Positions 1 to 64,000 of a stretch of 64,000 nucleotides of DNA are shown one piece after another; the first letter of the stretch is position 1; each line of letters starts with the position of its first letter. Location of the stretch: assembly GCF_003752465.1 (NCBI RefSeq), contig NZ_RKHJ01000001.1, positions 2,232,001-2,296,000 on the forward strand. The letters are read 5' to 3'. This stretch comes from Agrococcus jenensis (GTDB lineage: Bacteria > Actinomycetota > Actinomycetes > Actinomycetales > Microbacteriaceae). The notes below the pieces were generated by a model, which was not told the DNA's origin, did not search any database, and was given only the letters and a program-made list of their open reading frames with translations. The position numbers were made by a program, and so were the translations under genes.

Positions 1-460
1 GGAGCAGGAGCAGCAGATCGCAGACGATCCGCTCGCGCTCGAGCGCCAGGTCTGCTTCGCCCTGGCGGCCGCGTCGCGCAGCATCGTCAACGCGTATCGG
101 CCGGTGCTGCAGCCGCTCGGCCTCTCGCATCCCCAGTACCTGGTGATGCTCGCGCTGTGGGGCTCCTCGCCGCTCTCGCTCAGGACGCTGAGCGAGATGC
201 TGCGGCTCGAGCCCGCCACCGCCTCGCCGCTCGTGAAGCGCCTCGAAGCTGCCGGGCTCGTGTCCCGCACGCGCCGGCCCGGCGACGAGCGGACGCTCGA
301 CATCGCCCTGACCGAGGAGGGCCGTCTGCTCCGCGAGAAGGCGTCGGCGGTGCCCGGCACGATGGTCGAGCGGCTGGGGCTCGAGCTCGACGAGCTGGAG
401 CAGCTGCGCTCGCTGATGGGGCGGCTGATGGACGCCGCCGACCGTTCGCCGAAGGCCTAG
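1..460 (+). CDS. ohrR: OhrR-like MarR-family peroxide-sensing repressor (5' partial)
   Basis: The reading frame is open from base 2, so the start codon lies outside the window; about 152 residues are visible. The winged-helix core (LSHPQYLVMLALWG, then LSEMLRLEPATASPLVKRLE and a DERTLDI wing) is typical of MarR proteins. Near the N-terminus the frame reads RQVCFALAAASR with Cys encoded at 53-55, followed by AYRPVLQPLGLSHPQY. This matches the OhrR subgroup, in which that single cysteine is oxidised by organic hydroperoxides and releases the repressor from DNA. No second C-terminal cysteine is visible, so it would be a one-cysteine sensor. The usual target, an ohr peroxidase gene, is not in the window and may lie upstream. 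The family call is firm; the sensing role is inferred from the cysteine. Confidence 0.85.
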   Translation, partial: EQEQQIADDPLALERQVCFALAAASRSIVNAYRPVLQPLGLSHPQYLVMLALWGSSPLSLRTLSEMLRLEPATASPLVKRLEAAGLVSRTRRPGDERTLDIALTEEGRLLREKASAVPGTMVERLGLELDELEQLRSLMGRLMDAADRSPKA

Positions 461-477
461 TCGACGCTGTCCGGCCG

Positions 478-654
478 TCAGAGGCCGGGCAGCACCACCA
501 GCGCGACGAAGGCCGCGGTCGCGGCGAGCGACAGCACGATGCCGCCGGAGATCGCCAGCTTGATCGCCAGCACGTCGCCTCGCGTGAAGCTCTGCGGGTC
601 GCGGCGGCGCTGACCGTCGAGCGTGACGGGGGTGGGCTGCTGCTGCGCGTCCAT
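478..654 (-). CDS. Small single-pass membrane protein, unknown function
   Basis: A frame of 58 residues begins MDAQQQPTPV, has a charged stretch (GQRRRDPQSF) and ends in one hydrophobic segment (about residues 32-56, ISGGIVLSLAATAAFVALVV). I chose the ATG at 654 because GGAG lies 6 nt upstream; an in-frame ATG at 666 would add four residues but lacks a Shine-Dalgarno sequence. Topology suggests a cytoplasmic N-terminus. It converges on the OhrR-like gene and sits downstream of the aldolase gene. I do not recognise a family. Confidence 0.5.
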   Translation of the reverse strand: MDAQQQPTPVTLDGQRRRDPQSFTRGDVLAIKLAISGGIVLSLAATAAFVALVVLPGL

Positions 655-751
655 GGCTGGCTCCATCAGTCCGAGGCTCCGCCCGAGCCGCTCCCGGCGT
701 CGAACCTTCGTGCACTAATCGTACCAGGCGCACCGTTCGCGCGGAGGGTGC

Positions 752-1642
752 TCAGGCCTCCAGCTCGAGCTCGGCGACGACCGCGTGGACGCGGCGGCGC
801 TGCTCGTCGTCGAGGCCGAGGATCGGGCGGGGGAGGCAGCTGCGCGTCGCCATGCCGAGGTGCTCGGCGATCGCAGCGGTGACGCGCAGGCTGCCGTGCT
901 CGGCGAACAGGTCCCACAGAGGCTGCAGTCGCGCGGATGCGGCTGCGGCAGCGTCGTGGTCGCCCGCGAGCGCCGCCCGCGTCAGCGCGACCATCGGCGG
1001 CGCGATCGTGCCGGCGATCACCGAGTACCAGGCGTCGCAGCCGGCCGCGAGCCCCCGGGCGGCGTGCGCGTCACCGGAGATGCCGATCGTGATGCGGTCC
1101 GGCAGGAGCTCGCGGAGCTCGCGCAGCCGCTCGTGCGCGGCCGCCGCGTCGGCGATGCCCGGGATCTTGATCGACGCGATGCCGGGGAGGTCGGCGAGCC
1201 GCGCGTAGAGCGCGTCGTCGAAGGCGAATCGCGTCGTGCCGGGGTTGTCGTAGACGATCACCGGCAGGTCGGTGTGCTCGACGACGTCGGTGAAGAGGCC
1301 GAGGACGTCGTCGGCGGTGAGGGGCTGGTAGCTCACCGGTGCCACGAGGAGGGCTTGCGCGCCGGCGTCCTGCGCGTCGGCCGCGTGCTCGAGCACGTGC
1401 TTGGTGCGGAGCGCACCGACCCCGGCGAACACCGGCACGCCGTCCGCGTGCTCGACGGCGGTCGCGATGGCCGCCTGGCGCTCCGCGCGGTCGAGGTAGG
1501 CGTAGGACCCGGTCGAGCCGAGCACGGTGATGCTGTCGACTCCGGCGGCGACGAGCCGTCGGACGATCGCGGCGAGCGCCTCGTGGTCGACCGCGTCGTC
1601 GCGCAGTGGGGTGAGGGGGAAGGCGCTGAGTCCGGTGAACAC
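752..1642 (-). CDS. Dihydrodipicolinate synthase / N-acetylneuraminate lyase family aldolase
   Basis: The 296-residue TIM-barrel protein is of normal length for the DapA/NanA class I aldolase superfamily. It shows the family's early AFPLTPLRDD segment, the carboxylate-binding loop (VLGSTGSYAYLDRAER, where DapA has GTTGE), the active-site tyrosine in VIVYDNPGTT and the Schiff-base lysine in ASIKIPGIAD. The departures in the substrate loops argue against true DapA; a 2-keto-acid aldolase or dehydratase is more likely, substrate unknown. It starts at GTG with GAGGAG five nt upstream. It is divergent from the aldo/keto reductase at 1780 across about 137 bp. Confidence 0.8.
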   Translation of the reverse strand: MFTGLSAFPLTPLRDDAVDHEALAAIVRRLVAAGVDSITVLGSTGSYAYLDRAERQAAIATAVEHADGVPVFAGVGALRTKHVLEHAADAQDAGAQALLVAPVSYQPLTADDVLGLFTDVVEHTDLPVIVYDNPGTTRFAFDDALYARLADLPGIASIKIPGIADAAAAHERLRELRELLPDRITIGISGDAHAARGLAAGCDAWYSVIAGTIAPPMVALTRAALAGDHDAAAAASARLQPLWDLFAEHGSLRVTAAIAEHLGMATRSCLPRPILGLDDEQRRRVHAVVAELELEA

Positions 1643-1779
1643 GGGTCTCCTCTGTGGTCGGGATGCTGCGGGCTCGCGCCGGGTGCACGACGCCGAGCCC
1701 GCGCTCCATCGTCGCGCAGCGGAGCGCTGCTACGGTCCAGGATCGTGCGGGTCGCCGCGACGAACCATCGGAGGACGCC

Positions 1780-2799
1780 ATGACCGATCGCTACACCGCC
1801 GCCGGCGACCGCTACGAGGCCGCCGGCGCCGTCTACCGCAAGGCCGGCTCGAGCGGCCTCCGGCTGCCCGCGCTGTCGCTCGGCCTCTGGCAGAACTTCG
1901 GCGCGACCACGCCGTTCGAGACGCAGCGGGCGATCCTCACCCGCGCGCTCGACCTCGGGATCACGCACTTCGACCTCGCGAACAACTACGGTCCGCCCTA
2001 CGGCGCTGCGGAGGACGGCTTCGGCCGGCACCTGGAGCGCGACCTCATGCCGCACCGCGACGAGCTCGTGATCTCGACGAAGGCGGGCTACGACATGTGG
2101 CCCGGCCCCTACGGCGACGGCGGCTCGCGCAAGTACCTGTTCGCATCGCTCGACCAGAGCCTGCGGCGAATGGGGCTCGACCACGTCGACGTGTTCTACC
2201 ACCACCGACCCGACCCCCAGACGCCGCTCGAGGAGACCATGGGGGCGCTCGCGGACATCGTGCGCTCGGGTCGCGCCCGCTACGCCGCGATCTCCAACTA
2301 CTCGCCGGAGCAGACGGAGGCGGCCGCCGCCACCATTGCCGGTCTGGGCAGCAGCCTGCTGCTGCACCAGCCGCGGTACTCGATGCTCGATCGGCGCGTC
2401 GAGCACGGCCTGCTCGACGCGGTCGGCCGCCTCGGCATGGGGATGGTCGTCTTCTCGCCGCTCGCGCAGGGGCTGCTCACCGACCGGTACCTCGACGGCG
2501 TGCCCTCGGGGTCGCGCGCGACCCACTCGCGCTCGCTCCGCTCCGGTGACATCACGGACGCGAAGGTCGCGATCGCGCGTGACCTCGACGCCATCGCGCG
2601 CCGGCGGGGCCAGACGCTCGCGCAGCTCGCCCTGCAGTGGGTGCTGCGCGACGAGCGCGTGACGTCGGCGATCGTGGGGGCCAGCAGCGTCGCGCAGCTC
2701 GAATCGAACATCGCCGCGCTCGATGCGACCCCGCTCGACGACGCCGTGCTCGACGAGATCGATGCGGTGCTCGCGCCGGCCGACGCCGGTCGTCCCTGA
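1780..2799 (+). CDS. Aldo/keto reductase (YghZ/AKR14-like)
   Basis: This 339-residue NADPH-dependent reductase carries the full AKR catalytic tetrad: Asp65 and Tyr70 in THFDLANNYG, Lys101 in ISTKAGYD and His141 in VFYHHRPD. The GPPYGAAE insertion and the KYLFASLDQSLRRMGLDHVD segment resemble L-glyceraldehyde-3-phosphate reductases (E. coli YghZ). The C-terminal VGASSVAQLESN motif contributes to coenzyme binding. The ATG at 1780 is preceded by GGAGGA, so longer in-frame starts are less likely. A 6-bp stem lies just after the stop. The class is secure; the physiological aldehyde or ketone is not known. Confidence 0.88.
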   Translation: MTDRYTAAGDRYEAAGAVYRKAGSSGLRLPALSLGLWQNFGATTPFETQRAILTRALDLGITHFDLANNYGPPYGAAEDGFGRHLERDLMPHRDELVISTKAGYDMWPGPYGDGGSRKYLFASLDQSLRRMGLDHVDVFYHHRPDPQTPLEETMGALADIVRSGRARYAAISNYSPEQTEAAAATIAGLGSSLLLHQPRYSMLDRRVEHGLLDAVGRLGMGMVVFSPLAQGLLTDRYLDGVPSGSRATHSRSLRSGDITDAKVAIARDLDAIARRRGQTLAQLALQWVLRDERVTSAIVGASSVAQLESNIAALDATPLDDAVLDEIDAVLAPADAGRP

Positions 2800-2807
2800 C
2801 GGCGGCT

Positions 2808-2822
2808 CCGCTCGGGGAGCGG
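2808..2822. terminator. Short hairpin between convergent genes
   Basis: CCGCTC GGG GAGCGG forms a perfect 6-bp stem with a 3-nt loop between the stops at 2799 (+) and 2832 (-). There is no U-tract on either side. The position suggests a bidirectional terminator; this is inference. Confidence 0.4.
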
Positions 2823-2831
2823 TCCGGCGCG

Positions 2832-3185
2832 TCAGCCCGTGGCGCCGCCGGAGCCGAGCAGCGGGTGCAGCGTCGCGGTGACGGCGACGATCGCGACGGC
2901 CGCCGCTGTCACGACGGCGCTCGCGCCGCCACCTCGAGCCGTGCGGAGCAGCACGATGACGGTGGCGAGGCAGGCGATCGCCGCCCACACGAGCAGCACC
3001 ATCCCCACGATGAAGAACAGCTCGACGGGGCCGTCGACGGTGTTCACCCACGCGGCGAGCTGCAGCACGGCAGCGGCAGCGGCGGCGACCACGATCGAGA
3101 TGATGGCGAGCGGCCACGCGTCGTGCCGCGTGCCGGCCCGGACGCGGCCACGGAGGCCGCCTGCGGCCGGAGTCAGTGCGCTCAT
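2832..3185 (-). CDS. Three-helix membrane protein, unknown function
   Basis: The frame from the ATG at 3185 gives 117 residues (MSALTPAAGG...), ending LHPLLGSGGATG. Three hydrophobic segments are evident: PLAIISIVVAAAAAAVLQLAAW, FFIVGMVLLVWAAIACLATV and SAVVTAAAVAIVAVTATL. The N-terminus is basic and the protein is probably an inner-membrane protein with short loops. An upstream in-frame start (3233) would add a poorly conserved-looking arginine-rich stretch. No domain is recognised. It is convergent with the reductase gene and divergent from the DUF1272 gene. Confidence 0.6.
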   Translation of the reverse strand: MSALTPAAGGLRGRVRAGTRHDAWPLAIISIVVAAAAAAVLQLAAWVNTVDGPVELFFIVGMVLLVWAAIACLATVIVLLRTARGGGASAVVTAAAVAIVAVTATLHPLLGSGGATG

Positions 3186-3277
3186 GGTGCGAGCATGCAG
3201 GGAGGCGCGCGCGCGCGCAAGCGTCTGGGCCACTGTTCATCTGCCGGTCGCTTGGGCCAGGCAGACACGGCGTGGCC

Positions 3278-3283
3278 TACGCT
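3278..3283 (+). promoter_or_regulatory. Candidate -10 of a leaderless promoter (TACGCT)
   Basis: TACGCT lies 7 nt before the ATG at 3291, the spacing expected if transcription starts at or beside the start codon. No Shine-Dalgarno sequence is present. Similar hexamer/start spacings recur at other genes in this window. Confidence 0.4.
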
Positions 3284-3290
3284 TGCGGCC

Positions 3291-3545
3291 ATGCTCGAGC
3301 TGCGCCCGAACTGCGAATGCTGCGACCGGGATCTCGCGCCCAGCGACGTGGCCTACATCTGCACCTTCGAGTGCACGTGGTGCCCGGCGTGCGTCGATGC
3401 CTTCCCGGGACGCGCGTGCCCCAACTGCGGCGGCACGCTCGAGCTGCGGCCGGTGCGACCGCCCGCGGCGCTGCTCCGGCATCCGGCGAGCACGACGAGG
3501 GTCGTGTCGGCGAGCTGCCGCGAGGCGGCGGAGTCGCGGGCATGA
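3291..3545 (+). CDS. DUF1272 zinc-ribbon-like protein
   Basis: This 84-residue protein matches the DUF1272 family, whose small cysteine-rich core is filled almost entirely here: NCECCDRDL, ICTFECTWCPACVDAF and GRACPNCGGTLELRP. The paired cysteines would bind structural zinc; the function is unknown, and the family is often found beside redox enzymes. The residues after the core (PPAALLRHPA onward) are an unconserved-looking tail. Its stop codon overlaps the start of the flavin disulfide reductase (ATGA at 3542-3545), so the two are translationally coupled and probably share the leaderless promoter at 3278. Confidence 0.85.
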   Translation: MLELRPNCECCDRDLAPSDVAYICTFECTWCPACVDAFPGRACPNCGGTLELRPVRPPAALLRHPASTTRVVSASCREAAESRA

Positions 3546-4975
3546 CGGGAGAGGGAGCCACGGTGGACGAGGCGGCGGACGACTACGACATCGCGGTGAT
3601 CGGCGCGGGACCCGCGGGCACCGCCGCGGCGCTCCGAGCGCGAGAGCTGGGCGCGACGGTGGTGGTGCTCGAGGCGGAGCACCTCGGCGGCACCTGCGTC
3701 AACAGCGGCTGCGTGCCGACGCGCGTGCTCGCGAAGGCGGCACGGCTCATCCGCGACGCCAGCACCGCGCACGAGCACGGCGTCGAGGTGTCGGGCGTCG
3801 GCATCGACTGGCCGACGCTCGTCGAGCGCGTGCACGGCCGCGTCGACGAGGTCCGCGCGATGAAGCGCGAGGCCCAGCGCTTCGCCGACGCCGGCGTCGA
3901 CCTCATCGAGGAGGGACGCGCGCGCTTCGAGGATGCGCACACGCTCGTGCTCGACAGCGGCCGGCGGGTGCGCGCGGCATCGATCCTCGTCTGCGTCGGC
4001 GGGCACTCCCGGCGGCTGCCCATCCCCGGCGCCGAGCTCGCGACGATGCCCGAGGAGGTGCTGCACCTCGCTGCGCTGCCGTCCCGGGTCGCCGTGATCG
4101 GCGGCGGCAACACGGGTGCGCAGCTCGTGACCGTGCTGAACGCGTTCGGCGCGGAGGTGACGCTGCTCGACATCGCGCCGCGCATCCTCATGCCCTCGGA
4201 TGCCGCGATCGCCGACGAGGTGAGCGCCGCGTTCCGCCGGGTGGGGGTGACCGTCTGCGCGGGCATCGCGTCGATCGACGAGCTGCGCCGGGTGGACGGC
4301 GACCGGATCGAGCTGCGCTGGACCGACGCGGGCGAGGCGCAGGCCGAGCGCTTCGACGCCGTCGTGATGGCGGCGGGCTGGCCCGCCGACGTCGACGACC
4401 TCGGGCTCGAGCGCGCGGGCATCCGGCCGGAGCGCTCCGCGATCCCGGTCGACGAGTACTTCCGGAGCGCCGTGCCGCACATCTACGCGGTGGGTGACGC
4501 GAACGGTCGCGACATGCTCGTGCAGGCCGCCCAGTTCGAGGGCGAGGCCGCGGCCGAGAACGCCGTCGTCGGCGCGAACCGGCGCACGTCGCACCTGCTG
4601 CTGCCCGCGGGCGGCTTCACCGACCCCGACTACGCGGGCGTCGGGCTCACCGAGGAGCAGGCGCGCGCACGCGACGAGCAGTGCGTGGTCGCGACGGTGC
4701 GGTACGACCAGCTCGACCGGGCGGTGATCGACGATCGCGGCACCGGCTTCCTCAAGCTCATCGCCGACCGGCGCCGGTCGCTCATCCTTGGCGCGCACGC
4801 GGTCGGCGAGAACGCGGTCGAGGTCATCCAGTCCGTGACGACGGCGATGGCGGCGGGCATCGATGTCGCGACGCTCGCGAACGTGCGCTTCGCCTACCCG
4901 ACCTACACGGCGATCGTCGGCCTCGCCGCCCGCGCCGTGCTCGCCGAGCCGACGCGGGCGAGCGAGCTGCACTAG
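3542..4975 (+). CDS. Pyridine nucleotide-disulfide oxidoreductase (class I, lipoamide dehydrogenase/mercuric reductase type)
   Basis: The 477-residue flavoprotein has an FAD-binding GAGPAG (21-26), the redox-active pair Cys52/Cys57 in GGTCVNSGCVPT, the NAD(P) fold GGGNTGAQ, the second FAD motif YAVGDANG and a C-terminal dimerisation domain. In lipoamide dehydrogenase the C-terminus supplies a catalytic His-Glu pair (HPTxxE); here the same place reads YPTYTA (Tyr452, Ala457), so both residues are lost. That argues against lipoamide dehydrogenase activity and for a relative with another electron acceptor. MerA also has tyrosine in this region, but the MerA vicinal C-terminal cysteine pair is absent. 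The gene overlaps the DUF1272 gene by 4 nt. Substrate unknown. Confidence 0.85.
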   Translation: MTGEGATVDEAADDYDIAVIGAGPAGTAAALRARELGATVVVLEAEHLGGTCVNSGCVPTRVLAKAARLIRDASTAHEHGVEVSGVGIDWPTLVERVHGRVDEVRAMKREAQRFADAGVDLIEEGRARFEDAHTLVLDSGRRVRAASILVCVGGHSRRLPIPGAELATMPEEVLHLAALPSRVAVIGGGNTGAQLVTVLNAFGAEVTLLDIAPRILMPSDAAIADEVSAAFRRVGVTVCAGIASIDELRRVDGDRIELRWTDAGEAQAERFDAVVMAAGWPADVDDLGLERAGIRPERSAIPVDEYFRSAVPHIYAVGDANGRDMLVQAAQFEGEAAAENAVVGANRRTSHLLLPAGGFTDPDYAGVGLTEEQARARDEQCVVATVRYDQLDRAVIDDRGTGFLKLIADRRRSLILGAHAVGENAVEVIQSVTTAMAAGIDVATLANVRFAYPTYTAIVGLAARAVLAEPTRASELH

Positions 4976-5000
4976 CGGCGCACCCGCGCGGCGGGGGAGC

Positions 5001-6605
5001 TCAGGCGAGCACGTCCGGCGCGAGCCGCGCGAGCGGCAGCGCCGCCTGCCACCGCTCGTGGTAGGCCGCGCACTCCTCGACGAGCCGGGCATCCGGCTGC
5101 TCGACGGTGCCCGGGTCGATGCCGCCGCGATCGAGCAGCCAGTCCTCGAGGGCGCGCTCGTCGCCGCGGATGCGGTCGAGCCGGTAGCGGGCGAGGAGCG
5201 CCATGCCCCACGCGCCGCCCTCGCCGGCGCTCGGCGTCACGCGGACCGGCGTGTCGAGCGTCGCTGCGAGCAGCGGCTGCGCGGCACCCGGGGTGCGGAA
5301 GACGCCGCCGTGGGCGACGAGCTCGTCGAGCCGCACGCCGGTGTCGGTCAGCTGCTGCATGCCGAGCCGCAGCGCGCCGAACGCGCCGAGCAGCTGCGCC
5401 TTCGCGAAGCCGGCGAGCGTGAGGTCGGCGCCCGCCCGCCGCGCGACCAGCGGCCGGCCCTGCGGCAGGTGGATGGCGTGCTCGCCGGAGATGAAGCCGT
5501 ACGCGACGAGCTCGTCGACGCTCCCGCCCGCGCTGCCGCCGAGCATCGCCGCGAACACCTCGTCGGGCGCGAGCGTCACGCCGGCCGCTGCCGCGAACTG
5601 GCCGAAGAGCCCCGCCCACGCCCCGAGCTCGGCCGTGCCGTTGTCGCAGTGGACCATCGCGCTCGGCTTGCCGCCGGGCGTCGCGACGATGTCGGCATCG
5701 AGCGGCTCGCCGGTCGGCACGGCGTCGAGCACGATCATCGCGAAGATGCTCGTGCCGACGCTCACGTTGCCGGTGCCGGGCGCGAGCGCGCCTGTGGCGA
5801 CCATGCCGGTGCCCGCGTCACCCTCCGGCGGGCACAGCGCGGCGCCAGCCTGCAGTGCGCCGGTGGCGTCGAGCAGCCGAGCGCCGGCATCCGAGAGGCT
5901 TCCGGCGTCGTCGCCCGCCGTGCGGACCTGGGGGAGCAGGTCTGCGATGCGCAGGCCCTCCGCGCCGTGGCGAGCGGCCAGCGCATCGAAGGCGGCGAGC
6001 AGCTCCGCGTCGTACTCGGTGCCGGAGGGCGCGAGCGGGAACATGCCGGAGGCGTCGTCCGGCCCGAGCACGGGCGCGCCGCCGAGCAGCCGGTGCACGT
6101 AGCCCGCGAGCGTGGTGATGGCGGCGAGCCGGCCGACGTGCTCCTCGTCGTCGAGCACCGCCTGCAGCAGGTGCGACGCCGACCAGCGCAGCGGCATCCG
6201 CACGCCGAGCTCGGCGGTGAGCAGCTCGGCCGCGCGCGCGGTCGTCGCGTTGCGCCACGTGCGGAAGGGCACGAGCAGGGAGCCGTCGGCGTCGAACGCG
6301 AGGTAGCCGTGCATCATGCCCGAGACGCCGATGGCGCCGATGCGCTGGGGGCGGGCGCCCCACTGGCGCTCGCAGTCGTCGGCGAGCGATGCGTACGCGC
6401 GCTGGAGCCCCTCGTGCACGGCGTCGAGGCTGTAGGTCCAGAACCCGTCGCGCAGCTCGTTCTCCCACGCCGCGTTGCCGGATGCGATCGGCGTGCCGTC
6501 GTCGTCGACCAGCACGGCCTTGATGCGGGTGGAGCCGAGCTCGATCCCGAGGCTGGTGGTGCCGTCGCGGAGCGCGTCCAGCGCGGTCGTCGGTTCGGTC
6601 TGCAT
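5001..6605 (-). CDS. FGGY-family carbohydrate kinase (pentulose kinase type)
   Basis: This 534-residue kinase begins MQTEPTTALD and has the N-terminal ATP-binding hairpin LGIELGSTRIKAVLVDDDG, the substrate-contact segment GVSGMMHGYLAFD, the phosphate 2 region GTGNVSVGTSIFAM and the late HGGVFRTPG motif of FGGY kinases. FGGY enzymes phosphorylate sugars such as xylulose or ribulose. The context is an aldose 1-epimerase 50 bp upstream and a divergent furanose-type ABC importer, which suggests it commits an imported pentose or related sugar to metabolism. A frame without stops runs on upstream, but homology and the ATG at 6605 mark the start. The exact substrate is not determinable. Confidence 0.85.
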   Translation of the reverse strand: MQTEPTTALDALRDGTTSLGIELGSTRIKAVLVDDDGTPIASGNAAWENELRDGFWTYSLDAVHEGLQRAYASLADDCERQWGARPQRIGAIGVSGMMHGYLAFDADGSLLVPFRTWRNATTARAAELLTAELGVRMPLRWSASHLLQAVLDDEEHVGRLAAITTLAGYVHRLLGGAPVLGPDDASGMFPLAPSGTEYDAELLAAFDALAARHGAEGLRIADLLPQVRTAGDDAGSLSDAGARLLDATGALQAGAALCPPEGDAGTGMVATGALAPGTGNVSVGTSIFAMIVLDAVPTGEPLDADIVATPGGKPSAMVHCDNGTAELGAWAGLFGQFAAAAGVTLAPDEVFAAMLGGSAGGSVDELVAYGFISGEHAIHLPQGRPLVARRAGADLTLAGFAKAQLLGAFGALRLGMQQLTDTGVRLDELVAHGGVFRTPGAAQPLLAATLDTPVRVTPSAGEGGAWGMALLARYRLDRIRGDERALEDWLLDRGGIDPGTVEQPDARLVEECAAYHERWQAALPLARLAPDVLA

Positions 6606-6655
6606 GCTGCTCCTCGAGGGCGTGGGTGGGTCGTCGTGCGGGGTCCGGCGGTCGG

Positions 6656-7639
6656 TCACGCCGGCGCCAGGGTCCAGGATGCGGTGTGGTCGTCGCCGGG
6701 CGCGAGCACGGTGATCGGGCCGACGTGCTCGCGCCGCTCGTCCATCGCGCCGGGCGCGCACGTCATCGGCTCGACCGCGAGGCCGATCCGGTGGCCGAGC
6801 GCGCGGTCGCCGGACGGCAGGTCGGCGGTGTGCACCTGCACCCACGGGCACTGCTCGTCCCACGACATCCGCACGCCGGTCCCGGCCTGCGGGTCGGTGA
6901 TGACCACGCTCGCGACGCCGCGCTCGTCGCGGCGGAGGTCGGTGTAGGCGTGGTCGATGCTCGTCGAGCCGATGGCGCGGGCGGTGCGGAAGTCGAGCTC
7001 GCCGTCGCCCTCTCCGACCCCCGCGATGCCGACCGGGGTCAGCGAGTCCGGCTCGACGAGCTGCACGCGCTCGGCGGGCACCTCGAGCGACCACGATTCG
7101 AGCGGGCCGGGGCCGGCCACCAGGTAGGGGTGCGGCGCGGTGCCGTAGGGGGCGGGCGCGTCGTCGAGGTTGACGGCGCGCACCCGCTGCGCCAGCCCGT
7201 CCGCGCCGAGCGCGAAGGTTGTCGTGATCTCGAGCCGCCAGGGGTAGCCGAGCGTCGGCTCGAGCAGCAGGCGCAGCGAGACGGCCTCGCCGTCGGCCTC
7301 GACGAGCTCCCACGAGCGCCAGGCGCCGAGGCCGTGCAGGGCGTGTCCCCGCTCCGGCTCGGAGAGGTCGAGGCGGCGGACGACGCCACCGAACGCGTAC
7401 TCGCCGCCGATGACGCGGTTCGGCCACGGCACGAGGGTCGCGCCCCGGTAGGCGGGCCGGACGGCGTCGGCGGGGTAGGGCACCACGAGATCGCGGTCGT
7501 CGTCGCGGTACTCGCGCAGGGAGGCCCCGACGCTCGCGATCACCGCGGAGGCCGTGCCGTGCCGCAGCTCGTACTGGTCGCCGGATCGGGGCCGGGAGCG
7601 CTCGCGCGCTGCTGCTGCGGTCGGGCCTCGTCGCTCCAT
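6656..7639 (-). CDS. Aldose 1-epimerase (galactose mutarotase family)
   Basis: The 327-residue beta-sandwich protein from the ATG at 7639 shows mutarotase landmarks: YRGATLVPWPNRVIGGEY, the active-site histidines in GHALHGLG and TAPHPYLV, DHAYTDL, and the catalytic glutamate in GLAVEPMTC. It interconverts alpha and beta anomers of aldoses in the cytoplasm. It lies immediately upstream of the FGGY kinase on the same strand and is divergent from the sugar-binding protein gene. This supports one sugar-use locus, where mutarotation feeds the kinase or an isomerase encoded elsewhere. The codons upstream of 7639 read as low-complexity leader and are not needed. Confidence 0.87.
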   Translation of the reverse strand: MERRGPTAAAARERSRPRSGDQYELRHGTASAVIASVGASLREYRDDDRDLVVPYPADAVRPAYRGATLVPWPNRVIGGEYAFGGVVRRLDLSEPERGHALHGLGAWRSWELVEADGEAVSLRLLLEPTLGYPWRLEITTTFALGADGLAQRVRAVNLDDAPAPYGTAPHPYLVAGPGPLESWSLEVPAERVQLVEPDSLTPVGIAGVGEGDGELDFRTARAIGSTSIDHAYTDLRRDERGVASVVITDPQAGTGVRMSWDEQCPWVQVHTADLPSGDRALGHRIGLAVEPMTCAPGAMDERREHVGPITVLAPGDDHTASWTLAPA

Positions 7640-7880
7640 GGCACCAGTATGCGGGCACGGCGGGGATGTCGCCACTCCATGTGATCGCTCACGTACGACG
7701 CGCGAAGAGGCGCGACACGGCCCATATGACCGCCAAGCCCTCGCATCATCGTTATCGAACCGTTACCTCGGGAACTCCCCCGAACGCGAAATGTGAGGGT
7801 TAACATCGCCGCAGTGCGAGAGCCTCCGGCCAGCGCACGATCCGGCAACGATGCCGGGCACAGGACGAGGAGGTCCGAAC
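7640..7880. promoter_or_regulatory. Divergent control region of the sugar locus
   Basis: About 240 bp separate the epimerase/kinase genes from the importer operon. This is the least GC-rich stretch nearby, from roughly 7736 to 7806. Visible elements are a repeated GTTA core (CGTTATCGAACCGTTACC, 7750-7767) and a 16-bp sequence bounded by the inverted ends ATGT and ACAT (7791-7806, containing GTTAAC). Either could bind the LacI-type regulator encoded at 14135. Operator assignment is inference. Confidence 0.45.
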
Positions 7881-8870
7881 ATGGTCAAGAGATCCACGAT
7901 CAAGGGCGCACTGGCGCTCGGCGCGGTCGCGCTGCTGGTCACGGGCTGCGCCGGCTCCACCGCGGGAGCACCCGCGGGCAGCGACGGCGCCGACGGCGAC
8001 GTGATCACCGTCGGCTTCGCGCAGACGGGTGCGGAGAGCGGCTGGCGCAGCGCCAACACCGAGTCGATGCGCGCGGCGTTCTCCGCGGAGAACGGCTTCG
8101 AGCTGGTCTTCAACGCGGCCGACAACGACCCGGCGGCGCAGATCGCCGCAGTGCGCAGCTTCATCAACCAGGGCGTCGACGCCATCGTCATCGCCCCGAT
8201 CGTCGAGGACGGCTGGGACGACGTGCTCCAGGAGGCCGCCGACGCGGAGATCCCGGTGATCCTCGAGGACCGCACCGTGAGCGCGTCGGAGGACCTGTAC
8301 GCGACCTGGGTCGGCCTCGACTTCCGCAAGGAGGGCCAGACGGCCGGCGAGTGGGCGGTCGAGACGTTCGGCGACGAGGAGACGAACATGGTCGTGCTCG
8401 AGGGCACGACCGGATCGGCGCCGGCCAACGACCGCGCGGAGGGCTTCCTGGAGGCCATCGAGGGCTCGGGCATCACGACGCTCGCGTCGCAGACCGGCAA
8501 CTTCACGCGTGCCGAGGGCAAGACCGTGATGGAGGGCTTCCTGCAGGCGCACGCCGGTGAGATCGACCTGCTCTACGCGCACAACGACGACATGGCGCTC
8601 GGCGCGATCGACGCGATCGAGGCCGCGGGCCTGACGCCCGGCGAGGACATCCAGATCGTCTCGATCGACGCGGTGCGCGACGGCATGCAGGCGCTCGTCG
8701 ACGGCAAGATCAACTTCATCGTCGAGTGCAACCCGATGCTCGGCGAGCAGGTCGCCGACCTCGTGCGCCAGGTGCTCGACGGCGAGGAGGTCGAGCCCGC
8801 CTACTTCGTGGAGGACCAGAGCTTCACGAGCGAGCAGGCCGCCGAGGTCATCGACACCCGGCCCTACTGA
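7881..8870 (+). CDS. ytfQ: Sugar ABC transporter substrate-binding lipoprotein (YtfQ-like)
   Basis: The 329-residue protein has a lipoprotein signal (MVKRSTIKGALALGAVALLVTGCAG) with the lipobox VTGC. After processing it should be lipid-anchored on the outer face of the membrane. The mature part is a periplasmic-binding-protein type I fold: TVGFAQTGAESGWR, FNAADNDPAAQIAAVR, FINQGVDAIVIAPI, YAHNDDMALGAIDAIEAAG. These segments resemble E. coli YtfQ, which binds galactofuranose, and Shewanella AraU, which serves L-arabinose uptake. AGGAGG lies upstream of the ATG at 7881, so the in-frame ATG at 7851 is less likely. It heads an operon with matching ATPase and permeases. Confidence 0.9.
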   Translation: MVKRSTIKGALALGAVALLVTGCAGSTAGAPAGSDGADGDVITVGFAQTGAESGWRSANTESMRAAFSAENGFELVFNAADNDPAAQIAAVRSFINQGVDAIVIAPIVEDGWDDVLQEAADAEIPVILEDRTVSASEDLYATWVGLDFRKEGQTAGEWAVETFGDEETNMVVLEGTTGSAPANDRAEGFLEAIEGSGITTLASQTGNFTRAEGKTVMEGFLQAHAGEIDLLYAHNDDMALGAIDAIEAAGLTPGEDIQIVSIDAVRDGMQALVDGKINFIVECNPMLGEQVADLVRQVLDGEEVEPAYFVEDQSFTSEQAAEVIDTRPY

Positions 8871-8956
8871 TCCCATCGGAACCGGCGGACGCATCCGCCA
8901 TGGTCGTGCCCGGTCGACTCTCGACCGGGCACGGCCGCTCCATCGAGAGGCACACC

Positions 8957-10492
8957 ATGCTGCAGCCCACCGCGACGGACGCCGTCGTCCGGATGCGCGA
9001 CATCACCATCGCCTTCCCGGGCGTGCTCGCCCTGGACGGCGTCGACTTCACGCTCCGCCGGGGCGAGGTCCACTCGCTGATGGGCGAGAACGGCGCCGGC
9101 AAGTCGACGCTCATCAAGGCGCTCACGGGCGTCTACCGGATCGACGCCGGCTCGATCGTCGTCGACGGCGCCGAGCGGGACTTCCACGGCACCGCCGACG
9201 CGCAGGCCGCCGGCATCTCGACGGTCTTCCAGGAGGTCAACCTCTGCCCCAACCTCTCCGTCGGCGAGAACGTCATGCTCGGCAACGAGGTGCGCCGGGC
9301 GTGGGGGATCGACTGGCGCGCCACCCACCGCGAGGCTGCGCGGCACCTCGCGAGCCTCGGGCTCTCGCTCGACACCCGCTCGACGCTCTCGAGCCACTCG
9401 ATCGCGCTGCAGCAGCTCGTCGCCATCGCGCGCTCGATGGTGACGAGCGCCACGGTGCTCGTGCTCGACGAGCCGACCTCGAGCCTCGACCGCAGCGAGG
9501 TCGAGCAGCTCTTCGGCGTCATGCGCGACCTGCGCGACCGCGGCGTCGCGATCCTGTTCGTCAGCCACTTCCTCGACCAGGTCTACGAGATCTCCGACCG
9601 CATCACGGTGCTCCGCAACGGCCGCCTCATCGGCGAGCACCTGGCCAGGGACCTGCCGCGCGACGAGCTCGTCTCGCAGATGATCGGCCGCGCCGTCGCG
9701 GAGCTCGAAGCGGTCGCGACGACGGCCGAGCGCACGATCGACCGCGATGCGACGCCGGTGCTGCGCGCGAGCGGCGTCGGCAGGCGCGGCTCGATCGAGC
9801 CGAGCGACATCGAGGTGCACCGCGGCGAGGTCGTGGGCCTCGCCGGCCTGCTCGGCTCCGGCCGGACGGAGCTCGTGCGGCTGCTGTGCGGCGCCGACCG
9901 CGCCGACGTCGGCACGATCGCGATCGGTGGCCGCGAGGTGCGCATCCCCACGCCGCGCCACGCGATCGGGGAGCGCATCGCGTTCTCGTCCGAGGACCGC
10001 CGCGGCGAGGGCATCATCGGCGACCTCAGCGTCGCCGACAACATCGTGCTCGGCATCCAGGCCCGCAGGGGATGGATGCGGGTGGTCGGCAAGGAGGAGC
10101 GCGACCGCATCGCCCGCGAGGCGATCGAGGCGCTCGGCGTGCGCCCCGCGAACCCCGACACCCCCATCCGCAACCTGTCGGGCGGCAACCAGCAGAAGGT
10201 GCTGCTGGCGCGCTGGCTCGCGGTCGAGCCCGACCTGCTCATCCTCGACGAGCCGACGAGGGGCATCGACGTGGGCGCGAAGGCCGACATCCAGCGCAAG
10301 GTCGCCGAGCTGTCGGCCGAGGGCCTCTCCGTGATCTTCATCTCGTCGGAGCTCGAGGAGGTGCTGCGCCTGGCGCAGCGCGTCGTCGTCATGCGCGACC
10401 GCCGGAAGATCGGCGAGCTCGACTCGAAGGACGTCGACATCGACGGCCTCATCGGCTACATCGCGAACGAAGGCGTGAGGGCAGCAGCATGA
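8957..10492 (+). CDS. ytfR: Sugar ABC transporter ATPase with two nucleotide-binding domains (YtfR-like)
   Basis: The 511-residue protein contains two fused ATPase domains, as in RbsA/YtfR. The first has an intact Walker A (GENGAGKST, residues 43-51), Q-loop FQEVNLC, Walker B VLVLDEPTSS and the YtfR-like SHFLDQVYEISDRITVL. Its ABC signature is the relaxed SHSIALQQLVAIAR form seen in YtfR. The second has the degenerate P-loop GLLGSGRTE typical of this class, but a good LSGGNQQKVLLAR signature and Walker B LLILDEPTRG. It energises import through the permeases at 10489 and 11526. A GAGAGG ribosome binding site lies 6 nt before the ATG, and its stop overlaps the next start (ATGA). Confidence 0.92.
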   Translation: MLQPTATDAVVRMRDITIAFPGVLALDGVDFTLRRGEVHSLMGENGAGKSTLIKALTGVYRIDAGSIVVDGAERDFHGTADAQAAGISTVFQEVNLCPNLSVGENVMLGNEVRRAWGIDWRATHREAARHLASLGLSLDTRSTLSSHSIALQQLVAIARSMVTSATVLVLDEPTSSLDRSEVEQLFGVMRDLRDRGVAILFVSHFLDQVYEISDRITVLRNGRLIGEHLARDLPRDELVSQMIGRAVAELEAVATTAERTIDRDATPVLRASGVGRRGSIEPSDIEVHRGEVVGLAGLLGSGRTELVRLLCGADRADVGTIAIGGREVRIPTPRHAIGERIAFSSEDRRGEGIIGDLSVADNIVLGIQARRGWMRVVGKEERDRIAREAIEALGVRPANPDTPIRNLSGGNQQKVLLARWLAVEPDLLILDEPTRGIDVGAKADIQRKVAELSAEGLSVIFISSELEEVLRLAQRVVVMRDRRKIGELDSKDVDIDGLIGYIANEGVRAAA

Positions 10493-11529
10493 GGGCCGTC
10501 CTCCGCAGCCGGCTGCTCTGGCCGGTCCTCGCGCTCGTCGCCCTCGTCGTCGTGAACACGGTCGCCCGGCCGTCGTTCCTCGGCATCACGGTGCGCGACG
10601 GCGAGCTCTACGGCTCGCTCATCGACATCCTGCGCAACTCGGCGCCGCTCATGCTCGTCGCGCTCGGCATGACGATCGTCATCGCCACGCGAGGGATCGA
10701 CCTGTCGGTCGGGGCGATCATGGCCGTGTCCGGCTCGGTGTCGCTCACCTTCATCGACTCGTCGTCCGACCCCGACGGCGTCGGCACCGTCATGATCGCG
10801 ATCGTGATGGGCGTCGCCCTCGCACTCCTGCTGGGCGTCTGGAACGGATTCCTCGTCGCCGTGCTCGGCATCCAGCCGATCATCGCGACGCTCGTGCTCA
10901 TGCTCGCGGGGCGCGGCGTCGCGCTGCTCATCACCGACGGGTTCATCACGACCGTCACGAGCGCGCCCTACCGCTTCATGGCGCAGGGCTACCTCGTGGG
11001 CCTGCCGTTCGCGCTCTACGTCTCGCTCGTCGCGATCGCCGTCATCGTGCTGCTGGAGCGCCGGACGGCGCTCGGCATGCTCACCGAAGCGGTCGGCATC
11101 AACCCGAGCGCGAGCCGCCTCGCCGGTGTGCGCTCGCGCGGCATCGTCTGGGGCGCCTACATCGCGAGCGGCGTGCTCTCGGGCGTCGCCGGCATCCTCT
11201 ACAGCTCGAACATCATGGCGGCCGACGCGAACGCCGCCGGCCTCTACATCGAGCTCTACGCGATCCTCGCCGTCGTGCTCGGCGGCACCTCGCTCATGGG
11301 CGGCCGGTTCAGCATCGCCGGCACGGTCATCGGCGTGCTCACCATCCAGACGCTGCTGTCGACCATCACGTTCCTGGGCGTGCCGCCGGCCGTGAGCCCC
11401 GTCTTCATGGCGGCGGCCGTCATCATCGTCGTCCTCATCCAGTCCCCTCGCGTGCACGGGTGGACCTCCGCAGCTGCCGCGCGCCTCCGCGCGCGTCGCA
11501 CGCCCGAACGTACCGAGGTGACCGCATGA
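10489..11529 (+). CDS. ytfT: Sugar ABC transporter permease (YtfT-like)
   Basis: This 346-residue BPD_transp_2 family membrane protein has about nine hydrophobic helices. It carries the family motif in LVALGMTIVIATRGIDLSVG and the conserved VLGGTSLMGGRFSIAGTVIG loop that contacts the ATPase. It forms half of the transmembrane channel, probably heterodimeric with the YjfF-like permease that follows. Its start overlaps the ATPase stop and its stop overlaps the next start (ATGA at both ends), so the three genes are translationally coupled. Order and similarity match ytfQ-ytfR-ytfT-yjfF operons for hexofuranose or pentofuranose import. Confidence 0.9.
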   Translation: MRAVLRSRLLWPVLALVALVVVNTVARPSFLGITVRDGELYGSLIDILRNSAPLMLVALGMTIVIATRGIDLSVGAIMAVSGSVSLTFIDSSSDPDGVGTVMIAIVMGVALALLLGVWNGFLVAVLGIQPIIATLVLMLAGRGVALLITDGFITTVTSAPYRFMAQGYLVGLPFALYVSLVAIAVIVLLERRTALGMLTEAVGINPSASRLAGVRSRGIVWGAYIASGVLSGVAGILYSSNIMAADANAAGLYIELYAILAVVLGGTSLMGGRFSIAGTVIGVLTIQTLLSTITFLGVPPAVSPVFMAAAVIIVVLIQSPRVHGWTSAAAARLRARRTPERTEVTA

Positions 11530-12545
11530 CCACCATCGCACCCCCGCCTGCCGCCGACGCCCCGACCGCGCGCCCGGCGCTCGGCGACCGGCTCCGGCGC
11601 TTCGCGCCGCTCTCGCCGACGCTCGCCGCCGTCGCGATCCTCGTCGTGCTGTTCGTGGGCGCGGAGCTGACCTTCGGCAACTTCATCACGCCGCGCAACC
11701 TGTCGGCGCTGCTGCTCGACAACGCGTACCTCATCATGCTCGCGGTGGGCCTCACCTTCGTGATCCTCACCGGCGGCATCGACCTGTCGGTCGGCTCGGT
11801 GATGGCGTTCACGGGCATCCTCGGCGCGAAGATGCTCGCCGACGGCATCCCGGTGCTCGTCGTGCTGCCCGCGATGATCCTCGGCGGCGCCGCGATCGGC
11901 GCCCTCATCGGGGCGCTCGTGCAGTACTTCGACGTGCAGCCCTTCATCGCGTCGCTCGCCGGGCTCTTCCTGGCCCGCGGCTTCGCCTTCGTGGTGAGCC
12001 TGTCGTCGATCCGGGTCGAGGATCCCGTCGTCCTGTGGCTGCAGTCGACGCGCCTGCGGATCGGTGACTGGTACCTCACGCCGACCGGCATCATCGCGCT
12101 GCTCGTCGTGGCGATCGCGGCCGCGGTGCTGCGCTGGACGCGCTTCGGGCGCACCGTCTACGCGATCGGCGGCAGCGAGCAGTCGGCGCGGCTCATGGGC
12201 CTGGCGGTGGGCCGCACCAAGGTGATCGTCTACCTCATCAGCGGCGTGTGCGGCGGCCTCGCCGGCCTCATGCTGACCGCGTACTCGGGGGCGGGCTACC
12301 CGCTGAACGGCGTGGGCACCGAGCTCGACGCGATCGCCGCCGTGGTCATCGGCGGCACGCTCCTCGCGGGCGGTCAGGGCTACGTGCTCGGCTCGCTCGT
12401 GGGCGTGCTCGTCTACGGCGGCATCAAGTCGGTCATCAGCTTCACCGGTGCGGACCAGTCGTGGACGCGCATCATCATCGGCGGGCTGCTGCTGCTGTTC
12501 ATCATCGTGCAGCGGCTCATCGTCGCTCGCGCCGACCGGCGCTGA
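11526..12545 (+). CDS. yjfF: Sugar ABC transporter permease (YjfF-like)
   Basis: The 339-residue second permease has a proline/alanine-rich cytoplasmic N-terminus (about 30 residues) and about nine hydrophobic helices. The BPD_transp_2 motifs are AVGLTFVILTGGIDLSVGS and IGGTLLAGGQGYVLGSLVG. The tail IIGGLLLLFIIVQRLIVARADRR matches YjfF-type ends. It pairs with the permease at 10489. The gene ends the ATGA-coupled transport operon: a 7-bp stem hairpin follows at once, and the next gene has its own candidate promoter. Confidence 0.9.
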   Translation: MTTIAPPPAADAPTARPALGDRLRRFAPLSPTLAAVAILVVLFVGAELTFGNFITPRNLSALLLDNAYLIMLAVGLTFVILTGGIDLSVGSVMAFTGILGAKMLADGIPVLVVLPAMILGGAAIGALIGALVQYFDVQPFIASLAGLFLARGFAFVVSLSSIRVEDPVVLWLQSTRLRIGDWYLTPTGIIALLVVAIAAAVLRWTRFGRTVYAIGGSEQSARLMGLAVGRTKVIVYLISGVCGGLAGLMLTAYSGAGYPLNGVGTELDAIAAVVIGGTLLAGGQGYVLGSLVGVLVYGGIKSVISFTGADQSWTRIIIGGLLLLFIIVQRLIVARADRR

Positions 12546-12548
12546 GGC

Positions 12549-12570
12549 CGCCGGTCGGGGAGCACCGGCG
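12549..12570 (+). terminator. Candidate terminator after the sugar importer operon
   Basis: CGCCGGT and ACCGGCG form a perfect 7-bp stem with an 8-nt loop starting 4 nt after the permease stop codon. No U-tract follows. It separates the importer genes from the second ATPase gene. Confidence 0.45.
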
Positions 12571-12615
12571 CACGTGTCTGCCGCGAGGGCGCACGTCGCA
12601 CCACCGGGGCGGCGC

Positions 12616-12621
12616 GATACT
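12616..12621 (+). promoter_or_regulatory. Candidate -10 of a leaderless promoter (GATACT)
   Basis: GATACT ends 6 nt before the ATG at 12628. With the hairpin at 12549 it suggests that the second ATPase and the LacI gene form their own transcript. Confidence 0.4.
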
Positions 12622-12627
12622 GGAGCC

Positions 12628-14133
12628 ATGACCGCCGCCCCCGTGCTCGAGCTGCGCGGCGCGACGGTGCGCTTCGGGGCGCAGACCGTGCTCGACGGCG
12701 TGGACCTGCGGCTGCTGCCGGGCGAGGTGCACGCGCTGCTGGGCGAGAACGGGGCGGGCAAGTCCACGCTCATCAAGGCCATCACGGGCTCGATCCCGCT
12801 CGCGGCGGGCACGATGCTGCTCGACGGCGTGCCGGTGCAGCACCGATCGCCGCGCGAGGGGCAGGCTGCGGGCATCAGCGTCGTCCACCAGGAGCTCGAG
12901 CTGCTGCCCAACCTCTCGGTCGCCGAGAACCTGAGCATCGGGCACGAGCCGCGGCGCGGCGGCCGCATCGACTGGCGGCGCGCACGCCGATCCGCCGCCG
13001 CGGCGCTCGACGAGCTGGGCATCCGGATCGACCCGGCCTCGCTGCTGGGCGCGCACCCGCGCTCGTCGCAGCAGCTCGTCGCGATCGCGAGGGCCGTCGC
13101 CGCCGACGCGCGCGTGCTCGTGCTCGACGAGCCGACGGCCCGGCTCGAGCAGGACGCGATCGCCGAGCTCTTCCGCGTCGTGCTCGAGCTGCGCGACCGC
13201 GGCGTCGCCATCCTGTTCGTCTCGCACTTCCTCGACCAGGTCTACGAGGTCTGCGACCGGGTGACGGTGCTGCGCGAGGGTCGCTGCGTAGGGGAGCACC
13301 GCACGCGCGAAGTGCTGCGCGTCGAGCTGCTCGAGCAGATGACGGGCAGCACGCCGGCCGAGCCCCGGCGGGATGCTGCCGGCACCGGCGAGCCGGGCGC
13401 CGGCGTGCCGCACGTCGTCGCTCGCGCCATCGTCGGGGGCCGCGCGGCCGGGATCGATCTCGAGCTCGCCGAGGGCGAGATCGTCGGGCTCGTCGGTGCC
13501 GTCGGCTCCGGACGCACGGCCCTCGCACGCCGGATCTCCGGGGTCGAGCGCCCGGTGTCGGGCACCGTCCAGATCGCGGGCGTCCGTCGCGACCTCGCGC
13601 ACCCGCGCGACGCGATCGCGCTCGGGGTCGTCTACGCGTCCGAGGATCGCCGGGCGGAGGGCATCGTCGACCGGATGAGCGTCGCCGACAACATCGTGCT
13701 CGCGCTGCAGGCGGAGCGCGGCACGCTCCGGCCGCTCTCGCGCGCGCAGCGCGACGAGCTCGCCGAGAGCTGGATCGAGGCGCTCGCGATCAAGCCCGCC
13801 GATCCCTCGCGGCCGGCGGGCACGCTGTCGAGCGGCAACCAGCAGAAGGTGCTGCTCGCACGCCTGCTGTGCCTGTCGCCGCGGGTGCTCATCCTCGACG
13901 AGCCGACGCGCGGCATCGATGCGGGCGCGAAGTCGGAGGTGCAGCACCTCGTCGAGGACCTCGCCGCCAACGGGGTGGCGGTGCTGTTCATCTCGGCGGA
14001 GCCGGAGGAGGTCGTCGGGCTCGCGACCAGGGTCGTCGCGCTCCGCGACGGGCTCGCGGTCGGGTCGTTCGACGCCGACGGGCTCACCGTCGAGTCGCTG
14101 CTCGCGGCCGTGGCGGAGAGCGGCGACGACTGA
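12628..14133 (+). CDS. Second YtfR-like sugar ABC ATPase, diverged paralog without its own binding protein or permease
   Basis: The 501-residue two-domain ATPase is built like the one at 8957 and shares its hallmark SHFLDQVYEVCDRVTVL. Walker A in domain 1 (GENGAGKST) and both Walker B motifs (VLVLDEPTAR, VLILDEPTRG) are intact. The domain 1 signature is degenerate (AHPRSSQQLVAIAR), and the domain 2 signature is LSSGNQQKVLLAR, with Ser replacing the first Gly of LSGGN. No second binding protein or permease set is present nearby. It may serve the same permeases under other conditions, energise a transporter elsewhere, or act in regulation. It is one nt from the LacI gene. Confidence 0.88.
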   Translation: MTAAPVLELRGATVRFGAQTVLDGVDLRLLPGEVHALLGENGAGKSTLIKAITGSIPLAAGTMLLDGVPVQHRSPREGQAAGISVVHQELELLPNLSVAENLSIGHEPRRGGRIDWRRARRSAAAALDELGIRIDPASLLGAHPRSSQQLVAIARAVAADARVLVLDEPTARLEQDAIAELFRVVLELRDRGVAILFVSHFLDQVYEVCDRVTVLREGRCVGEHRTREVLRVELLEQMTGSTPAEPRRDAAGTGEPGAGVPHVVARAIVGGRAAGIDLELAEGEIVGLVGAVGSGRTALARRISGVERPVSGTVQIAGVRRDLAHPRDAIALGVVYASEDRRAEGIVDRMSVADNIVLALQAERGTLRPLSRAQRDELAESWIEALAIKPADPSRPAGTLSSGNQQKVLLARLLCLSPRVLILDEPTRGIDAGAKSEVQHLVEDLAANGVAVLFISAEPEEVVGLATRVVALRDGLAVGSFDADGLTVESLLAAVAESGDD

Positions 14134-14134
14134 G

Positions 14135-15151
14135 ATGACGAACGAGGAGGCGGCGCCGAAGGCCGCGAACATCTTCGACGTGGCGCGGCTCGCGGGCGTC
14201 TCGCACCAGACGGTCTCGCGCGTGCTCAACGACCTCCCGAACGTGCGGCCCGCGACGCGGCAGCGCGTCGAGCACGCGATCGCCCAGCTGCGCTATAGCC
14301 CGTCCCCGGCCGCTCGCGCCCTCGTCACCCGCCGGACGCGCACGATCGGCCTCGTCACGCCCGGAGTGCCCGACTACGGCCCGACGTCGATCGCGCTGCG
14401 CTTCAACCTCGCGGCCCGGCAGGCGCGGTACAGCGTGCACGCGGTGCACGCCCTGACGCACGAGGTGACGGACGTGCGCGCGGCCGTTGACGAGCTGCTG
14501 CGCCAGCGCGTCGACGCGATCGTGCTCATCGTCATCGACGTCGCCGTGCTCGAGGCGATCCGCACGATCGAGCTCGGCGTGCCGCTCGTCGCGGTCGCCG
14601 CGACGCCGCGCGCGTCGTCGACGACGATCTCGATCGACCAGTACCGCGGCGCGCGATCCGCGGTGCGGCACCTCGCGGAGCTCGGGCACGAGCGCATCCT
14701 GCACATCGCGGGCCCGGCGAGCATGCCCGACGCGGTCGAGCGGGTGCGCGGCTGGCGCGACGAGCTCGCCGCGCACGGCCTCGTGGCGAGCGACCCGGCG
14801 GCCGGCGACTGGAGCGCCGAGAGCGGCTACCGGGTCGGGTCGACGCTCGAGCTGCGCGCGGGCGACGGCGTCTTCGTCGCGAACGACCAGATGGCCATCG
14901 GCCTGCTCGCGGCGCTCCGAGAGCGGCGACTGCGCGTGCCCGAGGACGTGAGCGTGGTCGGCTTCGACGACGTGCCGGAAGCGGCCTACCTCGATCCGCC
15001 GCTCACCACCGTGCGACAGGACTTCGACCGGCTCGGAGAGCTGATGATGCAGAAGGTGCTCATCGCGATCGAGGAGCCGGACAGCGCGAGCCAGGACGCG
15101 CCGCTGCCGACGCGGCTCATCGTGCGGGGATCGACGCGCGCTCGACCGTGA
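14135..15151 (+). CDS. LacI-family transcriptional regulator
   Basis: The 338-residue protein begins with a LacI helix-turn-helix (IFDVARLAGVSHQTVSRVLND, about residues 13-33), a hinge helix region (SPSPAARALVTRRT) and a periplasmic-binding-protein-like effector domain. That domain includes IGLVTPGVPDYGP, ISIDQYRGARSAVRHL, GVFVANDQMAIGLL and VSVVGFDDVPEAAYLDPPLTTV. It starts one nucleotide after the second ATPase stop. It most likely represses the sugar locus (kinase, epimerase, importer) and is released by the imported sugar or a phosphorylated derivative. The operator candidates are in 7740-7810. Family certain, target inferred. Confidence 0.9.
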   Translation: MTNEEAAPKAANIFDVARLAGVSHQTVSRVLNDLPNVRPATRQRVEHAIAQLRYSPSPAARALVTRRTRTIGLVTPGVPDYGPTSIALRFNLAARQARYSVHAVHALTHEVTDVRAAVDELLRQRVDAIVLIVIDVAVLEAIRTIELGVPLVAVAATPRASSTTISIDQYRGARSAVRHLAELGHERILHIAGPASMPDAVERVRGWRDELAAHGLVASDPAAGDWSAESGYRVGSTLELRAGDGVFVANDQMAIGLLAALRERRLRVPEDVSVVGFDDVPEAAYLDPPLTTVRQDFDRLGELMMQKVLIAIEEPDSASQDAPLPTRLIVRGSTRARP

Positions 15152-15266
15152 ACGGGCCCGCGGCGGCACGTGCGGCGTTGCATCGCGGCAGGAGGGTTCG
15201 GCAGGGCCTCCCACGGGCAGCGCGATGGGCGCATGCTGGGGGCATGCAGATGCCGAGCGCGACGCG

Positions 15267-16559
15267 ATGACCCCGGCGCGGCAGCGCGGGAGGCGGTGGT
15301 GGCTCGGTCGGGCGGTCGCCGCGCTGCTCGCGGCCTCGCTGCTCGTCGGCGGTGGCACCGCGCTCACCGTGACGGCGCTGCAGCCCGCGCCCCCGCTCGC
15401 GGGTGCGGCTGTCGGGGCGGATCTCGGCGTGGCTGCCGCGCCCGCCGCGATCGACTGGCCGGGGTCGTCGGCCGCCGGAGCGTTCCGGGTGGTGGGCGTC
15501 GACGGGGCCGAGGGCTCGTTCGGCGCCGCGGGGCCGATGCCGATCGCCAGCATCGCCAAGCTCGTCGCCGCGCTCGTGGTGCTCGAGCGACACCCGCTCG
15601 GTGCCGACGAGCAGGGGCCGACGATCACGATCGGCCAGGGCGACGTCGACGACCTGCGCGCCGTGACGCGCGAGGGCGCATCCGTGCTGCCGGTGACGGT
15701 CGGGCAGCAGCTGACCCAGCGCCAGCTGCTCGACGCGTCGATGCTCCGCAGCGCGGCGAACGCCTCGACGACGCTGACGACGTGGGCGTTCGGGACCACG
15801 CGCAACTACCTCGGTGAGGCGCGGCGATGGCTCGAGGCGCACGACCTGGACGGCATCCGGATCGTCGACGCGACGGGCCTCAGCGCCGACAACACCGCGA
15901 GCGCCGTCGATGTCGCGCGGCTGATGGCGCTCGTGGACGACGCTCCGACGCTCCGCGCCATCTCTGGGCAGCGCGCGGCGTGGCTGCCGGGGCTCGGCCC
16001 CGTCGCGAGCACGAACGGAGCGCTCGGCGCTGCGGGGATCGACAGCGGGAAGACGGGGAGCCTCAACCGGTCGGGTCGGACCGTCGTCGTGGGTGCCTCC
16101 GTCGAGGTCGGTGACCGGACCTTCCGCATCCACGCGGCGCTGCTCGGCATCGGTCGATCGGCCGACCGGGACGCGGCGATCGTGCGACTGGTCGAGAGCG
16201 TCGCGCGCAACCTGTCCGAGCGCGAGGTCGTCGGTGCGGGCGACGTGATCGCCACCTACGACGCGTCGTGGGGCGAGCGCATCGAGCTGCGGTCGCGGAC
16301 GGCGCTGCGCATCGTCGTGTGGCGCGAGCACGGTGCGACCGCTGACCTGGAGATCCCGGATGAGCTCGCCGTCGGCGCGCAGGCCAGCGTGGCGCTCACG
16401 GTGACCAGCAGCGTCGAGCAGGAGCTCGCGTGGCTCGACACCGCCGGCGCGCCGCGCCCACCGACCCTCGGGTGGCGGCTCGAGCACATGGGCGAGGTGC
16501 TCGGCTGGCGGTTCGAGCAGGATCGCGCGGGAGCCCTAAACGGGGCATCGATCAGCTGA
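15267..16559 (+). CDS. D-alanyl-D-alanine carboxypeptidase-like penicillin-binding protein
   Basis: The 430-residue protein has a basic N-terminus and one membrane anchor (about residues 12-38), then an S11/DD-peptidase-like domain outside the cell. The active-site motifs are SIAK (Ser95, Lys98), a variant SxN region in MLRSAANAS, and SGKTGSLN with Lys262-Thr-Gly. Such enzymes trim the terminal D-Ala of peptidoglycan. About 150 residues after KTG form a beta-rich tail (IELRSRTALRIVVW, VALTVTSSVEQELAW), as in PBP5-type stalks. Starts at 15225 or 15267 are both possible; the second gives a cleaner signal anchor. The 3' end overlaps the opposite-strand gene at 16552 by 8 nt. Confidence 0.8.
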   Translation: MTPARQRGRRWWLGRAVAALLAASLLVGGGTALTVTALQPAPPLAGAAVGADLGVAAAPAAIDWPGSSAAGAFRVVGVDGAEGSFGAAGPMPIASIAKLVAALVVLERHPLGADEQGPTITIGQGDVDDLRAVTREGASVLPVTVGQQLTQRQLLDASMLRSAANASTTLTTWAFGTTRNYLGEARRWLEAHDLDGIRIVDATGLSADNTASAVDVARLMALVDDAPTLRAISGQRAAWLPGLGPVASTNGALGAAGIDSGKTGSLNRSGRTVVVGASVEVGDRTFRIHAALLGIGRSADRDAAIVRLVESVARNLSEREVVGAGDVIATYDASWGERIELRSRTALRIVVWREHGATADLEIPDELAVGAQASVALTVTSSVEQELAWLDTAGAPRPPTLGWRLEHMGEVLGWRFEQDRAGALNGASIS

Positions 16560-16737
16560 AGCGCTCTCGCACCCGCTCGGCCTGCTCGTGCGTCAAGCGG
16601 TATGGCGCGAAGATGCGGTGCCCGTCGAACAGGCCTCGACCGTCGTCCGGGTTGCGCAGGAAGACGCGGATCGCGCGGCCCGCGTCGGTGTGGCCGAGCT
16701 CGTGGGCGAGGTCGTGCGCAGTGGTCGTCTCTTGCAT
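16552..16737 (-). CDS. Small helical DNA-binding-like protein, unknown function
   Basis: The 61-residue frame reads MQETTTAHDLAHELGHTDAG and continues GRAIRVFLRNPDDGRG, ending LTHEQAERVRERFS. The TAHDLAHELGH...AGRAIRVFLR pattern resembles the short 'elgh/fLR' helix-turn-helix modules found in actinobacterial Lsr2-like tails, so a nucleic-acid role is possible. That is a weak match by eye. A TACGCT hexamer lies 7 nt upstream of the ATG on this strand and no Shine-Dalgarno sequence is visible. It is divergent from the three-helix-bundle gene at 16807 and overlaps the carboxypeptidase 3' end. Confidence 0.55.
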   Translation of the reverse strand: MQETTTAHDLAHELGHTDAGRAIRVFLRNPDDGRGLFDGHRIFAPYRLTHEQAERVRERFS

Positions 16738-16806
16738 CCCGGCGAGCGTATCCAGGGCTCGTCGGGCGGCTTGGCGTGCAAGCAGAACCTGTGCAATTCT
16801 TGCGTC

Positions 16807-17016
16807 GTGGCAGGCATCGTGGACCGAGACGAGATCGCTTCGCAGGTGACTGCGAAGCTCATCGCGACGCATCCGGAGTACGACCGCGACGAGGTCGACC
16901 GGATCGTCGAGGAGGAGCTCTCCGCGATCGAGCACAGCCCGGTGCAGGACTTCCTGCTCGTGCTCACCGAGCGCGCCGCGAAGAAGCGTCTCAAGCGAGC
17001 CGCGAAGCGGGACTAG
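16807..17016 (+). CDS. Three-helix bundle dimerisation domain protein
   Basis: Starting at GTG 16807, the 69-residue product is VAGIVDRDEIASQVTAKLIA followed by THPEYDRDEVDRIVEEELSA and a helix IEHSPVQDFLLVLTERAAKK with a basic end. This matches the small actinobacterial family described as a three-helix bundle dimerisation domain, often linked to cytokine-like or protein-tyrosine-phosphatase genes. Here it stands alone. No function can be assigned. The frame is open further upstream, but that part is antisense to the neighbouring gene and looks non-coding. Confidence 0.6.
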   Translation: MAGIVDRDEIASQVTAKLIATHPEYDRDEVDRIVEEELSAIEHSPVQDFLLVLTERAAKKRLKRAAKRD

Positions 17017-17020
17017 CCCG

Positions 17021-17251
17021 TCACACCCGGCGCCGCGACGCCCGGACGATGGCCTCGAGCGCCGAGCCCTCGGCCACGCTCCACGCGTCGTCGCGCGCTG
17101 CCGGCTCGTAGGCGATGGCGCGCCGCTCGACCTCGGCCCACGACACGGTGCGCTCGGCGTCCAGCTCGGTGAGGATCCAGTAGAGCCGATCGACCGCCTC
17201 GTCGCGCGAGCTGTGGCGCGACGCGGTCGCTGTCGGGCGATGGATGGTCAC
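17021..17251 (-). CDS. Small hypothetical protein
   Basis: From a GTG at 17251 with GGAG upstream the product is 76 residues: VTIHRPTATASRHSSRDEAV, then DRLYWILTELDAERTVSWAE and a tail ending ALEAIVRASRRRV. It appears to be a soluble helical protein with no recognised motif. The stop is 4 nt from the convergent three-helix-bundle gene. A longer in-frame GTG start at 17356 would add 35 residues of basic, low-information sequence. I cannot suggest a function. Confidence 0.45.
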   Translation of the reverse strand: MTIHRPTATASRHSSRDEAVDRLYWILTELDAERTVSWAEVERRAIAYEPAARDDAWSVAEGSALEAIVRASRRRV

Positions 17252-17380
17252 GCTCGCGCTCCGTCGTTGGGGCTCATGCCACCAGCATGGCGGTGCACTG
17301 CGGCGGCGCACAACGGTGTGCACCAGACGTTCACCGAGCCGAAACACGCCGGCCACGATGGCTGACCCACGGCCGACCGG

Positions 17381-17632
17381 TCAGATCGACTCGGCCGCGC
17401 GCATCGCGCCGGTGTCGTCGGGTCGCATCGCGCCCGTGTCGTCGGGTCGCATCGCGCCGGTGTCGTCGGGCGCCGGCGCGGAGATCGGGGCCGGGCCCAC
17501 GGTGCGCGAGCGGGCGATGCTCCGCGCCAGGCTCACGCGCAGCACGACGACGATGCCGACGACGACGAGGATGAAGATCGAGGCCGCCACGAGGAGCGGG
17601 GAGAACAGTGTCAGATCCAACATGACGGCCAC
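17381..17632 (-). CDS. Single-pass membrane protein with a C-terminal DDTGAMRP repeat
   Basis: The frame (83 residues from GTG 17632, or 80 from ATG 17623) starts MLDLTLFSPLLVAASIFILV and has one membrane helix (about residues 10-35). Then come a basic stop-transfer stretch (LARSIARSR) and a tail with three copies of the octapeptide DDTGAMRP, or RPDDTGAM. The repeats correspond to a 24-bp DNA unit at 17402-17472. The tail should lie in the cytoplasm. Repeat-number changes would keep the frame. No family is recognised. Confidence 0.55.
   Translation of the reverse strand: MAVMLDLTLFSPLLVAASIFILVVVGIVVVLRVSLARSIARSRTVGPAPISAPAPDDTGAMRPDDTGAMRPDDTGAMRAAESI
17402..17472. repeat. 24-bp in-frame tandem repeat (three copies)
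   Basis: The unit CATCGCGCCGGTGTCGTCGG plus GTCG recurs three times with a single-base difference (CGCC[G/C]GTG). It encodes the octapeptide repeat of the membrane protein on the minus strand. The third copy is truncated at its outer end. Confidence 0.85.
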
Positions 17633-17810
17633 CAGGGCCCTTCTGTGGAAGCCAGACAGCGGAGTCGCTACGTGCGCTGAGAGGGAATGGGACGCACCTG
17701 CGGATGAGGCTTGCGCTGGCTGCCATCAAGTCGATGGCCAGTGCTCCGACGCTATCGCGCTTGGGGGACAAGCGCGAGGGGCAATCCCCGGCGCGTCGCC
17801 CGGGCGCCGA

Positions 17811-17840
17811 GCGGCCGCCCCGCGATGGCGGGGCGGCCGC
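17811..17840 (-). terminator. Perfect 13-bp hairpin downstream of the hydrolase operon
   Basis: GCGGCCGCCCCGC and its exact reverse complement flank a 4-nt loop (GATG). It lies 11 nt beyond the stop of the minus-strand alpha/beta hydrolase. It has no U-tract, as is common in high-GC actinobacteria. It is the strongest terminator-like structure in the window. Confidence 0.75.
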
Positions 17841-17850
17841 GGTGCCGGTC

Positions 17851-18696
17851 TTAGCGCTGAAGGAAGTCGAGCAGCGCCGCGTTGAACTCGGCGGGGTGGC
17901 TCGCGTTCAGCCCGTGCGGGGCACCCGGGATGAGCACGAGCTCGCTGCCCGGGATCGCCTCGTGGGTGCGCTTGCCGGATCCCTCGAAGGGCACGATGCC
18001 GTCGGCATCCCCGTGGAGCACGAGCGTCGGCACCGTCACGAGCTCGAGGTCGTCGCGGAAGTCGGTGATGCCGAACGACTGCATGGCCTCGAGTGCCGCG
18101 AGCTTGTCGGCCTGCAGGCACAGCGTGATCGCCTGCTGGCGCTCCGCCTCGGTCACGAGCACGTCGCCATCGGCGTTCGCCGAGAAGAAGTCCCTCGTGA
18201 AGCCGTCGAAGAACGCCTCGCGGTCGGCCGTCAGCTGTGCCGTCATCGCGGTCGCCTTCGCGACGGTGAGCGGGCCATCCGGGTTGTCCGGGGTCTGCAT
18301 CATGCGCGGCGGCACCGCCGCGGCGAAGACGACGCTGCGCAGGCGCTCCTGCCCGTGCCGCGCGATGTAGCGCGCGACCTCGCCGCCGCCCATCGAGAAG
18401 CCGACGAGCGTGACGTCGCGCACGTCGAGCTGCTCGAGCAGGCCGGCGAGGTCGTCGGCGAGGGTGTCGTAGCCGTAGCCCGTCTTGGGCTTGTCGCTGT
18501 GGCCGAAGCCACGGCGGTCGTAGGCGATGACGCGGTAGCCGGCGTCGAGGAGCGCCTGGCGCTGCGGCGCCCAGGACGCGCTCGAGAGCGGCCAGCCGTG
18601 GATCAGCACGACGGGCCTTCCGGTGCCGTGGTCCTCGACGTGCACGCGCACGTCCTTGAGACCCAGCATGCGGGTGTTGACGGGGATGTCGGTCAT
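17851..18696 (-). CDS. Alpha/beta hydrolase (cofactor-free chloroperoxidase-like)
   Basis: The 281-residue protein has the alpha/beta-hydrolase triad: Ser101 in VGFSMGGGEVARY, Asp232 in HGDADGIVPF and His261 in GAPHGLNASH, with the oxyanion-hole HGWP at 33-36. The pattern YDRRGFGHSDKP...GYDTLADDLAGLLEQLD is the signature of non-haem chloroperoxidase/esterase relatives. These act as esterases and can make peracids from acetate and peroxide. The start overlaps the stop of the ECF sigma gene (ATGA, 18693-18696), so it is translated with the sigma factor and DGPF protein. A strong hairpin ends the unit. Confidence 0.85.
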   Translation of the reverse strand: MTDIPVNTRMLGLKDVRVHVEDHGTGRPVVLIHGWPLSSASWAPQRQALLDAGYRVIAYDRRGFGHSDKPKTGYGYDTLADDLAGLLEQLDVRDVTLVGFSMGGGEVARYIARHGQERLRSVVFAAAVPPRMMQTPDNPDGPLTVAKATAMTAQLTADREAFFDGFTRDFFSANADGDVLVTEAERQQAITLCLQADKLAALEAMQSFGITDFRDDLELVTVPTLVLHGDADGIVPFEGSGKRTHEAIPGSELVLIPGAPHGLNASHPAEFNAALLDFLQR

Positions 18697-19964
18697 GGAG
18701 GTCCTCCTCGTCGGGGCTGCGTGGCGGGTGCTGGCTGAGGGTGTTCGGAGCGACCGGACACGCGGTTCGGATCGTGGCGGAGGGCGCGAGCGGCGCGGCC
18801 GCGCTCGCGCAGGTGTTCGGCGACGGCGTCGTCATCGGCGAGCGCCGCAGCGCGCTCGAACGCCGCGGTCGCGTCGAGACCCGCGGCCGCGAGGAGGTGC
18901 GCCCGCGTCGCCCAGTACGGCTGGAAGTCGTCGGCGTCGTGCGGCAGCGCGTCGAGCCCCGCGGCCGGCCCGTGCAGCCGAGCGGTCACGGCCGCGGCGG
19001 CGACGTGCGCGCCGAGGCTCGGCGCGGTCGCGAGCATCGCCGCGTAGAGCACCTCGAGCGCGCGCCAGTCGGTCGAGCCCGTGCGCCGGCGGTCGCAGTG
19101 CACGGCGTCGATCGCCGCCTCGAGCTGGAAGCGCCCCGGCGGGCCGTCGGGGCGCGCGCGGCGGAGGTGCTGCTCGGCCTCCTCGAGCAGGGCGGCATCC
19201 CAGTCGCGCGGATCCTGCTCCTCGAGCGGGACGAACGCGCCGGTTCGCCGGCGCGCGAGCGAGAAGGTCGTGAGCGCCGCGAGCCCCCACGCCTCGGCCT
19301 CGCGCTCGAGCAGCGTCGCGAGCGTGACCGCCAGGTAGCGGGCCTCGCCGGCGAGCGACGCCGCGTCGCCGCGCCACGCGATCGCCGCGCAGCCGTAGAT
19401 CGCCTCGAGCACGGCGGGCAGCCGCTCGGGCATCGCTCGCCGATCGGGGATCGCGAAGGGGATGCGGGCATCCTTGATCCGCCGCTTCGCCCGCACGAGC
19501 CGCTGCGCCATCGTCGCCGGCGGCAGCGCGAACGCCCGCGCGATCTGGGCGGCCTCGAAGCCGAGCACCGCCTGCAGCATGAGCGGCGCCCGCGCCGCCG
19601 GGTCGATCGCCGGGTGCCCGCACGCGAACAGCAGCTCGAGCCGGCGGTCGCCGATCGCGTCCGGGTCGTGCCGCTCGAGCGGATCCCAGGCCGCGCTGTC
19701 GTCGTCGAGCGGTGCGGAGGTGCGCGCGGCTGCCGAGCGCCACGCATCCCGCTGCCGGTTGCGCGCAACGGTGAGCAGCCAGCCGTCGGGGTTCGTGGGC
19801 ACGCCCGCGGCGGGCCAGCGGCGCAGCGCCTCCTCGAAGGCGGCGGCGAGGGCGTCCTCGGCGAGCGCGAGATCCCCGGTGGGGGCGGCGAGCAGCGCGA
19901 CGAGCCGGCCGTAGGAGGTGCGGGCGGCGTGCTCTGCTGCCGCCCGCGCCTCCTGGGTGCTCAT
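18693..19964 (-). CDS. ECF42-type RNA polymerase sigma factor
   Basis: The 423-residue protein has an N-terminal sigma-2 region (YGRLVALLAAPTGDLALAED, PDGWLLTVARNRQRDAWRS) and a sigma-4-like region (FACGHPAIDPAARAPLMLQ, GFEAAQIARAFALPPATMAQ). A long C-terminal helical extension follows (residues about 190-400, including AIDAVHC and tetratricopeptide-like helices). The extension and a neighbouring DGPF/YCII gene define ECF group 42. That group has no classical anti-sigma factor, and the extension is thought to control activity. The DGPF gene is 7 nt upstream; the hydrolase overlaps its end. The trigger is unknown. Confidence 0.88.
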   Translation of the reverse strand: MSTQEARAAAEHAARTSYGRLVALLAAPTGDLALAEDALAAAFEEALRRWPAAGVPTNPDGWLLTVARNRQRDAWRSAAARTSAPLDDDSAAWDPLERHDPDAIGDRRLELLFACGHPAIDPAARAPLMLQAVLGFEAAQIARAFALPPATMAQRLVRAKRRIKDARIPFAIPDRRAMPERLPAVLEAIYGCAAIAWRGDAASLAGEARYLAVTLATLLEREAEAWGLAALTTFSLARRRTGAFVPLEEQDPRDWDAALLEEAEQHLRRARPDGPPGRFQLEAAIDAVHCDRRRTGSTDWRALEVLYAAMLATAPSLGAHVAAAAVTARLHGPAAGLDALPHDADDFQPYWATRAHLLAAAGLDATAAFERAAALADDDAVAEHLRERGRAARALRHDPNRVSGRSEHPQPAPATQPRRGGPP

Positions 19965-19971
19965 GCGGGCC

Positions 19972-20349
19972 TCAGGCGCTCGGGGTCCAGGCGCCGTCGA
20001 CCGTGTGGACGGCGCCGGGGCGGATCTCGACGGCGCCCCAGTGCACGGGCGGCGCCTGCCGCGCCCACTCGATCGCGGCGTCGAGATCGGGCACGTCGAT
20101 CACGATCGTGCCGCCGAGCTGGTCCTTGGTGTCGGCGAAGGGGCCGTCCTGCACCTGCAGGGCACTGTCGCGCATCCGCACCGTGGTGCTCGCGACCGAC
20201 GGCTGCAGCACCTCGCCGGCGACGAGCACGCCCGCGCCGTGGAGCGTGGCGGCGTAGCTCGCGAAGGCGCGCTGGCCCTCGGCGAGGGCCTCGGCGCCGA
20301 GCGTCTCCGCGGTCGCCTCGGGGTAGTGCAGCAGCAGCGTGTAGCGCAT
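19972..20349 (-). CDS. DGPF/YCII-family protein, partner of the ECF42 sigma factor
   Basis: The 125-residue protein begins MRYTLLLHYPEA and carries the diagnostic VQDGPFADTKDQLGG segment of the DGPF (YCII-related) family. An ALEAAIEWA-like helix and PPVHWGAVEIRP end the fold. These proteins occur almost always beside ECF42 sigma factors; their biochemistry is undefined. AGGAGG lies 5-6 nt before the ATG at 20349, so I prefer it to in-frame starts further upstream. It is the first gene of the DGPF-sigma-hydrolase unit. Many alternative annotations call it a dehydrogenase, which is unsupported. Confidence 0.88.
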   Translation of the reverse strand: MRYTLLLHYPEATAETLGAEALAEGQRAFASYAATLHGAGVLVAGEVLQPSVASTTVRMRDSALQVQDGPFADTKDQLGGTIVIDVPDLDAAIEWARQAPPVHWGAVEIRPGAVHTVDGAWTPSA

Positions 20350-20583
20350 GGTGGTCCTCCTCGAGCCGGTCTCACGCGACAGCGTAGAGCGAGGGGTCGT
20401 GGTGGTGGGGGTGGTGGTCATGGGAGGTCCCTTCGTCGTGGCGGCCGGTGCGGCCGTCGAGGGGATGACGATCGAGCGGCCCGCCGATCGACAGGTCGCG
20501 CCGCATCCGCTCATGGAGCCGTCCCGGAGCACGCGGCGCCCATACTGGGATCGACCACACGGACTCGACGGGATGGGGATGCG
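20350..20583. promoter_or_regulatory. Divergent control region between the ECF42 unit and an aldo/keto reductase
   Basis: About 230 bp without a convincing gene. A CATACT hexamer at 20539-20544 on the plus strand is a plausible -10 for the reductase, with a leader of roughly 30 nt. I could not identify an ECF-specific promoter motif for the minus-strand unit. Confidence 0.35.
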
Positions 20584-21567
20584 ATGGAGCAGCGGACGCT
20601 CGGACGGACGGGGCGCAGCGTCTCGGTGATCGGCCTCGGCACCTGGCAGCTCGGCGCCGACTGGGGCGACGTCAGCGAGCAGGACGCGATCGCCGTGCTG
20701 CGCGCGGCGCACGACAGCGGGGTCCGCTTCTTCGACACGGCCGACGTCTACGGCGATGGCAGGAGCGAGCGGATCATCGGCGCGTTCCTCCGCGAGCTGG
20801 GCGACCACGACGTGGTCGTCGCGACGAAGGCCGGGCGCCGGGTGCCGCAGCTGCCCGAGCACTACACCCTCGAGCACCTGCGGTCGTGGGTCGACCGCTC
20901 GCGCGAGAACCTCGGCGTCGAGCGCCTCGACCTCGTGCAGCTCCACTGCCCGCCGACCGCGGTCTACGGCCAGGACGCGGTGTTCGACGCGCTCGACACG
21001 CTCGTCGCCGAGGAGCGCATCGCGGCCTACGGCGTGAGCGTCGAGACCCGCGCGGAGGCGCTCGCCGCCGTCGCCCGGCCGGGCGTCGCATCCGTGCAGC
21101 TGATCCTCAACATGCTGCGGCTGGCGCCGCTCGAGGCGGTGCTGCCCGCCGCCGCCGATGCGAACGTCGGCATCATCGTGCGGGTGCCGCTCGCGAGCGG
21201 CCTGCTCTCGGGGAAGTACGACGAGCGCACGACCTTCGCCGAGGACGACCACCGCACCTACAACCGCGAGGGGAAGGCGTTCGACATCGGCGAGACCTTC
21301 TCGGGCGTGCCGTTCGAGACCGGCCTCGAGGCCGTCAGGAGGCTCGCGCCGCTCGTGCCCGCCGAGGCGACCATGGCGCAGTTCGCGCTCCGATGGATCA
21401 TCGACCAGCCGGGCGTCAGCACGGTGATCCCCGGCGCGCGGAGCGTCGAGCAGGCGCGGAGCAACGCGGCCGCCGCCGAGCTGCCGCCGCTGTCAGCGGA
21501 GGCGCTCGCCGGCGTCGAGGCCGTCTACCGGGAGGTCATCGCGCCGCACGTCGCCGGCCGCTGGTGA
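20584..21567 (+). CDS. Aldo/keto reductase
   Basis: The 327-residue reductase has the AKR tetrad Asp51 and Tyr56 (FFDTADVYGDG), Lys82 (ATKAGRR) and His121 (VQLHCPPT), with the coenzyme-contact motif VIPGARSVEQARSN near the end. The PEHYTLEHLRSWVDRSRENL segment is that of the AKR class close to general stress and 'YhdN'-type reductases. It reduces carbonyl compounds with NAD(P)H in the cytoplasm; the substrate is unknown. It is divergent from the ECF42 unit and convergent with the flavoprotein at 21571, 3 bp away. It shares little with the reductase at 1780 beyond the fold. Confidence 0.88.
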   Translation: MEQRTLGRTGRSVSVIGLGTWQLGADWGDVSEQDAIAVLRAAHDSGVRFFDTADVYGDGRSERIIGAFLRELGDHDVVVATKAGRRVPQLPEHYTLEHLRSWVDRSRENLGVERLDLVQLHCPPTAVYGQDAVFDALDTLVAEERIAAYGVSVETRAEALAAVARPGVASVQLILNMLRLAPLEAVLPAAADANVGIIVRVPLASGLLSGKYDERTTFAEDDHRTYNREGKAFDIGETFSGVPFETGLEAVRRLAPLVPAEATMAQFALRWIIDQPGVSTVIPGARSVEQARSNAAAAELPPLSAEALAGVEAVYREVIAPHVAGRW

Positions 21568-21570
21568 CGC

Positions 21571-22986
21571 TCAGCTGGGCCGGCCGTACGCGTCCAGGAG
21601 GCGCAGCCATACCTCGCTGATCGTCGGATACGCCGGCACGGCATGCCACAGCCGGTCGATCGGCACCTCGCCGACGACGGCGATCGTCGCGGCGTGGAGC
21701 AGCTCGGCGACGTCCTGGCCCACGAACGTCGCGCCGACCACGACCTGCCGCTGCTCGTCCACGACGAGCTTCGCCCTGCCCGTGTAGCCGTCGGCGTGCA
21801 GGCTCGCGCCCGCCACCTTGCCGATGTCGTGCTCGACCGCGCGGACCTCCATGCCGGCCTCGCGCGCCTGCGCCTCGGTGAGCCCGACGGCGGCGACCTC
21901 CGGGTCGGAGAACACCACGCGCGGCACCGCGCCGTGGTCGGCGGTCGCGACGTGCTGGCCCCACGGGGCGTCGGCGACGGGGGAGCCGTCGAGCCGCGCC
22001 GCGATCGCCTCGCCGGCCGCCCGCGCCTGGTACTTGCCCTGATGCGTCAGCAGCGCGCGTCCGTTCGCATCGCCGACCACGTAGAGCCAGTCGGTGCCGG
22101 CGACGAGCATGGTGTCGTCGACCCCCAGGTCGGTGCCGACACCCACGTCCTCCAGTCCGAGGTCGTCGAGGGCCGGGCGACGGCCGGTCGCGACGAGGAG
22201 CTCCTCGGCCTCGAGCCTCCCGCCGTCCTCGAGCTCGATCGAGACGATCCCGTCGTCCCCTCGCTCGACGCGGGTGGGCGTGGCGCCGTCTCGCACGTCC
22301 ACGCCCTCCTCGCGGAGGGCGGCGGCGACGAGGTCACCGACGAACGGCTCCTCGCGGCGGAGCAGGCCGCCGCGGGCGAGCAGCGTGACCCGAGCGCCCA
22401 AGGACGAGAACGCGAATGCCAGCTCGACACCGGACACACCGCCGCCGATCACCACGAGGCGGGCGGGGACGTGATCGGCGGACGTCGCCTCGCGGGTGCC
22501 CCACGGGGCGGCGTCCGCGAGGCCGGGGATGTCGGGCAGCGTCGGCACCGAGCCGGTCGCGAGCGCGACGGCGCGCGCCGAGCACGTGCGGTCGCCCACC
22601 TGCACGAGGCCGCGGCCGACGAGGCGCGCTCGCCCTCGGATCAGGTCGATCCCGGCCGAGGCGACCCACTCGGCCTGCCCCGAGTCGTCCCAGTCGCTCG
22701 TGAACGACGTGCGCCGCGCGAGGACGGCGGAGGCGTCGATCCCGCCCGAGATGGCTTCGTGCGCGCCCGCGACGCGACGGGCGGCGCGGAGCGCGTGGCC
22801 CGACCGCAGGAGCGCCTTCGACGGCATGCAGGCCCAGTAGGAGCACTCGCCGCCGACGAGCTCGGACTCGACGATCGCGACCCGAGCGCCGCGCCGCGCG
22901 GCGTAGTCGGCCACGTTCTCCCCGACGGCGCCCGCGCCGATGACGATGAGGTCGTAGTCGTGCGAGCCGCGCTCCGAGGTGGTCAT
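21571..22986 (-). CDS. Flavin disulfide reductase of the lipoamide dehydrogenase superfamily
   Basis: The 471-residue protein has FAD motif GAGAVGEN (17-24), a redox pair Cys48/Cys53 in the unusual setting GGECSYWACMPSK, the NAD(P) motif GGGVSGVELAF and the second FAD motif YVVGDANG. The C-terminal domain ends in YPTISE: the catalytic histidine of HPTxxE is Tyr453, while the glutamate (458) is kept. The ECSYWACMPSK variant marks a distinct actinobacterial subgroup often annotated only as NAD(P)/FAD-dependent oxidoreductase. It should be cytoplasmic and accept electrons from NAD(P)H; its disulfide or quinone substrate is unknown. Compare the protein at 3542, which has lost both residues. Confidence 0.87.
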   Translation of the reverse strand: MTTSERGSHDYDLIVIGAGAVGENVADYAARRGARVAIVESELVGGECSYWACMPSKALLRSGHALRAARRVAGAHEAISGGIDASAVLARRTSFTSDWDDSGQAEWVASAGIDLIRGRARLVGRGLVQVGDRTCSARAVALATGSVPTLPDIPGLADAAPWGTREATSADHVPARLVVIGGGVSGVELAFAFSSLGARVTLLARGGLLRREEPFVGDLVAAALREEGVDVRDGATPTRVERGDDGIVSIELEDGGRLEAEELLVATGRRPALDDLGLEDVGVGTDLGVDDTMLVAGTDWLYVVGDANGRALLTHQGKYQARAAGEAIAARLDGSPVADAPWGQHVATADHGAVPRVVFSDPEVAAVGLTEAQAREAGMEVRAVEHDIGKVAGASLHADGYTGRAKLVVDEQRQVVVGATFVGQDVAELLHAATIAVVGEVPIDRLWHAVPAYPTISEVWLRLLDAYGRPS

Positions 22987-23065
22987 GCTGCATCCTCTCG
23001 TGCCCGTTCGACGTCCGTCGAGCGGCGCGCGCCGCGGGTCCAGCCGGCCCGAGCCTCGCGTGCGT

Positions 23066-23071
23066 CAGAAT
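23066..23071 (+). promoter_or_regulatory. Candidate -10 of a leaderless promoter (CAGAAT)
   Basis: CAGAAT ends 6 nt before the ATG at 23078. The same hexamer with the same spacing precedes the GH13 gene at 29046. Confidence 0.4.
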
Positions 23072-23077
23072 CGACCC

Positions 23078-23353
23078 ATGCGCGACGAGCCACCGGGTCA
23101 TCGCGGCGGCGGCTGGGCGGGGGAGTACGCGCTCGTGCTCGGTGTCGTCGCGCTCGTCTGCGCGCTCGTGCCGGTGGTCAGCGACCTCGTCGCCGGGCCG
23201 CTCGGCGCGGTCGCGATCGTGCTGGGGCTCGTCGGCGTGCGCCGCCACCAGGCGGGGCGCGACCGACGCGTGGCACCCGCGATCCTCGGCGTGGTGCTCG
23301 GCACGCTCGTGCTCTGCGTCGTGGCCATCATGTTCGCGGCCTCGCACACCTGA
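23078..23353 (+). CDS. Small DUF4190-like membrane protein
   Basis: The 91-residue product starts MRDEPPGHRGGGWAGEYALV and has two to three hydrophobic segments (YALVLGVVALVCALVPVVSD, GPLGAVAIVLGLVGVRR and APAILGVVLGTLVLCVVAIM). The arrangement of a glycine-rich hydrophobic pair around VGVRRHQAGRD resembles DUF4190 proteins, which are widespread actinobacterial membrane proteins of unknown role. It starts 91 nt from the divergent flavoprotein gene and has a leaderless-type promoter. Confidence 0.65.
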   Translation: MRDEPPGHRGGGWAGEYALVLGVVALVCALVPVVSDLVAGPLGAVAIVLGLVGVRRHQAGRDRRVAPAILGVVLGTLVLCVVAIMFAASHT

Positions 23354-23418
23354 GCGGCGTCGCGCCGCGGCCCGGATCCACCCTCGACAGCGGTCGTGCA
23401 TGCCGCGATGATGGGCGC

Positions 23419-23619
23419 GTGCCCGATCCCTCACTCCTCGTCGGCCTCGGGTGGACGGCGGGCATCCTCGTCATGGGCGGCTTCGTCCTCTTCGAGCTGC
23501 GCGCGCCCGACCGGCCGGCCGGCACCTCGATGGCCCGCGTCGCGACGGTCGTCGCGATCCCGGTCGCCGTGACGGCGGCCTGCTTCGTGCTGCTGGCGTG
23601 GGCGGCGGGCCTGGACTGA
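23419..23619 (+). CDS. Small two-helix membrane protein
   Basis: From GTG 23419 the 66-residue product is VPDPSLLVGLGWTAGILVMG, then GFVLFELRAPDRPAGTSMAR and a second helix (VVAIPVAVTAACFVLLAWAA). No family is recognised. GATGAT ends 6 nt before the GTG. No in-frame ATG exists upstream. Its stop codon lies inside a hairpin shared with the convergent RraA gene. Confidence 0.5.
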   Translation: MPDPSLLVGLGWTAGILVMGGFVLFELRAPDRPAGTSMARVATVVAIPVAVTAACFVLLAWAAGLD

Positions 23620-23637
23620 GCCCGCCGCGGCGGCTCA
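23617..23637. terminator. Hairpin containing both convergent stop codons
   Basis: TGAGCC pairs with GGCTCA, with further pairing inside after a one-base bulge. The TGA of the plus-strand gene and the TGA of the minus-strand RraA gene are the two ends of the stem. This could act as a compact bidirectional terminator. Confidence 0.45.
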
Positions 23638-24336
23638 CTCCTCGATCGCGCCGCCGAGGCTCCGCAGGTGCTCGCGGAAGCTGATGCCGCGCTCGTTGCG
23701 CGCCGCGAGGTAGTCCGCGAAGCGCAGCTGCTCGCGCAGCGAGGTGCCCGAGGCCATGGCGGCCGCCTGCCGGCGCTCCGCGTCGCGGATGGCCGCAGCG
23801 GCATCCGCCACGGCGCCCGCGTGCTCGAGCGCGACGAGGATGACGCCGTCGTCGTCGATGAGCACGAGGTCGTCGCGGGTCGCCTCGTGCTCGCCGCAGC
23901 GGGCGCGCTCGAGCGCGTCCACGGGCTGCGGATCCGCCGACGCAGGCCCGGTCGGCGACGTGCCGAGGCTCACCACCGGCAGGCCGATCTCGCGCAGCTC
24001 CGAGGTGTCGCGGTGCAGGCCCCAGATGACGATCCCGGCGATCCCGGCGCCGACCGCCTCGAGTGCGACGAGGTCGCCCACGGAGGCTCGATCCGTGCGG
24101 CCGCCGTCGTCGACGACGAGCACGTCGCCGGGCTGCGCCCGCTCCATCGCCTCGAGGAACACGTCGACGCTGCCCGTGTGCTGCGCCGGCAGCGCTCGCC
24201 CGACGACGTGCACGCCGCTCTGCAGGGCCCGCATGCCGCTCGGCGCGCACCGCACGGGCAGCCCGAGCCGCATGCACCCGTCCGCGACGTGCGGGGTCGA
24301 GAGCGCTCGGAACGCGGCGAGGATCTCGGCGGTCAC
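23635..24336 (-). CDS. RraA-family protein (4-hydroxy-2-oxoacid aldolase / RraA-like)
   Basis: The 233-residue protein from GTG 24336 has the RraA-like core: TPHVADGCMRLGLPVRCAPS, GDVLVVDDGGRTDRASVGDL, GIAGIVIWGLHRDTSELREI and VSLGTSPTGPASADPQPVD. The family includes the RNase E inhibitor RraA and divalent-metal aldolases that cleave 4-hydroxy-4-methyl-2-oxoglutarate or act as oxaloacetate decarboxylases. The extra C-terminal helix (SLREQLRFADYLAARNERG) is common in the catabolic subgroup. It lies 20 bp after the trehalose synthase stop and may be co-transcribed. Enzymatic role more likely than RNA regulation; substrate unknown. Confidence 0.8.
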   Translation of the reverse strand: MTAEILAAFRALSTPHVADGCMRLGLPVRCAPSGMRALQSGVHVVGRALPAQHTGSVDVFLEAMERAQPGDVLVVDDGGRTDRASVGDLVALEAVGAGIAGIVIWGLHRDTSELREIGLPVVSLGTSPTGPASADPQPVDALERARCGEHEATRDDLVLIDDDGVILVALEHAGAVADAAAAIRDAERRQAAAMASGTSLREQLRFADYLAARNERGISFREHLRSLGGAIEE

Positions 24337-24356
24337 GATGCTCCGACCCTCGGGCG

Positions 24357-26579
24357 TCAGCCCTCGTCCGCGATCGGCTCGAGCGTCAGGAACAGCCCGC
24401 CGTAGGGCGGCAGGCTCACGCTGAAGCTCTGCAGGTCGTCGACGTGGCCGATGCTGTCGCCGGTCGCGGCGTCGATGACGTCGCACTGGGTCTGCAGCGC
24501 CTCCGAGTGCACGGTGCCCTCGATCGCCTCGCCCGAGAAGTTGAGCACCGTCACCTGGATGCGCGCATCCTCGTCGGTGTGGTCGCCGTCGTCGAGGCGG
24601 TGCACGAGCACGAGCATGGCCGGGTGCGCGACGTGCGGCACGTCGAGCTGCGTGGCGGTCGCGATGCCGCCCTCTCGGCGGATCGTCAGCACGTCGGCGA
24701 GGCCGTTGAGGAACGAGTCCGGCTGCTCGATCTGCGACGGCAGCGATCCGTAGAGCGCGCGGCCGCGCGGCATCCCGGCCGACGATCCCGGGGCGTCCGG
24801 CGCCGCGTCCATGAGGTCGTGGGCGCCGCGCTCGATCCAGCGGGTGTCGCCGGTCGCGATGAGGTCCTGCACCTGGTCGGCCGGCACGGTGAGCATGCCG
24901 GTGAGGTCCCAGCCCGAGAGCGCGAAGACGCCGGGCTGCCACGCGTTGTACTTCGCGAGCAGCAGGTGGGCGTCGCGGATCGCGGGGATCGCCTCGTCGG
25001 TGATCTCGTCGAGCGTCGCGAAGCCCTGCGTCGCCGCGATGAGCGACGCCGTGGTGCAGGCGATGCCGTTCTGCGTGAACACCCGGTTGTAGTCGGCGCT
25101 GCCGGTGAGCGCCTCGGTGAGCTCTGCGCGGATGAGCTCGGCGAGCGAGCCGCCGGAGATCTCCTCGTGGCGGAAGACGTAGGTGTCGTCGCGGTGGCGC
25201 GTCGCCCAGTGCACGAGCTCGTAGGTCAGCTCGTCGTGGTTCTGCAGCCCGTGCACGAGCCCGACCGGCTCCACGCCGAGATCGAGCGACGTCATGAGCG
25301 TGAGCCGCAGGAACTCCGTGTGGCCGGTCGCGAGCGCGTGGTGGTAGCCCGGGCGGCTGACGAAGTCGTACGACAGGTCGGCGCCGACGGCACCGGTGTC
25401 GCGGATGTCCTCGATCGTCAGGTTGAGCTCCTGGAACGTGAAGCCGCCCACCTTGCGCACCATGCCCGAGATGATGTGGTTCGCCGCGTGCGAGAGCGGG
25501 TGCCCCTCCGACCATGCCGGCAGGCCCTCCGCGCTCTTCTCGACGCCGAGGAATCCGTTCGCGTCGAGGCGCAGGGCGCTCGTGCCGAGGTCGCCGAGCG
25601 AGTGCAGGGCATCGCCGATGACGAGGCGCATGCCCGCGAAGGTCGGGTCGAGCCAGTTGATCGACGGCTGGCCCTCCTTGAAGTAGTGCAGGTACACCCA
25701 GCGGCGCTCGTTGCCGTCGACGCCCAGCACCGGCGCGGTCGCGCTCCAGTTCGTCTCCTTCACGCCTGGCGTGTAGAAGATGACGCGCTGCAGCTCGCCG
25801 ATGATGTAGCCGCGCTCGGCGAGCTCGCGCTCGCACGCCGCGTCGAGGTTCACCGCGTCGCGGCCCTCCGGCACGTCGGGCAGCAGGTGCCAGTCCTCCG
25901 GCGGGATCTCGACCATGTGGTAGATGCCGGGATAGTCCTTGAACGCCATCTCGGCGAGCCGGAAGTCGGCGCCCTTGCCCGTGTGACCCGGCACGATGTC
26001 GTCGATGATGCTGCCGTTGTGCGAGTCGGCGACGTCGGAGAGGCGGCGGAACGCCTCCTCGCTGCCGAAGGCCGGGTCGATCTGGGTGCTGATGCGGTCG
26101 AAGTGGCCGTCGACGCTCGGCGTCTCGCGCCAGTCGGTGATGCCGCCGGCGCGCTTCACCGGGCCGGTGTGGAGGCCGTTGATGCCGACGTGCTCGAACG
26201 CGGCCCAGAGCGCGTCGTCGCCGAGCGCCTCCAGGAACGACTGCCCCGGCCGCGTGATGAGCGAGATCGGGTAGGCCGTGAACCAGACGTCGCTCGTGCC
26301 GATCGCGCGGCGCGCATCCGGTCGCGCGTAGGGGTTGCGCCACATCGAGGGCTGCCCCGACAGCTGGCGGCTCAGGACGTCGGAGTCCTTGAGCATCGAC
26401 TGCCGCACGAGCCACTCGACGTACGAGGGGTTCGACGCGTTGGCCGTGCGCGGGTCGGTGCTGAACCGCCGCACGCTGCCGCCGCGGAACTGGTCGCGCG
26501 GGCGCAGCCGTCGGGGACGAGCGGGGTAGCGCTGCTCGTCGTAGGTGATCTCGGTGCCGTGCTCGTCGGGCTCATCCAC
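24357..26579 (-). CDS. treS: Trehalose synthase, maltose-trehalose transglucosidase (GH13_33 type)
   Basis: The 740-residue enzyme closely follows the Pseudomonas stutzeri-type trehalose synthase rather than the common Mycobacterium TreS. Matching segments include [81 protein letters not shown] and [15 protein letters not shown]. The GH13 catalytic residues are Asp339 ([10 protein letters not shown]), Glu384 (FQELNL) and Asp449 (LQNHDELT). It converts maltose to trehalose reversibly, for osmoprotection or storage. The proposed GTG start at 26579 follows AGGA; a somewhat later start is possible. No malto-oligosaccharide genes are adjacent; an unrelated GH13 enzyme lies at 29046. Confidence 0.9.
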
Positions 26580-26673
26580 GTGTGCAGTCCTATCACGACA
26601 GCTCGGGCGGGACTCGTGTGCGACGCGGTCCGGGCGGATGCGCGCGGCACGCCTCGGCGCCCGTCGCGCCTGC

Positions 26674-26679
26674 GAGGAT
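26674..26679 (+). promoter_or_regulatory. Candidate -10 of a leaderless promoter (GAGGAT)
   Basis: GAGGAT ends 6 nt before the ATG at 26686. The same hexamer and spacing occur before the phosphopantetheinyl transferase gene at 30608. The GAGG within it is too far from the start to rule out a weak ribosome binding site. Confidence 0.35.
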
Positions 26680-26685
26680 CGTGCC

Positions 26686-27738
26686 ATGCGCGCCCTCATC
26701 CTCGACGCCGTCCGCGGCACGCCCGCGGTCCGCGATGTGCCATCGCCCGTGCCGCCGCCCGGCGGCGTGGTGGTGCGGGTGATGGCGACCGGGCTGTGCC
26801 GCAGCGACTGGCACGCCTGGGCGGGGCACGACGACATCGCCTTCCCGCACGTGCCCGGCCACGAGCTCGCGGGCGTCGTGGCCGCGGTGGCCGATGACGT
26901 GGTCGCCTGGCGGGTGGGCGACCGGGTGACGGTGCCCTTCGTGTGCGGCTGCGGGCGGTGCGAGTGGTGCCTCGCGGGCGAGGCGCAGGTGTGCCCGCAG
27001 CAGGAGCAGCCCGGCTTCACGCACTGGGGCTCGTTCGCCGAGCAGGTCGCGCTCCACGCCGCGGACGCGAACCTCGTGCGCATCCCCGACGGCGTCGACT
27101 TCGCGACCGCCGCGAGCCTCGGCTGCCGCTTCGCGACCGCGTACCGCGCGCTCGTCAGCCGGGCGCGCGTGGAGGCAGGGGAGTGGGTGACCGTCGTGGG
27201 CGCCGGCGGCGTCGGGCTCAGCGCCGTGATGATCGCCCGCGCGCTCGGCGCCCGGCCCATCGCGATCGACCGCAACCCGGCCGCGCTCGAGCTCGCGCTG
27301 CAGCTCGGCGCCGAGCACGCCGTGCTCGCCGACGGCACCGACGTGCCCGCCGCGGTCGCCGCGACCACCGGCGGCGGCAGCCACGTCGCGGTCGACGCCG
27401 TCGGCAGCGAGCAGACGAGCGCGGATGCCCTGCTGAGCCTGCGCCGCCGCGGGCGGCACGTGCAGATCGGCCTGCTGCCGCCCATCGACGGGCACCCGCG
27501 CGTGCCGATGTCGCGCGTCATCGCGTGGGAGCTCGACGTGCTCGGCAGCCACGGCATGGCGGCGCGCGACTACCCGGGGATGCTCGCGCTCATCGAGCGC
27601 GGCGTGCTCGCGCCGCAGCGGCTCGTGGAGCGCACGGTGGGGCTCGAGGAGCTCGTGACGCTCCTGCCCGCATTCGATCGCGCGACGGCGGCAGGCATCA
27701 CGATGGTGGATCCCCGCTTGGGCGGACCGGAGGCCTAG
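26686..27738 (+). CDS. Zinc-dependent alcohol dehydrogenase (MDR family)
   Basis: The 350-residue protein has the catalytic-zinc site ([10 protein letters not shown] and [12 protein letters not shown]) and the four-cysteine structural-zinc lobe in [20 protein letters not shown]. The NAD(P) fold is [20 protein letters not shown]. It oxidises a secondary alcohol or polyol, or reduces the carbonyl. The pattern [20 protein letters not shown] and [17 protein letters not shown] is typical of the actinobacterial zinc ADH subgroup annotated as zinc-dependent alcohol dehydrogenase. It is divergent from the trehalose synthase gene across about 106 bp. Substrate unknown. Confidence 0.88.
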
Positions 27739-27756
27739 GACCGCATCCGGCTCGCG

Positions 27757-28392
27757 TCACGTGCGCTTCGTGGCCCGGATGCGCTCGATCGTGCCGAGCT
27801 TGAGCCGCTCGTCCTCGTCGATCGTGAATCCGGCCGCCTCGACGAGCGGGAGCTGGCGGCGGGTGAAGTGCTCTCCCGCGACCCGCACGCTCACGAGCTC
27901 GACCAGCCGCTGCGCCGCGCGCAGCGGCCACGCGCTGCTCGCCACGTGGTCGAGCAGCAACAGCCGGCCGCCTGGGACGAGCACGCGGTGCATCTCGCGG
28001 ATGGCGACGGCGGGCTGCGGGATGCTGCAGAGAGCGAGCGCGCAGACCACCGTGTCGAACGCGGCGTCGTCGACGGGCAGCCGCTGCGCATCCCCCTCGA
28101 GCAGCGTCACCGGGCGGCCGAGCGCCGCCATGCGCGAGCGCGCCTCGGCGAGCATCCCGGGGCTGATGTCGACGCCGGTGACGACCGCGTCGGCGGGGTA
28201 GTGCGGCACGTTCGTGCCGGTGCCGACCCCGACCTCGAGCACTCGGCCGACGGCCCGCGCGCCGAGCCACTCGCGGCCGCCGGTGAACCAGATGCGCTCG
28301 AGGCGCGCCATGCTCGCGTCGTAGTCGGGGGCCGCCCTGTCCCAGACCCGCCGCTGGAGGGCGGACGCGTCGTCGCCGTCGCGATGCGCCAT
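27757..28392 (-). CDS. Class I SAM-dependent methyltransferase (UbiE/Methyltransf_11 type)
   Basis: The 211-residue protein has the SAM-binding motif VLEVGVGTGTNVPHYP, the acidic ribose-binding loop VTGVDISPGML, a post-II motif LLEGDAQRLPVDDAAFDTVV and ALCSIPQPAVAIREMHRVLV with GGRLLLLDHV. This arrangement, including the final LPLVEAAGFTI...GTIERIRATK, is that of phospholipid or small-molecule methyltransferases of the PmtA/UbiE group. It is divergent from the F420-type reductase gene. The methyl acceptor is unknown. Start chosen at the ATG of MAHRDGDDASA. Confidence 0.85.
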   Translation of the reverse strand: MAHRDGDDASALQRRVWDRAAPDYDASMARLERIWFTGGREWLGARAVGRVLEVGVGTGTNVPHYPADAVVTGVDISPGMLAEARSRMAALGRPVTLLEGDAQRLPVDDAAFDTVVCALALCSIPQPAVAIREMHRVLVPGGRLLLLDHVASSAWPLRAAQRLVELVSVRVAGEHFTRRQLPLVEAAGFTIDEDERLKLGTIERIRATKRT

Positions 28393-28527
28393 GCCGTCCT
28401 CCTCCGCCTGCTGGGCCGCCGTGCAGCCGCATCCGCGATGGCGTCGAGCGAGCGGGCGCCCTACGCTGGCACCGTACGCCCGCCGCGGCCATCGTGGGGA
28501 GGCCGTGCGCTCACCCGGAGGTGCTCC

Positions 28528-28980
28528 ATGGCCACGACGCGGACGCCCGCACTCCCGCCGCGCTGGTTCGTCCGCGGCGCGTGGGTCGTGCACCGGCTGC
28601 TCTACCGCACGACCAGGCGCGGACTGCGGCGCGCGCGCCCCGGCGTCATGGGCATGCTGCGGCTGCGCACCACGGGTCGGCGCTCGGGCGAGGAGCGCAG
28701 CGCGATCATCGGCTACATGGAGCACGACGGCGCCTTCGTGACGTTGGCGATGAACGGCTGGGCGGCGGCCGACCCCGCCTGGTGGCTCAACCTGCAGGCG
28801 CACCCGGATGCGTGGGCCGACACCGTCGACGGCGTCGTGCGGGTGCGCGCGCGCGAGGCGCTCAGCGACGAGCGGGCGCAGCTGTGGGCGGCGATCGCGC
28901 GATTCGACGGCTGGGGAGACATCGCTGCGGCCGCGCAGCTGCGGCCGCACACCGCGGTCGTGGTGCTCGAGCGCCGCTGA
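28528..28980 (+). CDS. Nitroreductase-family deazaflavin (F420)-dependent oxidoreductase (DDN-like)
   Basis: The 150-residue split-beta-barrel protein shows the Ddn-family pattern: MGMLRLRTTGRRSGEERSAI, FVTLAMNGWAAADPAWWLNL, QAHPDAWADTV and REALSDERAQLWA. Ddn proteins use coenzyme F420H2 to reduce quinones or nitro compounds and are common in actinobacteria; whether this host makes F420 cannot be read here. GGAGG precedes the ATG at 28528. The N-terminal helix (FVRGAWVVHRLLYRTTRRG) is amphipathic and could associate with the membrane. Confidence 0.85.
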   Translation: MATTRTPALPPRWFVRGAWVVHRLLYRTTRRGLRRARPGVMGMLRLRTTGRRSGEERSAIIGYMEHDGAFVTLAMNGWAAADPAWWLNLQAHPDAWADTVDGVVRVRAREALSDERAQLWAAIARFDGWGDIAAAAQLRPHTAVVVLERR

Positions 28981-29000
28981 CGCGGCTCGCAGGGACGCGT

Positions 29001-29040
29001 CCGGCGCACGCACCAGAATGCCGGCGCACGCGTCAGAATG
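29001..29040 (+). repeat. Duplicated 20-bp promoter segment upstream of the GH13 gene
   Basis: Two direct copies of CCGGCGCACGC[AC/GT]CAGAATG abut each other (29001-29020, 29021-29040), differing at two bases. Each ends in CAGAATG. The second CAGAAT (29034-29039) is 6 nt before the ATG and fits a leaderless -10; the first duplicate would place a start 20 nt further upstream. Confidence 0.75.
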
Positions 29041-29045
29041 GGGGG

Positions 29046-30356
29046 ATGCGCGATCCCGAGCACTGGTCCCTGTCGGCGATGTGGTGGCACGTCTACCCGC
29101 TCGGCTTCACGGGCGCGCAGATCCGCGACCGGGACGATCCCGAGGGTGAGCCGATCGTGCACCGCCTGCCGCGGCTCGAGTCGTGGCTCGACCACGTCGT
29201 GGAGCTCGGGCTGAACGGCATCGCGCTCGGGCCGGTGTTCGAGAGCACCACGCACGGCTACGACACGACCGATCACTTCCGCATCGACCCGCGGCTCGGC
29301 GACGACGCCGACTTCGACAGGCTGATCGCGGCGGCGCACGAGCGCGGCATCCGCGTGCTGCTCGATGGCGTCTTCAACCACGTCGGGCGCGAGCACCCCG
29401 CGTTCCGGGCGGCGCTCGCGGATCCCGGCAGCGACGAGGCGGCGCTCTTCCAGCTCGGTGCGGGCGGCGACGCGGAGGTCTTCGAGGGCCACGAGGCGCT
29501 CGTGGCCCTCGACCACGGGGGCGACGCCGCCGCCGAGCTCGTGACGCGCGTCATGCTGCACTGGCTCGACCGCGGGATCGACGGCTGGCGGCTCGACGCC
29601 GCCTACAGCGTGCCGAGCGAGTTCTGGGCGCGCGTGCTGCCTGCGGTGCGCGAGCAGCACGCGGACGCGTGGTTCCTCGGCGAGGTCATCCACGGCGAGT
29701 ACGCCGAGATCGTCGAGTCGTCGACGATGGATGCCGTCACGCAGTACGAGCTGTGGCAGGGCATCTGGCACAGCCTCGCCGAGCGCAACCTCTTCGAGCT
29801 CGAGCACGCGATCGGCCGCCACAACGCACTGCTCGCGACGTTCGTGCCCTACACGTTCCTCGGCAACCACGACGTGACGCGCATCGCGACCTCGGTCGGC
29901 CGCGACCTCGTGCCGCACGCGCTCGCGGTGCTGTGCACGGTGGCGGGCATCCCGTCGGTGTACGCGGGCGACGAGCTGGGCCTCGAGGCCGTGAAGGAGG
30001 AGCGCTGGGGCGGGGACGACGCCATCCGGCCGGAGTTCCCCGAGCGGCCGACGCCCGCCGACGAGCTCGACGACGCGACCCGCAGCACGCTCGACCTGCA
30101 CCGCACCTTGATCGCGATCCGCCGCCGGCACCCGTGGCTGACGCGGGCGCACACCGACGTCGTCGTGGTCGAGAACGGCACGATCGTGCTGCGCACGGCG
30201 ACCGCGGATGCGGCGATCGTCACGGCGCTCAACGTCACCGACGCTGCGGTGCGCCTCCCCGTCGCCGACGCGACGCAGCTGCTCGCCGGCGACGGCGAGC
30301 TTGCGGGCGATCGCGTCGCGCTCCCGCCGCACGGCTGGGCGACGCTCAGCAGCTGA
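29046..30356 (+). CDS. Compact GH13 alpha-amylase-family enzyme
   Basis: The 436-residue protein has the GH13 (beta/alpha)8 core with conserved regions LLDGVFNHVGREH, GWRLDAAYS (nucleophile Asp184), WFLGEVIHG (acid/base Glu213) and FLGNHDVTRI (Asp276). It has no signal peptide and so should act on intracellular oligosaccharides. It is short for an amylase, with little domain B, and ends in a small domain C (TIVLRTATADAAIVTALN). The specificity may be for short maltooligosaccharides or alpha-glucosides. It is preceded by a duplicated promoter segment and followed by the 19-bp repeat array. It is distinct from the GH13_33 trehalose synthase at 24357. Confidence 0.87.
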   Translation: MRDPEHWSLSAMWWHVYPLGFTGAQIRDRDDPEGEPIVHRLPRLESWLDHVVELGLNGIALGPVFESTTHGYDTTDHFRIDPRLGDDADFDRLIAAAHERGIRVLLDGVFNHVGREHPAFRAALADPGSDEAALFQLGAGGDAEVFEGHEALVALDHGGDAAAELVTRVMLHWLDRGIDGWRLDAAYSVPSEFWARVLPAVREQHADAWFLGEVIHGEYAEIVESSTMDAVTQYELWQGIWHSLAERNLFELEHAIGRHNALLATFVPYTFLGNHDVTRIATSVGRDLVPHALAVLCTVAGIPSVYAGDELGLEAVKEERWGGDDAIRPEFPERPTPADELDDATRSTLDLHRTLIAIRRRHPWLTRAHTDVVVVENGTIVLRTATADAAIVTALNVTDAAVRLPVADATQLLAGDGELAGDRVALPPHGWATLSS

Positions 30357-30370
30357 CGGGCTGCGCCGGC

Positions 30371-30578
30371 TGCCGGCGCGACCGTCGACGGGTGCCCGCA
30401 CGCCCGACAGGTGCTCGCGCGCCCGAGAGGTGCTCGCGCGCCCGACGGGTGCCCGCGCGCCCGACAGGTGCCCGCGCGCCCGAGGGGTGCCCGCGCGCCC
30501 GAGGGGTGCCCTCGCGCCCGATGGGTGCCCGCGCGCCGCTACCTGTCGCGCGTAGGGCCACCTGTCGCGCCGACGCTG
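30371..30578 (+). repeat. 19-bp-period repeat array with inverted end (copy A)
   Basis: Eight direct units of about 19 bp begin with GGTG at 30391, 30410, 30429, 30448, 30467, 30486, 30505 and 30524. A typical unit is GGTGCCCGCGCGCCCGACA. They are followed by two units in the opposite orientation at 30541 and 30560 (ACCTGTCGCGCGTAGGGCC), so the array can fold into large hairpins. A left border TGCCGGCGCGACCGTCGACG precedes it. The same border, period and orientation change recur at 38676. The element starts 15 nt after the GH13 stop codon and ends just before the next gene's promoter. Confidence 0.8.
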
Positions 30579-30595
30579 CCGGTCGGATCGACTGC

Positions 30596-30601
30596 GAGGA
30601 T
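30596..30601 (+). promoter_or_regulatory. Candidate -10 of a leaderless promoter (GAGGAT)
   Basis: GAGGAT ends 6 nt before the GTG at 30608, identical to the arrangement before the alcohol dehydrogenase gene at 26686. Confidence 0.35.
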
Positions 30602-30607
30602 GGCCCA

Positions 30608-31162
30608 GTGCAGCGCGAAGCGGGGGCGGTCGTCGGCGAGGTGCGCGGCGGCGCGGACGCTGGTCGCGCGCTCGCACGCACGCTCGTCGCAGAGCTCGCG
30701 GGCGTCGACGCCGCATCCGTCTCGATCGTGCAGCGGTGCCCGGACTGCGGCGGTCCGCACGGGCGGCCCGTCGTGATGGCGCCGCCTGAGGCGCGGGGCG
30801 TCGCGGTCTCGCTCGCGCACGCAGGAGCGCGGCACGTCGCCGCAGCCCGGCGCGGCGGCCGCATCGGCGTCGATGCCGAGCTGCGCGAGGCCGCACCGGG
30901 TCGCGTGGAGGCGCTGCGCGGTCTGCTGCGCCGCGACGACGAGCTGCCCTGCGACGACGACCTGCTGCGGCGCTGGACGCGGATCGAGGCGGTGCTGAAG
31001 GCCGACGGCCGCGGCCTCCGCGTCGAGCCGGCGACTGTGGTGCTCGATGCCCGCGACGCTGGCCTCGTCGGCTCCGTGCCTGGCGCGGCCCGCGCCTACG
31101 ACCTCCACGACATCGACCTCGGACCCGGCCTCGTCGTCGGCCTCGCCATCGAGCGCGACTGA
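30608..31162 (+). CDS. 4'-phosphopantetheinyl transferase (Sfp/AcpT type)
   Basis: The 184-residue protein from GTG 30608 has the two signature motifs of the superfamily. The first is RIGVDAELREAA, in the place of GVDxE and binding Mg2+ and CoA. The second is the W(T/S)xxEAxxKxxG-like RRWTRIEAVLKADGRGL. An earlier PDCGGPHGRPVV segment matches the Sfp-type sCPDCGGPHGRP motif. It transfers phosphopantetheine from CoA to the serine of a carrier protein. The only carrier domain in the window is in the NRPS at 40144-44097 (Ser554), which makes that a plausible client. The gene is convergent with the Lrp gene and lies just after the 19-bp array. Confidence 0.85.
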   Translation: MQREAGAVVGEVRGGADAGRALARTLVAELAGVDAASVSIVQRCPDCGGPHGRPVVMAPPEARGVAVSLAHAGARHVAAARRGGRIGVDAELREAAPGRVEALRGLLRRDDELPCDDDLLRRWTRIEAVLKADGRGLRVEPATVVLDARDAGLVGSVPGAARAYDLHDIDLGPGLVVGLAIERD

Positions 31163-31172
31163 CGCCTGCCGC

Positions 31173-32213
31173 TCAGCGCCGCAGCACGCCCTCGACCTGC
31201 GCCCCGAGGTGGTGGCCGTCGCGGTCGATCCAGTAGCGGCGCTGCAGGCGCAGGGCGACGACGCTCGAGGTGGAGCGCACGTCGCGTCGGCTGCCGAGGT
31301 CGTCGAGCACGAATCGCGAGAGGTCGGCGGGACCTGCGAACACGGCGTAGAGGCTCACCGGCGCGTCGCCCGTGACGGTGCTCAGCAGCCGCACGCTCGG
31401 GTGGTCGACGAGCGAGTCGAGCAGCGACTGCACCGCTCGAGGCCGCACGTCGATCGAGACGACCGCGTTCAGCGGGTAGCCGACGAGCTCCGGCTGGATC
31501 TCGACGCGCGGCGAGACGGCACCGGTCGCCAGCAGCATCCGGATGGCCCGTGACGCCGTCGACGCGGAGGTGCCGACCTGCCGCGCCACCTCGGCCGCCG
31601 AGACCCGCGCGTTCGCGCCGAGCGCCCGCATGGTCTGGAACTCCAGCTCGGACAGGTCGTCGAGGCTCCGCAGCGGCGGCTCCGAGACCGGGGTGCGGTG
31701 CTGCTCGAGGGTGGCGACCTGCTCGTCGGCCAGCCGCTGGAACCGCCACGACTGGCCCACCTTGGCCGACTCGAGGATCATGCGGCTGTCGATCGCGCGC
31801 ACGCCCGGGATGGACGGGATCCGCTCGGTGAGCAGCTCCTCCGGATCGGAGCCGCGCAGGGGGTAGAGGTTGGCGTAGATGTCGGCCGGTCCGCTGGCGT
31901 GCATCGCGAACTGCACATCCGGGATGCGCAGCAGCTGCTCGAGCACCGCGCGCGACTCGCCGGGCGCCGAGGTGATCCAGAGCTCGAACGGGTTGCTCGA
32001 GGTGATGAGCTGCCACGCGTAGCGGCCGACGGTGCGGAGCAGATGGTCCTGCTGCATGCGCGCCAGCCGGCGGTTCGCGGTGCTCGTGGGCATGCCGAGG
32101 ACATCGGCGAGCACTGCCGTCGGCACGCGCGGCGCGATGTGCAGCGCGGCGACGATGTCGAGGTCGGTCGCGTCGAGGAGGGCCGGGAGCTCGCCGGGCG
32201 GGAAGCGCTGCAT
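31173..32213 (-). CDS. Lrp/AsnC-family transcriptional regulator with two HTH modules
   Basis: The 346-residue protein contains two AsnC-type helix-turn-helix domains: LDIVAALHIAPRVPTAVLAD / TSTANRRLARMQQDHLLRTV near the N-terminus and ELEFQTMRALGANARVSAAE / TSASTASRAIRMLLATGAV around residues 180-230. Between and after them lie Lrp-type ligand-binding alpha/beta folds. Such double proteins occur in actinobacteria and usually control an adjacent catabolic operon. It is divergent across 174 bp from the six-gene operon starting at 32388, which is the likely target. Start at ATG 32213; a GTG at 32246 is an alternative. The effector is probably the operon's substrate or an amino acid. Confidence 0.87.
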   Translation of the reverse strand: MQRFPPGELPALLDATDLDIVAALHIAPRVPTAVLADVLGMPTSTANRRLARMQQDHLLRTVGRYAWQLITSSNPFELWITSAPGESRAVLEQLLRIPDVQFAMHASGPADIYANLYPLRGSDPEELLTERIPSIPGVRAIDSRMILESAKVGQSWRFQRLADEQVATLEQHRTPVSEPPLRSLDDLSELEFQTMRALGANARVSAAEVARQVGTSASTASRAIRMLLATGAVSPRVEIQPELVGYPLNAVVSIDVRPRAVQSLLDSLVDHPSVRLLSTVTGDAPVSLYAVFAGPADLSRFVLDDLGSRRDVRSTSSVVALRLQRRYWIDRDGHHLGAQVEGVLRR

Positions 32214-32387
32214 GGCCTCACGATACCGAGGGCGCGGGGTCGTCACCGGAGCAGTTGGCGAAGATTGCCGTTACGTGCGCGAAACGTGATTGGAATGCCC
32301 ATGACGCTTGCGTCGCGCTACGGTTCTGCCTATAGTCGGCGGAGATGGTGACGCGGAAGCGGCATCGATCGCCTCGAGGGAGAGCAC
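32214..32387. promoter_or_regulatory. Divergent control region of the Lrp regulator and the catabolic operon
   Basis: The 174-bp gap includes a comparatively AT-rich core (about 32255-32340: GCCGTTACGTGCGCGAAACG, GATTGGAATG, GGTTCTGCCTATAGTCGG). CTATAG at about 32331 could be the -10 of the operon, giving a leader of roughly 45-50 nt. A sequence ACGTGCGCGAAACGT (32273-32287) has inverted ACGT ends and could be a regulator site. Assignment by eye only. Confidence 0.4.
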
Positions 32388-33287
32388 ATGGAATCGCAGC
32401 AGCCGTGGCAGTGGACCGAAGCGGAGTGGCGCTCGCACGTCGAGCACGTGCGCGCCGGCGCATCGCTCGTGAGCGACGACCCCGCAGCCCGATGGCCCGG
32501 AGGTGCGCGCGTGGCGGTCGCCCTGTCGTTCGACTCCGACCACGAGACGCCGTCGCTCCGCGACGGCGAGACGTCACCGGGCCGGATGGCCCAGGGCGAG
32601 TACGGCGCGCGCGTCGCGGTGCCGCGGATCCTCGAGCTGCTGCGCCGCCACGAGGCGCCCGCCTCGTTCTACATGCCCGCCGTCTGCGCGCTGCTGCGCC
32701 CCGACGAGGCGCCCGGCTACGTCGCCGCCGGTCATGAGCTCGCGGTGCACGGCTGGATCCACGAGCGCAACACGGCGCTCACGTACGAGGACGAGCTCGA
32801 CCTCGTCGGTCGTAGCCTCGACGTGCTCGAGTCGCAGACCGGTGTCCGACCCACCGGCATCCGCACGCCGTCGTGGGACTTCTCCGCGAGCACCCTGCGA
32901 GTCATCCGCGAGCTCGGGTTCGCGTACGACTCGTCGCTCATGGCCGACTCGGAGCCCTACGAGCTGCTCGAGCGCGGCGAGCGGACGGGCGTCGTCGAGA
33001 TCCCGGTCGAGTGGATCCGGGACGACGCGCCGTACCTGATGATGGACCGCTTCGGCGGCCTCCGCCCCCACATGCCGCCCCGCCAGCTGACGCAGATCTG
33101 GATCGACGAGTTCGATGCAGCGCGCGCGGAGGGCGGCCTCTTCCAGCTCACGATGCACCCGCACATCATCGGGCACCGCTCGCGGATCCGGATCCTGGAC
33201 GACCTCCTGGCCCACATCCGCTCCTTCGACGACGTCTGGATCGGCACGCACGCCGACCTCGCGTCGCACGTCCGCACCCTCCTCTGA
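32388..33287 (+). CDS. Polysaccharide deacetylase-superfamily hydrolase (HpPgdA / cyclic imidase type)
   Basis: The 299-residue metal-dependent hydrolase has the NodB-superfamily triad Asp49-Ser-Asp51 (LSFDSDHE), His121 and His125 (AVHGWIHERN), plus GIRTPSWDFS, the RTPxWDFS motif of the HpPgdA branch, and MHPHIIGHRSR. Members of this branch include Helicobacter PgdA, allantoinase PuuE and cyclic imide hydrolases, all cytoplasmic. It has no signal peptide, which argues against a peptidoglycan role. It opens an operon with a transporter and redox enzymes, so hydrolysis of an imported cyclic amide, imide or N-acyl compound is more plausible. GGGAG lies upstream of the ATG. Confidence 0.83.
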   Translation: MESQQPWQWTEAEWRSHVEHVRAGASLVSDDPAARWPGGARVAVALSFDSDHETPSLRDGETSPGRMAQGEYGARVAVPRILELLRRHEAPASFYMPAVCALLRPDEAPGYVAAGHELAVHGWIHERNTALTYEDELDLVGRSLDVLESQTGVRPTGIRTPSWDFSASTLRVIRELGFAYDSSLMADSEPYELLERGERTGVVEIPVEWIRDDAPYLMMDRFGGLRPHMPPRQLTQIWIDEFDAARAEGGLFQLTMHPHIIGHRSRIRILDDLLAHIRSFDDVWIGTHADLASHVRTLL

Positions 33288-33313
33288 CCCGCAGCACCTC
33301 GAGAGAAGCAGCC

Positions 33314-34627
33314 ATGACCACCACCATCAGCGAGACCGTCCACCAGACGAAGCTCAGCAAGAAGGGCCGCAAGGCCATCGTCGCTGGCAGCATCGGCAAC
33401 GCCGTCGAGTTCGTCGACTGGGCGATCTACTCGACCTTCTCGTCGATCTTCGCCCACCACTTCTTCCCGCCCGGCGATGACATCGCCGCACTGCTCTCCA
33501 CCCTCGCGATCTTCGCCGTCGGCTTCATCATGCGACCCGTCGGCGCGGCGGTCATGGGCTCGTACGCCGATCGCCACGGTCGCAAGCGAGGGCTGCTCTT
33601 CACGATCACCCTCATGGCGGTCGCCACCCTCGCGATCGGCCTCGCGCCGACGTACGAGCAGGTCGGCATCGCGGCGCCGCTGCTGCTCGTGCTCGCGCGC
33701 CTGGCGCAGGGCTTCGCAGCGGGCGGCGAGTTCGGCTCGGCCTCCGCCTTCCTGGTCGAGTCGGCCGCGCCGAAGCGCCGGGCGTTCGCCGGATCGTGGC
33801 AGCAGGTCTCGGTGGCCGCCGGCGTGCTCATCGCCTCCGGCGTCGGCACCGTCATCACCACGACGCTGCCGGACGACGCGATCGACAGCTACGGCTGGCG
33901 CATCGCCTTCATCTTCGCCGCGTCGCTCGGATTCGTCGGGCTGTGGCTGCGCCGCTCGGTCGAGGAGACCGACTCGTTCGCCACGGGCAAGCAGCGCGTG
34001 CAGCAGGCCGACTCGCCCCGTCGCCACAACGCCTTCGTCCGCATGATCGTCGACCACCCGGGTGCGAGCCTGCGTGTCTTCGGCATCACCATCGCCGGCA
34101 CGCTCCTCTACTACATGTGGGTCAACTTCATGCCGACGTACGCGTCGGTGACCACGGGCATCCCGCTGAACCTCGCCCTGCTCGCGAACGTCATCGCCAT
34201 GATCGTCTTCATCGTGCTGCTGCCGTTCGGAGGCTTGCTGTCGGACAAGATCGGTCGCAAGCCCACGATGGCGATGTTCGCCGGCGGCTTCCTGATCTTC
34301 GCCTGGCCTGCCTTCACCCTGCTGAACGGCGACTTCTGGACCCTGCTGGCCATCGAGCTCATCGGCGTCGTCCTGCTCGTCGGCTACTCGGCGAACTGCG
34401 CGGTCATCATGGCCGAGCAGTTCCCGCCGGAGGTCCGCGCCACCGGCATCGGCCTGCCCTACGCGCTCGCGGTCGCGATCTTCGGCGGCACGGCGCCCTA
34501 CGTCACCACGTGGATGAACACGAGCGGATTCGGCGACTGGGTGTGGGCGTACGCATCCGCGGCGGCCGCCATCGGCCTCGTCGTCTACCTGACGATGCCG
34601 GAGACCAAGGGCAAGGAGCTCGATTGA
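33314..34627 (+). CDS. MFS transporter, metabolite:H+ symporter (MHS) type
   Basis: The 437-residue membrane protein has 12 predicted helices and MHS-family marks: GNAVEFVDWAIYSTFSSIFA near the start, GSYADRHGRKRGLL between helices 2 and 3, ARLAQGFAAGGEFGSASAFL and LLSDKIGRKPTM in the second half. It ends with MPETKGKELD. MHS carriers (ShiA, KgtP, proline/betaine ProP) import organic acids or zwitterions with protons. It lies 26 nt after the hydrolase and overlaps the SDR start by one base (TGATG). It probably imports the substrate of this operon. Confidence 0.9.
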   Translation: MTTTISETVHQTKLSKKGRKAIVAGSIGNAVEFVDWAIYSTFSSIFAHHFFPPGDDIAALLSTLAIFAVGFIMRPVGAAVMGSYADRHGRKRGLLFTITLMAVATLAIGLAPTYEQVGIAAPLLLVLARLAQGFAAGGEFGSASAFLVESAAPKRRAFAGSWQQVSVAAGVLIASGVGTVITTTLPDDAIDSYGWRIAFIFAASLGFVGLWLRRSVEETDSFATGKQRVQQADSPRRHNAFVRMIVDHPGASLRVFGITIAGTLLYYMWVNFMPTYASVTTGIPLNLALLANVIAMIVFIVLLPFGGLLSDKIGRKPTMAMFAGGFLIFAWPAFTLLNGDFWTLLAIELIGVVLLVGYSANCAVIMAEQFPPEVRATGIGLPYALAVAIFGGTAPYVTTWMNTSGFGDWVWAYASAAAAIGLVVYLTMPETKGKELD

Positions 34628-35415
34628 TGCGCCACGTGCTCGTCACCGGCGCCGGCAGCGGGATCGGCAGGGAGGTCGCCATCGCGTTCGCGCGCGGCGG
34701 CGACGCCCTGACGCTCGTCGACCTGCACGCGGCACCGCTCGAGGAGACCGCGCAGGCCGTGCGCGCCGCCGGGGGCGCCTCGTGCGCCACCGTCGCGGCC
34801 GACCTGCGCGGCGAGCACGCGCACGACGAGGTGATGGACGCCGCCTGGGCGCACGCCCCCGTCGACGTGCTCGTCTCGAGCGCGGGCGTCTACCCGGCGA
34901 CGCCCTTCCTCGAGCTCGACGCGCGCACGTGGGACTTCGTGCTCGACGTCAACAGCCGAGCACCGGTGCTGCTCACGGTCGCCCTCGCCAAGCGGGCGAT
35001 CGCGGCGGGCAGGCAGGCGAGCGTCGTGAACATCTCGTCGGGCGCGGCGCTCCGCGCCCGGCCGGGAGCGGCGCCGTACTCGACGTCGAAGGCGGCGCTG
35101 GAGGCGGCGACGCGCGCCTCGGCGCTCGAGCTCGGCCAGCACGGCATCCGCGTGAACGCGGTCGCGCCCGGCTTCGTCGAGGTCGGCAGCGACGTCAACC
35201 CCGTCACCGAGGAGTACGCCGACGCCGTCGGGGGCACGCCGCTCGGCCGGCGGGGGAGACCGTCGGACATCGCGCGCGCGGTCGTCTGGATCGCGGGCGA
35301 CGAGGCGGAGTGGATCACCGGCGAGGTGCTGCGCGTGGACGGCGGATCGTCCACCGGCGCATGGCACCTGCCGCAGCATTGGACGGCCATCGGCCAGGAG
35401 GAGGGTCTCGCATGA
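34627..35415 (+). CDS. Short-chain dehydrogenase/reductase
   Basis: The 262-residue SDR shows the nucleotide-binding TGAGSGIGREVA (about 7-18), an Asp in VDLHAAP that favours NAD over NADP, the structural SSAGVY (in place of NNAG), and the catalytic Ser in VNISSGAAL with Tyr and Lys in PYSTSKAALEA. A proper C-terminus (VLRVDGGSSTGAWHLP) completes the classical type. It oxidises or reduces a hydroxy/keto intermediate. It overlaps the MFS stop by 1 nt and the next start by 4 nt (ATGA). Substrate unknown. Confidence 0.88.
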   Translation: MRHVLVTGAGSGIGREVAIAFARGGDALTLVDLHAAPLEETAQAVRAAGGASCATVAADLRGEHAHDEVMDAAWAHAPVDVLVSSAGVYPATPFLELDARTWDFVLDVNSRAPVLLTVALAKRAIAAGRQASVVNISSGAALRARPGAAPYSTSKAALEAATRASALELGQHGIRVNAVAPGFVEVGSDVNPVTEEYADAVGGTPLGRRGRPSDIARAVVWIAGDEAEWITGEVLRVDGGSSTGAWHLPQHWTAIGQEEGLA

Positions 35416-36419
35416 CCTCGCAGTACACGATCGTCGGCGCGGGCGCCATCGGGGGCACTCTCGCGGTGCACCTGCACCTCGCGGGAGCCGACGTGCAGCT
35501 CATCGACGCCGACGCAGCGCACGTCGCGGCCGTGCGCGAGCACGGCCTGCGCATCGAGCAGCCGAGCGGCGCGCTGCTCGCGAACCTGCCGATCAGCACC
35601 CCCGACGACGCGCCCGAGCAGCTCGGCGCCGTGCTGCTCGCGGTGAAGGCCCAGGCGACCGACGGCGTCGCCGCCTGGATCGCGCCGCGGCTCGCCGACG
35701 ACGGCTGGGTCGCGTCGATGCAGAACGGTCTCAACGAGGCGACGATCGCGTCGCACGTGGGCGCCGACCGGACCGTGGCCGCGTTCGTCGACCTCTTCGC
35801 CGACGTCATCGGCCCCGGGGTCGTGCAGGACGGCGGCATCGGCGCGATCGCCCTGGGCGAGCACGCAGGCCCCGTGAGCGACCGCGTGCGCACCCTCGCC
35901 CACGACCTCCGGCACTGGGGCGAGCCGATCGTCACCGACAACGTCGACGGCTTCCTCTGGTCGAAGCTCGGCTTCGGCGCGATGCTCGTCGCGACGGCGC
36001 TCGCCGACGCCGACATGGGCGACCTCATCGACCGGCACCGCAGGGGCATGCACGCGCTCGTGCGCGAGGTGCTGTCCGTCGCGACGGCGGAGGGCATCGC
36101 CCTCGAGGGGTTCGACGCCTTCGTGCCGGGCGACTACCTCGCCGGCGCCGCCGAGGCCGACGCCGCGACCGACGGCCTCGTCGCGTGGCTCGCCACGCAG
36201 ACGAAGAAGCGGTCCGGCATCTGGCGCGACATCGCCGTGCGCGGTCGTCGCACCGAGGTGCCGACGCAGTACGGACCGGTCGTGGCCGCGGGGCAGCGGC
36301 ACGGCATCCCGACGCCGCTCACCGCCTGGCTCGTGGACGCGATCGTGCGGCTCGAGACGGGCGCGATCGCGATGGACGAGGCGCACCTCGCCGAGCTCGA
36401 CGGGATGGCAGCAGCATGA
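35412..36419 (+). CDS. Ketopantoate reductase (ApbA/PanE)-family protein
   Basis: The 335-residue protein has an N-terminal dinucleotide fold (YTIVGAGAIGGTLAVHLHLA), the LLAVKAQATDG segment with the family's Lys, MQNGLNEA (the QNG motif of PanE) and a C-terminal helical domain with SKLGFGAMLVATALADADMG and KKRSGIWRDI. PanE reduces 2-dehydropantoate in pantothenate synthesis, but catabolic relatives reduce or oxidise other 2-keto or hydroxy acids. The operon context suggests a catabolic role. The sequence MGDLI and long C-terminus differ from housekeeping PanE. It is ATGA-coupled on both sides. Confidence 0.85.
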   Translation: MTSQYTIVGAGAIGGTLAVHLHLAGADVQLIDADAAHVAAVREHGLRIEQPSGALLANLPISTPDDAPEQLGAVLLAVKAQATDGVAAWIAPRLADDGWVASMQNGLNEATIASHVGADRTVAAFVDLFADVIGPGVVQDGGIGAIALGEHAGPVSDRVRTLAHDLRHWGEPIVTDNVDGFLWSKLGFGAMLVATALADADMGDLIDRHRRGMHALVREVLSVATAEGIALEGFDAFVPGDYLAGAAEADAATDGLVAWLATQTKKRSGIWRDIAVRGRRTEVPTQYGPVVAAGQRHGIPTPLTAWLVDAIVRLETGAIAMDEAHLAELDGMAAA

Positions 36420-37597
36420 GCGCGGTCCGCACGTACATCGAGGATGCGCGCGACGCGATGGTCGCCGACCTCGTCGCGTACCTCGAGCAGGAGACGCCCT
36501 CGGACGACCGCGCCGCGCTCGACGCGGGGCTCGACTGGGTGCGCGGCTGGGTCGCCGAGCGCCTGGGTGCGCCCGACCAGGAGCGGATCGTCGACGGCGG
36601 CCCCCACGGCGACATCGCGATCCTCGACATCGCCGCGAGCGGCGGCGCCGGGCAGGTGGCGATCCTCTGCCACTACGACACCGTCTGGCCGCTCGGCACG
36701 CTCGCCGGCTGGCCCGTCAGCATCGAGGGCGACCGGCTCACCGGGCCCGGCGCATTCGACATGAAGTCGGGGCTCGTGCAGGCGGTCTGGGCCATCCGCG
36801 CCGCCCGCGCCGCCGGGCTGCCGCTGCCCGCCATCCGTCTCGTGCTCAACGGCGACGAGGAGATCGGGTCGCCCGCCTCCCGCCCCGTGATCGAGGCCGA
36901 GGTCGTCGACTGCGACGCGGTGCTCGTCTTCGAGGCGAGCGCCGAGGGCGCGCTGAAGACCGCGCGGAAGGGCGTCGGCATCTTCGAGGTGACGGCACGC
37001 GGCATCGAGGGCCACGCGGGCCTCGACCCCGAGCGCGGCGTGAGCGCGATCGACGAGATCGCGCGGGTCGTGCTCGCGCTGCACGGCGCGAGCGACCTCG
37101 CCGCCGGCACGAGCGTCAACGTCGGCACGCTGCACGGCGGCTCGCGATCGAACGTGACGGCGGGCACCGCGACGGCGCTCGTCGACGTGCGCGTGTCGGA
37201 CGACGCCGAGCGCGCCAGGATCGACGCGCTGCTCGCCGAGCTCGCGCCGCACCGCGACGGCGCCGCCGTCGAGGTCGCCGGCGGCTGGAACCGCCCGGTG
37301 ATGCCGCGGTCCGACGGCACGGCGCGGCTGTTCGCGCTCGCCGAGTCGGCGGCGGAGGAGCTCGGCACCGTGGTGCGCGAGATCTCGGTCGGCGGCGCGA
37401 GCGACGGCAACTTCGCTGCAGCGCTCGGGCTGCCCGTCCTCGACGGCCTCGGCGCGGTCGGCGACGGCGCGCACGCGAGGCACGAGTGGATCAGCATCGA
37501 CGGGATGCTCGAGCGCAGCGCGATCGCGGCGCTCGTGCTGGGGCGGCTCGGGAGCGCCGAGCCCGTGGCCCAGGCGGCGTCGGCGGCGTCGCGGTGA
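36416..37597 (+). CDS. M20-family metallopeptidase/amidohydrolase (carboxypeptidase G2-like)
   Basis: The 393-residue di-zinc hydrolase has the M20 ligands His86 and Asp88 (CHYDTVWP), Asp115 (GAFDMKSGLV), the catalytic and bridging Glu148/Glu149 (NGDEEIGS) and a late HARHEWI histidine. The lid/dimerisation domain (HAGLDPERGVSAIDEIARVV, VNVGTLHGGSRSNV) matches glutamate carboxypeptidase (CPG2) relatives, which cleave N-acyl amino acids such as folate or N-carbamoyl compounds. It lacks a signal peptide. It could release an amino acid from an acylated or carbamoylated intermediate of this pathway. ATGA overlap upstream and GTGA overlap downstream. Confidence 0.88.
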   Translation: MSAVRTYIEDARDAMVADLVAYLEQETPSDDRAALDAGLDWVRGWVAERLGAPDQERIVDGGPHGDIAILDIAASGGAGQVAILCHYDTVWPLGTLAGWPVSIEGDRLTGPGAFDMKSGLVQAVWAIRAARAAGLPLPAIRLVLNGDEEIGSPASRPVIEAEVVDCDAVLVFEASAEGALKTARKGVGIFEVTARGIEGHAGLDPERGVSAIDEIARVVLALHGASDLAAGTSVNVGTLHGGSRSNVTAGTATALVDVRVSDDAERARIDALLAELAPHRDGAAVEVAGGWNRPVMPRSDGTARLFALAESAAEELGTVVREISVGGASDGNFAAALGLPVLDGLGAVGDGAHARHEWISIDGMLERSAIAALVLGRLGSAEPVAQAASAASR

Positions 37598-38667
37598 GCG
37601 CGCCGTCGATCACCGATCCGATCGAGGTGCGCGGCCTGCGCGTGCGCAACCGCATCTGGATCGCACCGATGTGCCAGTACTCGGTCATGGCCTACGACGG
37701 CGTCCCGACCGCCTGGCACCGGGTGCACTACGGCGCGCTCGCCTCCGGCGGCACGGGGATGCTCGTGGTCGAGGCGACGGCGATCGCGCCGGAGGGTCGG
37801 ATCACCCGGCAGGACACGGGTCTGTGGAACGACGAGCAGCGCGACGCCTGGCGGCCGATCGTCGACTTCGCGCATCAGGCGGGTGCCGCGATCGGAGTGC
37901 AGCTGAGCCACGCCGGCGCCAAGGCCGGCACCTTCGCCGGGTTCGGCAGGGACGGCGATCGCCGCGGCTCCGTGCCGATCGACGAGGGCGGCTGGCCGAC
38001 GGTCTCCGCGTCCGACGAGGCGATCCTCGGCCTCGCGGCGCCGCGGGCGCTCGCCACGAGCGAGCTGGACGGGATCGTCGCGGCCTTCGTCGCGGCTGCC
38101 CAGCGCGCGGTCGAGGCCGGCTTCGACGTCGTGGAGGTGCACGGCGCGCACGGCTACCTGCTGCACCAGTTCCTCTCGCCGCTGACCAACCGCCGCGTCG
38201 ACGGGTACGGCGGCGACCTCGCCGGGCGCTCGAGGCTGCTGCTCGACGTCGTGCGTGCCATCCGTGCCGAGCTGCCGGCGCTGCCGGTGCTCGTGCGCCT
38301 CTCGGCGACCGACTGGACCGACGGCGGGCTCGACGAGCAGCAGGCGGCGCAGGTCGCGGCGTGGGCGCTCGAGGCTGGCGCGGACTTCGTCGACGCGTCC
38401 TCCGGCGGGGTCGTGCTCGCCGAGATCCCGGTCGGCCCCGGCTACCAGGTGCACCTCGCCGAGCGCATCGCGGCGGAGGGCGTACCGGTGTCGGCCGTGG
38501 GCCTCATCGAGACCGCGGAGCAGGCGAACGCCGTGCTGCGCGGCGGCGTCGCGGCGGTCCGCGTCGGGCGAGCGGCGCTCCGCGACCCGAACCTGCCCAT
38601 CCGCTGGGCGGGCGAGCTCGGCGTCGACGTCGACTGGCATCCGCAGCAGTACCGGCGCGCGTACTGA
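37594..38667 (+). CDS. NADH:flavin oxidoreductase, old yellow enzyme family (YqjM/XenA-like)
   Basis: The 357-residue FMN enzyme starts at GTG 37594, overlapping the previous stop (GTGA). It has the OYE class III features IAPMCQYSVMAYDGVPTAWHR (the Cys26-type redox modulator of YqjM), the substrate-binding His/His pair in LSHAGAKA and VHGAHGYLLHQFLSPLTNRR, and C-terminal VGRAALRDPNLPIRWA. OYEs reduce activated C=C bonds in enals, enones, maleimides and nitro compounds. As the last gene of the operon it suggests the substrate or an intermediate contains an electron-poor alkene, or an aromatic ring that is dearomatised. The repeat element at 38676 follows directly. Confidence 0.88.
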   Translation: MSAPSITDPIEVRGLRVRNRIWIAPMCQYSVMAYDGVPTAWHRVHYGALASGGTGMLVVEATAIAPEGRITRQDTGLWNDEQRDAWRPIVDFAHQAGAAIGVQLSHAGAKAGTFAGFGRDGDRRGSVPIDEGGWPTVSASDEAILGLAAPRALATSELDGIVAAFVAAAQRAVEAGFDVVEVHGAHGYLLHQFLSPLTNRRVDGYGGDLAGRSRLLLDVVRAIRAELPALPVLVRLSATDWTDGGLDEQQAAQVAAWALEAGADFVDASSGGVVLAEIPVGPGYQVHLAERIAAEGVPVSAVGLIETAEQANAVLRGGVAAVRVGRAALRDPNLPIRWAGELGVDVDWHPQQYRRAY

Positions 38668-38675
38668 GCGACGCC

Positions 38676-38790
38676 TGCCGGCGTCACCGTCGCCGACGGG
38701 TGGCCGCGTGCGCGAGGGGTGGGCCCGCAGGCCCACCCGTCGCGGGTAGGCCCACCCGTCGCGGGTAGACCCACCTCGCGGGTGCGGTCC
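38676..38790 (+). repeat. 19-bp-period repeat with inverted half (copy B)
   Basis: The left border TGCCGGCGTCACCGTCGCC resembles that of copy A at 30371. Two forward units start at 38699 and 38718 (GGTGGCCGCGTGCGCGAGG type). Three units in the opposite orientation start at 38732, 38751 and 38770 (CCCACCCGTCGCGGGTAGG). Spacing is exactly 19 bp within each set. It begins 9 nt after the OYE stop codon and ends just before the convergent M1 peptidase stop at 38801, so it can act as a shared terminator. Confidence 0.78.
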
Positions 38791-38800
38791 CGCCCGCGCC

Positions 38801-40147
38801 TCAGCGTCGGAAGCGCCGCTTCCTGCCGCCGCGCTGCGGGAGTGGCGGCAGCGCCGTGCCGACGAGCCACGCGTCGAACAGCTCGTCGAGCGGCCGCTCC
38901 GCGATCTGCGCCGCGAGGCGCCGGAAGTCGTCCGAGGTGACCGTCGACGAGACGTGCAGCGCCGTCCAGTCGTGCAGCAGGCCGAAGAAGCGCACGTCGC
39001 CGAGCGCGAGGCGCAGCGCGTGCACGAGCAGCGCCCCCCGCTTGTAGACGCGGTCGTCGAACATGAGCGCGGGCCCCGGATCGCCCAGCACGATGTCCTG
39101 CGGCAGCGCCGCGAGCCGCTTGTGGTGGATGCGCGCGAGGGCGTCCGTCGACTCGCGACCGGCAGCCTCCGACCACAGCCACTCCGCGTAGCAGGCGAGT
39201 CCCTCGTTGAGCCAGATGTGCTGCCAGGCGGCCACCCCGACGCTGTTGCCGAACCACTGGTGCGCGAGCTCGTGCGCGACGAGCCGCTCCTCGACGCCCC
39301 TGCCGTCGATGTGGTTGGCCCCGAAGATCGCCGACGCGTGCGCCTCGAGCGGGATCTCCAGGTCGTCCTGCGTGACGATCACCGTGTAGTCGTCGAAGGG
39401 ATACGGCCCGAACCGCTCGACGAAGCACGCGAGCATCGCGGGCAGCGTCGCCAGGTCGGCGACCACTCGGCGCTCGAGCGCGGCGGGGTAGAAGGCGACC
39501 ACCGGCACCTCCGCGCCGGTCGTCGCGCGGCGCACGTAGCGGCCGATCTGCACGGTCGCGAGGTAGGTCGCGGCCGGCGTGCGGCACTCGAAGGTGCGGG
39601 TCGTGCGCCCGGACGACGTGCGCTCCTCGACGAGCGTGCCGGTCGCGACCGCCCGGTACGACTGCTCGGTGGTGACGCGGATGCGGTAGGTCGCCTTGTT
39701 CGACGGCCGGTCGTTGCACGGGAACCATGTCGGCGCGCCGGTGGGCTGCGACGCCACGATGACGCCGTCCTCGAGCTCCTCCCACCCGACGAGGCCCCAG
39801 CTCGTGCGCCGCGGCGCGGGCTGGCCGCCGTAGGCCACCTCCAGCTCGAACCGAGCCCCAGCCGGGATCGGCGTCGCGGGCCGGACGGTGACGTGCGGGC
39901 CGCGCGCGGTGTGCGGCAGTCGCGCCCCGTCGAGCGTCGCGCGGCTGACGCGCAGCCCGACGAGGTCGAGCACGATCGCGCGCAGCTCGGTCGTGGCCCG
40001 ACCCGTGATCCGCGCGACGCCGTCGAGCCGGTTGGTGGCCATCCGGTAGTCGATGGCGAGGTCGTAGTGCAGCGCATCCCACGCGACGTCGCCGGAGCCC
40101 GGCGCGTACGCGTCCACCGCTGGCCGAGCGCCGCTCGCGGGGCTCAC
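38801..40147 (-). CDS. M1-family metallopeptidase coupled to the NRPS
   Basis: The 448-residue protein from GTG 40147 has the M1 zinc site His292-Glu-Leu-Ala-His296 with Glu315 18 residues on (AHELAHQWFG, LNEGLACYAEW), an exopeptidase-like EIPLEAHASAI in place of GAMEN, and the catalytic tyrosine region in DRVYKRGALLVHAL. The N-terminal beta domain is present, but the large C-terminal helical domain of aminopeptidase N is missing, as in short leukotriene A4 hydrolase-like members. There is no signal peptide. Its GTG overlaps the stop of the Pls-type NRPS. Such M1-NRPS pairs recur in Microbacteriaceae, suggesting it processes or releases the peptide product. Confidence 0.85.
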   Translation of the reverse strand: MSPASGARPAVDAYAPGSGDVAWDALHYDLAIDYRMATNRLDGVARITGRATTELRAIVLDLVGLRVSRATLDGARLPHTARGPHVTVRPATPIPAGARFELEVAYGGQPAPRRTSWGLVGWEELEDGVIVASQPTGAPTWFPCNDRPSNKATYRIRVTTEQSYRAVATGTLVEERTSSGRTTRTFECRTPAATYLATVQIGRYVRRATTGAEVPVVAFYPAALERRVVADLATLPAMLACFVERFGPYPFDDYTVIVTQDDLEIPLEAHASAIFGANHIDGRGVEERLVAHELAHQWFGNSVGVAAWQHIWLNEGLACYAEWLWSEAAGRESTDALARIHHKRLAALPQDIVLGDPGPALMFDDRVYKRGALLVHALRLALGDVRFFGLLHDWTALHVSSTVTSDDFRRLAAQIAERPLDELFDAWLVGTALPPLPQRGGRKRRFRR

Positions 40148-43100
40148 CCGCTCACCGCGTGGTAGTCGGCGAAGGTGACCTCGCGCCACGGGCCGATCGG
40201 GTTGCCGCTCCAGCGGCTGCGGTCGGGCACGAGCTCGCCGCGCATGACGAGCGACGCTGGGCCGACCGTCGCGTGCTCCCCGATCGTCGCGGCGGGCAGG
40301 ATGACGCTGTGGGGCCCGAGCGTCGCACCGTGCTCGAGCACGACGGCGTCGATCGACATGATCCGGTCGTGGAACAGGTGCGTCTGCACGACGCAGCCGC
40401 GATTGACCGTCGCGGCGTCGCGCAGCGTCACGAGGTCGGCCTCCGGCAGCCAGTAGCTCTCGACCCAGACGCCGTCGCCGATCGTCGCGCCCAGGCTCCG
40501 CAGCCACCAGACCAGCGCGGGCGTGCCCGCCGCCGAGTGGGCGAACCACGGCGCCGCGACCATCTCGGTGAAGGTGTCGGCGACCTCGCTGCGCCACACG
40601 AACGACGACCAGAGCGGATGCTCGGCGACGCGGATGCGTCCGACGATCGCCCACTTCGCCGCGGTGCTCACGGCCGCGGCGACCGCGCCCGCGGCGAGCA
40701 TCACCACACCGCTGAGGAGCGCCGCCGCGAGGCCGCCCCAGGCATCCACGATCCAGAGCAGTGCGAGCATGACGGCGCCGCCCAGCGCGCACGTGACGAT
40801 GACGGGCACGATGCGGCACAGCTCCCACAGGGCGCGCGCCACCCGCAGTCGCGGGGGCGGCGAGTAGGTGCGCGAGTCGTCAGCCACGACCGCGGTGCGC
40901 CGCAGGGCGACGGGCGGCGAGCCGAGCCACGACGAGCCCTTCTTCGACTTGCGGGGCGCCGCCGAGAGCACCGCGACGAGCGCGTCGTTGGGGATGCGAT
41001 TGCCCGCGCCCGCCATCCCGGAGTTGCCGAGGAACGCGCGCTCGCCGATCTCGGCGTGGGCGATGCGCACCCAGCCGCCGCCGAGCTCGTAGGAGGCGAC
41101 GAGCGTGTCGTCGGCGAGGAACGCGCCGGAGTGGATCGTGGTCATCGTGGGCACGAGCAGCACCGTGGAGATCTCGGCGTCGCGGCCGACGCGCGCGCCG
41201 AGCAGTCGCAGCCAGGTGGGCGTCGCGAGGGAGGCGTACAGCGGGAAGAGCGCGGTGCGGGCCATGTCGAGCACGCGCTCCGTCGCCCAGACGCGCCAGC
41301 CGTTGGCGCTGTGCACCGGGAAGACGCCCTCGGTCATGCCGATCGCGAGCAGTCGCACGCTGAGCACGACGAGCGCGGCGAGCACGAGGCCGGCGACGAC
41401 CGTGGCGGGTGCGATCCAAGCGAGTGCGCGGAGGGCGACCTCGCCGAGCGACTCGGCACCGGCCACGCCGGCCGCCACCACCGCACCGCCGGCGATGAGC
41501 GCGAGCATCGGCACCAGCGACAGGCCGATCGCCGAGGCGCCGTACGCCCATGCCCAGCGCGCGTCGCGCGGCGGGCGCTCGGGTGCCCACCACGACTTCG
41601 CCGCGCCCACGCGGCTCGCCGGGGACCCCGCCCATCGCTCGCCGGAGCGCACGCGACCGAAGACCGCGGAACCCGGCGCGATGACCGCGTCCTTGCCGAT
41701 GCGGGTGCCGGGTGCGAGCGTCGAGCGCGCGCCCACGGCGCTGCGGGCGCCGATGCGGATCGCGCCGATGCGCACCACGTCGCCGTCGATCCAGTAGCCG
41801 CTGAGGTCGACCTCCGGCTCGATCGAGGCGCCGCGGCCCACGCGCAGCATGCCCGTCACGGGCGGCACGGCGTGCAGGTCGACGTCCTCGGCGATGCGGG
41901 CGCCCAGCGCCCGGGCATAGAGCGTGACCCAGGGCGCGCCCGCCAGGCTGACCGCGCCCACCTGCTGCGCCACCTGCTCGGCGAGCCAGAGGCGCAGGTG
42001 CACGCGACCGCCGCGCGGGTGGTCGCCCGCCTGCACGCCGCGCAGCAGCAGCCTCGCGCAGACGACGGCGATCGCCATGCGCCCGAACGGCGTCGCGAAG
42101 ACCGCGAGCCCGACGACGAGCAGCCACGGCTCGGCGGTGGGGAGCGCCTCGAAGCCGTCGAGGCCGCTCAGGATCGTGCTCGCGGTGAGCGCGGCGAGCA
42201 GCCAGCGCATCCCGCTGAGGATGAAGAGCGGCACGCCGAGGAGCGTCTGGATCCATTGCGTCCCGCGCGGGGTGCGCGTCACGTCGTGGGTCGAGGCCGG
42301 CTCCGGCGCACCGCCGCTCGCGCGTGCCGAGAGCTCGGCCGCCATCGCGCCGAGCCGCGGGTAGGCGTAGATGTCGGCGACCGTGAACTCGGGCGAGCGC
42401 GAGCGGATGCGCGTGACGAGCTGGGCGGCGGCGAGCGAGCCGCCGCCGAGCGCGAAGAAGTCGGCGTCGGCGCCGGAGGCCGGCACGCCGAGCACGGCCT
42501 GCCAGTCGGCGGCGAGCAGCCCGATCGCGGGGTCGGCGGCCGCCACGTCGGCTGCGTCGAGCGCCCCGGGCAGCGGCCAGGGGAGCGCGGCCTTGTCGAC
42601 CTTGCCCGAGATGCGGGTCGGCAGCTCGGGCATCGGTGCGAGCAGCGGCACCAGCGCAGCGGGCAGCTCCGCGCGGAGCCGGGCCAGCGCCGCCCCTCGG
42701 TCGAACGCCGCGACGTCGCAGCCGACGTAGCCGACGAGCACCTGGTTGCCCGCGTCGGTGCGCTGCACGACGACGGTCGACGCCTGCACGCCGGGCAGCT
42801 GCTGCAGCGCCGCCTCGATCTCACCGAGCTCGATCCGGCGGCCCCCCACCTTCACCTGGTCGTCGGCGCGACCCTGGAAGAAGAGTCCGTCGCGGTCGAA
42901 CCGCACGAGGTCGCCCGAGCGGTAGGCGCGGTCCCAGCCGAGCGACGGCAGCGGTGCGTACTGCTCGGCGTCCTTCGCGGGGTCGAGGTAGTGCGCGAGG
43001 CCGACGCCGCCGATGATGAGCTCGCCGATGTCGCCGTCGGCGACCGGCCGACCTCGGTCGTCGACCACCGCGAGGTCCCAGCCGTCGAGCGGCAGCCCGA

Positions 43101-44097
43101 TCCGCACCGGCTCGCCCGGCACCAGCAGCGCCGCGCACGCGACGACGGTCGCCTCTGTGGGGCCGTAGGTGTTCCACACCTCCCGGCCGTCGGTCGCGAG
43201 CCGGTCGACGAGCTCGGGCGGGCACGCCTCGCCGCCGAAGATCAGCAACCGCACGTCCTCGAGGGACGAGGCCGGCCAGAGCGCGGCGAGGGTCGGGACG
43301 GTCGACACGACGGTGATGCCGCGGAGCGTGAGCCACGGACCGAGGTCCATGCCGCTGCGGACGAGCGACCGCGGCGCCGGCACCAGGCACGCGCCGTGCG
43401 CCCACGCGAGCCACATCTCCTCGCACGAGGCGTCGAACGCGACCGACAGGCCGGCGAGCACGCGATCGCCCGGTCCGATCGGCTCCTCCTGCAGGAAGAG
43501 CCGCGACTCCGCGTCGACGAACGCGGCGGCCGAGCGATGGCTGACGGCGACCCCCTTCGGCGTGCCGGTCGAGCCGGAGGTGAAGATGACCCAGGCGTCG
43601 TCGTCGGGCGTGGGCAGCGACGGGATGGGCAGGCCGGCGGTGCTCGGATGCGCGGGCGCGCCCGCGAAGAGCGCGGTCGCGGGGGCGGGCGCGTCGTCGG
43701 CGCGCACCGCGGTGTACTGCCCGGCACCGGTGATGGCGCCGCGGACCGCGGCCTCGCGGAAGACGAGGGTCGCGCGCTCCTCGGGGTCGTCGGCGTCGAC
43801 GGGCACGTACGCGGCACCGGCGGCCATGACCCCGAGGATCGCGATGTAGAGGTCCCGCGTGCCGGACGGCATCCGGATGCCGACGCGGTCGCCCCGGCCG
43901 ACGCCCTCGAGCGACAGGCGCGCTGCGGTGCGCACGACGGCAGCCATGAGCTCCCGGTAGCTGAGCGCGCCCGCCGCGTCCTCGATCGCGGAGCCGTCGG
44001 GGTTCGCCTGCACGCTGTCGCGCAGCACGTCGAGCAGGGTGCGGGGCGGGGGCGCGAGGTGCGCCCCCGCCAGGACGCCGTCGATCGTCTCGCTCAT
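40144..44097 (-). CDS. Pls/PosA-type membrane non-ribosomal peptide synthetase (single module)
   Basis: This 1317-residue enzyme begins with an adenylation domain (about 15-515): WVIFTSGSTGTPKGV, FDASCEEMWLAW, NTYGPTEATVV, YRSGDLVRF, ISGKVDK. A carrier domain follows, whose phosphopantetheine Ser is residue 554 (FFALGGGSLAAAQ). The rest is membrane segments separated by tandem left-handed beta-helix/condensation-like repeats (VRIGAIRIGARSAVGARSTL, GERAFLGNSGM, GEHATVGPASLVM). There is no thioesterase. This is the layout of epsilon-poly-L-lysine synthetase (Pls) and related isopeptide-forming enzymes, which polymerise one amino acid at the membrane. The specificity pocket has Glu where GrsA has Trp239, which would suit a basic substrate; that is inference. 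GGAGG precedes ATG 44097. The M1 gene overlaps its stop. Confidence 0.87.
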   Translation of the reverse strand: MSETIDGVLAGAHLAPPPRTLLDVLRDSVQANPDGSAIEDAAGALSYRELMAAVVRTAARLSLEGVGRGDRVGIRMPSGTRDLYIAILGVMAAGAAYVPVDADDPEERATLVFREAAVRGAITGAGQYTAVRADDAPAPATALFAGAPAHPSTAGLPIPSLPTPDDDAWVIFTSGSTGTPKGVAVSHRSAAAFVDAESRLFLQEEPIGPGDRVLAGLSVAFDASCEEMWLAWAHGACLVPAPRSLVRSGMDLGPWLTLRGITVVSTVPTLAALWPASSLEDVRLLIFGGEACPPELVDRLATDGREVWNTYGPTEATVVACAALLVPGEPVRIGLPLDGWDLAVVDDRGRPVADGDIGELIIGGVGLAHYLDPAKDAEQYAPLPSLGWDRAYRSGDLVRFDRDGLFFQGRADDQVKVGGRRIELGEIEAALQQLPGVQASTVVVQRTDAGNQVLVGYVGCDVAAFDRGAALARLRAELPAALVPLLAPMPELPTRISGKVDKAALPWPLPGALDAADVAAADPAIGLLAADWQAVLGVPASGADADFFALGGGSLAAAQLVTRIRSRSPEFTVADIYAYPRLGAMAAELSARASGGAPEPASTHDVTRTPRGTQWIQTLLGVPLFILSGMRWLLAALTASTILSGLDGFEALPTAEPWLLVVGLAVFATPFGRMAIAVVCARLLLRGVQAGDHPRGGRVHLRLWLAEQVAQQVGAVSLAGAPWVTLYARALGARIAEDVDLHAVPPVTGMLRVGRGASIEPEVDLSGYWIDGDVVRIGAIRIGARSAVGARSTLAPGTRIGKDAVIAPGSAVFGRVRSGERWAGSPASRVGAAKSWWAPERPPRDARWAWAYGASAIGLSLVPMLALIAGGAVVAAGVAGAESLGEVALRALAWIAPATVVAGLVLAALVVLSVRLLAIGMTEGVFPVHSANGWRVWATERVLDMARTALFPLYASLATPTWLRLLGARVGRDAEISTVLLVPTMTTIHSGAFLADDTLVASYELGGGWVRIAHAEIGERAFLGNSGMAGAGNRIPNDALVAVLSAAPRKSKKGSSWLGSPPVALRRTAVVADDSRTYSPPPRLRVARALWELCRIVPVIVTCALGGAVMLALLWIVDAWGGLAAALLSGVVMLAAGAVAAAVSTAAKWAIVGRIRVAEHPLWSSFVWRSEVADTFTEMVAAPWFAHSAAGTPALVWWLRSLGATIGDGVWVESYWLPEADLVTLRDAATVNRGCVVQTHLFHDRIMSIDAVVLEHGATLGPHSVILPAATIGEHATVGPASLVMRGELVPDRSRWSGNPIGPWREVTFADYHAVSG

Positions 44098-44236
44098 CTC
44101 GCCTCCGTGTGCCCGCCGCGCCCGGTGGCCGCGACCGATCACGCTACCGCGGCGCCCGGTGTCGCCGGGTGAACGGCGGGTGTCCGCTCTGGGGCGGTCC
44201 GGTCTCCCCGGTGACGATCGGGCGCGGCGTCGCCGA
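44098..44236. other. Intergenic region upstream of the NRPS
   Basis: The 139-bp gap between the PutP stop and the NRPS start holds no gene. The NRPS ribosome binding site (GGAGGCG) is at its end. I see no clear terminator for putP or promoter for the NRPS, so read-through cannot be excluded. Confidence 0.4.
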
Positions 44237-45793
44237 TCAGGGCAGGGCGTTGCGGTCGGCCGCAGCCGCCGCGCTCACGTGGGACTCCCCGGGCTTGAGC
44301 GCCACGATCTGGCCCGTGCGGGTGAACTCCTCGTCGACCTCGGGGTCGTGGCGGTGCACCACGAGGCTGATGACGATCGCGACCAGCAGGTTGAGCACGA
44401 AGCCCGGCACGATCTCGTAGAGCGTGAAGAAGCCGATCTCGGTGGCCTGCTCGATCGCGTCCCAGATGAAGACGGTCGCAGCGCCGACGATCATGCCGGC
44501 GAGCGCGCCCATCGCCGTGAGCCGGCGCCAGAAGAGGCTCAGCAGCACGATGGGGCCGAAGGCCGCGCCGAAGCCTGCCCACGCGAAGCCGACGAGGCCG
44601 AGGATCGTGTCGGACGGGTTGATCGCGAGCACCGCGGCGACCGCGGCGACGGCGAGCACGCACGCCCGACCGAGGAGCACGAGCACCTTCTGCGACGGCT
44701 GCCGCTTGACGAAGACCTGGAACAGGTCCTCGACGAGCGCGGACGAGCAGACGATGAGCTGGCTCGAGAGCGTCGACATGATCGCGGCGAGCACGGCGGC
44801 GAGCACCAGGCCGGCGACGAACGGGTGCAGCAGCGCCTGCGACATCGCGAGCACGACGGTCTCGGGGTTGTCGATCTGCATGCCGGACTGCTGCACGAAG
44901 GCGATGCCGATGAAGCCGGAGACGACGGCGCCGATGAGCGAGATGACCATCCAGCTGATGCCGATGCGCCGCGCCGGCTTCGCGGCGGCGACCGACTTGA
45001 GCGCCATGAAGCGCACGATGATGTGCGGCTGGCCCACGTAGCCGAGGCCCCAGGCGAGCGACGAGATGATGCCGAGCACGACCATGCCGTCGACGTCCGT
45101 GGGGATGAGGCCGCTGAGCTCCGCGCCGGAGTCGGTGATGCCCTCCTGCACGCCCTGCAGGCCGCCGACCGTGAAGAAGGCGATGACCGGGATGAGGATC
45201 AGGGCGATGACCATCATCAGCCCCTGCACGACATCCGTCAGCGACGCGCCGAGGAAGCCGCCGAACAGCGTGTAGAGCAGCGTGACGCCGCTGACGAGGA
45301 GCATGCCCCAGATGTAGTTCGCCCCGAACGTCGACTCGAAGAAGACGCCGCCGGCGACCATTCCGGACGAGACGTAGAAGGTGAAGAAGACCAGGATGAT
45401 GATGCCCGAGACGAGGCGCAGCGCCCGCGTGCGATCGCGGAGGCGGTTCTCGAAGAAGCTCGGGATCGTGATCGAGTTCCTGGCCACCTCGGTGTAGGCG
45501 CGCAGGCGCGGAGCCACGAGCTTCCAGTTGAGGTAGGCGCCGATCGTGAGGCCGATGGCGATCCAGGCCTCGATGAGGCCGGCGGCGTAGATGGCGCCGG
45601 GCAGGCCCATGAGCAGCCAGCCGGACATGTCCGACGCGCCCGCGGAGAGGGCCGCGGTGAACGGGCTGAGCTCGCGGCCGGCGAGCATGTAGTCCTCGTG
45701 GCTCTTCGTCTTGCGCGCGGCGTAGACGCCGATGCCGATCATGGCGGCGAAGTAGATCGCGATCGCGAGCAGCTGGAAGGTTGTGTCTGACAT
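44237..45793 (-). CDS. putP: Sodium/proline symporter PutP
   Basis: The 518-residue protein is a sodium:solute symporter (SSS) with 13 predicted helices. PutP marks include AGASDMSGWLLMGLPGAIYAAG (helix 2, with the Na+/proline site residues), SITIPSFFENR, LVFFTFYVSSGMVAGG and AILAAVLAAIMSTLSSQLIV. The length and SQ/LSSQL signature fit PutP rather than pantothenate or glucose SSS carriers. It imports proline with Na+ for nutrition or osmoprotection. AGGAG lies in the leader. No proline dehydrogenase gene is adjacent. It is divergent from a MetE-C-like gene across 208 bp with a palindromic CTGTGCACAG. Confidence 0.92.
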   Translation of the reverse strand: MSDTTFQLLAIAIYFAAMIGIGVYAARKTKSHEDYMLAGRELSPFTAALSAGASDMSGWLLMGLPGAIYAAGLIEAWIAIGLTIGAYLNWKLVAPRLRAYTEVARNSITIPSFFENRLRDRTRALRLVSGIIILVFFTFYVSSGMVAGGVFFESTFGANYIWGMLLVSGVTLLYTLFGGFLGASLTDVVQGLMMVIALILIPVIAFFTVGGLQGVQEGITDSGAELSGLIPTDVDGMVVLGIISSLAWGLGYVGQPHIIVRFMALKSVAAAKPARRIGISWMVISLIGAVVSGFIGIAFVQQSGMQIDNPETVVLAMSQALLHPFVAGLVLAAVLAAIMSTLSSQLIVCSSALVEDLFQVFVKRQPSQKVLVLLGRACVLAVAAVAAVLAINPSDTILGLVGFAWAGFGAAFGPIVLLSLFWRRLTAMGALAGMIVGAATVFIWDAIEQATEIGFFTLYEIVPGFVLNLLVAIVISLVVHRHDPEVDEEFTRTGQIVALKPGESHVSAAAAADRNALP

Positions 45794-45834
45794 CGTCGTC
45801 TCCTCGTGGGGTCGGCATACAGCCTACGCAGGGT

Positions 45835-45844
45835 CTGTGCACAG
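45835..45844. promoter_or_regulatory. Perfect palindrome CTGTGCACAG in the putP promoter region
   Basis: The 10-bp palindrome lies about 45 bp upstream of the putP start and overlaps the presumed promoter (a TAGGCT-like -10 lies downstream on the minus strand). It could be an operator for a dimeric regulator. No regulator gene is adjacent. Confidence 0.35.
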
Positions 45845-46001
45845 GAACGGATGCGAACGGTCACACCCGGCGCGCCGCGCCGCCGATCGGACGGTCGGCT
45901 GCGGCGGCCGGATGTGTGACGAAGCGTGACCGGGGGAGTCGATGCGCGTGCCGCGCGTCGGTAGCGTCGCGACCACTCGTCCCCGTCACCGGAAGGTCAC
46001 C

Positions 46002-47231
46002 ATGCCCCGCATCGACGTCTCGCACGCCGGCAGCCTGCCCCGCACGCCCGAGCTGCTCGCGGCCAACGCCGCCCGCACGCTCGCGGCCGACGGCCTCACG
46101 CTCGAGCGCACCCCCGAGCTCGAGTCGCTGCTCAGCGCCGCGGTCGCCGACCTCGTGCGCCGCCAGCGCGAGCTGGGCGTCACGATCATCGGCGACGGCG
46201 AGTACGGCAAGGCGATGTCGAGCGCGCAGGACTACGGCGCCTGGTGGAGCTACGTCTTCCAGCGCGTCGCGGGCCTCGAGGTCACCGGCGAGGACATCTT
46301 CACCGAGGCGCCGCAGCGCTCCGCGCCCGGCGACATCCGCCTGACGTCGTTCCCCGACCGCCGCGACTGGGTGCGCTTCGCCGACGCCTACCTCGACCCG
46401 GAGCACCCGCTGCTGGAGTCGACGCCCGCGACCGCGTTCCCCGCCACGACCGGCGCGCTCCGCTACATCGGCCAGGACGCCATCGCCGCCGACATCGCCA
46501 ACCTGCAGGCGGGCCTCGAGGGGTCGGGCGCCGAGCAGGGCTTCCTCACCGCGCTCTCGCCGGGGTCGGCGTCGCGCATCGCGAACCGCCACTACGGCAG
46601 CGAGGAGGAGCACATCTGGGCATGGGCCGAGGTACTCCGAGAGGAGTACCGCGCCATCGTCGATGCCGGCCTCATCGTGCAGATCGACGACCCCTCGCTC
46701 GCCGAGAACTTCGACCAGATCAACCCCGAGCCGTCGATCGAGGACTACCTCGACTTCACCCGCATCCGCGTCGAGGCGCTCAACCACGCCATCCGCGGCC
46801 TCCCGGAGGAGCAGGTGCGGCTGCACCTCTGCTGGGGCTCGTGGCACGGCCCGCACACGACCGACATCGGCCTCGCCGAGATCGTCGACCTCGTGCTCGA
46901 GGTCAACGCGGGCAGCTACTCCTTCGAGGCGGCGAACGCGCGCCACGAGCACGAGTGGCGCGTCTGGGAGCAGGTCGCGCTGCCCGACGGCAAGCGCATC
47001 GCGCCGGGCGTCATCGGCCACGCGACGAACGTGGTCGAGCATCCCGAGCTCGTCGCCGACCGCATCGAGCGGTTCGCGCGCATCGTCGGCCCGGAGCGCG
47101 TCATCGCGTCGACCGACTGCGGGCTCGGTGGACGCATCCACCCGTCGATCGCCGTCGCCAAGCTCGAGTCGCTCGGTCGGGGCGCGCGGCTCGCCGAGCA
47201 GCGCCTGGGCGCCTCGGTCTCGATCGTCTGA
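46002..47231 (+). CDS. Cobalamin-independent methionine synthase C-terminal-domain family protein (stand-alone)
   Basis: The 409-residue protein is a single UROD/MetE-like barrel, about half the size of MetE. Zinc-ligand positions are His275 and Cys277 (RLHLCWGSWHGPH) and Cys373 (ASTDCGLGGR). Also visible are GEYGKAMSS, YSFEAANARHEHEWR and PGVIGHATNVVEHPELVADR. Relatives include epoxyalkane:coenzyme M transferase and uncharacterised thiol methyltransferases; here no coenzyme M genes are seen. It probably moves a methyl or alkyl group to a small thiol. GGAAGG precedes the ATG at 46002. A bidirectional hairpin follows at 47290. A complete metE is at 57555, so this is not the housekeeping enzyme. 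Confidence 0.83.
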   Translation: MPRIDVSHAGSLPRTPELLAANAARTLAADGLTLERTPELESLLSAAVADLVRRQRELGVTIIGDGEYGKAMSSAQDYGAWWSYVFQRVAGLEVTGEDIFTEAPQRSAPGDIRLTSFPDRRDWVRFADAYLDPEHPLLESTPATAFPATTGALRYIGQDAIAADIANLQAGLEGSGAEQGFLTALSPGSASRIANRHYGSEEEHIWAWAEVLREEYRAIVDAGLIVQIDDPSLAENFDQINPEPSIEDYLDFTRIRVEALNHAIRGLPEEQVRLHLCWGSWHGPHTTDIGLAEIVDLVLEVNAGSYSFEAANARHEHEWRVWEQVALPDGKRIAPGVIGHATNVVEHPELVADRIERFARIVGPERVIASTDCGLGGRIHPSIAVAKLESLGRGARLAEQRLGASVSIV

Positions 47232-47289
47232 CCCTCCGGTGAGGCGCGCCTGCGCGCGGCGGCGGCGTGCACCGTCACCGCGCTCAGGC

Positions 47290-47306
47290 CGGGTCCGTCG
47301 GACCCG
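47290..47306. terminator. Hairpin between convergent genes
   Basis: CGGGTCC GTC GGACCCG forms a perfect 7-bp stem with a 3-nt loop between the MetE-like stop (47231) and the dodecin stop (47310). Without a U-tract, but well placed for a bidirectional terminator. Confidence 0.55.
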
Positions 47307-47309
47307 ATG

Positions 47310-47546
47310 TCAGTCGGCTGACGCGTCGACCGCGGCGCCGGCGTCGTCGAGGACGAACGTCACCTCGAGGTTGACCTGCCACGACGTGATGCTGCCGTCC
47401 TTGATGTTGACGACGTGGTCCTTGACCCAGGCGCCCTCGATCCCTCGGAGCGTCTGACCCGCCCGGGCGATGCCCTGCGTGATCGCGTCCTCGAAGCTCT
47501 TCTCCGAGCGAGCGCTGATCGTCGTGATGCGTGCGACAGATGCCAT
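47310..47546 (-). CDS. Dodecin-family flavin-binding protein
   Basis: The 78-residue protein matches dodecins: ARITTISARSEKSFEDAITQ, GIARAGQTLRGIEGAWVKDH and VNIKDGSITSWQVNLEVTFV. Dodecins assemble into hollow dodecamers that bind riboflavin, FMN or CoA and buffer flavins. The usual flavin-stacking Trp is in the QVNLEV-preceding TSWQ. The short acidic tail (DDAGAAVDASAD) is variable in the family. GAGGA precedes the start. The downstream genes on this strand are spaced by the 47290 hairpin, so it is probably monocistronic. Confidence 0.85.
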   Translation of the reverse strand: MASVARITTISARSEKSFEDAITQGIARAGQTLRGIEGAWVKDHVVNIKDGSITSWQVNLEVTFVLDDAGAAVDASAD

Positions 47547-47630
47547 TGCCGTCCTCCTTGACCGCGGTGCGGGGAAGCCCCCGCACCGACAGCCAAGCGC
47601 GGATCGCGGATCAGCGGAAGGGCCCGCCTC

Positions 47631-48290
47631 TCAGCGGAGGACGACCGGCAGGCCGTCGACCTCGACCTCGATCTCGATGCCGTCGGCGTCGGCGGCAACG
47701 ACCTCGAGCGCATCGCGTCCGTCGCCGACCTCGACGCCCAGCGCGCGGAGGCGCGCGGTCTCCGCGGCGACGTCGGTCGCGAGCCGCCGGACAGCCAGCA
47801 GCTCGAGCGCGGGGATGTCGTCGAGCGCCGGATGCGCCGTGTCGCCCCAGTCGATGAGGAACGGCGGCTGCCGCTCGTCCTCGGGCAGCCCGAGCCGCCA
47901 CGCGAGCTCGCGGCCGTCGGGCGTGCGTCGCGACAGCGGCACCAAGGCGGCGATGCCGGCGCCCGCGGCCGTCGCGCGCTCGACCGTCGCGTCGAGGTCG
48001 TGGGGCGCGATCGCGAAGCTCACGACGGCGGGCGCCGGCAGCTCGGCGATGCCGAACCGGCCGATCTCGGATGCCGCCCACCCGCCCTCGGCGTCGGGTC
48101 CGATCAGCTCGAGGTACTGCTTGACGCGCCGGCCGCCACGGGTGAACCCGATGAGCGCGTTCGCTGTGCCGCCCGGGTGTCGGCCGCCGAGCGGCGCGCG
48201 CACGCCGGTGCGCAGCTCGACCTCGTCGATCGTCGCGGCGAGGTCGGGGCCGGCCAGCACCACGTGGTCGAGGATCGCGGGCGCGCCCAT
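47631..48290 (-). CDS. VOC-superfamily (glyoxalase-like) protein
   Basis: The 219-residue protein resembles the Glyoxalase_3 / 'VOC family' group: ILDHVVLAGPDLAATIDEVE, GGRHPGGTANALIGF, QYLELIGPDAEG, a central FAIAPHDLDATVERATAAG and a second half ALELLAVRRLATDVAAETAR. It has two betaalphabetabetabeta units and one metal-ligand-like His in LDHVVLA. No substrate can be assigned. Its ATG overlaps the stop of the CMD protein (TGATG), making it the last gene of the monooxygenase/ABC operon. Confidence 0.8.
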   Translation of the reverse strand: MGAPAILDHVVLAGPDLAATIDEVELRTGVRAPLGGRHPGGTANALIGFTRGGRRVKQYLELIGPDAEGGWAASEIGRFGIAELPAPAVVSFAIAPHDLDATVERATAAGAGIAALVPLSRRTPDGRELAWRLGLPEDERQPPFLIDWGDTAHPALDDIPALELLAVRRLATDVAAETARLRALGVEVGDGRDALEVVAADADGIEIEVEVDGLPVVLR

Positions 48291-48904
48291 CAGACGACCT
48301 CCGGCTCGCCGAGCGACAGCATCAGCCGGTTCGCCCAGTTGAAGAACGCCGCGCCGGCGACCTGGTCGACGATGCCGGCGTCGTCGATGCCGGCGGCGCG
48401 CAGCCGCTCGACGTGCTCGGGACCGAAGGCGGCCGGGGTCGCGGTCAGCGCCGCCGAGGCGTCGACGATCGCGTCCCACCGGTCGTCGACGCGCGCGCCG
48501 ACGCCCTCGTCGAGCAGGCGCTGCACGTCGTCGGTGCGGTCGGAGAGCCGCGAAGCGGCCCTGGCGTGCACGGAGGCGCAGAAGACGCAGCCGTTGACGC
48601 GCGACGCCGCGGCGGCCGAGAGCTCGCGCTCCCAGCGCGGCAGCCCGCCCGCCTCGTTGCCGAAGATGTCGAGGTCGGTGAGCGTGCGGGCGCGGAGCGC
48701 CTCGGGGTCTCGCGCGAGCAGCCGGAAGTAGGGGCTCGACGAGCGCGAGGCCTCGACGAGCGCGTGGCGCTGCGCGTCGGTGAGCTCGTCCTCCGGGACG
48801 GGCGGCGCCCACGGCGCCCAGCCGAGACCGCGCTGCGTGAAGGCCTCGGGCCGTCGCAGCTCCGAGTGGTCGAGGATCGGGGTGCGGTCGTGGGTGCCGC
48901 TCAT
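48290..48904 (-). CDS. Alkylhydroperoxidase (CMD) domain protein, Avi_7169-like
   Basis: The 204-residue protein carries an AhpD-like CxxC active site, Cys106 and Cys109 with His113, in RVNGCVFCASVHAR. Family features are LTDAQRHALVEASRSSSPYF, LDIFGNEAGGLPRWERELSA and GAAFFNWANRLML. AhpD-type proteins pass electrons through the disulfide to reduce peroxides. This long form (Avi_7169 type) occurs with a second CMD protein and an LLM monooxygenase, as here. It overlaps both neighbours (ATGA upstream, TGATG downstream). It may protect against peroxide leaked by the monooxygenase; that is inference. Confidence 0.85.
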   Translation of the reverse strand: MSGTHDRTPILDHSELRRPEAFTQRGLGWAPWAPPVPEDELTDAQRHALVEASRSSSPYFRLLARDPEALRARTLTDLDIFGNEAGGLPRWERELSAAAASRVNGCVFCASVHARAASRLSDRTDDVQRLLDEGVGARVDDRWDAIVDASAALTATPAAFGPEHVERLRAAGIDDAGIVDQVAGAAFFNWANRLMLSLGEPEVV

Positions 48905-49542
48905 GCGCGTGCCTCCTGCAGCTCGTGGTGGGTGGGGGTGTCGCCCGCGGCCGGCGTGGCGGCGAGCGTCCGCAGGCCGTGCACGAGCCGCAGCTGGAAT
49001 GCGAGGAACGCGACGAGCTGGCTCAGCGACACGATGGCGTCGGCCTCCCAGCCGGCGTCGACGAGCGCGCGGAGCGATGCGGGCCTCGCGTCGCGCGGGT
49101 GCAGCACGAGCAGGTGCGCGTGCTCGAGCGCGGCGGCGAGCCGCGCGGGGATCGAGGCTCGGTCGACGACGGCGACCGGGCCGGGCAGCGCCTCGTCGGC
49201 GAGGCCGGGCTCGCGGTAGCCGCCGTAGGGGCCGGATGCTCGTCCCTCGTCGGCTGCGCGCCGCACGGCGCGCACGAGGTCGGCATCCGCCTCGTCGCCG
49301 AGCAGCTCGAGGTAGAACGAGGACGCTCGCGTCGGCGTCGGTGCGGCGTCGTGCAGCAGCGAGACGTAGGCCGCGACCGCGTAGCGGTCGGCGAGCGACA
49401 GCCGGCCGGGATCGGCGGGCTCGAGCAGCGCGAGGAAGCTCTGCTGCGCGTGCTCGCGAGCGTCGGGCCTCGCCCGACGGATCTCGTCGAGCCGGGATCC
49501 CGCGGGGATCTCGGCGAGGTGGTCGATGACGTCATGCGACAT
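48901..49542 (-). CDS. CMD-domain protein without the CxxC pair (Avi_7170-like)
   Basis: The 213-residue protein is the usual partner of the preceding CMD protein: VIDHLAEIPAGSRLDEIRRA, SLADRYAVAAYVSLLHDA, SSFYLELLGDEADADLVRAV and DAGWEADAIVSLSQLVAFLAFQLRLVHGLR. Unlike its partner it has no cysteine at all, so it cannot be a disulfide peroxidase. It more likely forms a heteromeric complex with it. The start at 49542 overlaps the LLM gene stop region by 11 nt. Seen in the sequence: no Cys in the product. Function inferred only from neighbours. Confidence 0.82.
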   Translation of the reverse strand: MSHDVIDHLAEIPAGSRLDEIRRARPDAREHAQQSFLALLEPADPGRLSLADRYAVAAYVSLLHDAAPTPTRASSFYLELLGDEADADLVRAVRRAADEGRASGPYGGYREPGLADEALPGPVAVVDRASIPARLAAALEHAHLLVLHPRDARPASLRALVDAGWEADAIVSLSQLVAFLAFQLRLVHGLRTLAATPAAGDTPTHHELQEARA

Positions 49543-50560
49543 GGCGTTCCTCCTGCAGTCGGTGCCCGACCTTCCAGCCGAGCGCGGGCGCGACCTCTCG
49601 CGCGAACAGCTCGATCGACCGCGCCGCGATGGCGGGGTGCGGATCGACCGAGTGGACCTGGACCGACACCTCGGTGGCACCGGCGGCGACGACGTCGGCT
49701 GCGAGCGAGTCGATGACCTCTGCGGGGGTGCCGAGGTGGGTCTCGCTGCGCTCGAGCAGCTCGTCGATCGAGAGCGAGCCGGGCGTCACGCCCTGCAGCT
49801 GCTCGAGCTGGCGCCCGATGCCCTGCTCGGCGAGCGCCCGCACCGACCGGCGCTCCGCCGGGTCGACGACGACGACGCTGCGCGAGGCGAGGACGCGCGG
49901 AGCGACGCCCGCGGGCAGCGCCTCCAGATAGGCATCGACGAGCGGCCGCTGCACGTCCCAGACGCGCGGCGGCGAGGCGCCGGCGGGCAGGTCTATGGGG
50001 GGCGGCTGCACGCGCGAGAGCATGAGCCCGTCGCCGTGCGCGCCGATGGTGCGAGCGCCCTCGGCCGAGAACGTGGCCTGCCAGATGCGGTCCGCGAGTC
50101 CGTGGGCGCGCGGGTAGAGCTCGACGTCGGCGGAGCCGTCGAGCAGCGAGCGCAGCCGCACGAGCTTCGCGTCGTAGATGGCGCGGCGGTGCGCGGCGTC
50201 CTCGCCGAACGCGCTGAGCGTGCGCGGGCTGCCGCCGGTGCCGAGGCCCAGCTCGACGCGGCCGTCGGCGATCGCGTCGAGCACCGCGGCGTCCTCGGCT
50301 GCGCGCGCGGCCTGCTCGTGCGCGAGCGTGAGGATCGCCGTGCCGAGGCGGATGCGCGACGTGCGTGCCGCAGCCGCGGCGAGCAGCACGAACGGGGAGG
50401 GCAGGCCGCCCTCGGCGCCGTCGAGGTGGTGCTGGGCGACCCAGGCGGTGCGGTAGCCGAGCTGCTCGGCGAGCGCCACCTGGTCGAGCGCGATGCGGTA
50501 CCGCTCGGGCGCCGAGGCGTCGTCGAGGACGCGGGTGAAGAATCCGATCGAGGGCGCCAT
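49532..50560 (-). CDS. LLM-class flavin-dependent monooxygenase (KPN_01858-like)
   Basis: The 342-residue TIM-barrel protein belongs to the luciferase-like monooxygenases: IGFFTRVLDDASAPERYRIA, LGYRTAWVAQHHLDGAEGG, SRIRLGTAILTLAHEQAARA and VELGLGTGGSPRTLSAFGED. Such enzymes use FMNH2 and O2 to oxidise alkanesulfonates, nitriles, or aminopolycarboxylates, or to cleave C-S bonds. The gene sits between an oligopeptide-type ABC ATPase (1-nt TGATG overlap) and two CMD proteins. This arrangement is shared with KPN_01858-type clusters, whose substrate is unknown. No flavin reductase gene is adjacent. ATG 50560 is preferred over GTG 50563. Confidence 0.87.
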   Translation of the reverse strand: MAPSIGFFTRVLDDASAPERYRIALDQVALAEQLGYRTAWVAQHHLDGAEGGLPSPFVLLAAAAARTSRIRLGTAILTLAHEQAARAAEDAAVLDAIADGRVELGLGTGGSPRTLSAFGEDAAHRRAIYDAKLVRLRSLLDGSADVELYPRAHGLADRIWQATFSAEGARTIGAHGDGLMLSRVQPPPIDLPAGASPPRVWDVQRPLVDAYLEALPAGVAPRVLASRSVVVVDPAERRSVRALAEQGIGRQLEQLQGVTPGSLSIDELLERSETHLGTPAEVIDSLAADVVAAGATEVSVQVHSVDPHPAIAARSIELFAREVAPALGWKVGHRLQEERHVA

Positions 50561-52215
50561 CACGCCACCTCCAGCTGGGGTCGTCGCGGGCCGCGGAGGT
50601 CCCGCAGCCAGTCGGGTGCGGGCACCGCGTCGAGCAGCGCCCTCGTGTACTCGTGCTGCGGCTGGCCGAGCACCTGCTGCGCGGTGCCCGTCTCGACCGC
50701 CCGGCCGCGCCGCAGGACCGTGACGGTGTCGGCGATGCGGCGCACGACCGCGAGGTCGTGGGTGATGAACAGGTAGGTGAGGCCCAGCTCGCGCTGGAGC
50801 TGCTCGAGCAGCTCGAGGATCTGCGACTGCACGGTCACGTCGAGCGCCGAGACCGCCTCGTCGAGGACGACGAGCTCCGGCTCGATGATGAGCGCGCGGG
50901 CGATCGCGACGCGCTGCCGCTGCCCGCCCGACAGCTCGGCAGGCAGCCGGTCGACGACGTCGGCGGGCAGCGCGACGCGGTCGAGGGCGGTCGCGACGCG
51001 ACGGGCGAGGGCTCGGCGGTCGCGCACGCCGCCGTCGGCCGGGCGCCAGTTGCGCAGCGGCTCGCCGATCGTCTGCCCGACGGTGCGGCGCGGGTCGAGC
51101 GATGCGTAGGGGTTCTGCGAGACGAGCTGCACGACGCGGCGGAGCGCGCGGTCCCGGCGCTCGGCCGGCACGTCGTGCGCGCCGATGCGGATGTCCCCGC
51201 TCGAGGGGCCGTGGAAGCCCGCGACCGCGCGGCCGATCGTCGTCTTGCCCGAGCCGGACTCGCCGACGAGGGCGTGCGTCGTGCCGCGCTCCACCGCGAA
51301 CGAGACGTCGTCGACGGCGCGGGACGCATCCCGGCCGCGACCGTAGTCGTGCACGAGACGGTCGACGACGAGGAACGGCTCGCCGGGCAGCCGCGGCGGC
51401 CGCGGCGACTCGTCGTCGAGCGCCGGAGCGTCGGCGAGCAGCTCGGCCGTGTAGGCGCTCGCCGGCTCGCGCAGCACCTCCCTCGTGGCGCCGGCCTCCT
51501 CGACGGCACCGGCGCGGAGCACCGCGATGCGGTCGGCGCGCTCGGCAGCGACCGCGAGGTCGTGGGTGATGAGCAGCACGCTCGAGCCGAGCTCGTCGCG
51601 CAGGTCGTCGAGCAGGTCGAGGATGCGCCGCTGGACGGTGACGTCGAGCGCGCTCGTCGGCTCGTCGGCGATGATCAGCTCCGGCTCGAGCGCGATCGCG
51701 GCGGCGATGAGGGCGCGCTGCCGCATGCCGCCGGAGAGCTCGTGCGGGTACTGCCCGGCACGTCGCTCCGGGTCGTCGAGGCCCACGCGGTCCAGCAGCT
51801 CGACGACGCGGCGGCGGATGCGGTCGGGCGTGCCCCAGCGGTGGATGCGCAGCGGCGCCGCGACGGAGGCGCCGATCGTGCGCACGGGGTTGAGCGAGGT
51901 GCCGGGATCCTGCGGGACGAGCGCGATGCGGCGCCCGCGGAGCTCCTGCACCGCGCGCGCGGGCAGTCGCGTCAGGTCGAGCGGGCCGCCGGCGAGCTGC
52001 AGCTCGATCGCGCCGCGGTCGACGCGCCCGCCGGGGGCGAGCAGGCCGATGACCGACTGGCCGATCGTGGTCTTGCCCGAGCCGGACTCGCCCACGAGCG
52101 CGAGCACCTCGCCGCGGCCGAGCTCGAGGCTGACGCCGTCGACCGCGGTGCGGCGGCCGCTTCGCGAGCGATAGGAGACGGCGAGGTCCGTGATGCGGAG
52201 CAGTGGATCGGTCAT
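50560..52215 (-). CDS. Oligopeptide-type ABC transporter ATPase, DppD-DppF fusion
   Basis: The 551-residue protein holds two complete ATPase domains. Domain 1: Walker A GESGSGKTT, signature LSGGMRQRALIAAA, Walker B LIIADEPTSALD. Domain 2 (from about residue 285): GESGSGKTT, LSGGQRQRVAIARA, VVLDEAVSALD. In domain 2 the residue after the Walker B glutamate is Ala rather than Pro, a conservative change. Fusion of the two subunits into one chain is common in actinobacteria. It drives import through the permeases at 52212 and 53057. ATGA overlap upstream and TGATG overlap downstream with the monooxygenase tie transport to the enzyme genes. Confidence 0.9.
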   Translation of the reverse strand: MTDPLLRITDLAVSYRSRSGRRTAVDGVSLELGRGEVLALVGESGSGKTTIGQSVIGLLAPGGRVDRGAIELQLAGGPLDLTRLPARAVQELRGRRIALVPQDPGTSLNPVRTIGASVAAPLRIHRWGTPDRIRRRVVELLDRVGLDDPERRAGQYPHELSGGMRQRALIAAAIALEPELIIADEPTSALDVTVQRRILDLLDDLRDELGSSVLLITHDLAVAAERADRIAVLRAGAVEEAGATREVLREPASAYTAELLADAPALDDESPRPPRLPGEPFLVVDRLVHDYGRGRDASRAVDDVSFAVERGTTHALVGESGSGKTTIGRAVAGFHGPSSGDIRIGAHDVPAERRDRALRRVVQLVSQNPYASLDPRRTVGQTIGEPLRNWRPADGGVRDRRALARRVATALDRVALPADVVDRLPAELSGGQRQRVAIARALIIEPELVVLDEAVSALDVTVQSQILELLEQLQRELGLTYLFITHDLAVVRRIADTVTVLRRGRAVETGTAQQVLGQPQHEYTRALLDAVPAPDWLRDLRGPRRPQLEVA

Positions 52216-53060
52216 GCGCTTCTCTCCCTGATGGCGGCGGCGACGCGGTTCGCCGAGAGGACGACGCCGGCGACGACGACGCCGGGCAGGGTGGTGAGCC
52301 ACCAGGCGGTGGCGACGTAGTCGCGGCTCTCGGCGATCAGCAGGCCCCACTCGGGGATGGGCGGCGGAGCGCCGTAGCCGAGGAAGCCGAGCGTCGAGAT
52401 CTGCAGGATGGCGCTGCCGAACTGCAGCGCCGCGAGGGCGAGCACCGCGCCGAGCGAGTTCGGCAGCACGTGCCTGCCGAGCACGCCGAGGAACGTGCCG
52501 CCGGAGCCGAACGCCGCCTCGACGTAGTCGCTGCGGCGCACGCGCACCACCTGCGAGCGGGCGAGCCGGGCGAAGACGGCGATGGAGGTGACGCCGACGG
52601 CGATCGCCGCGTTCGCGACGCCGAAGCCGAGCAGCACGATGACGCTCAGTGCGAGCAGCAGCCCGGGGATGGCGAGCAGCACGTCGACGACGCGCATGAG
52701 CGCCTCCTCGAGCAGTCCACCGAGCGAGCCGGCGAGCACGCCGATGGCCGTGCCCACGACGAGCCCCACGAGCACGGCGATCGCCGCGCCCGAGAGCGAG
52801 TTGCCGGCGCCGAAGATGACGCGCGCGAGCAGGTCGCGGCCAGTCGCGTCGGTGCCGAACGGATGCGCGGCGCTCGGCGCCTGCAGCGCATCCGCGGCGA
52901 CGCCCGCGATCGGGTCCTGCGCGGTGAAGAGCCAGGGCAGCACGGCCCAGGCGAGCGCGATCGCGAGCACCACGACGGCGAGCACGAGCGTCGCCGCCGG
53001 GCGAGGCCGGACCGACGGCCGCGCGGTGCGCTCGCCGAGCGCGGCGGTGATCGCGCTCAT
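52212..53060 (-). CDS. Oligopeptide-type ABC transporter permease (DppC-like)
   Basis: The 282-residue permease has a basic N-terminus, one early helix (ATLVLAVVVLAIALAWAVLP) and the DppC-specific HPFGTDATGRDLLARVIFGA, followed by five or so further helices. The cytoplasmic EAA loop is YVEAAFGSGGTFLGVLGRHVLPNSLG. It forms the translocation path with the DppB-like partner. It is ATGA-coupled to both neighbours. DppBC-type systems carry peptides, nickel, opines, or, in sulfur or aminopolycarboxylate clusters, larger zwitterionic compounds. Confidence 0.9.
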   Translation of the reverse strand: MSAITAALGERTARPSVRPRPAATLVLAVVVLAIALAWAVLPWLFTAQDPIAGVAADALQAPSAAHPFGTDATGRDLLARVIFGAGNSLSGAAIAVLVGLVVGTAIGVLAGSLGGLLEEALMRVVDVLLAIPGLLLALSVIVLLGFGVANAAIAVGVTSIAVFARLARSQVVRVRRSDYVEAAFGSGGTFLGVLGRHVLPNSLGAVLALAALQFGSAILQISTLGFLGYGAPPPIPEWGLLIAESRDYVATAWWLTTLPGVVVAGVVLSANRVAAAIRERSA

Positions 53061-53989
53061 GCGTGCACCGCCCGGCGGAGGCGCGGGTCGATCGCGGGGG
53101 AGACGAGGTCGACGACCAGGTTGATGATGACGAAGCCGATCGCCGAGATGACGACGATGGCCTGCAGCACCGGGATGTCGCGATTTGCGACCGCCTCCTG
53201 CGTCAGCCGGCCGAGCCCGGAGCGGGCGAACACCGTCTCGGTGACGACCGCCCCGGCGACGAGCTCGCCGAACAGCACGCCGGCGATCGTGAGCGTCGGC
53301 AGCAGCGCGTTGCGCGCCACCTCGCGCGACAGCACCCAGCCGGGGCCGGCGCCGCGCGAGCGGGCGACCGCGATGAACGGCTCGGCGACGGTGTCGTCGA
53401 TGCTGCGGATGAGCACCTGCGCGAGCGGGGCGGCGATCGGCACCGCGATCGTGAGGACGGGCAGGATGAGTGCCTCGGCCGGGCTCGCGTTGATGACGGG
53501 CACGAGGCCGAGCCGGAACGAGAGCACCTGCAGCAGCACGATGCCGAGCCAGAACACCGGGATCGAGACGAACAGCGGCGGGAGGGAGCGGAAGCCGCGA
53601 CGGATCCATCCCGGGCCGTTCGTCGCGGCCACCGCGATGCCGACGGCGAGCAGCACCGCGACGACGAAGCCGAGGGAGGCGAGCAGCAGCGTCGACGGCA
53701 GGGCAGCGGCGAGCAGCGTCTCGACGCTCGCGCCGCTCTGCAGCGAGGTGCCGAGGTCGCCGGTCAGGAAGCCCGCGGCCGACTGCCACAGCTGCACCCA
53801 GATCGGCTGGTCGGTGCCGTAGACGGCGCGCAGCTCGTCGAGCTGTGCCGCGGTGAGGCCGAGCTCGGGGCTCGCGTACCGGGCGACGATCGCGTCGCCC
53901 GGCAGCGCCTGCAGCAGCAGGAAGGCGAGCACGAACGTCGCGACGACGACGAGCGCGGCCTGACCGGTGCGGCGGAGTGCGAAGCGCAT
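53057..53989 (-). CDS. Oligopeptide-type ABC transporter permease (DppB-like)
   Basis: The 310-residue permease shows the DppB start (MRFALRRTGQAALVVVATFV), LLQALPGDAIVARYA, YGTDQPIWVQLWQSAAGFLTGDLG, six helices and the EAA loop VARSRGAGPGWVLSREVARNALLPTL. A GTG at 53998, overlapping the binding-protein stop, is an alternative start. I prefer the ATG at 53989 because a GAGG lies 9 nt upstream of it. It partners the DppC-like protein and ends in an ATGA overlap with it. Confidence 0.9.
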   Translation of the reverse strand: MRFALRRTGQAALVVVATFVLAFLLLQALPGDAIVARYASPELGLTAAQLDELRAVYGTDQPIWVQLWQSAAGFLTGDLGTSLQSGASVETLLAAALPSTLLLASLGFVVAVLLAVGIAVAATNGPGWIRRGFRSLPPLFVSIPVFWLGIVLLQVLSFRLGLVPVINASPAEALILPVLTIAVPIAAPLAQVLIRSIDDTVAEPFIAVARSRGAGPGWVLSREVARNALLPTLTIAGVLFGELVAGAVVTETVFARSGLGRLTQEAVANRDIPVLQAIVVISAIGFVIINLVVDLVSPAIDPRLRRAVHA

Positions 53990-53994
53990 CCGGC

Positions 53995-55677
53995 TCACCC
54001 CTCGAGCCACACGCCCGAGAGCGTGGGGCGGCCGACCGACTCGGTCTCGAAGCCGTGCACCTGCGGCTGCACGCCGTAGACCTGCGGCTCCTCGAAGAAC
54101 GGCAGCACGTAGGCCTGCTCGGTGAGGTGGGCCTGCACGGCGGCGGATGCGGCGGCGCGGGCCTCGGTGTCGGGCTCGGAGGCGACCTCCTGGAGCAGCG
54201 CCTCGAGGTCGGCGTCGATCGGCTGGCCGTCCGCGCCCTCGTTCAGCAGCGTGTTGCGGTTGTCGATCGAGAACTGGCTCTTGATGACGTCGAAGTCCGC
54301 CCGGCCGACCATGGAGTGGTAGATCTGGACCTGGTCGATGTCGGTCGACGCGGCCGTCTGGGCGGCCTGGTCGCCCTGGAACAGCTCGAGCTCGACGCCG
54401 ATCTCGCGCAGCTGCTGCGCGACGAGGGTGATGACGTCGCGGGAGCGGGGCTGGGGGAGCGCCTCGTTGACCACGAGGTGCAGCCGCTGCCCGTCGCGGA
54501 CGCGGATGCCGTCCGAGCCGACGACCCAGCCGGCGTCGTCGAGCAGCTGCTCGGCGAGGTCGGGGTCGTAGGCGTAGGCGTCCTCCTGCTCGCTGTAGCC
54601 GAGCGCGGTGCTCGAGAGCGACGAGGTCGCGAGCGGGTAGGCGTCCGAGAAGATCGACGAGACGACCTCCTCGCGGTCGATGCCGGCGATGAGCGCCCGC
54701 CGCACGTCGATGTCCTGCAGCAGCGGGTGGTCGAAGCGGAAGCTCAGCCCGTTGTTCACGCCGTTCGTCTGCGCGGCGTGCAGCGAGAGCCCGGCGCTCG
54801 TGACCTGCTCCTCGTGCTGCGGCTCGACCTGGCGCGCGATGTGCGCCTGGCCGGAGGCGAGCGAGCCGATGCGCACGCTGTCCTCGGGTGCGATGACGAT
54901 GTCGACGGCGTCGACGTAGGGTCGGCCCTGGTTCTCGGCGGACGGCGGCGCCCACGCGTAGTCCTCGCGGGCGGCGAGGCGGATGCTCGTGCCCACCTCC
55001 TCGGACTCGACCGTGAAGGGGCCCGCGCCGATGATGTCGGCGGCGTTGCCAGGGCCGAAGCCCTCGGAGTCGCGCTCGAGCGTCGCGTCGGCGAGCAGGC
55101 CGGAGTTGATGGTCGACACCGCCTGCGCGAACCCGGGCGCCGAGGCGCGGAAGTGGAAGCGCACGGTGTCGTCGTCGACGACCTCGCCGCGCTCGTAGTT
55201 GTTGACGGCCTCCGACACGATGAGCGCTCGGTCCTGGTCGCCGAGGCCGAAGAGGTCGAGGTTGGCGACGACGTTCTCGGCGGTCAGCGGCGTGCCGTCG
55301 GAGTACGTCACGTCGGTGCGGATGTCGAAGGTGTACTCCGTCGCGTCGCCGTTGACCTCCGGGAGCGCGGTGGCGATCCACGGCTCGAGCTCGAGCGTCT
55401 CGGGGTCCTGGTGCAGCAGCCGCGCGGTGAGGTTGTTCACGAGCGCGCCGTTGGGGTAGAAGCCCGCGGCCGGCGGGTAGAGCGTCGTGTAGGCCTGGTG
55501 CTCGAGGTAGGTGAGCGTGCCGCCGGTGACCGGGCCATCGCTCGCGGCGCCCGGTGCCGCGGCCTCGCCCGCGGCGCAGGCCGTCAGGGCCATCGTCGAG
55601 GCGACGCCGGCTGCGACGGCCAGGCGGACGGACGGCCGTCGGCGGAGCGGGGTGCGGTGGGGGGTGATGCGGATCAC
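53995..55677 (-). CDS. Oligopeptide-type ABC transporter substrate-binding lipoprotein (family 5)
   Basis: The 560-residue protein from GTG 55677 has a lipoprotein signal (VIRITPHRTPLRRRPSVRLA, then AVAAGVASTMALTACAAG; lipobox LTAC). It carries the family 5 pattern: GGTLTYLEHQAYTTLYPP, YSDGTPLTAENVVANLDLF, GAGPFTVESEEVGTSIRLA and LLDDAGWVVGSDGIRVRDG. It is anchored outside the membrane and delivers substrate to the permeases. GGAGG lies 6 nt before the GTG. It is the first gene of the eight-gene operon ending in the VOC protein. Substrate unknown; the linked monooxygenase argues against a simple peptide transporter. Confidence 0.9.
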   Translation of the reverse strand: MIRITPHRTPLRRRPSVRLAVAAGVASTMALTACAAGEAAAPGAASDGPVTGGTLTYLEHQAYTTLYPPAAGFYPNGALVNNLTARLLHQDPETLELEPWIATALPEVNGDATEYTFDIRTDVTYSDGTPLTAENVVANLDLFGLGDQDRALIVSEAVNNYERGEVVDDDTVRFHFRASAPGFAQAVSTINSGLLADATLERDSEGFGPGNAADIIGAGPFTVESEEVGTSIRLAAREDYAWAPPSAENQGRPYVDAVDIVIAPEDSVRIGSLASGQAHIARQVEPQHEEQVTSAGLSLHAAQTNGVNNGLSFRFDHPLLQDIDVRRALIAGIDREEVVSSIFSDAYPLATSSLSSTALGYSEQEDAYAYDPDLAEQLLDDAGWVVGSDGIRVRDGQRLHLVVNEALPQPRSRDVITLVAQQLREIGVELELFQGDQAAQTAASTDIDQVQIYHSMVGRADFDVIKSQFSIDNRNTLLNEGADGQPIDADLEALLQEVASEPDTEARAAASAAVQAHLTEQAYVLPFFEEPQVYGVQPQVHGFETESVGRPTLSGVWLEG

Positions 55678-55697
55678 GAGGGACCTCCATAAGCGGT

Positions 55698-55716
55698 GCT
55701 TGGTGCTGACACAAGC
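55698..55716. promoter_or_regulatory. Inverted repeat in the leader of the monooxygenase/ABC operon
   Basis: GCTTG and CAAGC flank 9 nt about 20 nt upstream of the binding-protein start, in a locally AT-richer stretch. It could be a repressor site or a leader hairpin just ahead of the ribosome binding site. Assignment by position only. Confidence 0.35.
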
Positions 55717-55782
55717 AAAGCCGATCACGGAGGCCGGTCGCACCTCGCGGCGCAACATGACGTCACACAGGCTGGGAGCGGG

Positions 55783-56163
55783 TCACTCCAGCGCGGCGAG
55801 CAGCGCGAGCGCGTACGCGACCTCGACGTCCGGGTCGCGGAAGCGCCCGTCGACCGTCCGCACGACCCAGCCGTCGCCCGCCTCGAGCGCGAGCAGGCGG
55901 TCGCCGACCAGCTCGCGCAGCTGGTCCTCGCGCGGCAGCCACAGCGCCTCGTCGAGGCTGACGGAGTCGAGCGCCCACTCCGTGGTGCCGTTGAAGCCGA
56001 GCACGGGCTGCCCCTGGATCACGTGCACGTCGATCGTGAGGTGGCTGATCCAGAACACGTCGCCGGCCACGCTCTCGCGGTCGATCGTGAAGCGGTCGCC
56101 GGGCGCGGGCTCCCACAGCACGCCGGCATCGCGGATGCGGCGGGCGAGCGCGAGGGTGAGCAT
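55783..56163 (-). CDS. Conserved actinobacterial hypothetical protein
   Basis: The 126-residue protein (MLTLALARRIRDAGVLWEPA, PGDRFTIDRESVAGDVFWIS, GFNGTTEWALDSVSLDEALW, LPREDQLRELVGDRLLALEA) belongs to a conserved family often labelled 'pilus assembly protein CpaE' in databases. The label is not supported here, since no pilus genes or ATPase motifs are present. The FNGTTEWALDS...LPREDQLR stretch is the family hallmark. It is a soluble protein of unknown function. It lies next to the KTSC gene on the same strand with 16 nt between. Confidence 0.7.
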   Translation of the reverse strand: MLTLALARRIRDAGVLWEPAPGDRFTIDRESVAGDVFWISHLTIDVHVIQGQPVLGFNGTTEWALDSVSLDEALWLPREDQLRELVGDRLLALEAGDGWVVRTVDGRFRDPDVEVAYALALLAALE

Positions 56164-56179
56164 CAGGCCTCCCGCGGCA

Positions 56180-56392
56180 TCACGAGCTCCGCACCGGGTG
56201 GCGCGGCTTGATGCGCTCGTTCACGAACCGCCCGATCGAGTCGGCTCCGAGCAGCGCCTCGAACACGGCGCGCGGCACCATGCCGTAGACGTAGGTGTCG
56301 CCGCTCACGAACCGGACGGTGAGCTCGTTGCGCGCGGGATCGAAGCCGACCGCGTCGACGCTCGACGACTCCACGTGCTGCATCCGCGGCAT
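56180..56392 (-). CDS. KTSC-domain protein
   Basis: The 70-residue protein matches the KTSC domain almost end to end: MQHVESSSVDAVGFDPARNE, LTVRFVSGDTYVYGMVPRAV and ALLGADSIGRFVNERIKPRH. KTSC proteins, named after a conserved Lys-Thr-Ser-Cys feature in some lysyl-tRNA-synthetase-linked members, are small and functionally unassigned. TACCGT ends 6 nt before the ATG at 56392 with no Shine-Dalgarno sequence, so the transcript may be leaderless. The in-frame ATG three codons later is an alternative start. Confidence 0.8.
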   Translation of the reverse strand: MPRMQHVESSSVDAVGFDPARNELTVRFVSGDTYVYGMVPRAVFEALLGADSIGRFVNERIKPRHPVRSS

Positions 56393-56576
56393 GCGCCAAC
56401 GGTAGCCCTGTCGGCCGCCTCGGCGCGCGGCGGCTGCCACGCGAGCGCGGCGGCCGCCTCCGCGAGGTCGGCGAGGCCTTCGTCCATCTCGGCAGGAGAG
56501 AATGGACGTAGGCGAAGTTCGCGCTCGGTCCCGTCGCCACCGCTGCACGCGGTGCACCTACCCCTGAGGAGCTCCC
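56393..56576. promoter_or_regulatory. Divergent region between the KTSC and DUF808 genes
   Basis: The 184-bp gap has a TACCGT -10 candidate beside the KTSC start (minus strand). On the plus strand, a GAGAATGGAC...TAGGCGAAGT stretch (about 56497-56515) is AT-richer and may hold the DUF808 promoter. GAGGA precedes the DUF808 start. I see no gene in it. Confidence 0.35.
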
Positions 56577-57470
56577 ATGTCGGTCGGCCTGCTCGCCGTC
56601 GTCGATGACATTCTCTCTGCCGCTCTCAAGGCGAGCGCGAAGACCGCCGGCGTCGTCATCGACGACGCCGCCGTCACCCCGCAGTACGTGCAGGGGCTCA
56701 GCCCGGCACGCGAGCTCCCCGTGGTCTGGCGGATCGCCCGAGGGAGCCTGCTCAACAAGTTCCTCATCATCATCCCGCTCGCGCTCCTCCTGTCCGCGTT
56801 CGCACCCTGGGTGCTGCCGTACCTGCTGATCGTCGGTGGGACGTACCTGTGCTTCGAGGGCGCCGAGAAGGTCATGGAGTGGTTCGGCTTCCACCACGCC
56901 GCCGACGAGACCGAGGTGCGGGACGAGAAGAAGCTGGTGGCCGGCGCCGTCCGCACCGACCTCATCCTCTCCACCGAGATCATGCTCATCTCGCTCGCGA
57001 GCCTCGACCCGGACCTCGGCATCTGGATGACCCTCGCCGCTCTGGTGGTGATCGGCCTCGGGATGACGGCGCTCGTCTACGGCGCCGTCGGCCTGCTGGT
57101 CAAGATCGACGACATCGGGCTGCACCTCATGGCCAAGGAGGCGCCGGCGGCGCGCGCCACGGGTGCACGCATCGTCCGGTCCATGCCGGTCGTGTTCAAG
57201 GTCATCAGCGTCGTCGGAACGGTCGCCATGCTGTGGGTCGGCGGGCACCTGGTGATCGCCAACCTCGCCGAGACGATCTGGCACGCCCCCTACGACCTGC
57301 TCCACGCCGTGACGGATGCGGTCGAAGCAGCAGGCCCGGTCATCGTCTGGCTCGCCGACACCGCCGTGTCCGCCCTGTTCGGGTTCGTGCTCGGCATCGT
57401 CGTCGTCGGGATCGTGCTCGGTGTCTCCCGCCTCCTCAAGCGCAAGGCGCCGGTCGGCACCGCGCACTGA
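56577..57470 (+). CDS. DUF808-family membrane protein (YedI-like)
   Basis: The 297-residue protein is a DUF808 member: MSVGLLAVVDDILSAALKAS, AGVVIDDAAVTPQYVQGLSP, ELPVVWRIARGSLLNKFLII, VGGTYLCFEGAEKVMEWFG and LVKIDDIGLHLM are strongly conserved in this family. About six helices follow the amphipathic start. E. coli YedI is the reference member; its function is unknown, with only weak suggestions of an ion or stress role. GAGGA lies 7 nt before the ATG. A 14-bp inverted repeat spans the gap to metE. Confidence 0.88.
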   Translation: MSVGLLAVVDDILSAALKASAKTAGVVIDDAAVTPQYVQGLSPARELPVVWRIARGSLLNKFLIIIPLALLLSAFAPWVLPYLLIVGGTYLCFEGAEKVMEWFGFHHAADETEVRDEKKLVAGAVRTDLILSTEIMLISLASLDPDLGIWMTLAALVVIGLGMTALVYGAVGLLVKIDDIGLHLMAKEAPAARATGARIVRSMPVVFKVISVVGTVAMLWVGGHLVIANLAETIWHAPYDLLHAVTDAVEAAGPVIVWLADTAVSALFGFVLGIVVVGIVLGVSRLLKRKAPVGTAH

Positions 57471-57550
57471 CGTGCGGCTCGCGGCGCTCACCCGCGATCC
57501 GGCCGATCGAGCCTGCGTCGGGCAGGGCGTCGAAGACCGCGAGCCGCACG
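57471..57550. repeat. 14-bp perfect inverted repeat with 52-nt spacer between convergent genes
   Basis: CGTGCGGCTCGCGG starts immediately after the DUF808 stop. Its exact reverse complement ends 4 nt before the metE stop region. Arms 57471-57484 and 57537-57550 are perfect. It can form a long stem in transcripts from either side, so a bidirectional terminator is likely, although the loop is unusually large. Confidence 0.65.
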
Positions 57551-57554
57551 CCGC

Positions 57555-59825
57555 TCATGCCACGGCGACTGCCGCGCGAGCGCGGCGGGCCGCCTCGACG
57601 AGGTTGCCGAGGCTCTCGACCGTCTCGGCGTAGCCGCGGGTCTTGAGCCCGCAGTCGGGGTTCACCCACAGCAGCTCGTCCGAGATGGCGCCGGTCGCGA
57701 TCGAGAGCAGCTCGTCGAGCTCCTCGCGCGCCGGCACCCGCGGGGAGTGGATGTCGTAGACGCCGGGTCCGATACCGCGCCCGAAGCCGTGCCCGGCGAG
57801 CGCGTCGACGACCTCCATCTTCGATCGGGCCGCCTCGATGCTCGTGACGTCGGCGTCGAGCCCGTCGATCGCGTCGACGACCGTGTTGAACTCCGAGTAG
57901 CAGAGGTGCGTGTGGATCTGCGTGGCGGGCGCCGCCGCGGCGGTCGCGAGCCGGAACGCCCCGACCGACCAGTCCAGGTAGGCGGGCCGAGCCTCGCGCC
58001 GCAGCGGCAGCAGCTCGCGCAGCGCCGGCTCGTCGACCTGCACGATCCGGATGCCGGCCGCCTCGAGGTCGGCGATCTCGTCGGCGAGCGCGAGCGCCAC
58101 CTGGTCGGCCGTCTCGCCGAGCGGCTGGTCGTCGCGGACGAACGACCACGCGAGGATCGTGACGGGTCCCGTGAGCATGCCCTTCACGGGCCGGTCGGTG
58201 AGCGACTGCGCGAAGGCGATCCACTCGACCGTGAACGCCTCCGGGCGCGCCACGTCGCCCCACAGGATCGACGGCCGCGTCGCGCGCGAGCCGTAGGACT
58301 GCACCCAGCCGTGCTGCGTCGGCGCGAAGCCGTCGAAGTGCTCGGCGAAGTACTGCACCATGTCGTTGCGCTCCGGCTCGCCGTGCACGAGCACGTCGAG
58401 GCCGAGCTCCTCCTGCAGCGCGACGACGCGGCGCACCTCGTCGCGCAGCACCTCGGCGTAGCCGGCGTCGTCGAGCTCGCCACGCGCGTTGCGCGCTCGG
58501 GCCGAGCGGATGTCGCCCGTCTGCGGGAACGAGCCGATCGTGGTCGTCGGCAGCGGCGGCAGCTCGAGCGCGGCCCGCTGCTGCGCGGCGCGATCGTCGT
58601 ACGGGCTGCGCGTGCGGGCGTCGGCAGGCAGCGCGGCGAGGCGCTCGCGCACCGCGCCGTCGTGCACGCCGGGCGCCGCGCGCCGGTCGTCGATCGCCGC
58701 GCGGGCGGCGCCGAACGCAGCCTCGTCGACGTCTCCCGCGAGCGCGGCGGCGAGGGTCGCGACCTCCGCGACCTTCTGGTCGGCGAAGGCGAGCCACGAT
58801 CGCAGCCGCGGCTCGAGCGCCGCCTCGGCGTCGAGGTCGTGCGGCACGTGCAGCAGCGTGGTGCTCGTGCCGACCGAGACGGGACCGCGCTCCGCGAGGG
58901 CGCGCAGCGCCTCGAGCGCGGCGTCGAGGTCGGTGCGCCAGACGTTGCGGCCGTGCACGACGCCGGCGACGAGCTGCACGCCGTCGGTCTCGGGGGCCGT
59001 GCCGCGCACGAGGTCGACGGCGAGCGCGTCGACCGCGTCGGCGAGCGGCTCGACCCGGCCGGCCGCGTCGCCGTGGCCGACGTGCAGCAGCACGCGCAAG
59101 CCTGCCGCCCGAGCGGCCTCGATGCCGGCGCGCGCGACGTCCTGCAGCTCGGCGAGCGTGGCGTCCTCGTGGTCGGCGACGAGCGCCGGCTCGTCGAGCT
59201 GGATCCAGGTGGCGCCCGCGGCGGCGAGCGCCGCGGCGAGCGCCGCGTAGGCGGGCACGAGCCGCTCCGCGAGGTCGAGCGGGCGGACACCGGTGCCCTT
59301 GGCGAGCGCGAGGTAGGTCGCGGGTCCGACGACGACCGGCCGGGCGTGCACGCCAGCCGCGCCGGCCTCGACGAAGCGATCGACGATGCGCGTGTCCGCG
59401 AGCGAGAAGTTCGACGCGGCGTCGAGCTCGGGCACCAGGTAGTGGTAGTTCGAGTCGAGCCACTTCGTCATCTCGAGCGGCACGTCGTCGCCGGCGCCGC
59501 GCGCGAGCAGCCACTCGCCAGCGAGGCCCGACGGCAGTCGTCCGCGCAGGCGGGCGGGCACCGCGCCGAACGTCAGCGTCGCATCCAGCACGTGGTCGTA
59601 GTGCGCGCCCTCGACAGGGATCGATGCGTCATCGGCGCGCAGGCCGAGCGCGACGAGCCGCTGCAGGTCGGCGAGCCGGTTGGCGCGGGCCGCCTCGTGG
59701 AAGGCGGCGTCGTCGATCGCGTCGCGCCAGTGCGACTCGAGCGCGCGCTTCAGCTCGCGGCGGCGGCCGATGCGCGGGTAGCCGAGGATCGTGCCGCCGG
59801 GGAAGGCGGGGGTGGTGGTGGTCAT
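57555..59825 (-). CDS. metE: Cobalamin-independent methionine synthase MetE
   Basis: The 756-residue enzyme is full length, with N- and C-terminal barrels. Zinc ligands are His640, Cys642 (THLCYSEFN) and Cys725 (NPDCGLKTR), matching E. coli H641, C643, C726. The N-terminal part begins GTILGYPRIGRRRELKRALE. It makes methionine from homocysteine and 5-methyltetrahydrofolate polyglutamate in the cytoplasm. It follows metF with an ATGA overlap and closes the patB-metY-metF-metE operon. No riboswitch-like B12 element is seen. Confidence 0.96.
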   Translation of the reverse strand: MTTTTPAFPGGTILGYPRIGRRRELKRALESHWRDAIDDAAFHEAARANRLADLQRLVALGLRADDASIPVEGAHYDHVLDATLTFGAVPARLRGRLPSGLAGEWLLARGAGDDVPLEMTKWLDSNYHYLVPELDAASNFSLADTRIVDRFVEAGAAGVHARPVVVGPATYLALAKGTGVRPLDLAERLVPAYAALAAALAAAGATWIQLDEPALVADHEDATLAELQDVARAGIEAARAAGLRVLLHVGHGDAAGRVEPLADAVDALAVDLVRGTAPETDGVQLVAGVVHGRNVWRTDLDAALEALRALAERGPVSVGTSTTLLHVPHDLDAEAALEPRLRSWLAFADQKVAEVATLAAALAGDVDEAAFGAARAAIDDRRAAPGVHDGAVRERLAALPADARTRSPYDDRAAQQRAALELPPLPTTTIGSFPQTGDIRSARARNARGELDDAGYAEVLRDEVRRVVALQEELGLDVLVHGEPERNDMVQYFAEHFDGFAPTQHGWVQSYGSRATRPSILWGDVARPEAFTVEWIAFAQSLTDRPVKGMLTGPVTILAWSFVRDDQPLGETADQVALALADEIADLEAAGIRIVQVDEPALRELLPLRREARPAYLDWSVGAFRLATAAAAPATQIHTHLCYSEFNTVVDAIDGLDADVTSIEAARSKMEVVDALAGHGFGRGIGPGVYDIHSPRVPAREELDELLSIATGAISDELLWVNPDCGLKTRGYAETVESLGNLVEAARRARAAVAVA

Positions 59826-60778
59826 GGTGCTCCGGTCGGGGTGGGGGCGGTGAGGGGGAGTGCGCCGACGCCGGCGAGGACGTCGATCGCCGGTCGATGG
59901 TCGTTGAACGTGTAGAGGTGCACGGCGCCGGGGTCGTGCTCGGCGAGCGCGCCGATGAGGGCGACCGCGGCGTCGACGCCGAGCCGGCGCGCGTCGTCGG
60001 GGCTCGCAGCCTCGAGCTGCTCCGCGAGCACGCGCGGCACGCCCTCGCCCGCGAGCTCGGCCGAGCGGATGAGCCGGCGGACGGTCGTCGGCACCACGAC
60101 GCCGGGCACGATCGGGATCGTGACGCCGCGGGAGCGGGCGAGCTCGACGAAGCGTGCGTAGTCGTAGGGGTCGAAGAACAGCTGCGTGATGGCCATCGTC
60201 GCGCCGGCCGACTGCTTCGCGAGCAGCGCGTCGACGTCGCTGCGCCGCGTGCCCGCGCCCGGGTGGCCGTTCGGGAACGCGGCGACGGCGATCTCGGTCG
60301 CCGCGCGCCGAGCCCCGAGGGCGGCGCCGCGCCGCTCGCCGAGGATCGGGGCGCGCAGCCCGGGCAGCGGCGTCTCGGCATACGGCATCCGCTCGGCCTC
60401 GACCCGGCCGATGAGCTGCACCAGCTCGGCCGCGGAGGCGAGCGTGCGCTTGGGGCGGACGTCGCCGTCACGCGGCGGATCGCCCCGCAGGGCGAGGAAC
60501 TTCGTGATGCCGGCGTCGAGGAACTGCCGCACGAGCCTGCCGGTCTCGTCGACCTCCAGCCCCGCGCACGTCAGGTGCGCCATCGGGCTGGCGCCCCCGT
60601 CGAGCAGGCGCTGCAGCACGTCGAGCGAGTGCGAGGTCGAGGTGCCGGCGGCGCCGAACGTGACCGAGACGAACTCGGGCTCGAGCGCGGCGAAGGCGTC
60701 GACGGCGGCCTCGACCCGCAGCCGCGCGGCCTCGTCGCGCGGCGGGTAGAGCTCGAACGAGTAGCGCAGCCGGCTCAC
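59822..60778 (-). CDS. metF: 5,10-methylenetetrahydrofolate reductase MetF
   Basis: The 318-residue TIM-barrel FAD enzyme shows the MetF landmarks SFELYPPRDEAARLRVE (with the conserved Glu), SVTFGAAGTST, AHLTCAGLEVDETGRLV, FLALRGDPP, and LFFDPYDYARFVELARSRG. It reduces methylene-THF to methyl-THF, the methyl donor for the adjacent MetE. It starts at GTG 60778 with a GTGA overlap with metY and ends with an ATGA overlap with metE, so methyl donor and acceptor enzymes are made together. Confidence 0.95.
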   Translation of the reverse strand: MSRLRYSFELYPPRDEAARLRVEAAVDAFAALEPEFVSVTFGAAGTSTSHSLDVLQRLLDGGASPMAHLTCAGLEVDETGRLVRQFLDAGITKFLALRGDPPRDGDVRPKRTLASAAELVQLIGRVEAERMPYAETPLPGLRAPILGERRGAALGARRAATEIAVAAFPNGHPGAGTRRSDVDALLAKQSAGATMAITQLFFDPYDYARFVELARSRGVTIPIVPGVVVPTTVRRLIRSAELAGEGVPRVLAEQLEAASPDDARRLGVDAAVALIGALAEHDPGAVHLYTFNDHRPAIDVLAGVGALPLTAPTPTGAP

Positions 60779-62118
60779 GGGTGCACCGCCTCGAGCTGCG
60801 CGGCGGCCGAGCGCCGCGTCGCGGTGCGCTCGCCCGCCGCGAGCACCGCGTCGAGCGCCTGCTCGAGGTCCGCCACGATGTCGTCGACGAGCTCGATGCC
60901 CACCGAGATGCGCACGAGCCCCTCGGTGATGCCGAGCCCGGCGCGCTCCGCGTCGTCGAGCTTGCCGTGGATGGTGCTGCCGGTGTGGATCGCGAGGGTG
61001 CGCACGTCGCCGATGTGCGTCATCTGGCTGACGAGCCGCAGGCCGTCGAGGAACGTGCGCGCGGCGTCCCTGCCGCCCGCGAGGTCGATCGACACGATCG
61101 ACCCCGCGCCGTCGGGGAGCAGCCGGGCGACGCGCTCCGCCTGACCGTCGGCGCGGCCGGGGTAGTGCACGCGCGCGACGGCGGGGTGGTCCTGCAGCGC
61201 GTCGGCCACGGCCACCGCGTTCGCGACGTGCCGCTCCATCCGCAGCGACAGCGTCTCGATGCCGTGCAGCAGCAGGAACGTGCTCGAGGGCGGCACGGTC
61301 GGGCCGTGCTCGAGCACGACGACCGAGCGCAGGTAGGCGCTGTAGGCCGCGGCGCCGAAGCGCTCGGCGAACGACGGGGCGCCGTGCGGGCGGGGTTCGT
61401 GCAGGTGCGGGAAGCGGGCGGCCGCGGCCGTCCAGTCGAAGCCGCCGCCGTCGACGATCGCGCCGCCGATGACCGAGCCGTGGCCGCCGAGCCACTTGGA
61501 GGTCGAGTGGATGACGACGGCCGCGCCGTGCTCGACGGGTCGGCAGAGGTACGGGGTCGCGACGGTGTTGTCGACCACGAGTGGCACCCCGGTGCGCGCC
61601 GACACGCGGCCCAGCAGCGCGAGGTCGACGACCTCGCCGAGCGGGTTCGCGATCGACTCGGCGTAGATCGCGCGCGTGCTCGGCCGCACGGCGGCGACCC
61701 AGGCGTCCTCGTCGGCGTCGATCGGCAGCGCCTCGAACTCGAGGCCCTGCCGGCGCAGCGCGCCGCGGATCATCTCGCGCGTGCCTTCGTAGAGGCGGTC
61801 GGTGGTGAGGATGTGGTCGCCCGCCTGCGCGAGCGCGCTGAGCGCCATCGCGATCGCGGCCTGGCCGCTCGCGACGAGCACGCCGTCGACACCGCCCTCC
61901 AGGTCTGCGATGCGCCGCGCCGCGACGACGTTCGTGGGGTTGTCGTTGCGCGAGTAGGCGCGGCGGGCGCTGCGGCCGGCGAAGCGCTCGACCCCGTCGT
62001 CGAAGCTGTCGAAGACGTAGCCGGCGCTCTGGTAGATCGGGGTGACGCGCGCGCCGGCCTCGGCGTCGACGATCGCGCCGGCGTGCACCTGCCGGGTCTC
62101 GAAGCCGAGCCCGCTCAT
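60775..62118 (-). CDS. metY: O-acetylhomoserine sulfhydrylase (MetY) / Cys-Met metabolism PLP enzyme
   Basis: The 447-residue PLP enzyme of the Cys/Met metabolism family begins GFETRQVHAGAIVDAEAG and has TPIYQSAGYVFDSFDDGVER, SRNDNPTNVVAARRIADLEG and the PLP Lys in HSTSKWLGGHGSVIGG. The tail LVRISVGIELVDDIVADLEQ is typical. The length and the long internal segment (FPHLHEPRPHGAPSF) favour O-acetylhomoserine sulfhydrylase (MetY) over cystathionine gamma-synthase, which is usually shorter. It makes homocysteine from O-acetylhomoserine and sulfide. It overlaps patB and metF by ATGA and GTGA. Confidence 0.9.
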   Translation of the reverse strand: MSGLGFETRQVHAGAIVDAEAGARVTPIYQSAGYVFDSFDDGVERFAGRSARRAYSRNDNPTNVVAARRIADLEGGVDGVLVASGQAAIAMALSALAQAGDHILTTDRLYEGTREMIRGALRRQGLEFEALPIDADEDAWVAAVRPSTRAIYAESIANPLGEVVDLALLGRVSARTGVPLVVDNTVATPYLCRPVEHGAAVVIHSTSKWLGGHGSVIGGAIVDGGGFDWTAAAARFPHLHEPRPHGAPSFAERFGAAAYSAYLRSVVVLEHGPTVPPSSTFLLLHGIETLSLRMERHVANAVAVADALQDHPAVARVHYPGRADGQAERVARLLPDGAGSIVSIDLAGGRDAARTFLDGLRLVSQMTHIGDVRTLAIHTGSTIHGKLDDAERAGLGITEGLVRISVGIELVDDIVADLEQALDAVLAAGERTATRRSAAAQLEAVHP

Positions 62119-63314
62119 CGCGCGACCCCCGCGGGCACGAGCGCCGTGGCGATGCGGTCGACCGCCTCCTCGAGCACGGGGGCGGGCGTCGCGAAGACGA
62201 GCCGCACGTGGTCGTCGAAGCCGGCCCCGCAGAGCGCGCCGTCGGTGAGCGCCACGCCCGCGCGGTCGAGCAGCAGCGACGCGGGCGAGCCGGCGCCGCG
62301 GCCGAGGTCGAGCGCACCGAGGTCGAGCCACGCGAGGTAGGTGGCCTCCGGCGGCCGCCACCGCACGGCGGGCAGCCGCTCGGCGACGAGCGCCGCGAGC
62401 AGGTCGCGGCTGCGCTGCAGGTAGGCGATCGCGCCCTCGAGCCACGCGCCGCCGTCGCGGTAGGCGGCGGTCGCGGCGATGACGCCGAGGGTCGACGCGC
62501 CGTGGACGACCGCGAAGCCGAAGCGGCGGTAGACGGCCTCGTCCGCGTCGTTCGAGGTGATGAGCTGCGCGGCCTTGAGGCCGGGCACGTTCCACGCCTT
62601 CGAGGCGCTCGTGCCGGTGATGGTGTGCGAGGCGGCGGTCTCGGAGACGGAGGCGTACGGCACGTGCCCGCGACCGTCGAAGCGGATCGGGGCGTGGATC
62701 TCGTCGGCGAAGACGCGCCCGCCGTGGCGCTCGACGAGCAGCGCGATCGCCTCGAGCTCCTCGCGCGGCAGCACCGTGCCGGTGGGGTTGTGCGGGTTGC
62801 AGAGCACGAGCGTGCCGGCGCCGGCGGCGAACGCGCGGTCGATCCCGTCGAGGTCGTGCTGCCAGCGGCCGTCCACGACGACGCCGGGGACCTCCACGAC
62901 CCGGCGGCCCAGCCGCTCGAGGTAGGTGAGGAACGGCATGTAGGCGGGCGTCGGCACGATCACGGCGGAGCCCGCGGGGGAGTACTCCTCGACGGCGACG
63001 CCGAGCGCGGCCATGACGTCGGAGACCGCGTGCACGCGCTCCGGGTCGACGAGCCACCCGTGCTCCCTCGCCTGCCACGCCGCGGCGGCCTCACCGAGCT
63101 CGGCGGCCGTCGAGGGGGAGAGGTAGCCCAGCACGTCGTCTGCGATCGCGCGGCCGAGCGCATCGCGCACGGCCGGGGCCGTGCCGAAGTCCATCTCGGC
63201 GACCCACGCGCCGATCGTGCCGGGGTGCAGGCTCCACTTGCGGCTCGACGGCCGCTCGAGGTCGACCCTGCGGATCGCGTCCCACGCGTGCTCGTCGCGA
63301 CCGTGCCCGTCCAT
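62115..63314 (-). CDS. patB: MalY/PatB-type cystathionine beta-lyase (aminotransferase fold)
   Basis: The 399-residue fold-type I PLP enzyme has WVAEMDFGTAPAVRDALGRA near the start, the MalY/PatB CNPHNPTGTVLPREELE motif, ADEIHAPIRFDGRGHVP and the PLP Lys in TSASKAWNVPGLKAAQ. PatB/MalY enzymes cleave cystathionine or cysteine S-conjugates to pyruvate, ammonia and a thiol such as homocysteine. Alternative: C-S lyase for other substrates. The ATG at 63314 is preceded by GGAGGGAG. It is the first gene of the methionine operon; a hairpin covers the ribosome binding site. Confidence 0.9.
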   Translation of the reverse strand: MDGHGRDEHAWDAIRRVDLERPSSRKWSLHPGTIGAWVAEMDFGTAPAVRDALGRAIADDVLGYLSPSTAAELGEAAAAWQAREHGWLVDPERVHAVSDVMAALGVAVEEYSPAGSAVIVPTPAYMPFLTYLERLGRRVVEVPGVVVDGRWQHDLDGIDRAFAAGAGTLVLCNPHNPTGTVLPREELEAIALLVERHGGRVFADEIHAPIRFDGRGHVPYASVSETAASHTITGTSASKAWNVPGLKAAQLITSNDADEAVYRRFGFAVVHGASTLGVIAATAAYRDGGAWLEGAIAYLQRSRDLLAALVAERLPAVRWRPPEATYLAWLDLGALDLGRGAGSPASLLLDRAGVALTDGALCGAGFDDHVRLVFATPAPVLEEAVDRIATALVPAGVAR

Positions 63315-63322
63315 GCTGCTCC

Positions 63323-63341
63323 CTCCGTCGTGCTGACGGAG
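63323..63341 (-). promoter_or_regulatory. Hairpin sequestering the ribosome binding site of the methionine operon
   Basis: On the minus strand CTCCGTC AGCAC GACGGAG is a perfect 7-bp stem with a 5-nt loop. Its 3' arm GACGGAG runs into the Shine-Dalgarno GGAGGGAG of patB, so folding would hide part of it. I find no full match to a known SAM riboswitch; the structure is short and may be a simple translational switch. Confidence 0.5.
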
Positions 63342-63401
63342 CCAGACAAGCAGGGGCGCGGGGCCGAAGCCCAGCACGCTGGTAACACGGCGACATGCGG
63401 G

Positions 63402-63902
63402 TCAGTCCCCGCGGCTCGCCCCCCGGCGGGCAGCCCACGCGATGACCCACAGCCCGACGACGGCCGCGGCGCACGCGATGCTCGCCCAGAGGCCGGCCGT
63501 GGCCGAGACGACGACCTCGAAGATGAAGCTCGTCACGCCGATGACGAGGATCGACACGACCGCGAGCGTCGCGATGAGCAGCACGTTGCAGAACCGCACG
63601 ATCTGCTGCTTCATGCTGCGCTGGAAGTGCAGGCGGTGCACGAGCACGGGCGTGAGCCCGAGCAGGGTCGCGAGCGCGGCGATCGCGACGAGCACGAGGT
63701 AGTGCTGGACCTCATCCGCGTCGAGGTCCTCGAACCGCGACTGGAAGGCGACTGCGAGCAGGAAGCCCGAGATGAGCTGCGTGCCGGTGAGCACGACCCG
63801 CAGCTCCTGCAGGATGTCCGAGAAGTTGCGGTCGGCGCGCTCCTCGGGCGTCTCATCGCGCCCGCGCTCGTCGCGCCCCGCTCCCTCGCTCACACGACGC
63901 AT
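63402..63902 (-). CDS. DUF6328-family membrane protein
   Basis: The 166-residue protein begins with a charged N-terminus (EGAGRDERGRDETPEERADR) and the family start NFSDILQELRVVLTGTQLIS. Four helices follow: GFLLAVAFQSRF, YLVLVAIAALATLLGLTPVLV, FCNVLLIATLAVVSILVIGV and ASIACAAAVVGLWVIAW, and an HRLHFQRSMKQ loop lies between the second and third. The pattern matches DUF6328, a four-helix actinobacterial membrane family of unknown role. A GTG at 63893 with a GGAT-type hexamer upstream could be the true start rather than the ATG at 63902. It is upstream of, and co-oriented with, the methionine operon. Confidence 0.82.
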   Translation of the reverse strand: MRRVSEGAGRDERGRDETPEERADRNFSDILQELRVVLTGTQLISGFLLAVAFQSRFEDLDADEVQHYLVLVAIAALATLLGLTPVLVHRLHFQRSMKQQIVRFCNVLLIATLAVVSILVIGVTSFIFEVVVSATAGLWASIACAAAVVGLWVIAWAARRGASRGD

Positions 63903-63915
63903 CCTGCCACGGCTC

Positions 63916-64000
63916 TCAGTGGTCGCGCAGGCGCTCGATGAGCTCCGCCTTCTTGAGCGTCGAGGTGCCCTCGATGCCGAGCTCCTTCGCGCGGTCGCGC
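63916..64000 (-). CDS. SAP/Rho-N-like helical protein, C-terminal end (partial)
   Basis: Only the last 27 residues are in the window: RDRAKELGIEGTSTLKKAEL, then IERLRDH and a TGA stop at 63916. The pattern xxAKxLGIEGxSxLxKxELIxRLR is that of SAP or Rho N-terminal-type helix pairs, found in small actinobacterial nucleic-acid-binding proteins such as DUF7218. The start and the rest lie to the right of the window. Too little is visible for a firmer call. Confidence 0.6.
   Translation of the reverse strand, partial: RDRAKELGIEGTSTLKKAELIERLRDH

What the first reader, a model, noticed from the sequence alone, without database searches (positions are those of the whole stretch)
30371..38790. Two intergenic elements built from 19-bp-period units that switch orientation
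At 30371-30578 eight forward units of about 19 bp (GGTGCCCGCGCGCCCGACA type) are followed by two units in reverse. At 38676-38790 two forward units are followed by three reverse units, again exactly 19 bp apart. Both start with a related border (TGCCGGCGnnACCGTCG) and both lie 9-15 nt after a plus-strand stop codon. Direct repeats followed by inverted ones of one unit are unlike a plain terminator or a CRISPR array. They could be a lineage-specific dispersed element, a processive terminator, or a protein-binding platform. The units and spacing are seen directly; function is inference.
Basis: partly seen in the sequence, partly recalled or inferred. Interest (0 to 1): 0.7.

Follow-up and report, generated by a model that had tools for sequence, protein, structure and literature searches.

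The report
Genus-specific repeated hairpins at gene ends
Both repeats belong to a family of strongly folding DNA elements, built from copies of one short motif at fixed distances and sitting mostly just after gene ends in one bacterial genus, where they probably act as two-way stop signals for gene reading.

Summary
Both window sites carry a 9-mer, CGASNGGTR, on a rigid lattice: 19 bp between same-strand copies, 21 bp between the facing pair. Element I is 8 forward + 2 reverse units; J is 2 + 3. They belong to a dispersed family whose commonest form is exactly 68 bp, two forward plus two reverse units. With up to 3 mismatches it occurs at 78 places in 14 of 24 genomes of the genus (16 here), against 0 for the reversed control, and in none of 195 genomes of 84 other genera of the family. 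Of 52 elements of four or more units with sound flanking gene calls, 27 lie between convergent and 4 between divergent genes. Dyad positions covary: score 0.308 against 0.153 in shuffles, 0 of 500. Folding is stable (median z -5.3), without a T-tract. One of the two bases inside each half-site pairs only at chance at its outer place. Best reading: bidirectional 3'-end hairpin (terminator-like) elements that also carry a fixed, perhaps protein-read, lattice. Function is inferred; there were no RNA data. No description was found in Rfam (window stretch) or in nine searches of an open-access library.

The parts
   Evidence: read; folded
30386..30567 (.). element I: eight forward and two reverse 9-mers on the 19/21/19 lattice
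30500..30567 (.). 68-bp two-plus-two core of element I
   Evidence: G000:C1:2262500-2262567, 1 mismatch
38670..38685 (.). small separate hairpin GACGCC-TGCC-GGCGTC before element J
   Evidence: read; folded
38694..38780 (.). element J: two forward and three reverse 9-mers (last one degenerate)
   Evidence: the reverse run also
38694..38761 (.). 68-bp two-plus-two core of element J
   Evidence: G000:C1:2270694-2270761, 0 mismatches
29046..30356 (+). alpha-amylase family gene upstream of I; its stop lies 29 nt before the first unit
   Evidence: gene call; Pfam PF00128; distance
30608..31162 (+). gene downstream of I (looks like a 4'-phosphopantetheinyl transferase; named from its sequence by recall)
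   Evidence: gene call
37594..38667 (+). gene upstream of J (looks like an Old Yellow Enzyme type oxidoreductase; recall); stop 26 nt before the first unit
   Evidence: gene call; distance
38801..40117 (-). convergent gene on the other side of J (looks like an M1 metallopeptidase; recall); stop 20 nt from the element
   Evidence: gene call; distance

Best explanation
The elements are bidirectional 3'-end hairpins. Transcribed from either side, the palindrome folds into one long imperfect stem-loop, mostly within a few tens of nucleotides after the stop codon; this halts or releases RNA polymerase and/or shields the mRNA 3' end, so that one DNA segment serves both members of a convergent pair. 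The stem is built from a genus-specific sequence module (CGASNGGTR plus a 10-bp spacer) and grows by tandem duplication of that 19-bp module, as in I and J. Shown: family, lattice, position after stop codons, covariation, predicted stability. Inferred: that the RNA form is the working form, that it terminates or protects, and that arrays arose by duplication.
For: Position: 52 elements of four or more units with sound gene calls: 27 convergent, 11 and 10 tandem, 4 divergent; the window's own 24 gaps of 68 bp or more are 3 convergent and 10 divergent (Fisher p 0.001 for convergent and 0.0009 for divergent; some of the 52 share one gap and one pair lies in a duplicated segment, so they are not all independent). 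Stop-to-element distance: median 26 nt, 53 of 75 at most 45 nt; 20 of the 21 sound tandem cases lie nearer the upstream stop than the next start. None of 60 elements lay inside a called gene. Structure: 69 elements align without gaps; 79.8% of dyad cells pair against 69.6% in shuffles and 36-44% when slid; covariation score 0.308 vs 0.153, 0 of 500 shuffles; RNAalifold keeps 12 pairs, 8 with changes on both sides. Plus strand: median energy -46.8 kcal/mol, median z -5.3, z below -1.5 in 65 of 69, 1555 of 1770 predicted pairs are the dyad pairs. Two relatives without a lattice element carry a long plain hairpin after the gene that precedes J (L276 z -4.9, L277 z -6.2). Literature: poly-U is not needed at many predicted terminators (PMC8355165, section 13 read).
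Against: No T-tract: T fraction 0.08-0.12 downstream against 0.133 background, and the classical terminator scan finds none at 28000-41000. A terminator does not require fixed CGA and GGTR letters or an exact 19/21/19 spacing. Position 4/65 pairs only at chance (CC 17, CG 17, GC 17, GG 16), which pure stem selection would not leave. The number of pairs with changes on both sides is not above shuffles (23 vs 21.6, 113 of 500). Within-genome shuffles leave only the spacer block significant (z 3.3; other blocks -0.6 to 0.9), so part of the covariation is shared subtype, and cells count sequences, not events. The other 7 of 9 relatives' ends after the gene preceding J, and 3 of 3 after the amylase gene (G019 included, z -0.6, although a 7-bp-armed hairpin is visible there), fold no better, or only weakly better (z -1.7 at most), than shuffled DNA: plain hairpins are not the rule at these places. 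Four divergent elements (three in own cluster L115, one in G006 L127) and L154, nearer the next start (24 nt) than the stop (100 nt), do not fit. Ten of the window's eleven convergent gene pairs have no such element. No RNA data.
Confidence: 0.55

Rival explanations
1. Double-stranded binding platform: a genus-specific protein reads CGA..GGTR half-sites at fixed 19/21/19 spacing and marks, insulates or blocks at convergent gene ends (as proteins do at BIMEs); the hairpin is secondary.
For: CGA and GGT letters almost fixed while spacers change freely (138 G and 138 A of 144 units at positions 2 and 3, 144 of 144 G at position 7; units were chosen with at most 1 mismatch, so partly by construction). 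In 36 elements the S and N places are neither matched across the dyad nor shared among units of one element beyond within-genome shuffles (z -1.6 to 1.8). Spacing exact: 45 of 48 centres have a unit 19 bp upstream and 44 of 48 one 19 bp downstream (most stretches were fetched with a 19-bp pattern, so partly by construction).
Against: Spacer and R positions covary across the dyad, which duplex binding does not explain; in the larger set of 69 the inner N (24-45) pairs above shuffles (62% vs 38%, z 4.5); no candidate protein was found; 96 of the 98 called flanking genes share no common family.
Confidence: 0.23
2. REP- or MITE-like non-autonomous mobile palindromes that settle in 3' regions because other places are harmful.
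For: Dispersed, extragenic, copy number uneven between close relatives (16 in G000, 0 in G007 and G008); element I is missing at the orthologous site of G019.
Against: No Y1 (RAYT-type) transposase in any of 30 genomes searched, though CGTC-type REPs also lack one (PMC3733652, passages); no near-identical copies within a genome among 47 two-plus-two elements of seven genomes: best 54-60 of 68, except one identical pair with mirrored flanks, a duplicated segment, in G021; no clean insertion with target duplication seen at the G019 site; at four orthologous sites G018 and G023 both keep an element.
Confidence: 0.16
3. Neutral local satellites made by replication slippage in GC-rich DNA.
For: Expanded arrays of similar units exist: I; 2 forward + 7 reverse in own L116; 10 forward in G006 L123.
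Against: The same 68-bp two-plus-two plan and the same 9-mer recur in 14 of 24 genomes of the genus, with pairing kept.
Confidence: 0.04
4. CRISPR-like array.
For: Direct repeats at regular spacing.
Against: Unit length equals the period, no unique spacers; orientation reverses.
Confidence: 0.01

Closest known systems
REP / BIME (repetitive extragenic palindromes and their mosaics)
   Same: Dispersed extragenic palindromes, composite arrays with reversing orientation; proposed roles in termination, mRNA stability and protein binding (abstract and passages of PMC2817692 and PMC3733652).
   Different: No Y1 transposase in 30 genomes; 68 bp instead of 20-40; no unpaired GTAG or CGTC end tag seen as a family feature; built from a 19-bp direct-repeat module; at most 16 copies per genome rather than usually more than 100.
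Bidirectional intrinsic terminators and hairpin clusters without poly-U
   Same: Hairpins soon after stop codons, shared by convergent genes, compensatory changes in stems (PMC8355165: abstract and section 13; PMC5381666: passages).
   Different: To my knowledge those hairpins need no common sequence; here one sequence module with fixed spacing is shared within a genus.
Terminators built from DNA uptake sequences (PMC1852404, search listing only; details recalled)
   Same: A short dispersed motif used in inverted pairs as a terminator.
   Different: Recalled uptake motifs number hundreds to thousands and lie in genes too; here the lattice motif is found as a few intergenic elements.

Membership tests
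REP/BIME with RAYT | Y1 (REP-associated tyrosine) transposase in the genome (not required of CGTC-type REPs, PMC3733652) | tested here: not met
   PF01797: 0 of 30 genomes incl. own; controls rang in 5 of 14
REP/BIME with RAYT | unpaired GTAG or CGTC tag at one end of a 20-40 bp palindrome | tested here: not met
   by inspection of the alignment of 69 elements: 68 bp, ends CGA/TCG that pair with each other; definition from PMC3733652 passages
REP/BIME with RAYT | extragenic, dispersed, repeated | tested here: met
Intrinsic (Rho-independent) terminator | stable hairpin soon after the stop codon | tested here: met
   (predicted fold)
Intrinsic (Rho-independent) terminator | T-tract after the hairpin | tested here: not met
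   T fraction below background; 0 hits in scan of 28000-41000
Intrinsic (Rho-independent) terminator | ends transcription | not testable with these tools
   no RNA data
CRISPR array | unique spacers between repeats | tested here: not met
Known RNA family | match to an Rfam model | tested here: not met
   0 matches at E up to 1 in window 28000-41000, both strands; relatives' elements were not scanned
MITE-type mobile element | clean empty sites or recent near-identical copies | tested here: inconclusive
   one empty orthologous site without clean boundary; no near-identical copies except inside one duplicated segment

The most novel reading that the evidence does not exclude
A two-layer gene-end element: a genus-specific protein reads a rigid 19/21/19-bp lattice of CGA-SN-GGTR half-sites, while the same DNA, once transcribed or extruded, must fold into a matched hairpin; together they act as a two-way barrier between convergent genes, and array length tunes its strength.
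Probability: 0.25. Interest if true: 0.75.

Novelty: new variant of a known kind. Interest (0 to 1): 0.52.

Why it matters
How very GC-rich actinobacteria end transcription without T-tracts and keep convergent genes apart is, to my knowledge, poorly settled. A small, sharply defined family, ten to sixteen per genome in four of 24 genomes and not found in ten others, offers natural with/without comparisons. It also separates two kinds of constraint in one element: letters kept whatever the pairing, and pairs kept whatever the letters.

Tried and rejected
RAYT/REP origin: no Y1 transposase in 30 genomes. Partner gene beside the elements: 96 of 98 called flanking proteins scanned (two left out as copies, L145); no family shared by more than 4 (NCBIfam) or 3 (Pfam) of them; the gene inside the own cluster L115 has no Pfam hit. 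Mobile carriers: the strict 68-bp pattern, no mismatch allowed, is absent from IMG/VR; J gave no match in plasmids and I none in phages by blastn. Recent inverted duplication as the sole source of symmetry: set aside because position 4-65 is random and S/N do not match across the dyad within genomes. Border hairpin as part of the family: rejected. Lattice element as stand-in for a plain hairpin at the same gene end: my first impression; folding supports it at only 2 of 12 relatives' ends, so it now carries little weight, and I lowered the best explanation from 0.58 to 0.55 and raised the platform and mobile rivals by 0.01 each.

Gene calls: my own codon-usage caller was used. Two of 54 elements of four or more units were dropped before the final count for unsound flanks (L135, L156); of these the L156 call looks like a shadow frame. 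One search shows '-' rows reverse-complemented, so their printed coordinates are not genome coordinates.

Papers: searches found 0 papers; one search found 9, unrelated by title and abstract start; some searches gave the terminator, REP and uptake papers cited. PMC12306157: one passage seen.
Full report
OBSERVATION. Expressed through the 9-mer CGASNGGTR (at most one mismatch), I (30386-30567) has eight forward units 19 bp apart, a facing step of 21 bp, and two reverse units; J (38694-38780) has two forward and three reverse, the last degenerate. Tandem Repeats Finder gives period 19 at both. They are the only lattice elements of the window.

FAMILY. The window lies at 2232001-2296000 of a 2.96-Mb genome. 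Two-unit patterns recur there: 13 hits against 0 for the reversed control, 30 against 0 for a shorter form; by contrast the plain 12-mer CGCGACGGGTGG, 10 against 6, is no enrichment worth the name, so the signal lies in the lattice. With a free gap of 8-30 between facing motifs, 7 of the 8 forward matches in 24 genomes have exactly 12 bases and one has 30. Relatives showed the commonest form: forward pair at x, reverse pair at x+40 (seven genomes), a fixed 68-bp unit CGASNGGTR-N10-CGASNGGTR-N12-YACCNSTCG-N10-YACCNSTCG. In all 24 genomes of the genus held, with up to 3 mismatches: 78 places in 14 genomes (G000 16, G006 14, G018 11, G023 10, G001 6, G004 6, G021 4, G019 3, G003 2, G010 2, and one each in G014-G017), reversed control 0 in all 24. 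In 199 genomes drawn from the family, 85 genera, only this genus scored (3 of the 4 genomes drawn from it, 0 of 195 others). Another genus could use a different motif on the same plan; that was not tested. Copy number does not follow the gene tree smoothly: G000 16, its sister G019 3 (65% complete), the next pair G007 and G008 0 (one gene, 16 genomes).

ARCHITECTURE. In the window plus 52 fetched stretches there are 60 elements of three or more units: 36 are two plus two, five 2+3, five 2+4; the other 14 include 8+2 (I), 2+7, 5+0 and 10+0. Among 48 centres, 45 have a unit exactly 19 bp upstream and 44 exactly 19 bp downstream; exact 9-mers in the own-genome stretches are spaced mainly 19, 38, 57 (same strand; 51 of 54 pairs within 70 bp) and 21, 40, 59 (facing; 38 of 40). 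Most stretches were chosen with a 19-bp pattern, so the 19 is partly by construction; the 12-base centre is not. Likewise the near-fixed letters of the 9-mer are partly a result of the search; what is not is that the pattern occurs at all while its mirror does not.

PLACE. For the 54 elements of four or more units I checked the flanking gene calls by codon-position G+C and kept 52: 27 convergent, 11 and 10 tandem, 4 divergent. Gaps of 68 bp or more in the window: 3 convergent, 10 divergent, 11 tandem of 24; Fisher p 0.001 and 0.0009 (the baseline is one window of one genome and some elements share a gap, so read these as a guide). Distance from stop codon to element: median 26 nt, 53 of 75 at most 45. 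In the 11 sound '--' cases the element is always nearer the upstream stop; in the 10 '++' cases 9 of 10 (exception L154). The four divergent cases are three elements of one own-genome cluster (L115) and one in a region of G006 with similar flanks (L127).

FOLD. The 69 distinct two-plus-two sequences held align without gaps (78 places were counted, the rest were not held or are copies). With all 32 dyad pairs counted, 79.8% of cells pair (shuffles 69.6%, slid 36-44%), covariation 0.308 vs 0.153, 0 of 500 shuffles; the count of pairs with changes on both sides, 23 vs 21.6, is not above shuffles (113 of 500). Strong pairs are 9-60, 10-59, 17-52, 18-51, 19-50, 28-41, 29-40, 32-37 and 33-36, some with C-G, G-C and A-T types. 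Position 4-65 is random: CC 17, CG 17, GC 17, GG 16; 23-46, 5-64 and 11-13 are weak or nil; the inner N, 24-45, pairs above shuffles (62% vs 38%). So the symmetry is not simply a copied arm. Within-genome shuffles of 36 elements leave only the spacer block significant (z 3.3): part of the signal is shared subtype. Folding of the plus strand: median -46.8 kcal/mol, median z -5.3, 65 of 69 below -1.5; no T enrichment downstream. The 68-bp cores of I and J fold at -40.8 (z -2.6) and -57.3 kcal/mol (z -6.1, simple shuffles).

CHANGE OVER TIME. G018 and G023 (84-89% identical flanks) keep elements at four shared places (the others were not traced). At one, 59 of 68 bases agree and all four GGTA of G018 are GGTG in G023; at two (L133/L156, L135/L155) the inner part has switched subtype while the outer motifs are largely kept; at the fourth 54 of 68 agree. 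No recent copies inside a genome among 47 elements of seven genomes (best 54-60 of 68; one identical pair in G021 has mirrored flanks, in an assembly given 8% contamination). Element I is missing in G019, the closest genome by identity (88% over the amylase gene): its gap to the next gene is 44 nt against 251 nt here. J lies where, relative to G019, G014, G020 and G021, a 7.6-kb gene group separates two genes that are close convergent neighbours there. Whether I was gained here or lost there cannot be told: among the matches listed I saw no outgroup that keeps the neighbourhood.

MECHANISM. The position after stop codons on both strands and the preserved pairing point to 3'-end function: termination and/or end protection, in both directions. 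Two relatives carry a strong plain hairpin at a corresponding gene end (L276, L277), but ten other ends of relatives do not, so this is weak support. All of this is inference. The fixed letters CGA and GGTR with exact spacing ask for something more, and a sequence-specific protein is the simplest addition; no candidate was found.

KNOWN OR NOT. Rfam: no match in window 28000-41000. Open-access library, nine searches: nothing seen that describes this family; subscription journals are mostly not held. It works like a REP/BIME or a bidirectional terminator, but fails REP membership (no Y1 transposase, no tag, other size) and lacks the T-tract of a classical terminator.

Noticed in passing
window 17400-17470: Three nearly perfect copies of a 24-bp unit (CGCATCGCGCCGGTGTCGTCGGGT) inside a small minus-strand gene call (17381-17632).
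   Followed up: no
window 31163-38800: A 7.6-kb gene group (regulator to Old Yellow Enzyme type oxidoreductase, names by recall) separates two genes that are close convergent neighbours in G019, G014, G020 and G021; relatives of its end genes lie elsewhere in G009 and G010.
   Followed up: partly
L115 2573-4240 (G000:C1:1474572-1476239): Cluster of several lattice elements around a gene with no Pfam hit, near an IMP dehydrogenase gene (recall); a similar-looking gene beside an element in G018 (L133).
   Followed up: partly
L123 2381-2560 (G006:C1): Ten forward 19-bp units, many identical, the longest one-way array seen.
   Followed up: no
L056 about 1425-1481 (G023): A different inverted repeat (GGTCTCGAGACG ... 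CTCCTCGACCA) lies directly beside a lattice element; by recall such repeats are common in this bacterial family.
   Followed up: no
L029 1281-1436: Long simple repeat of GGCTCC/GGCTCG-type hexamers.
   Followed up: no
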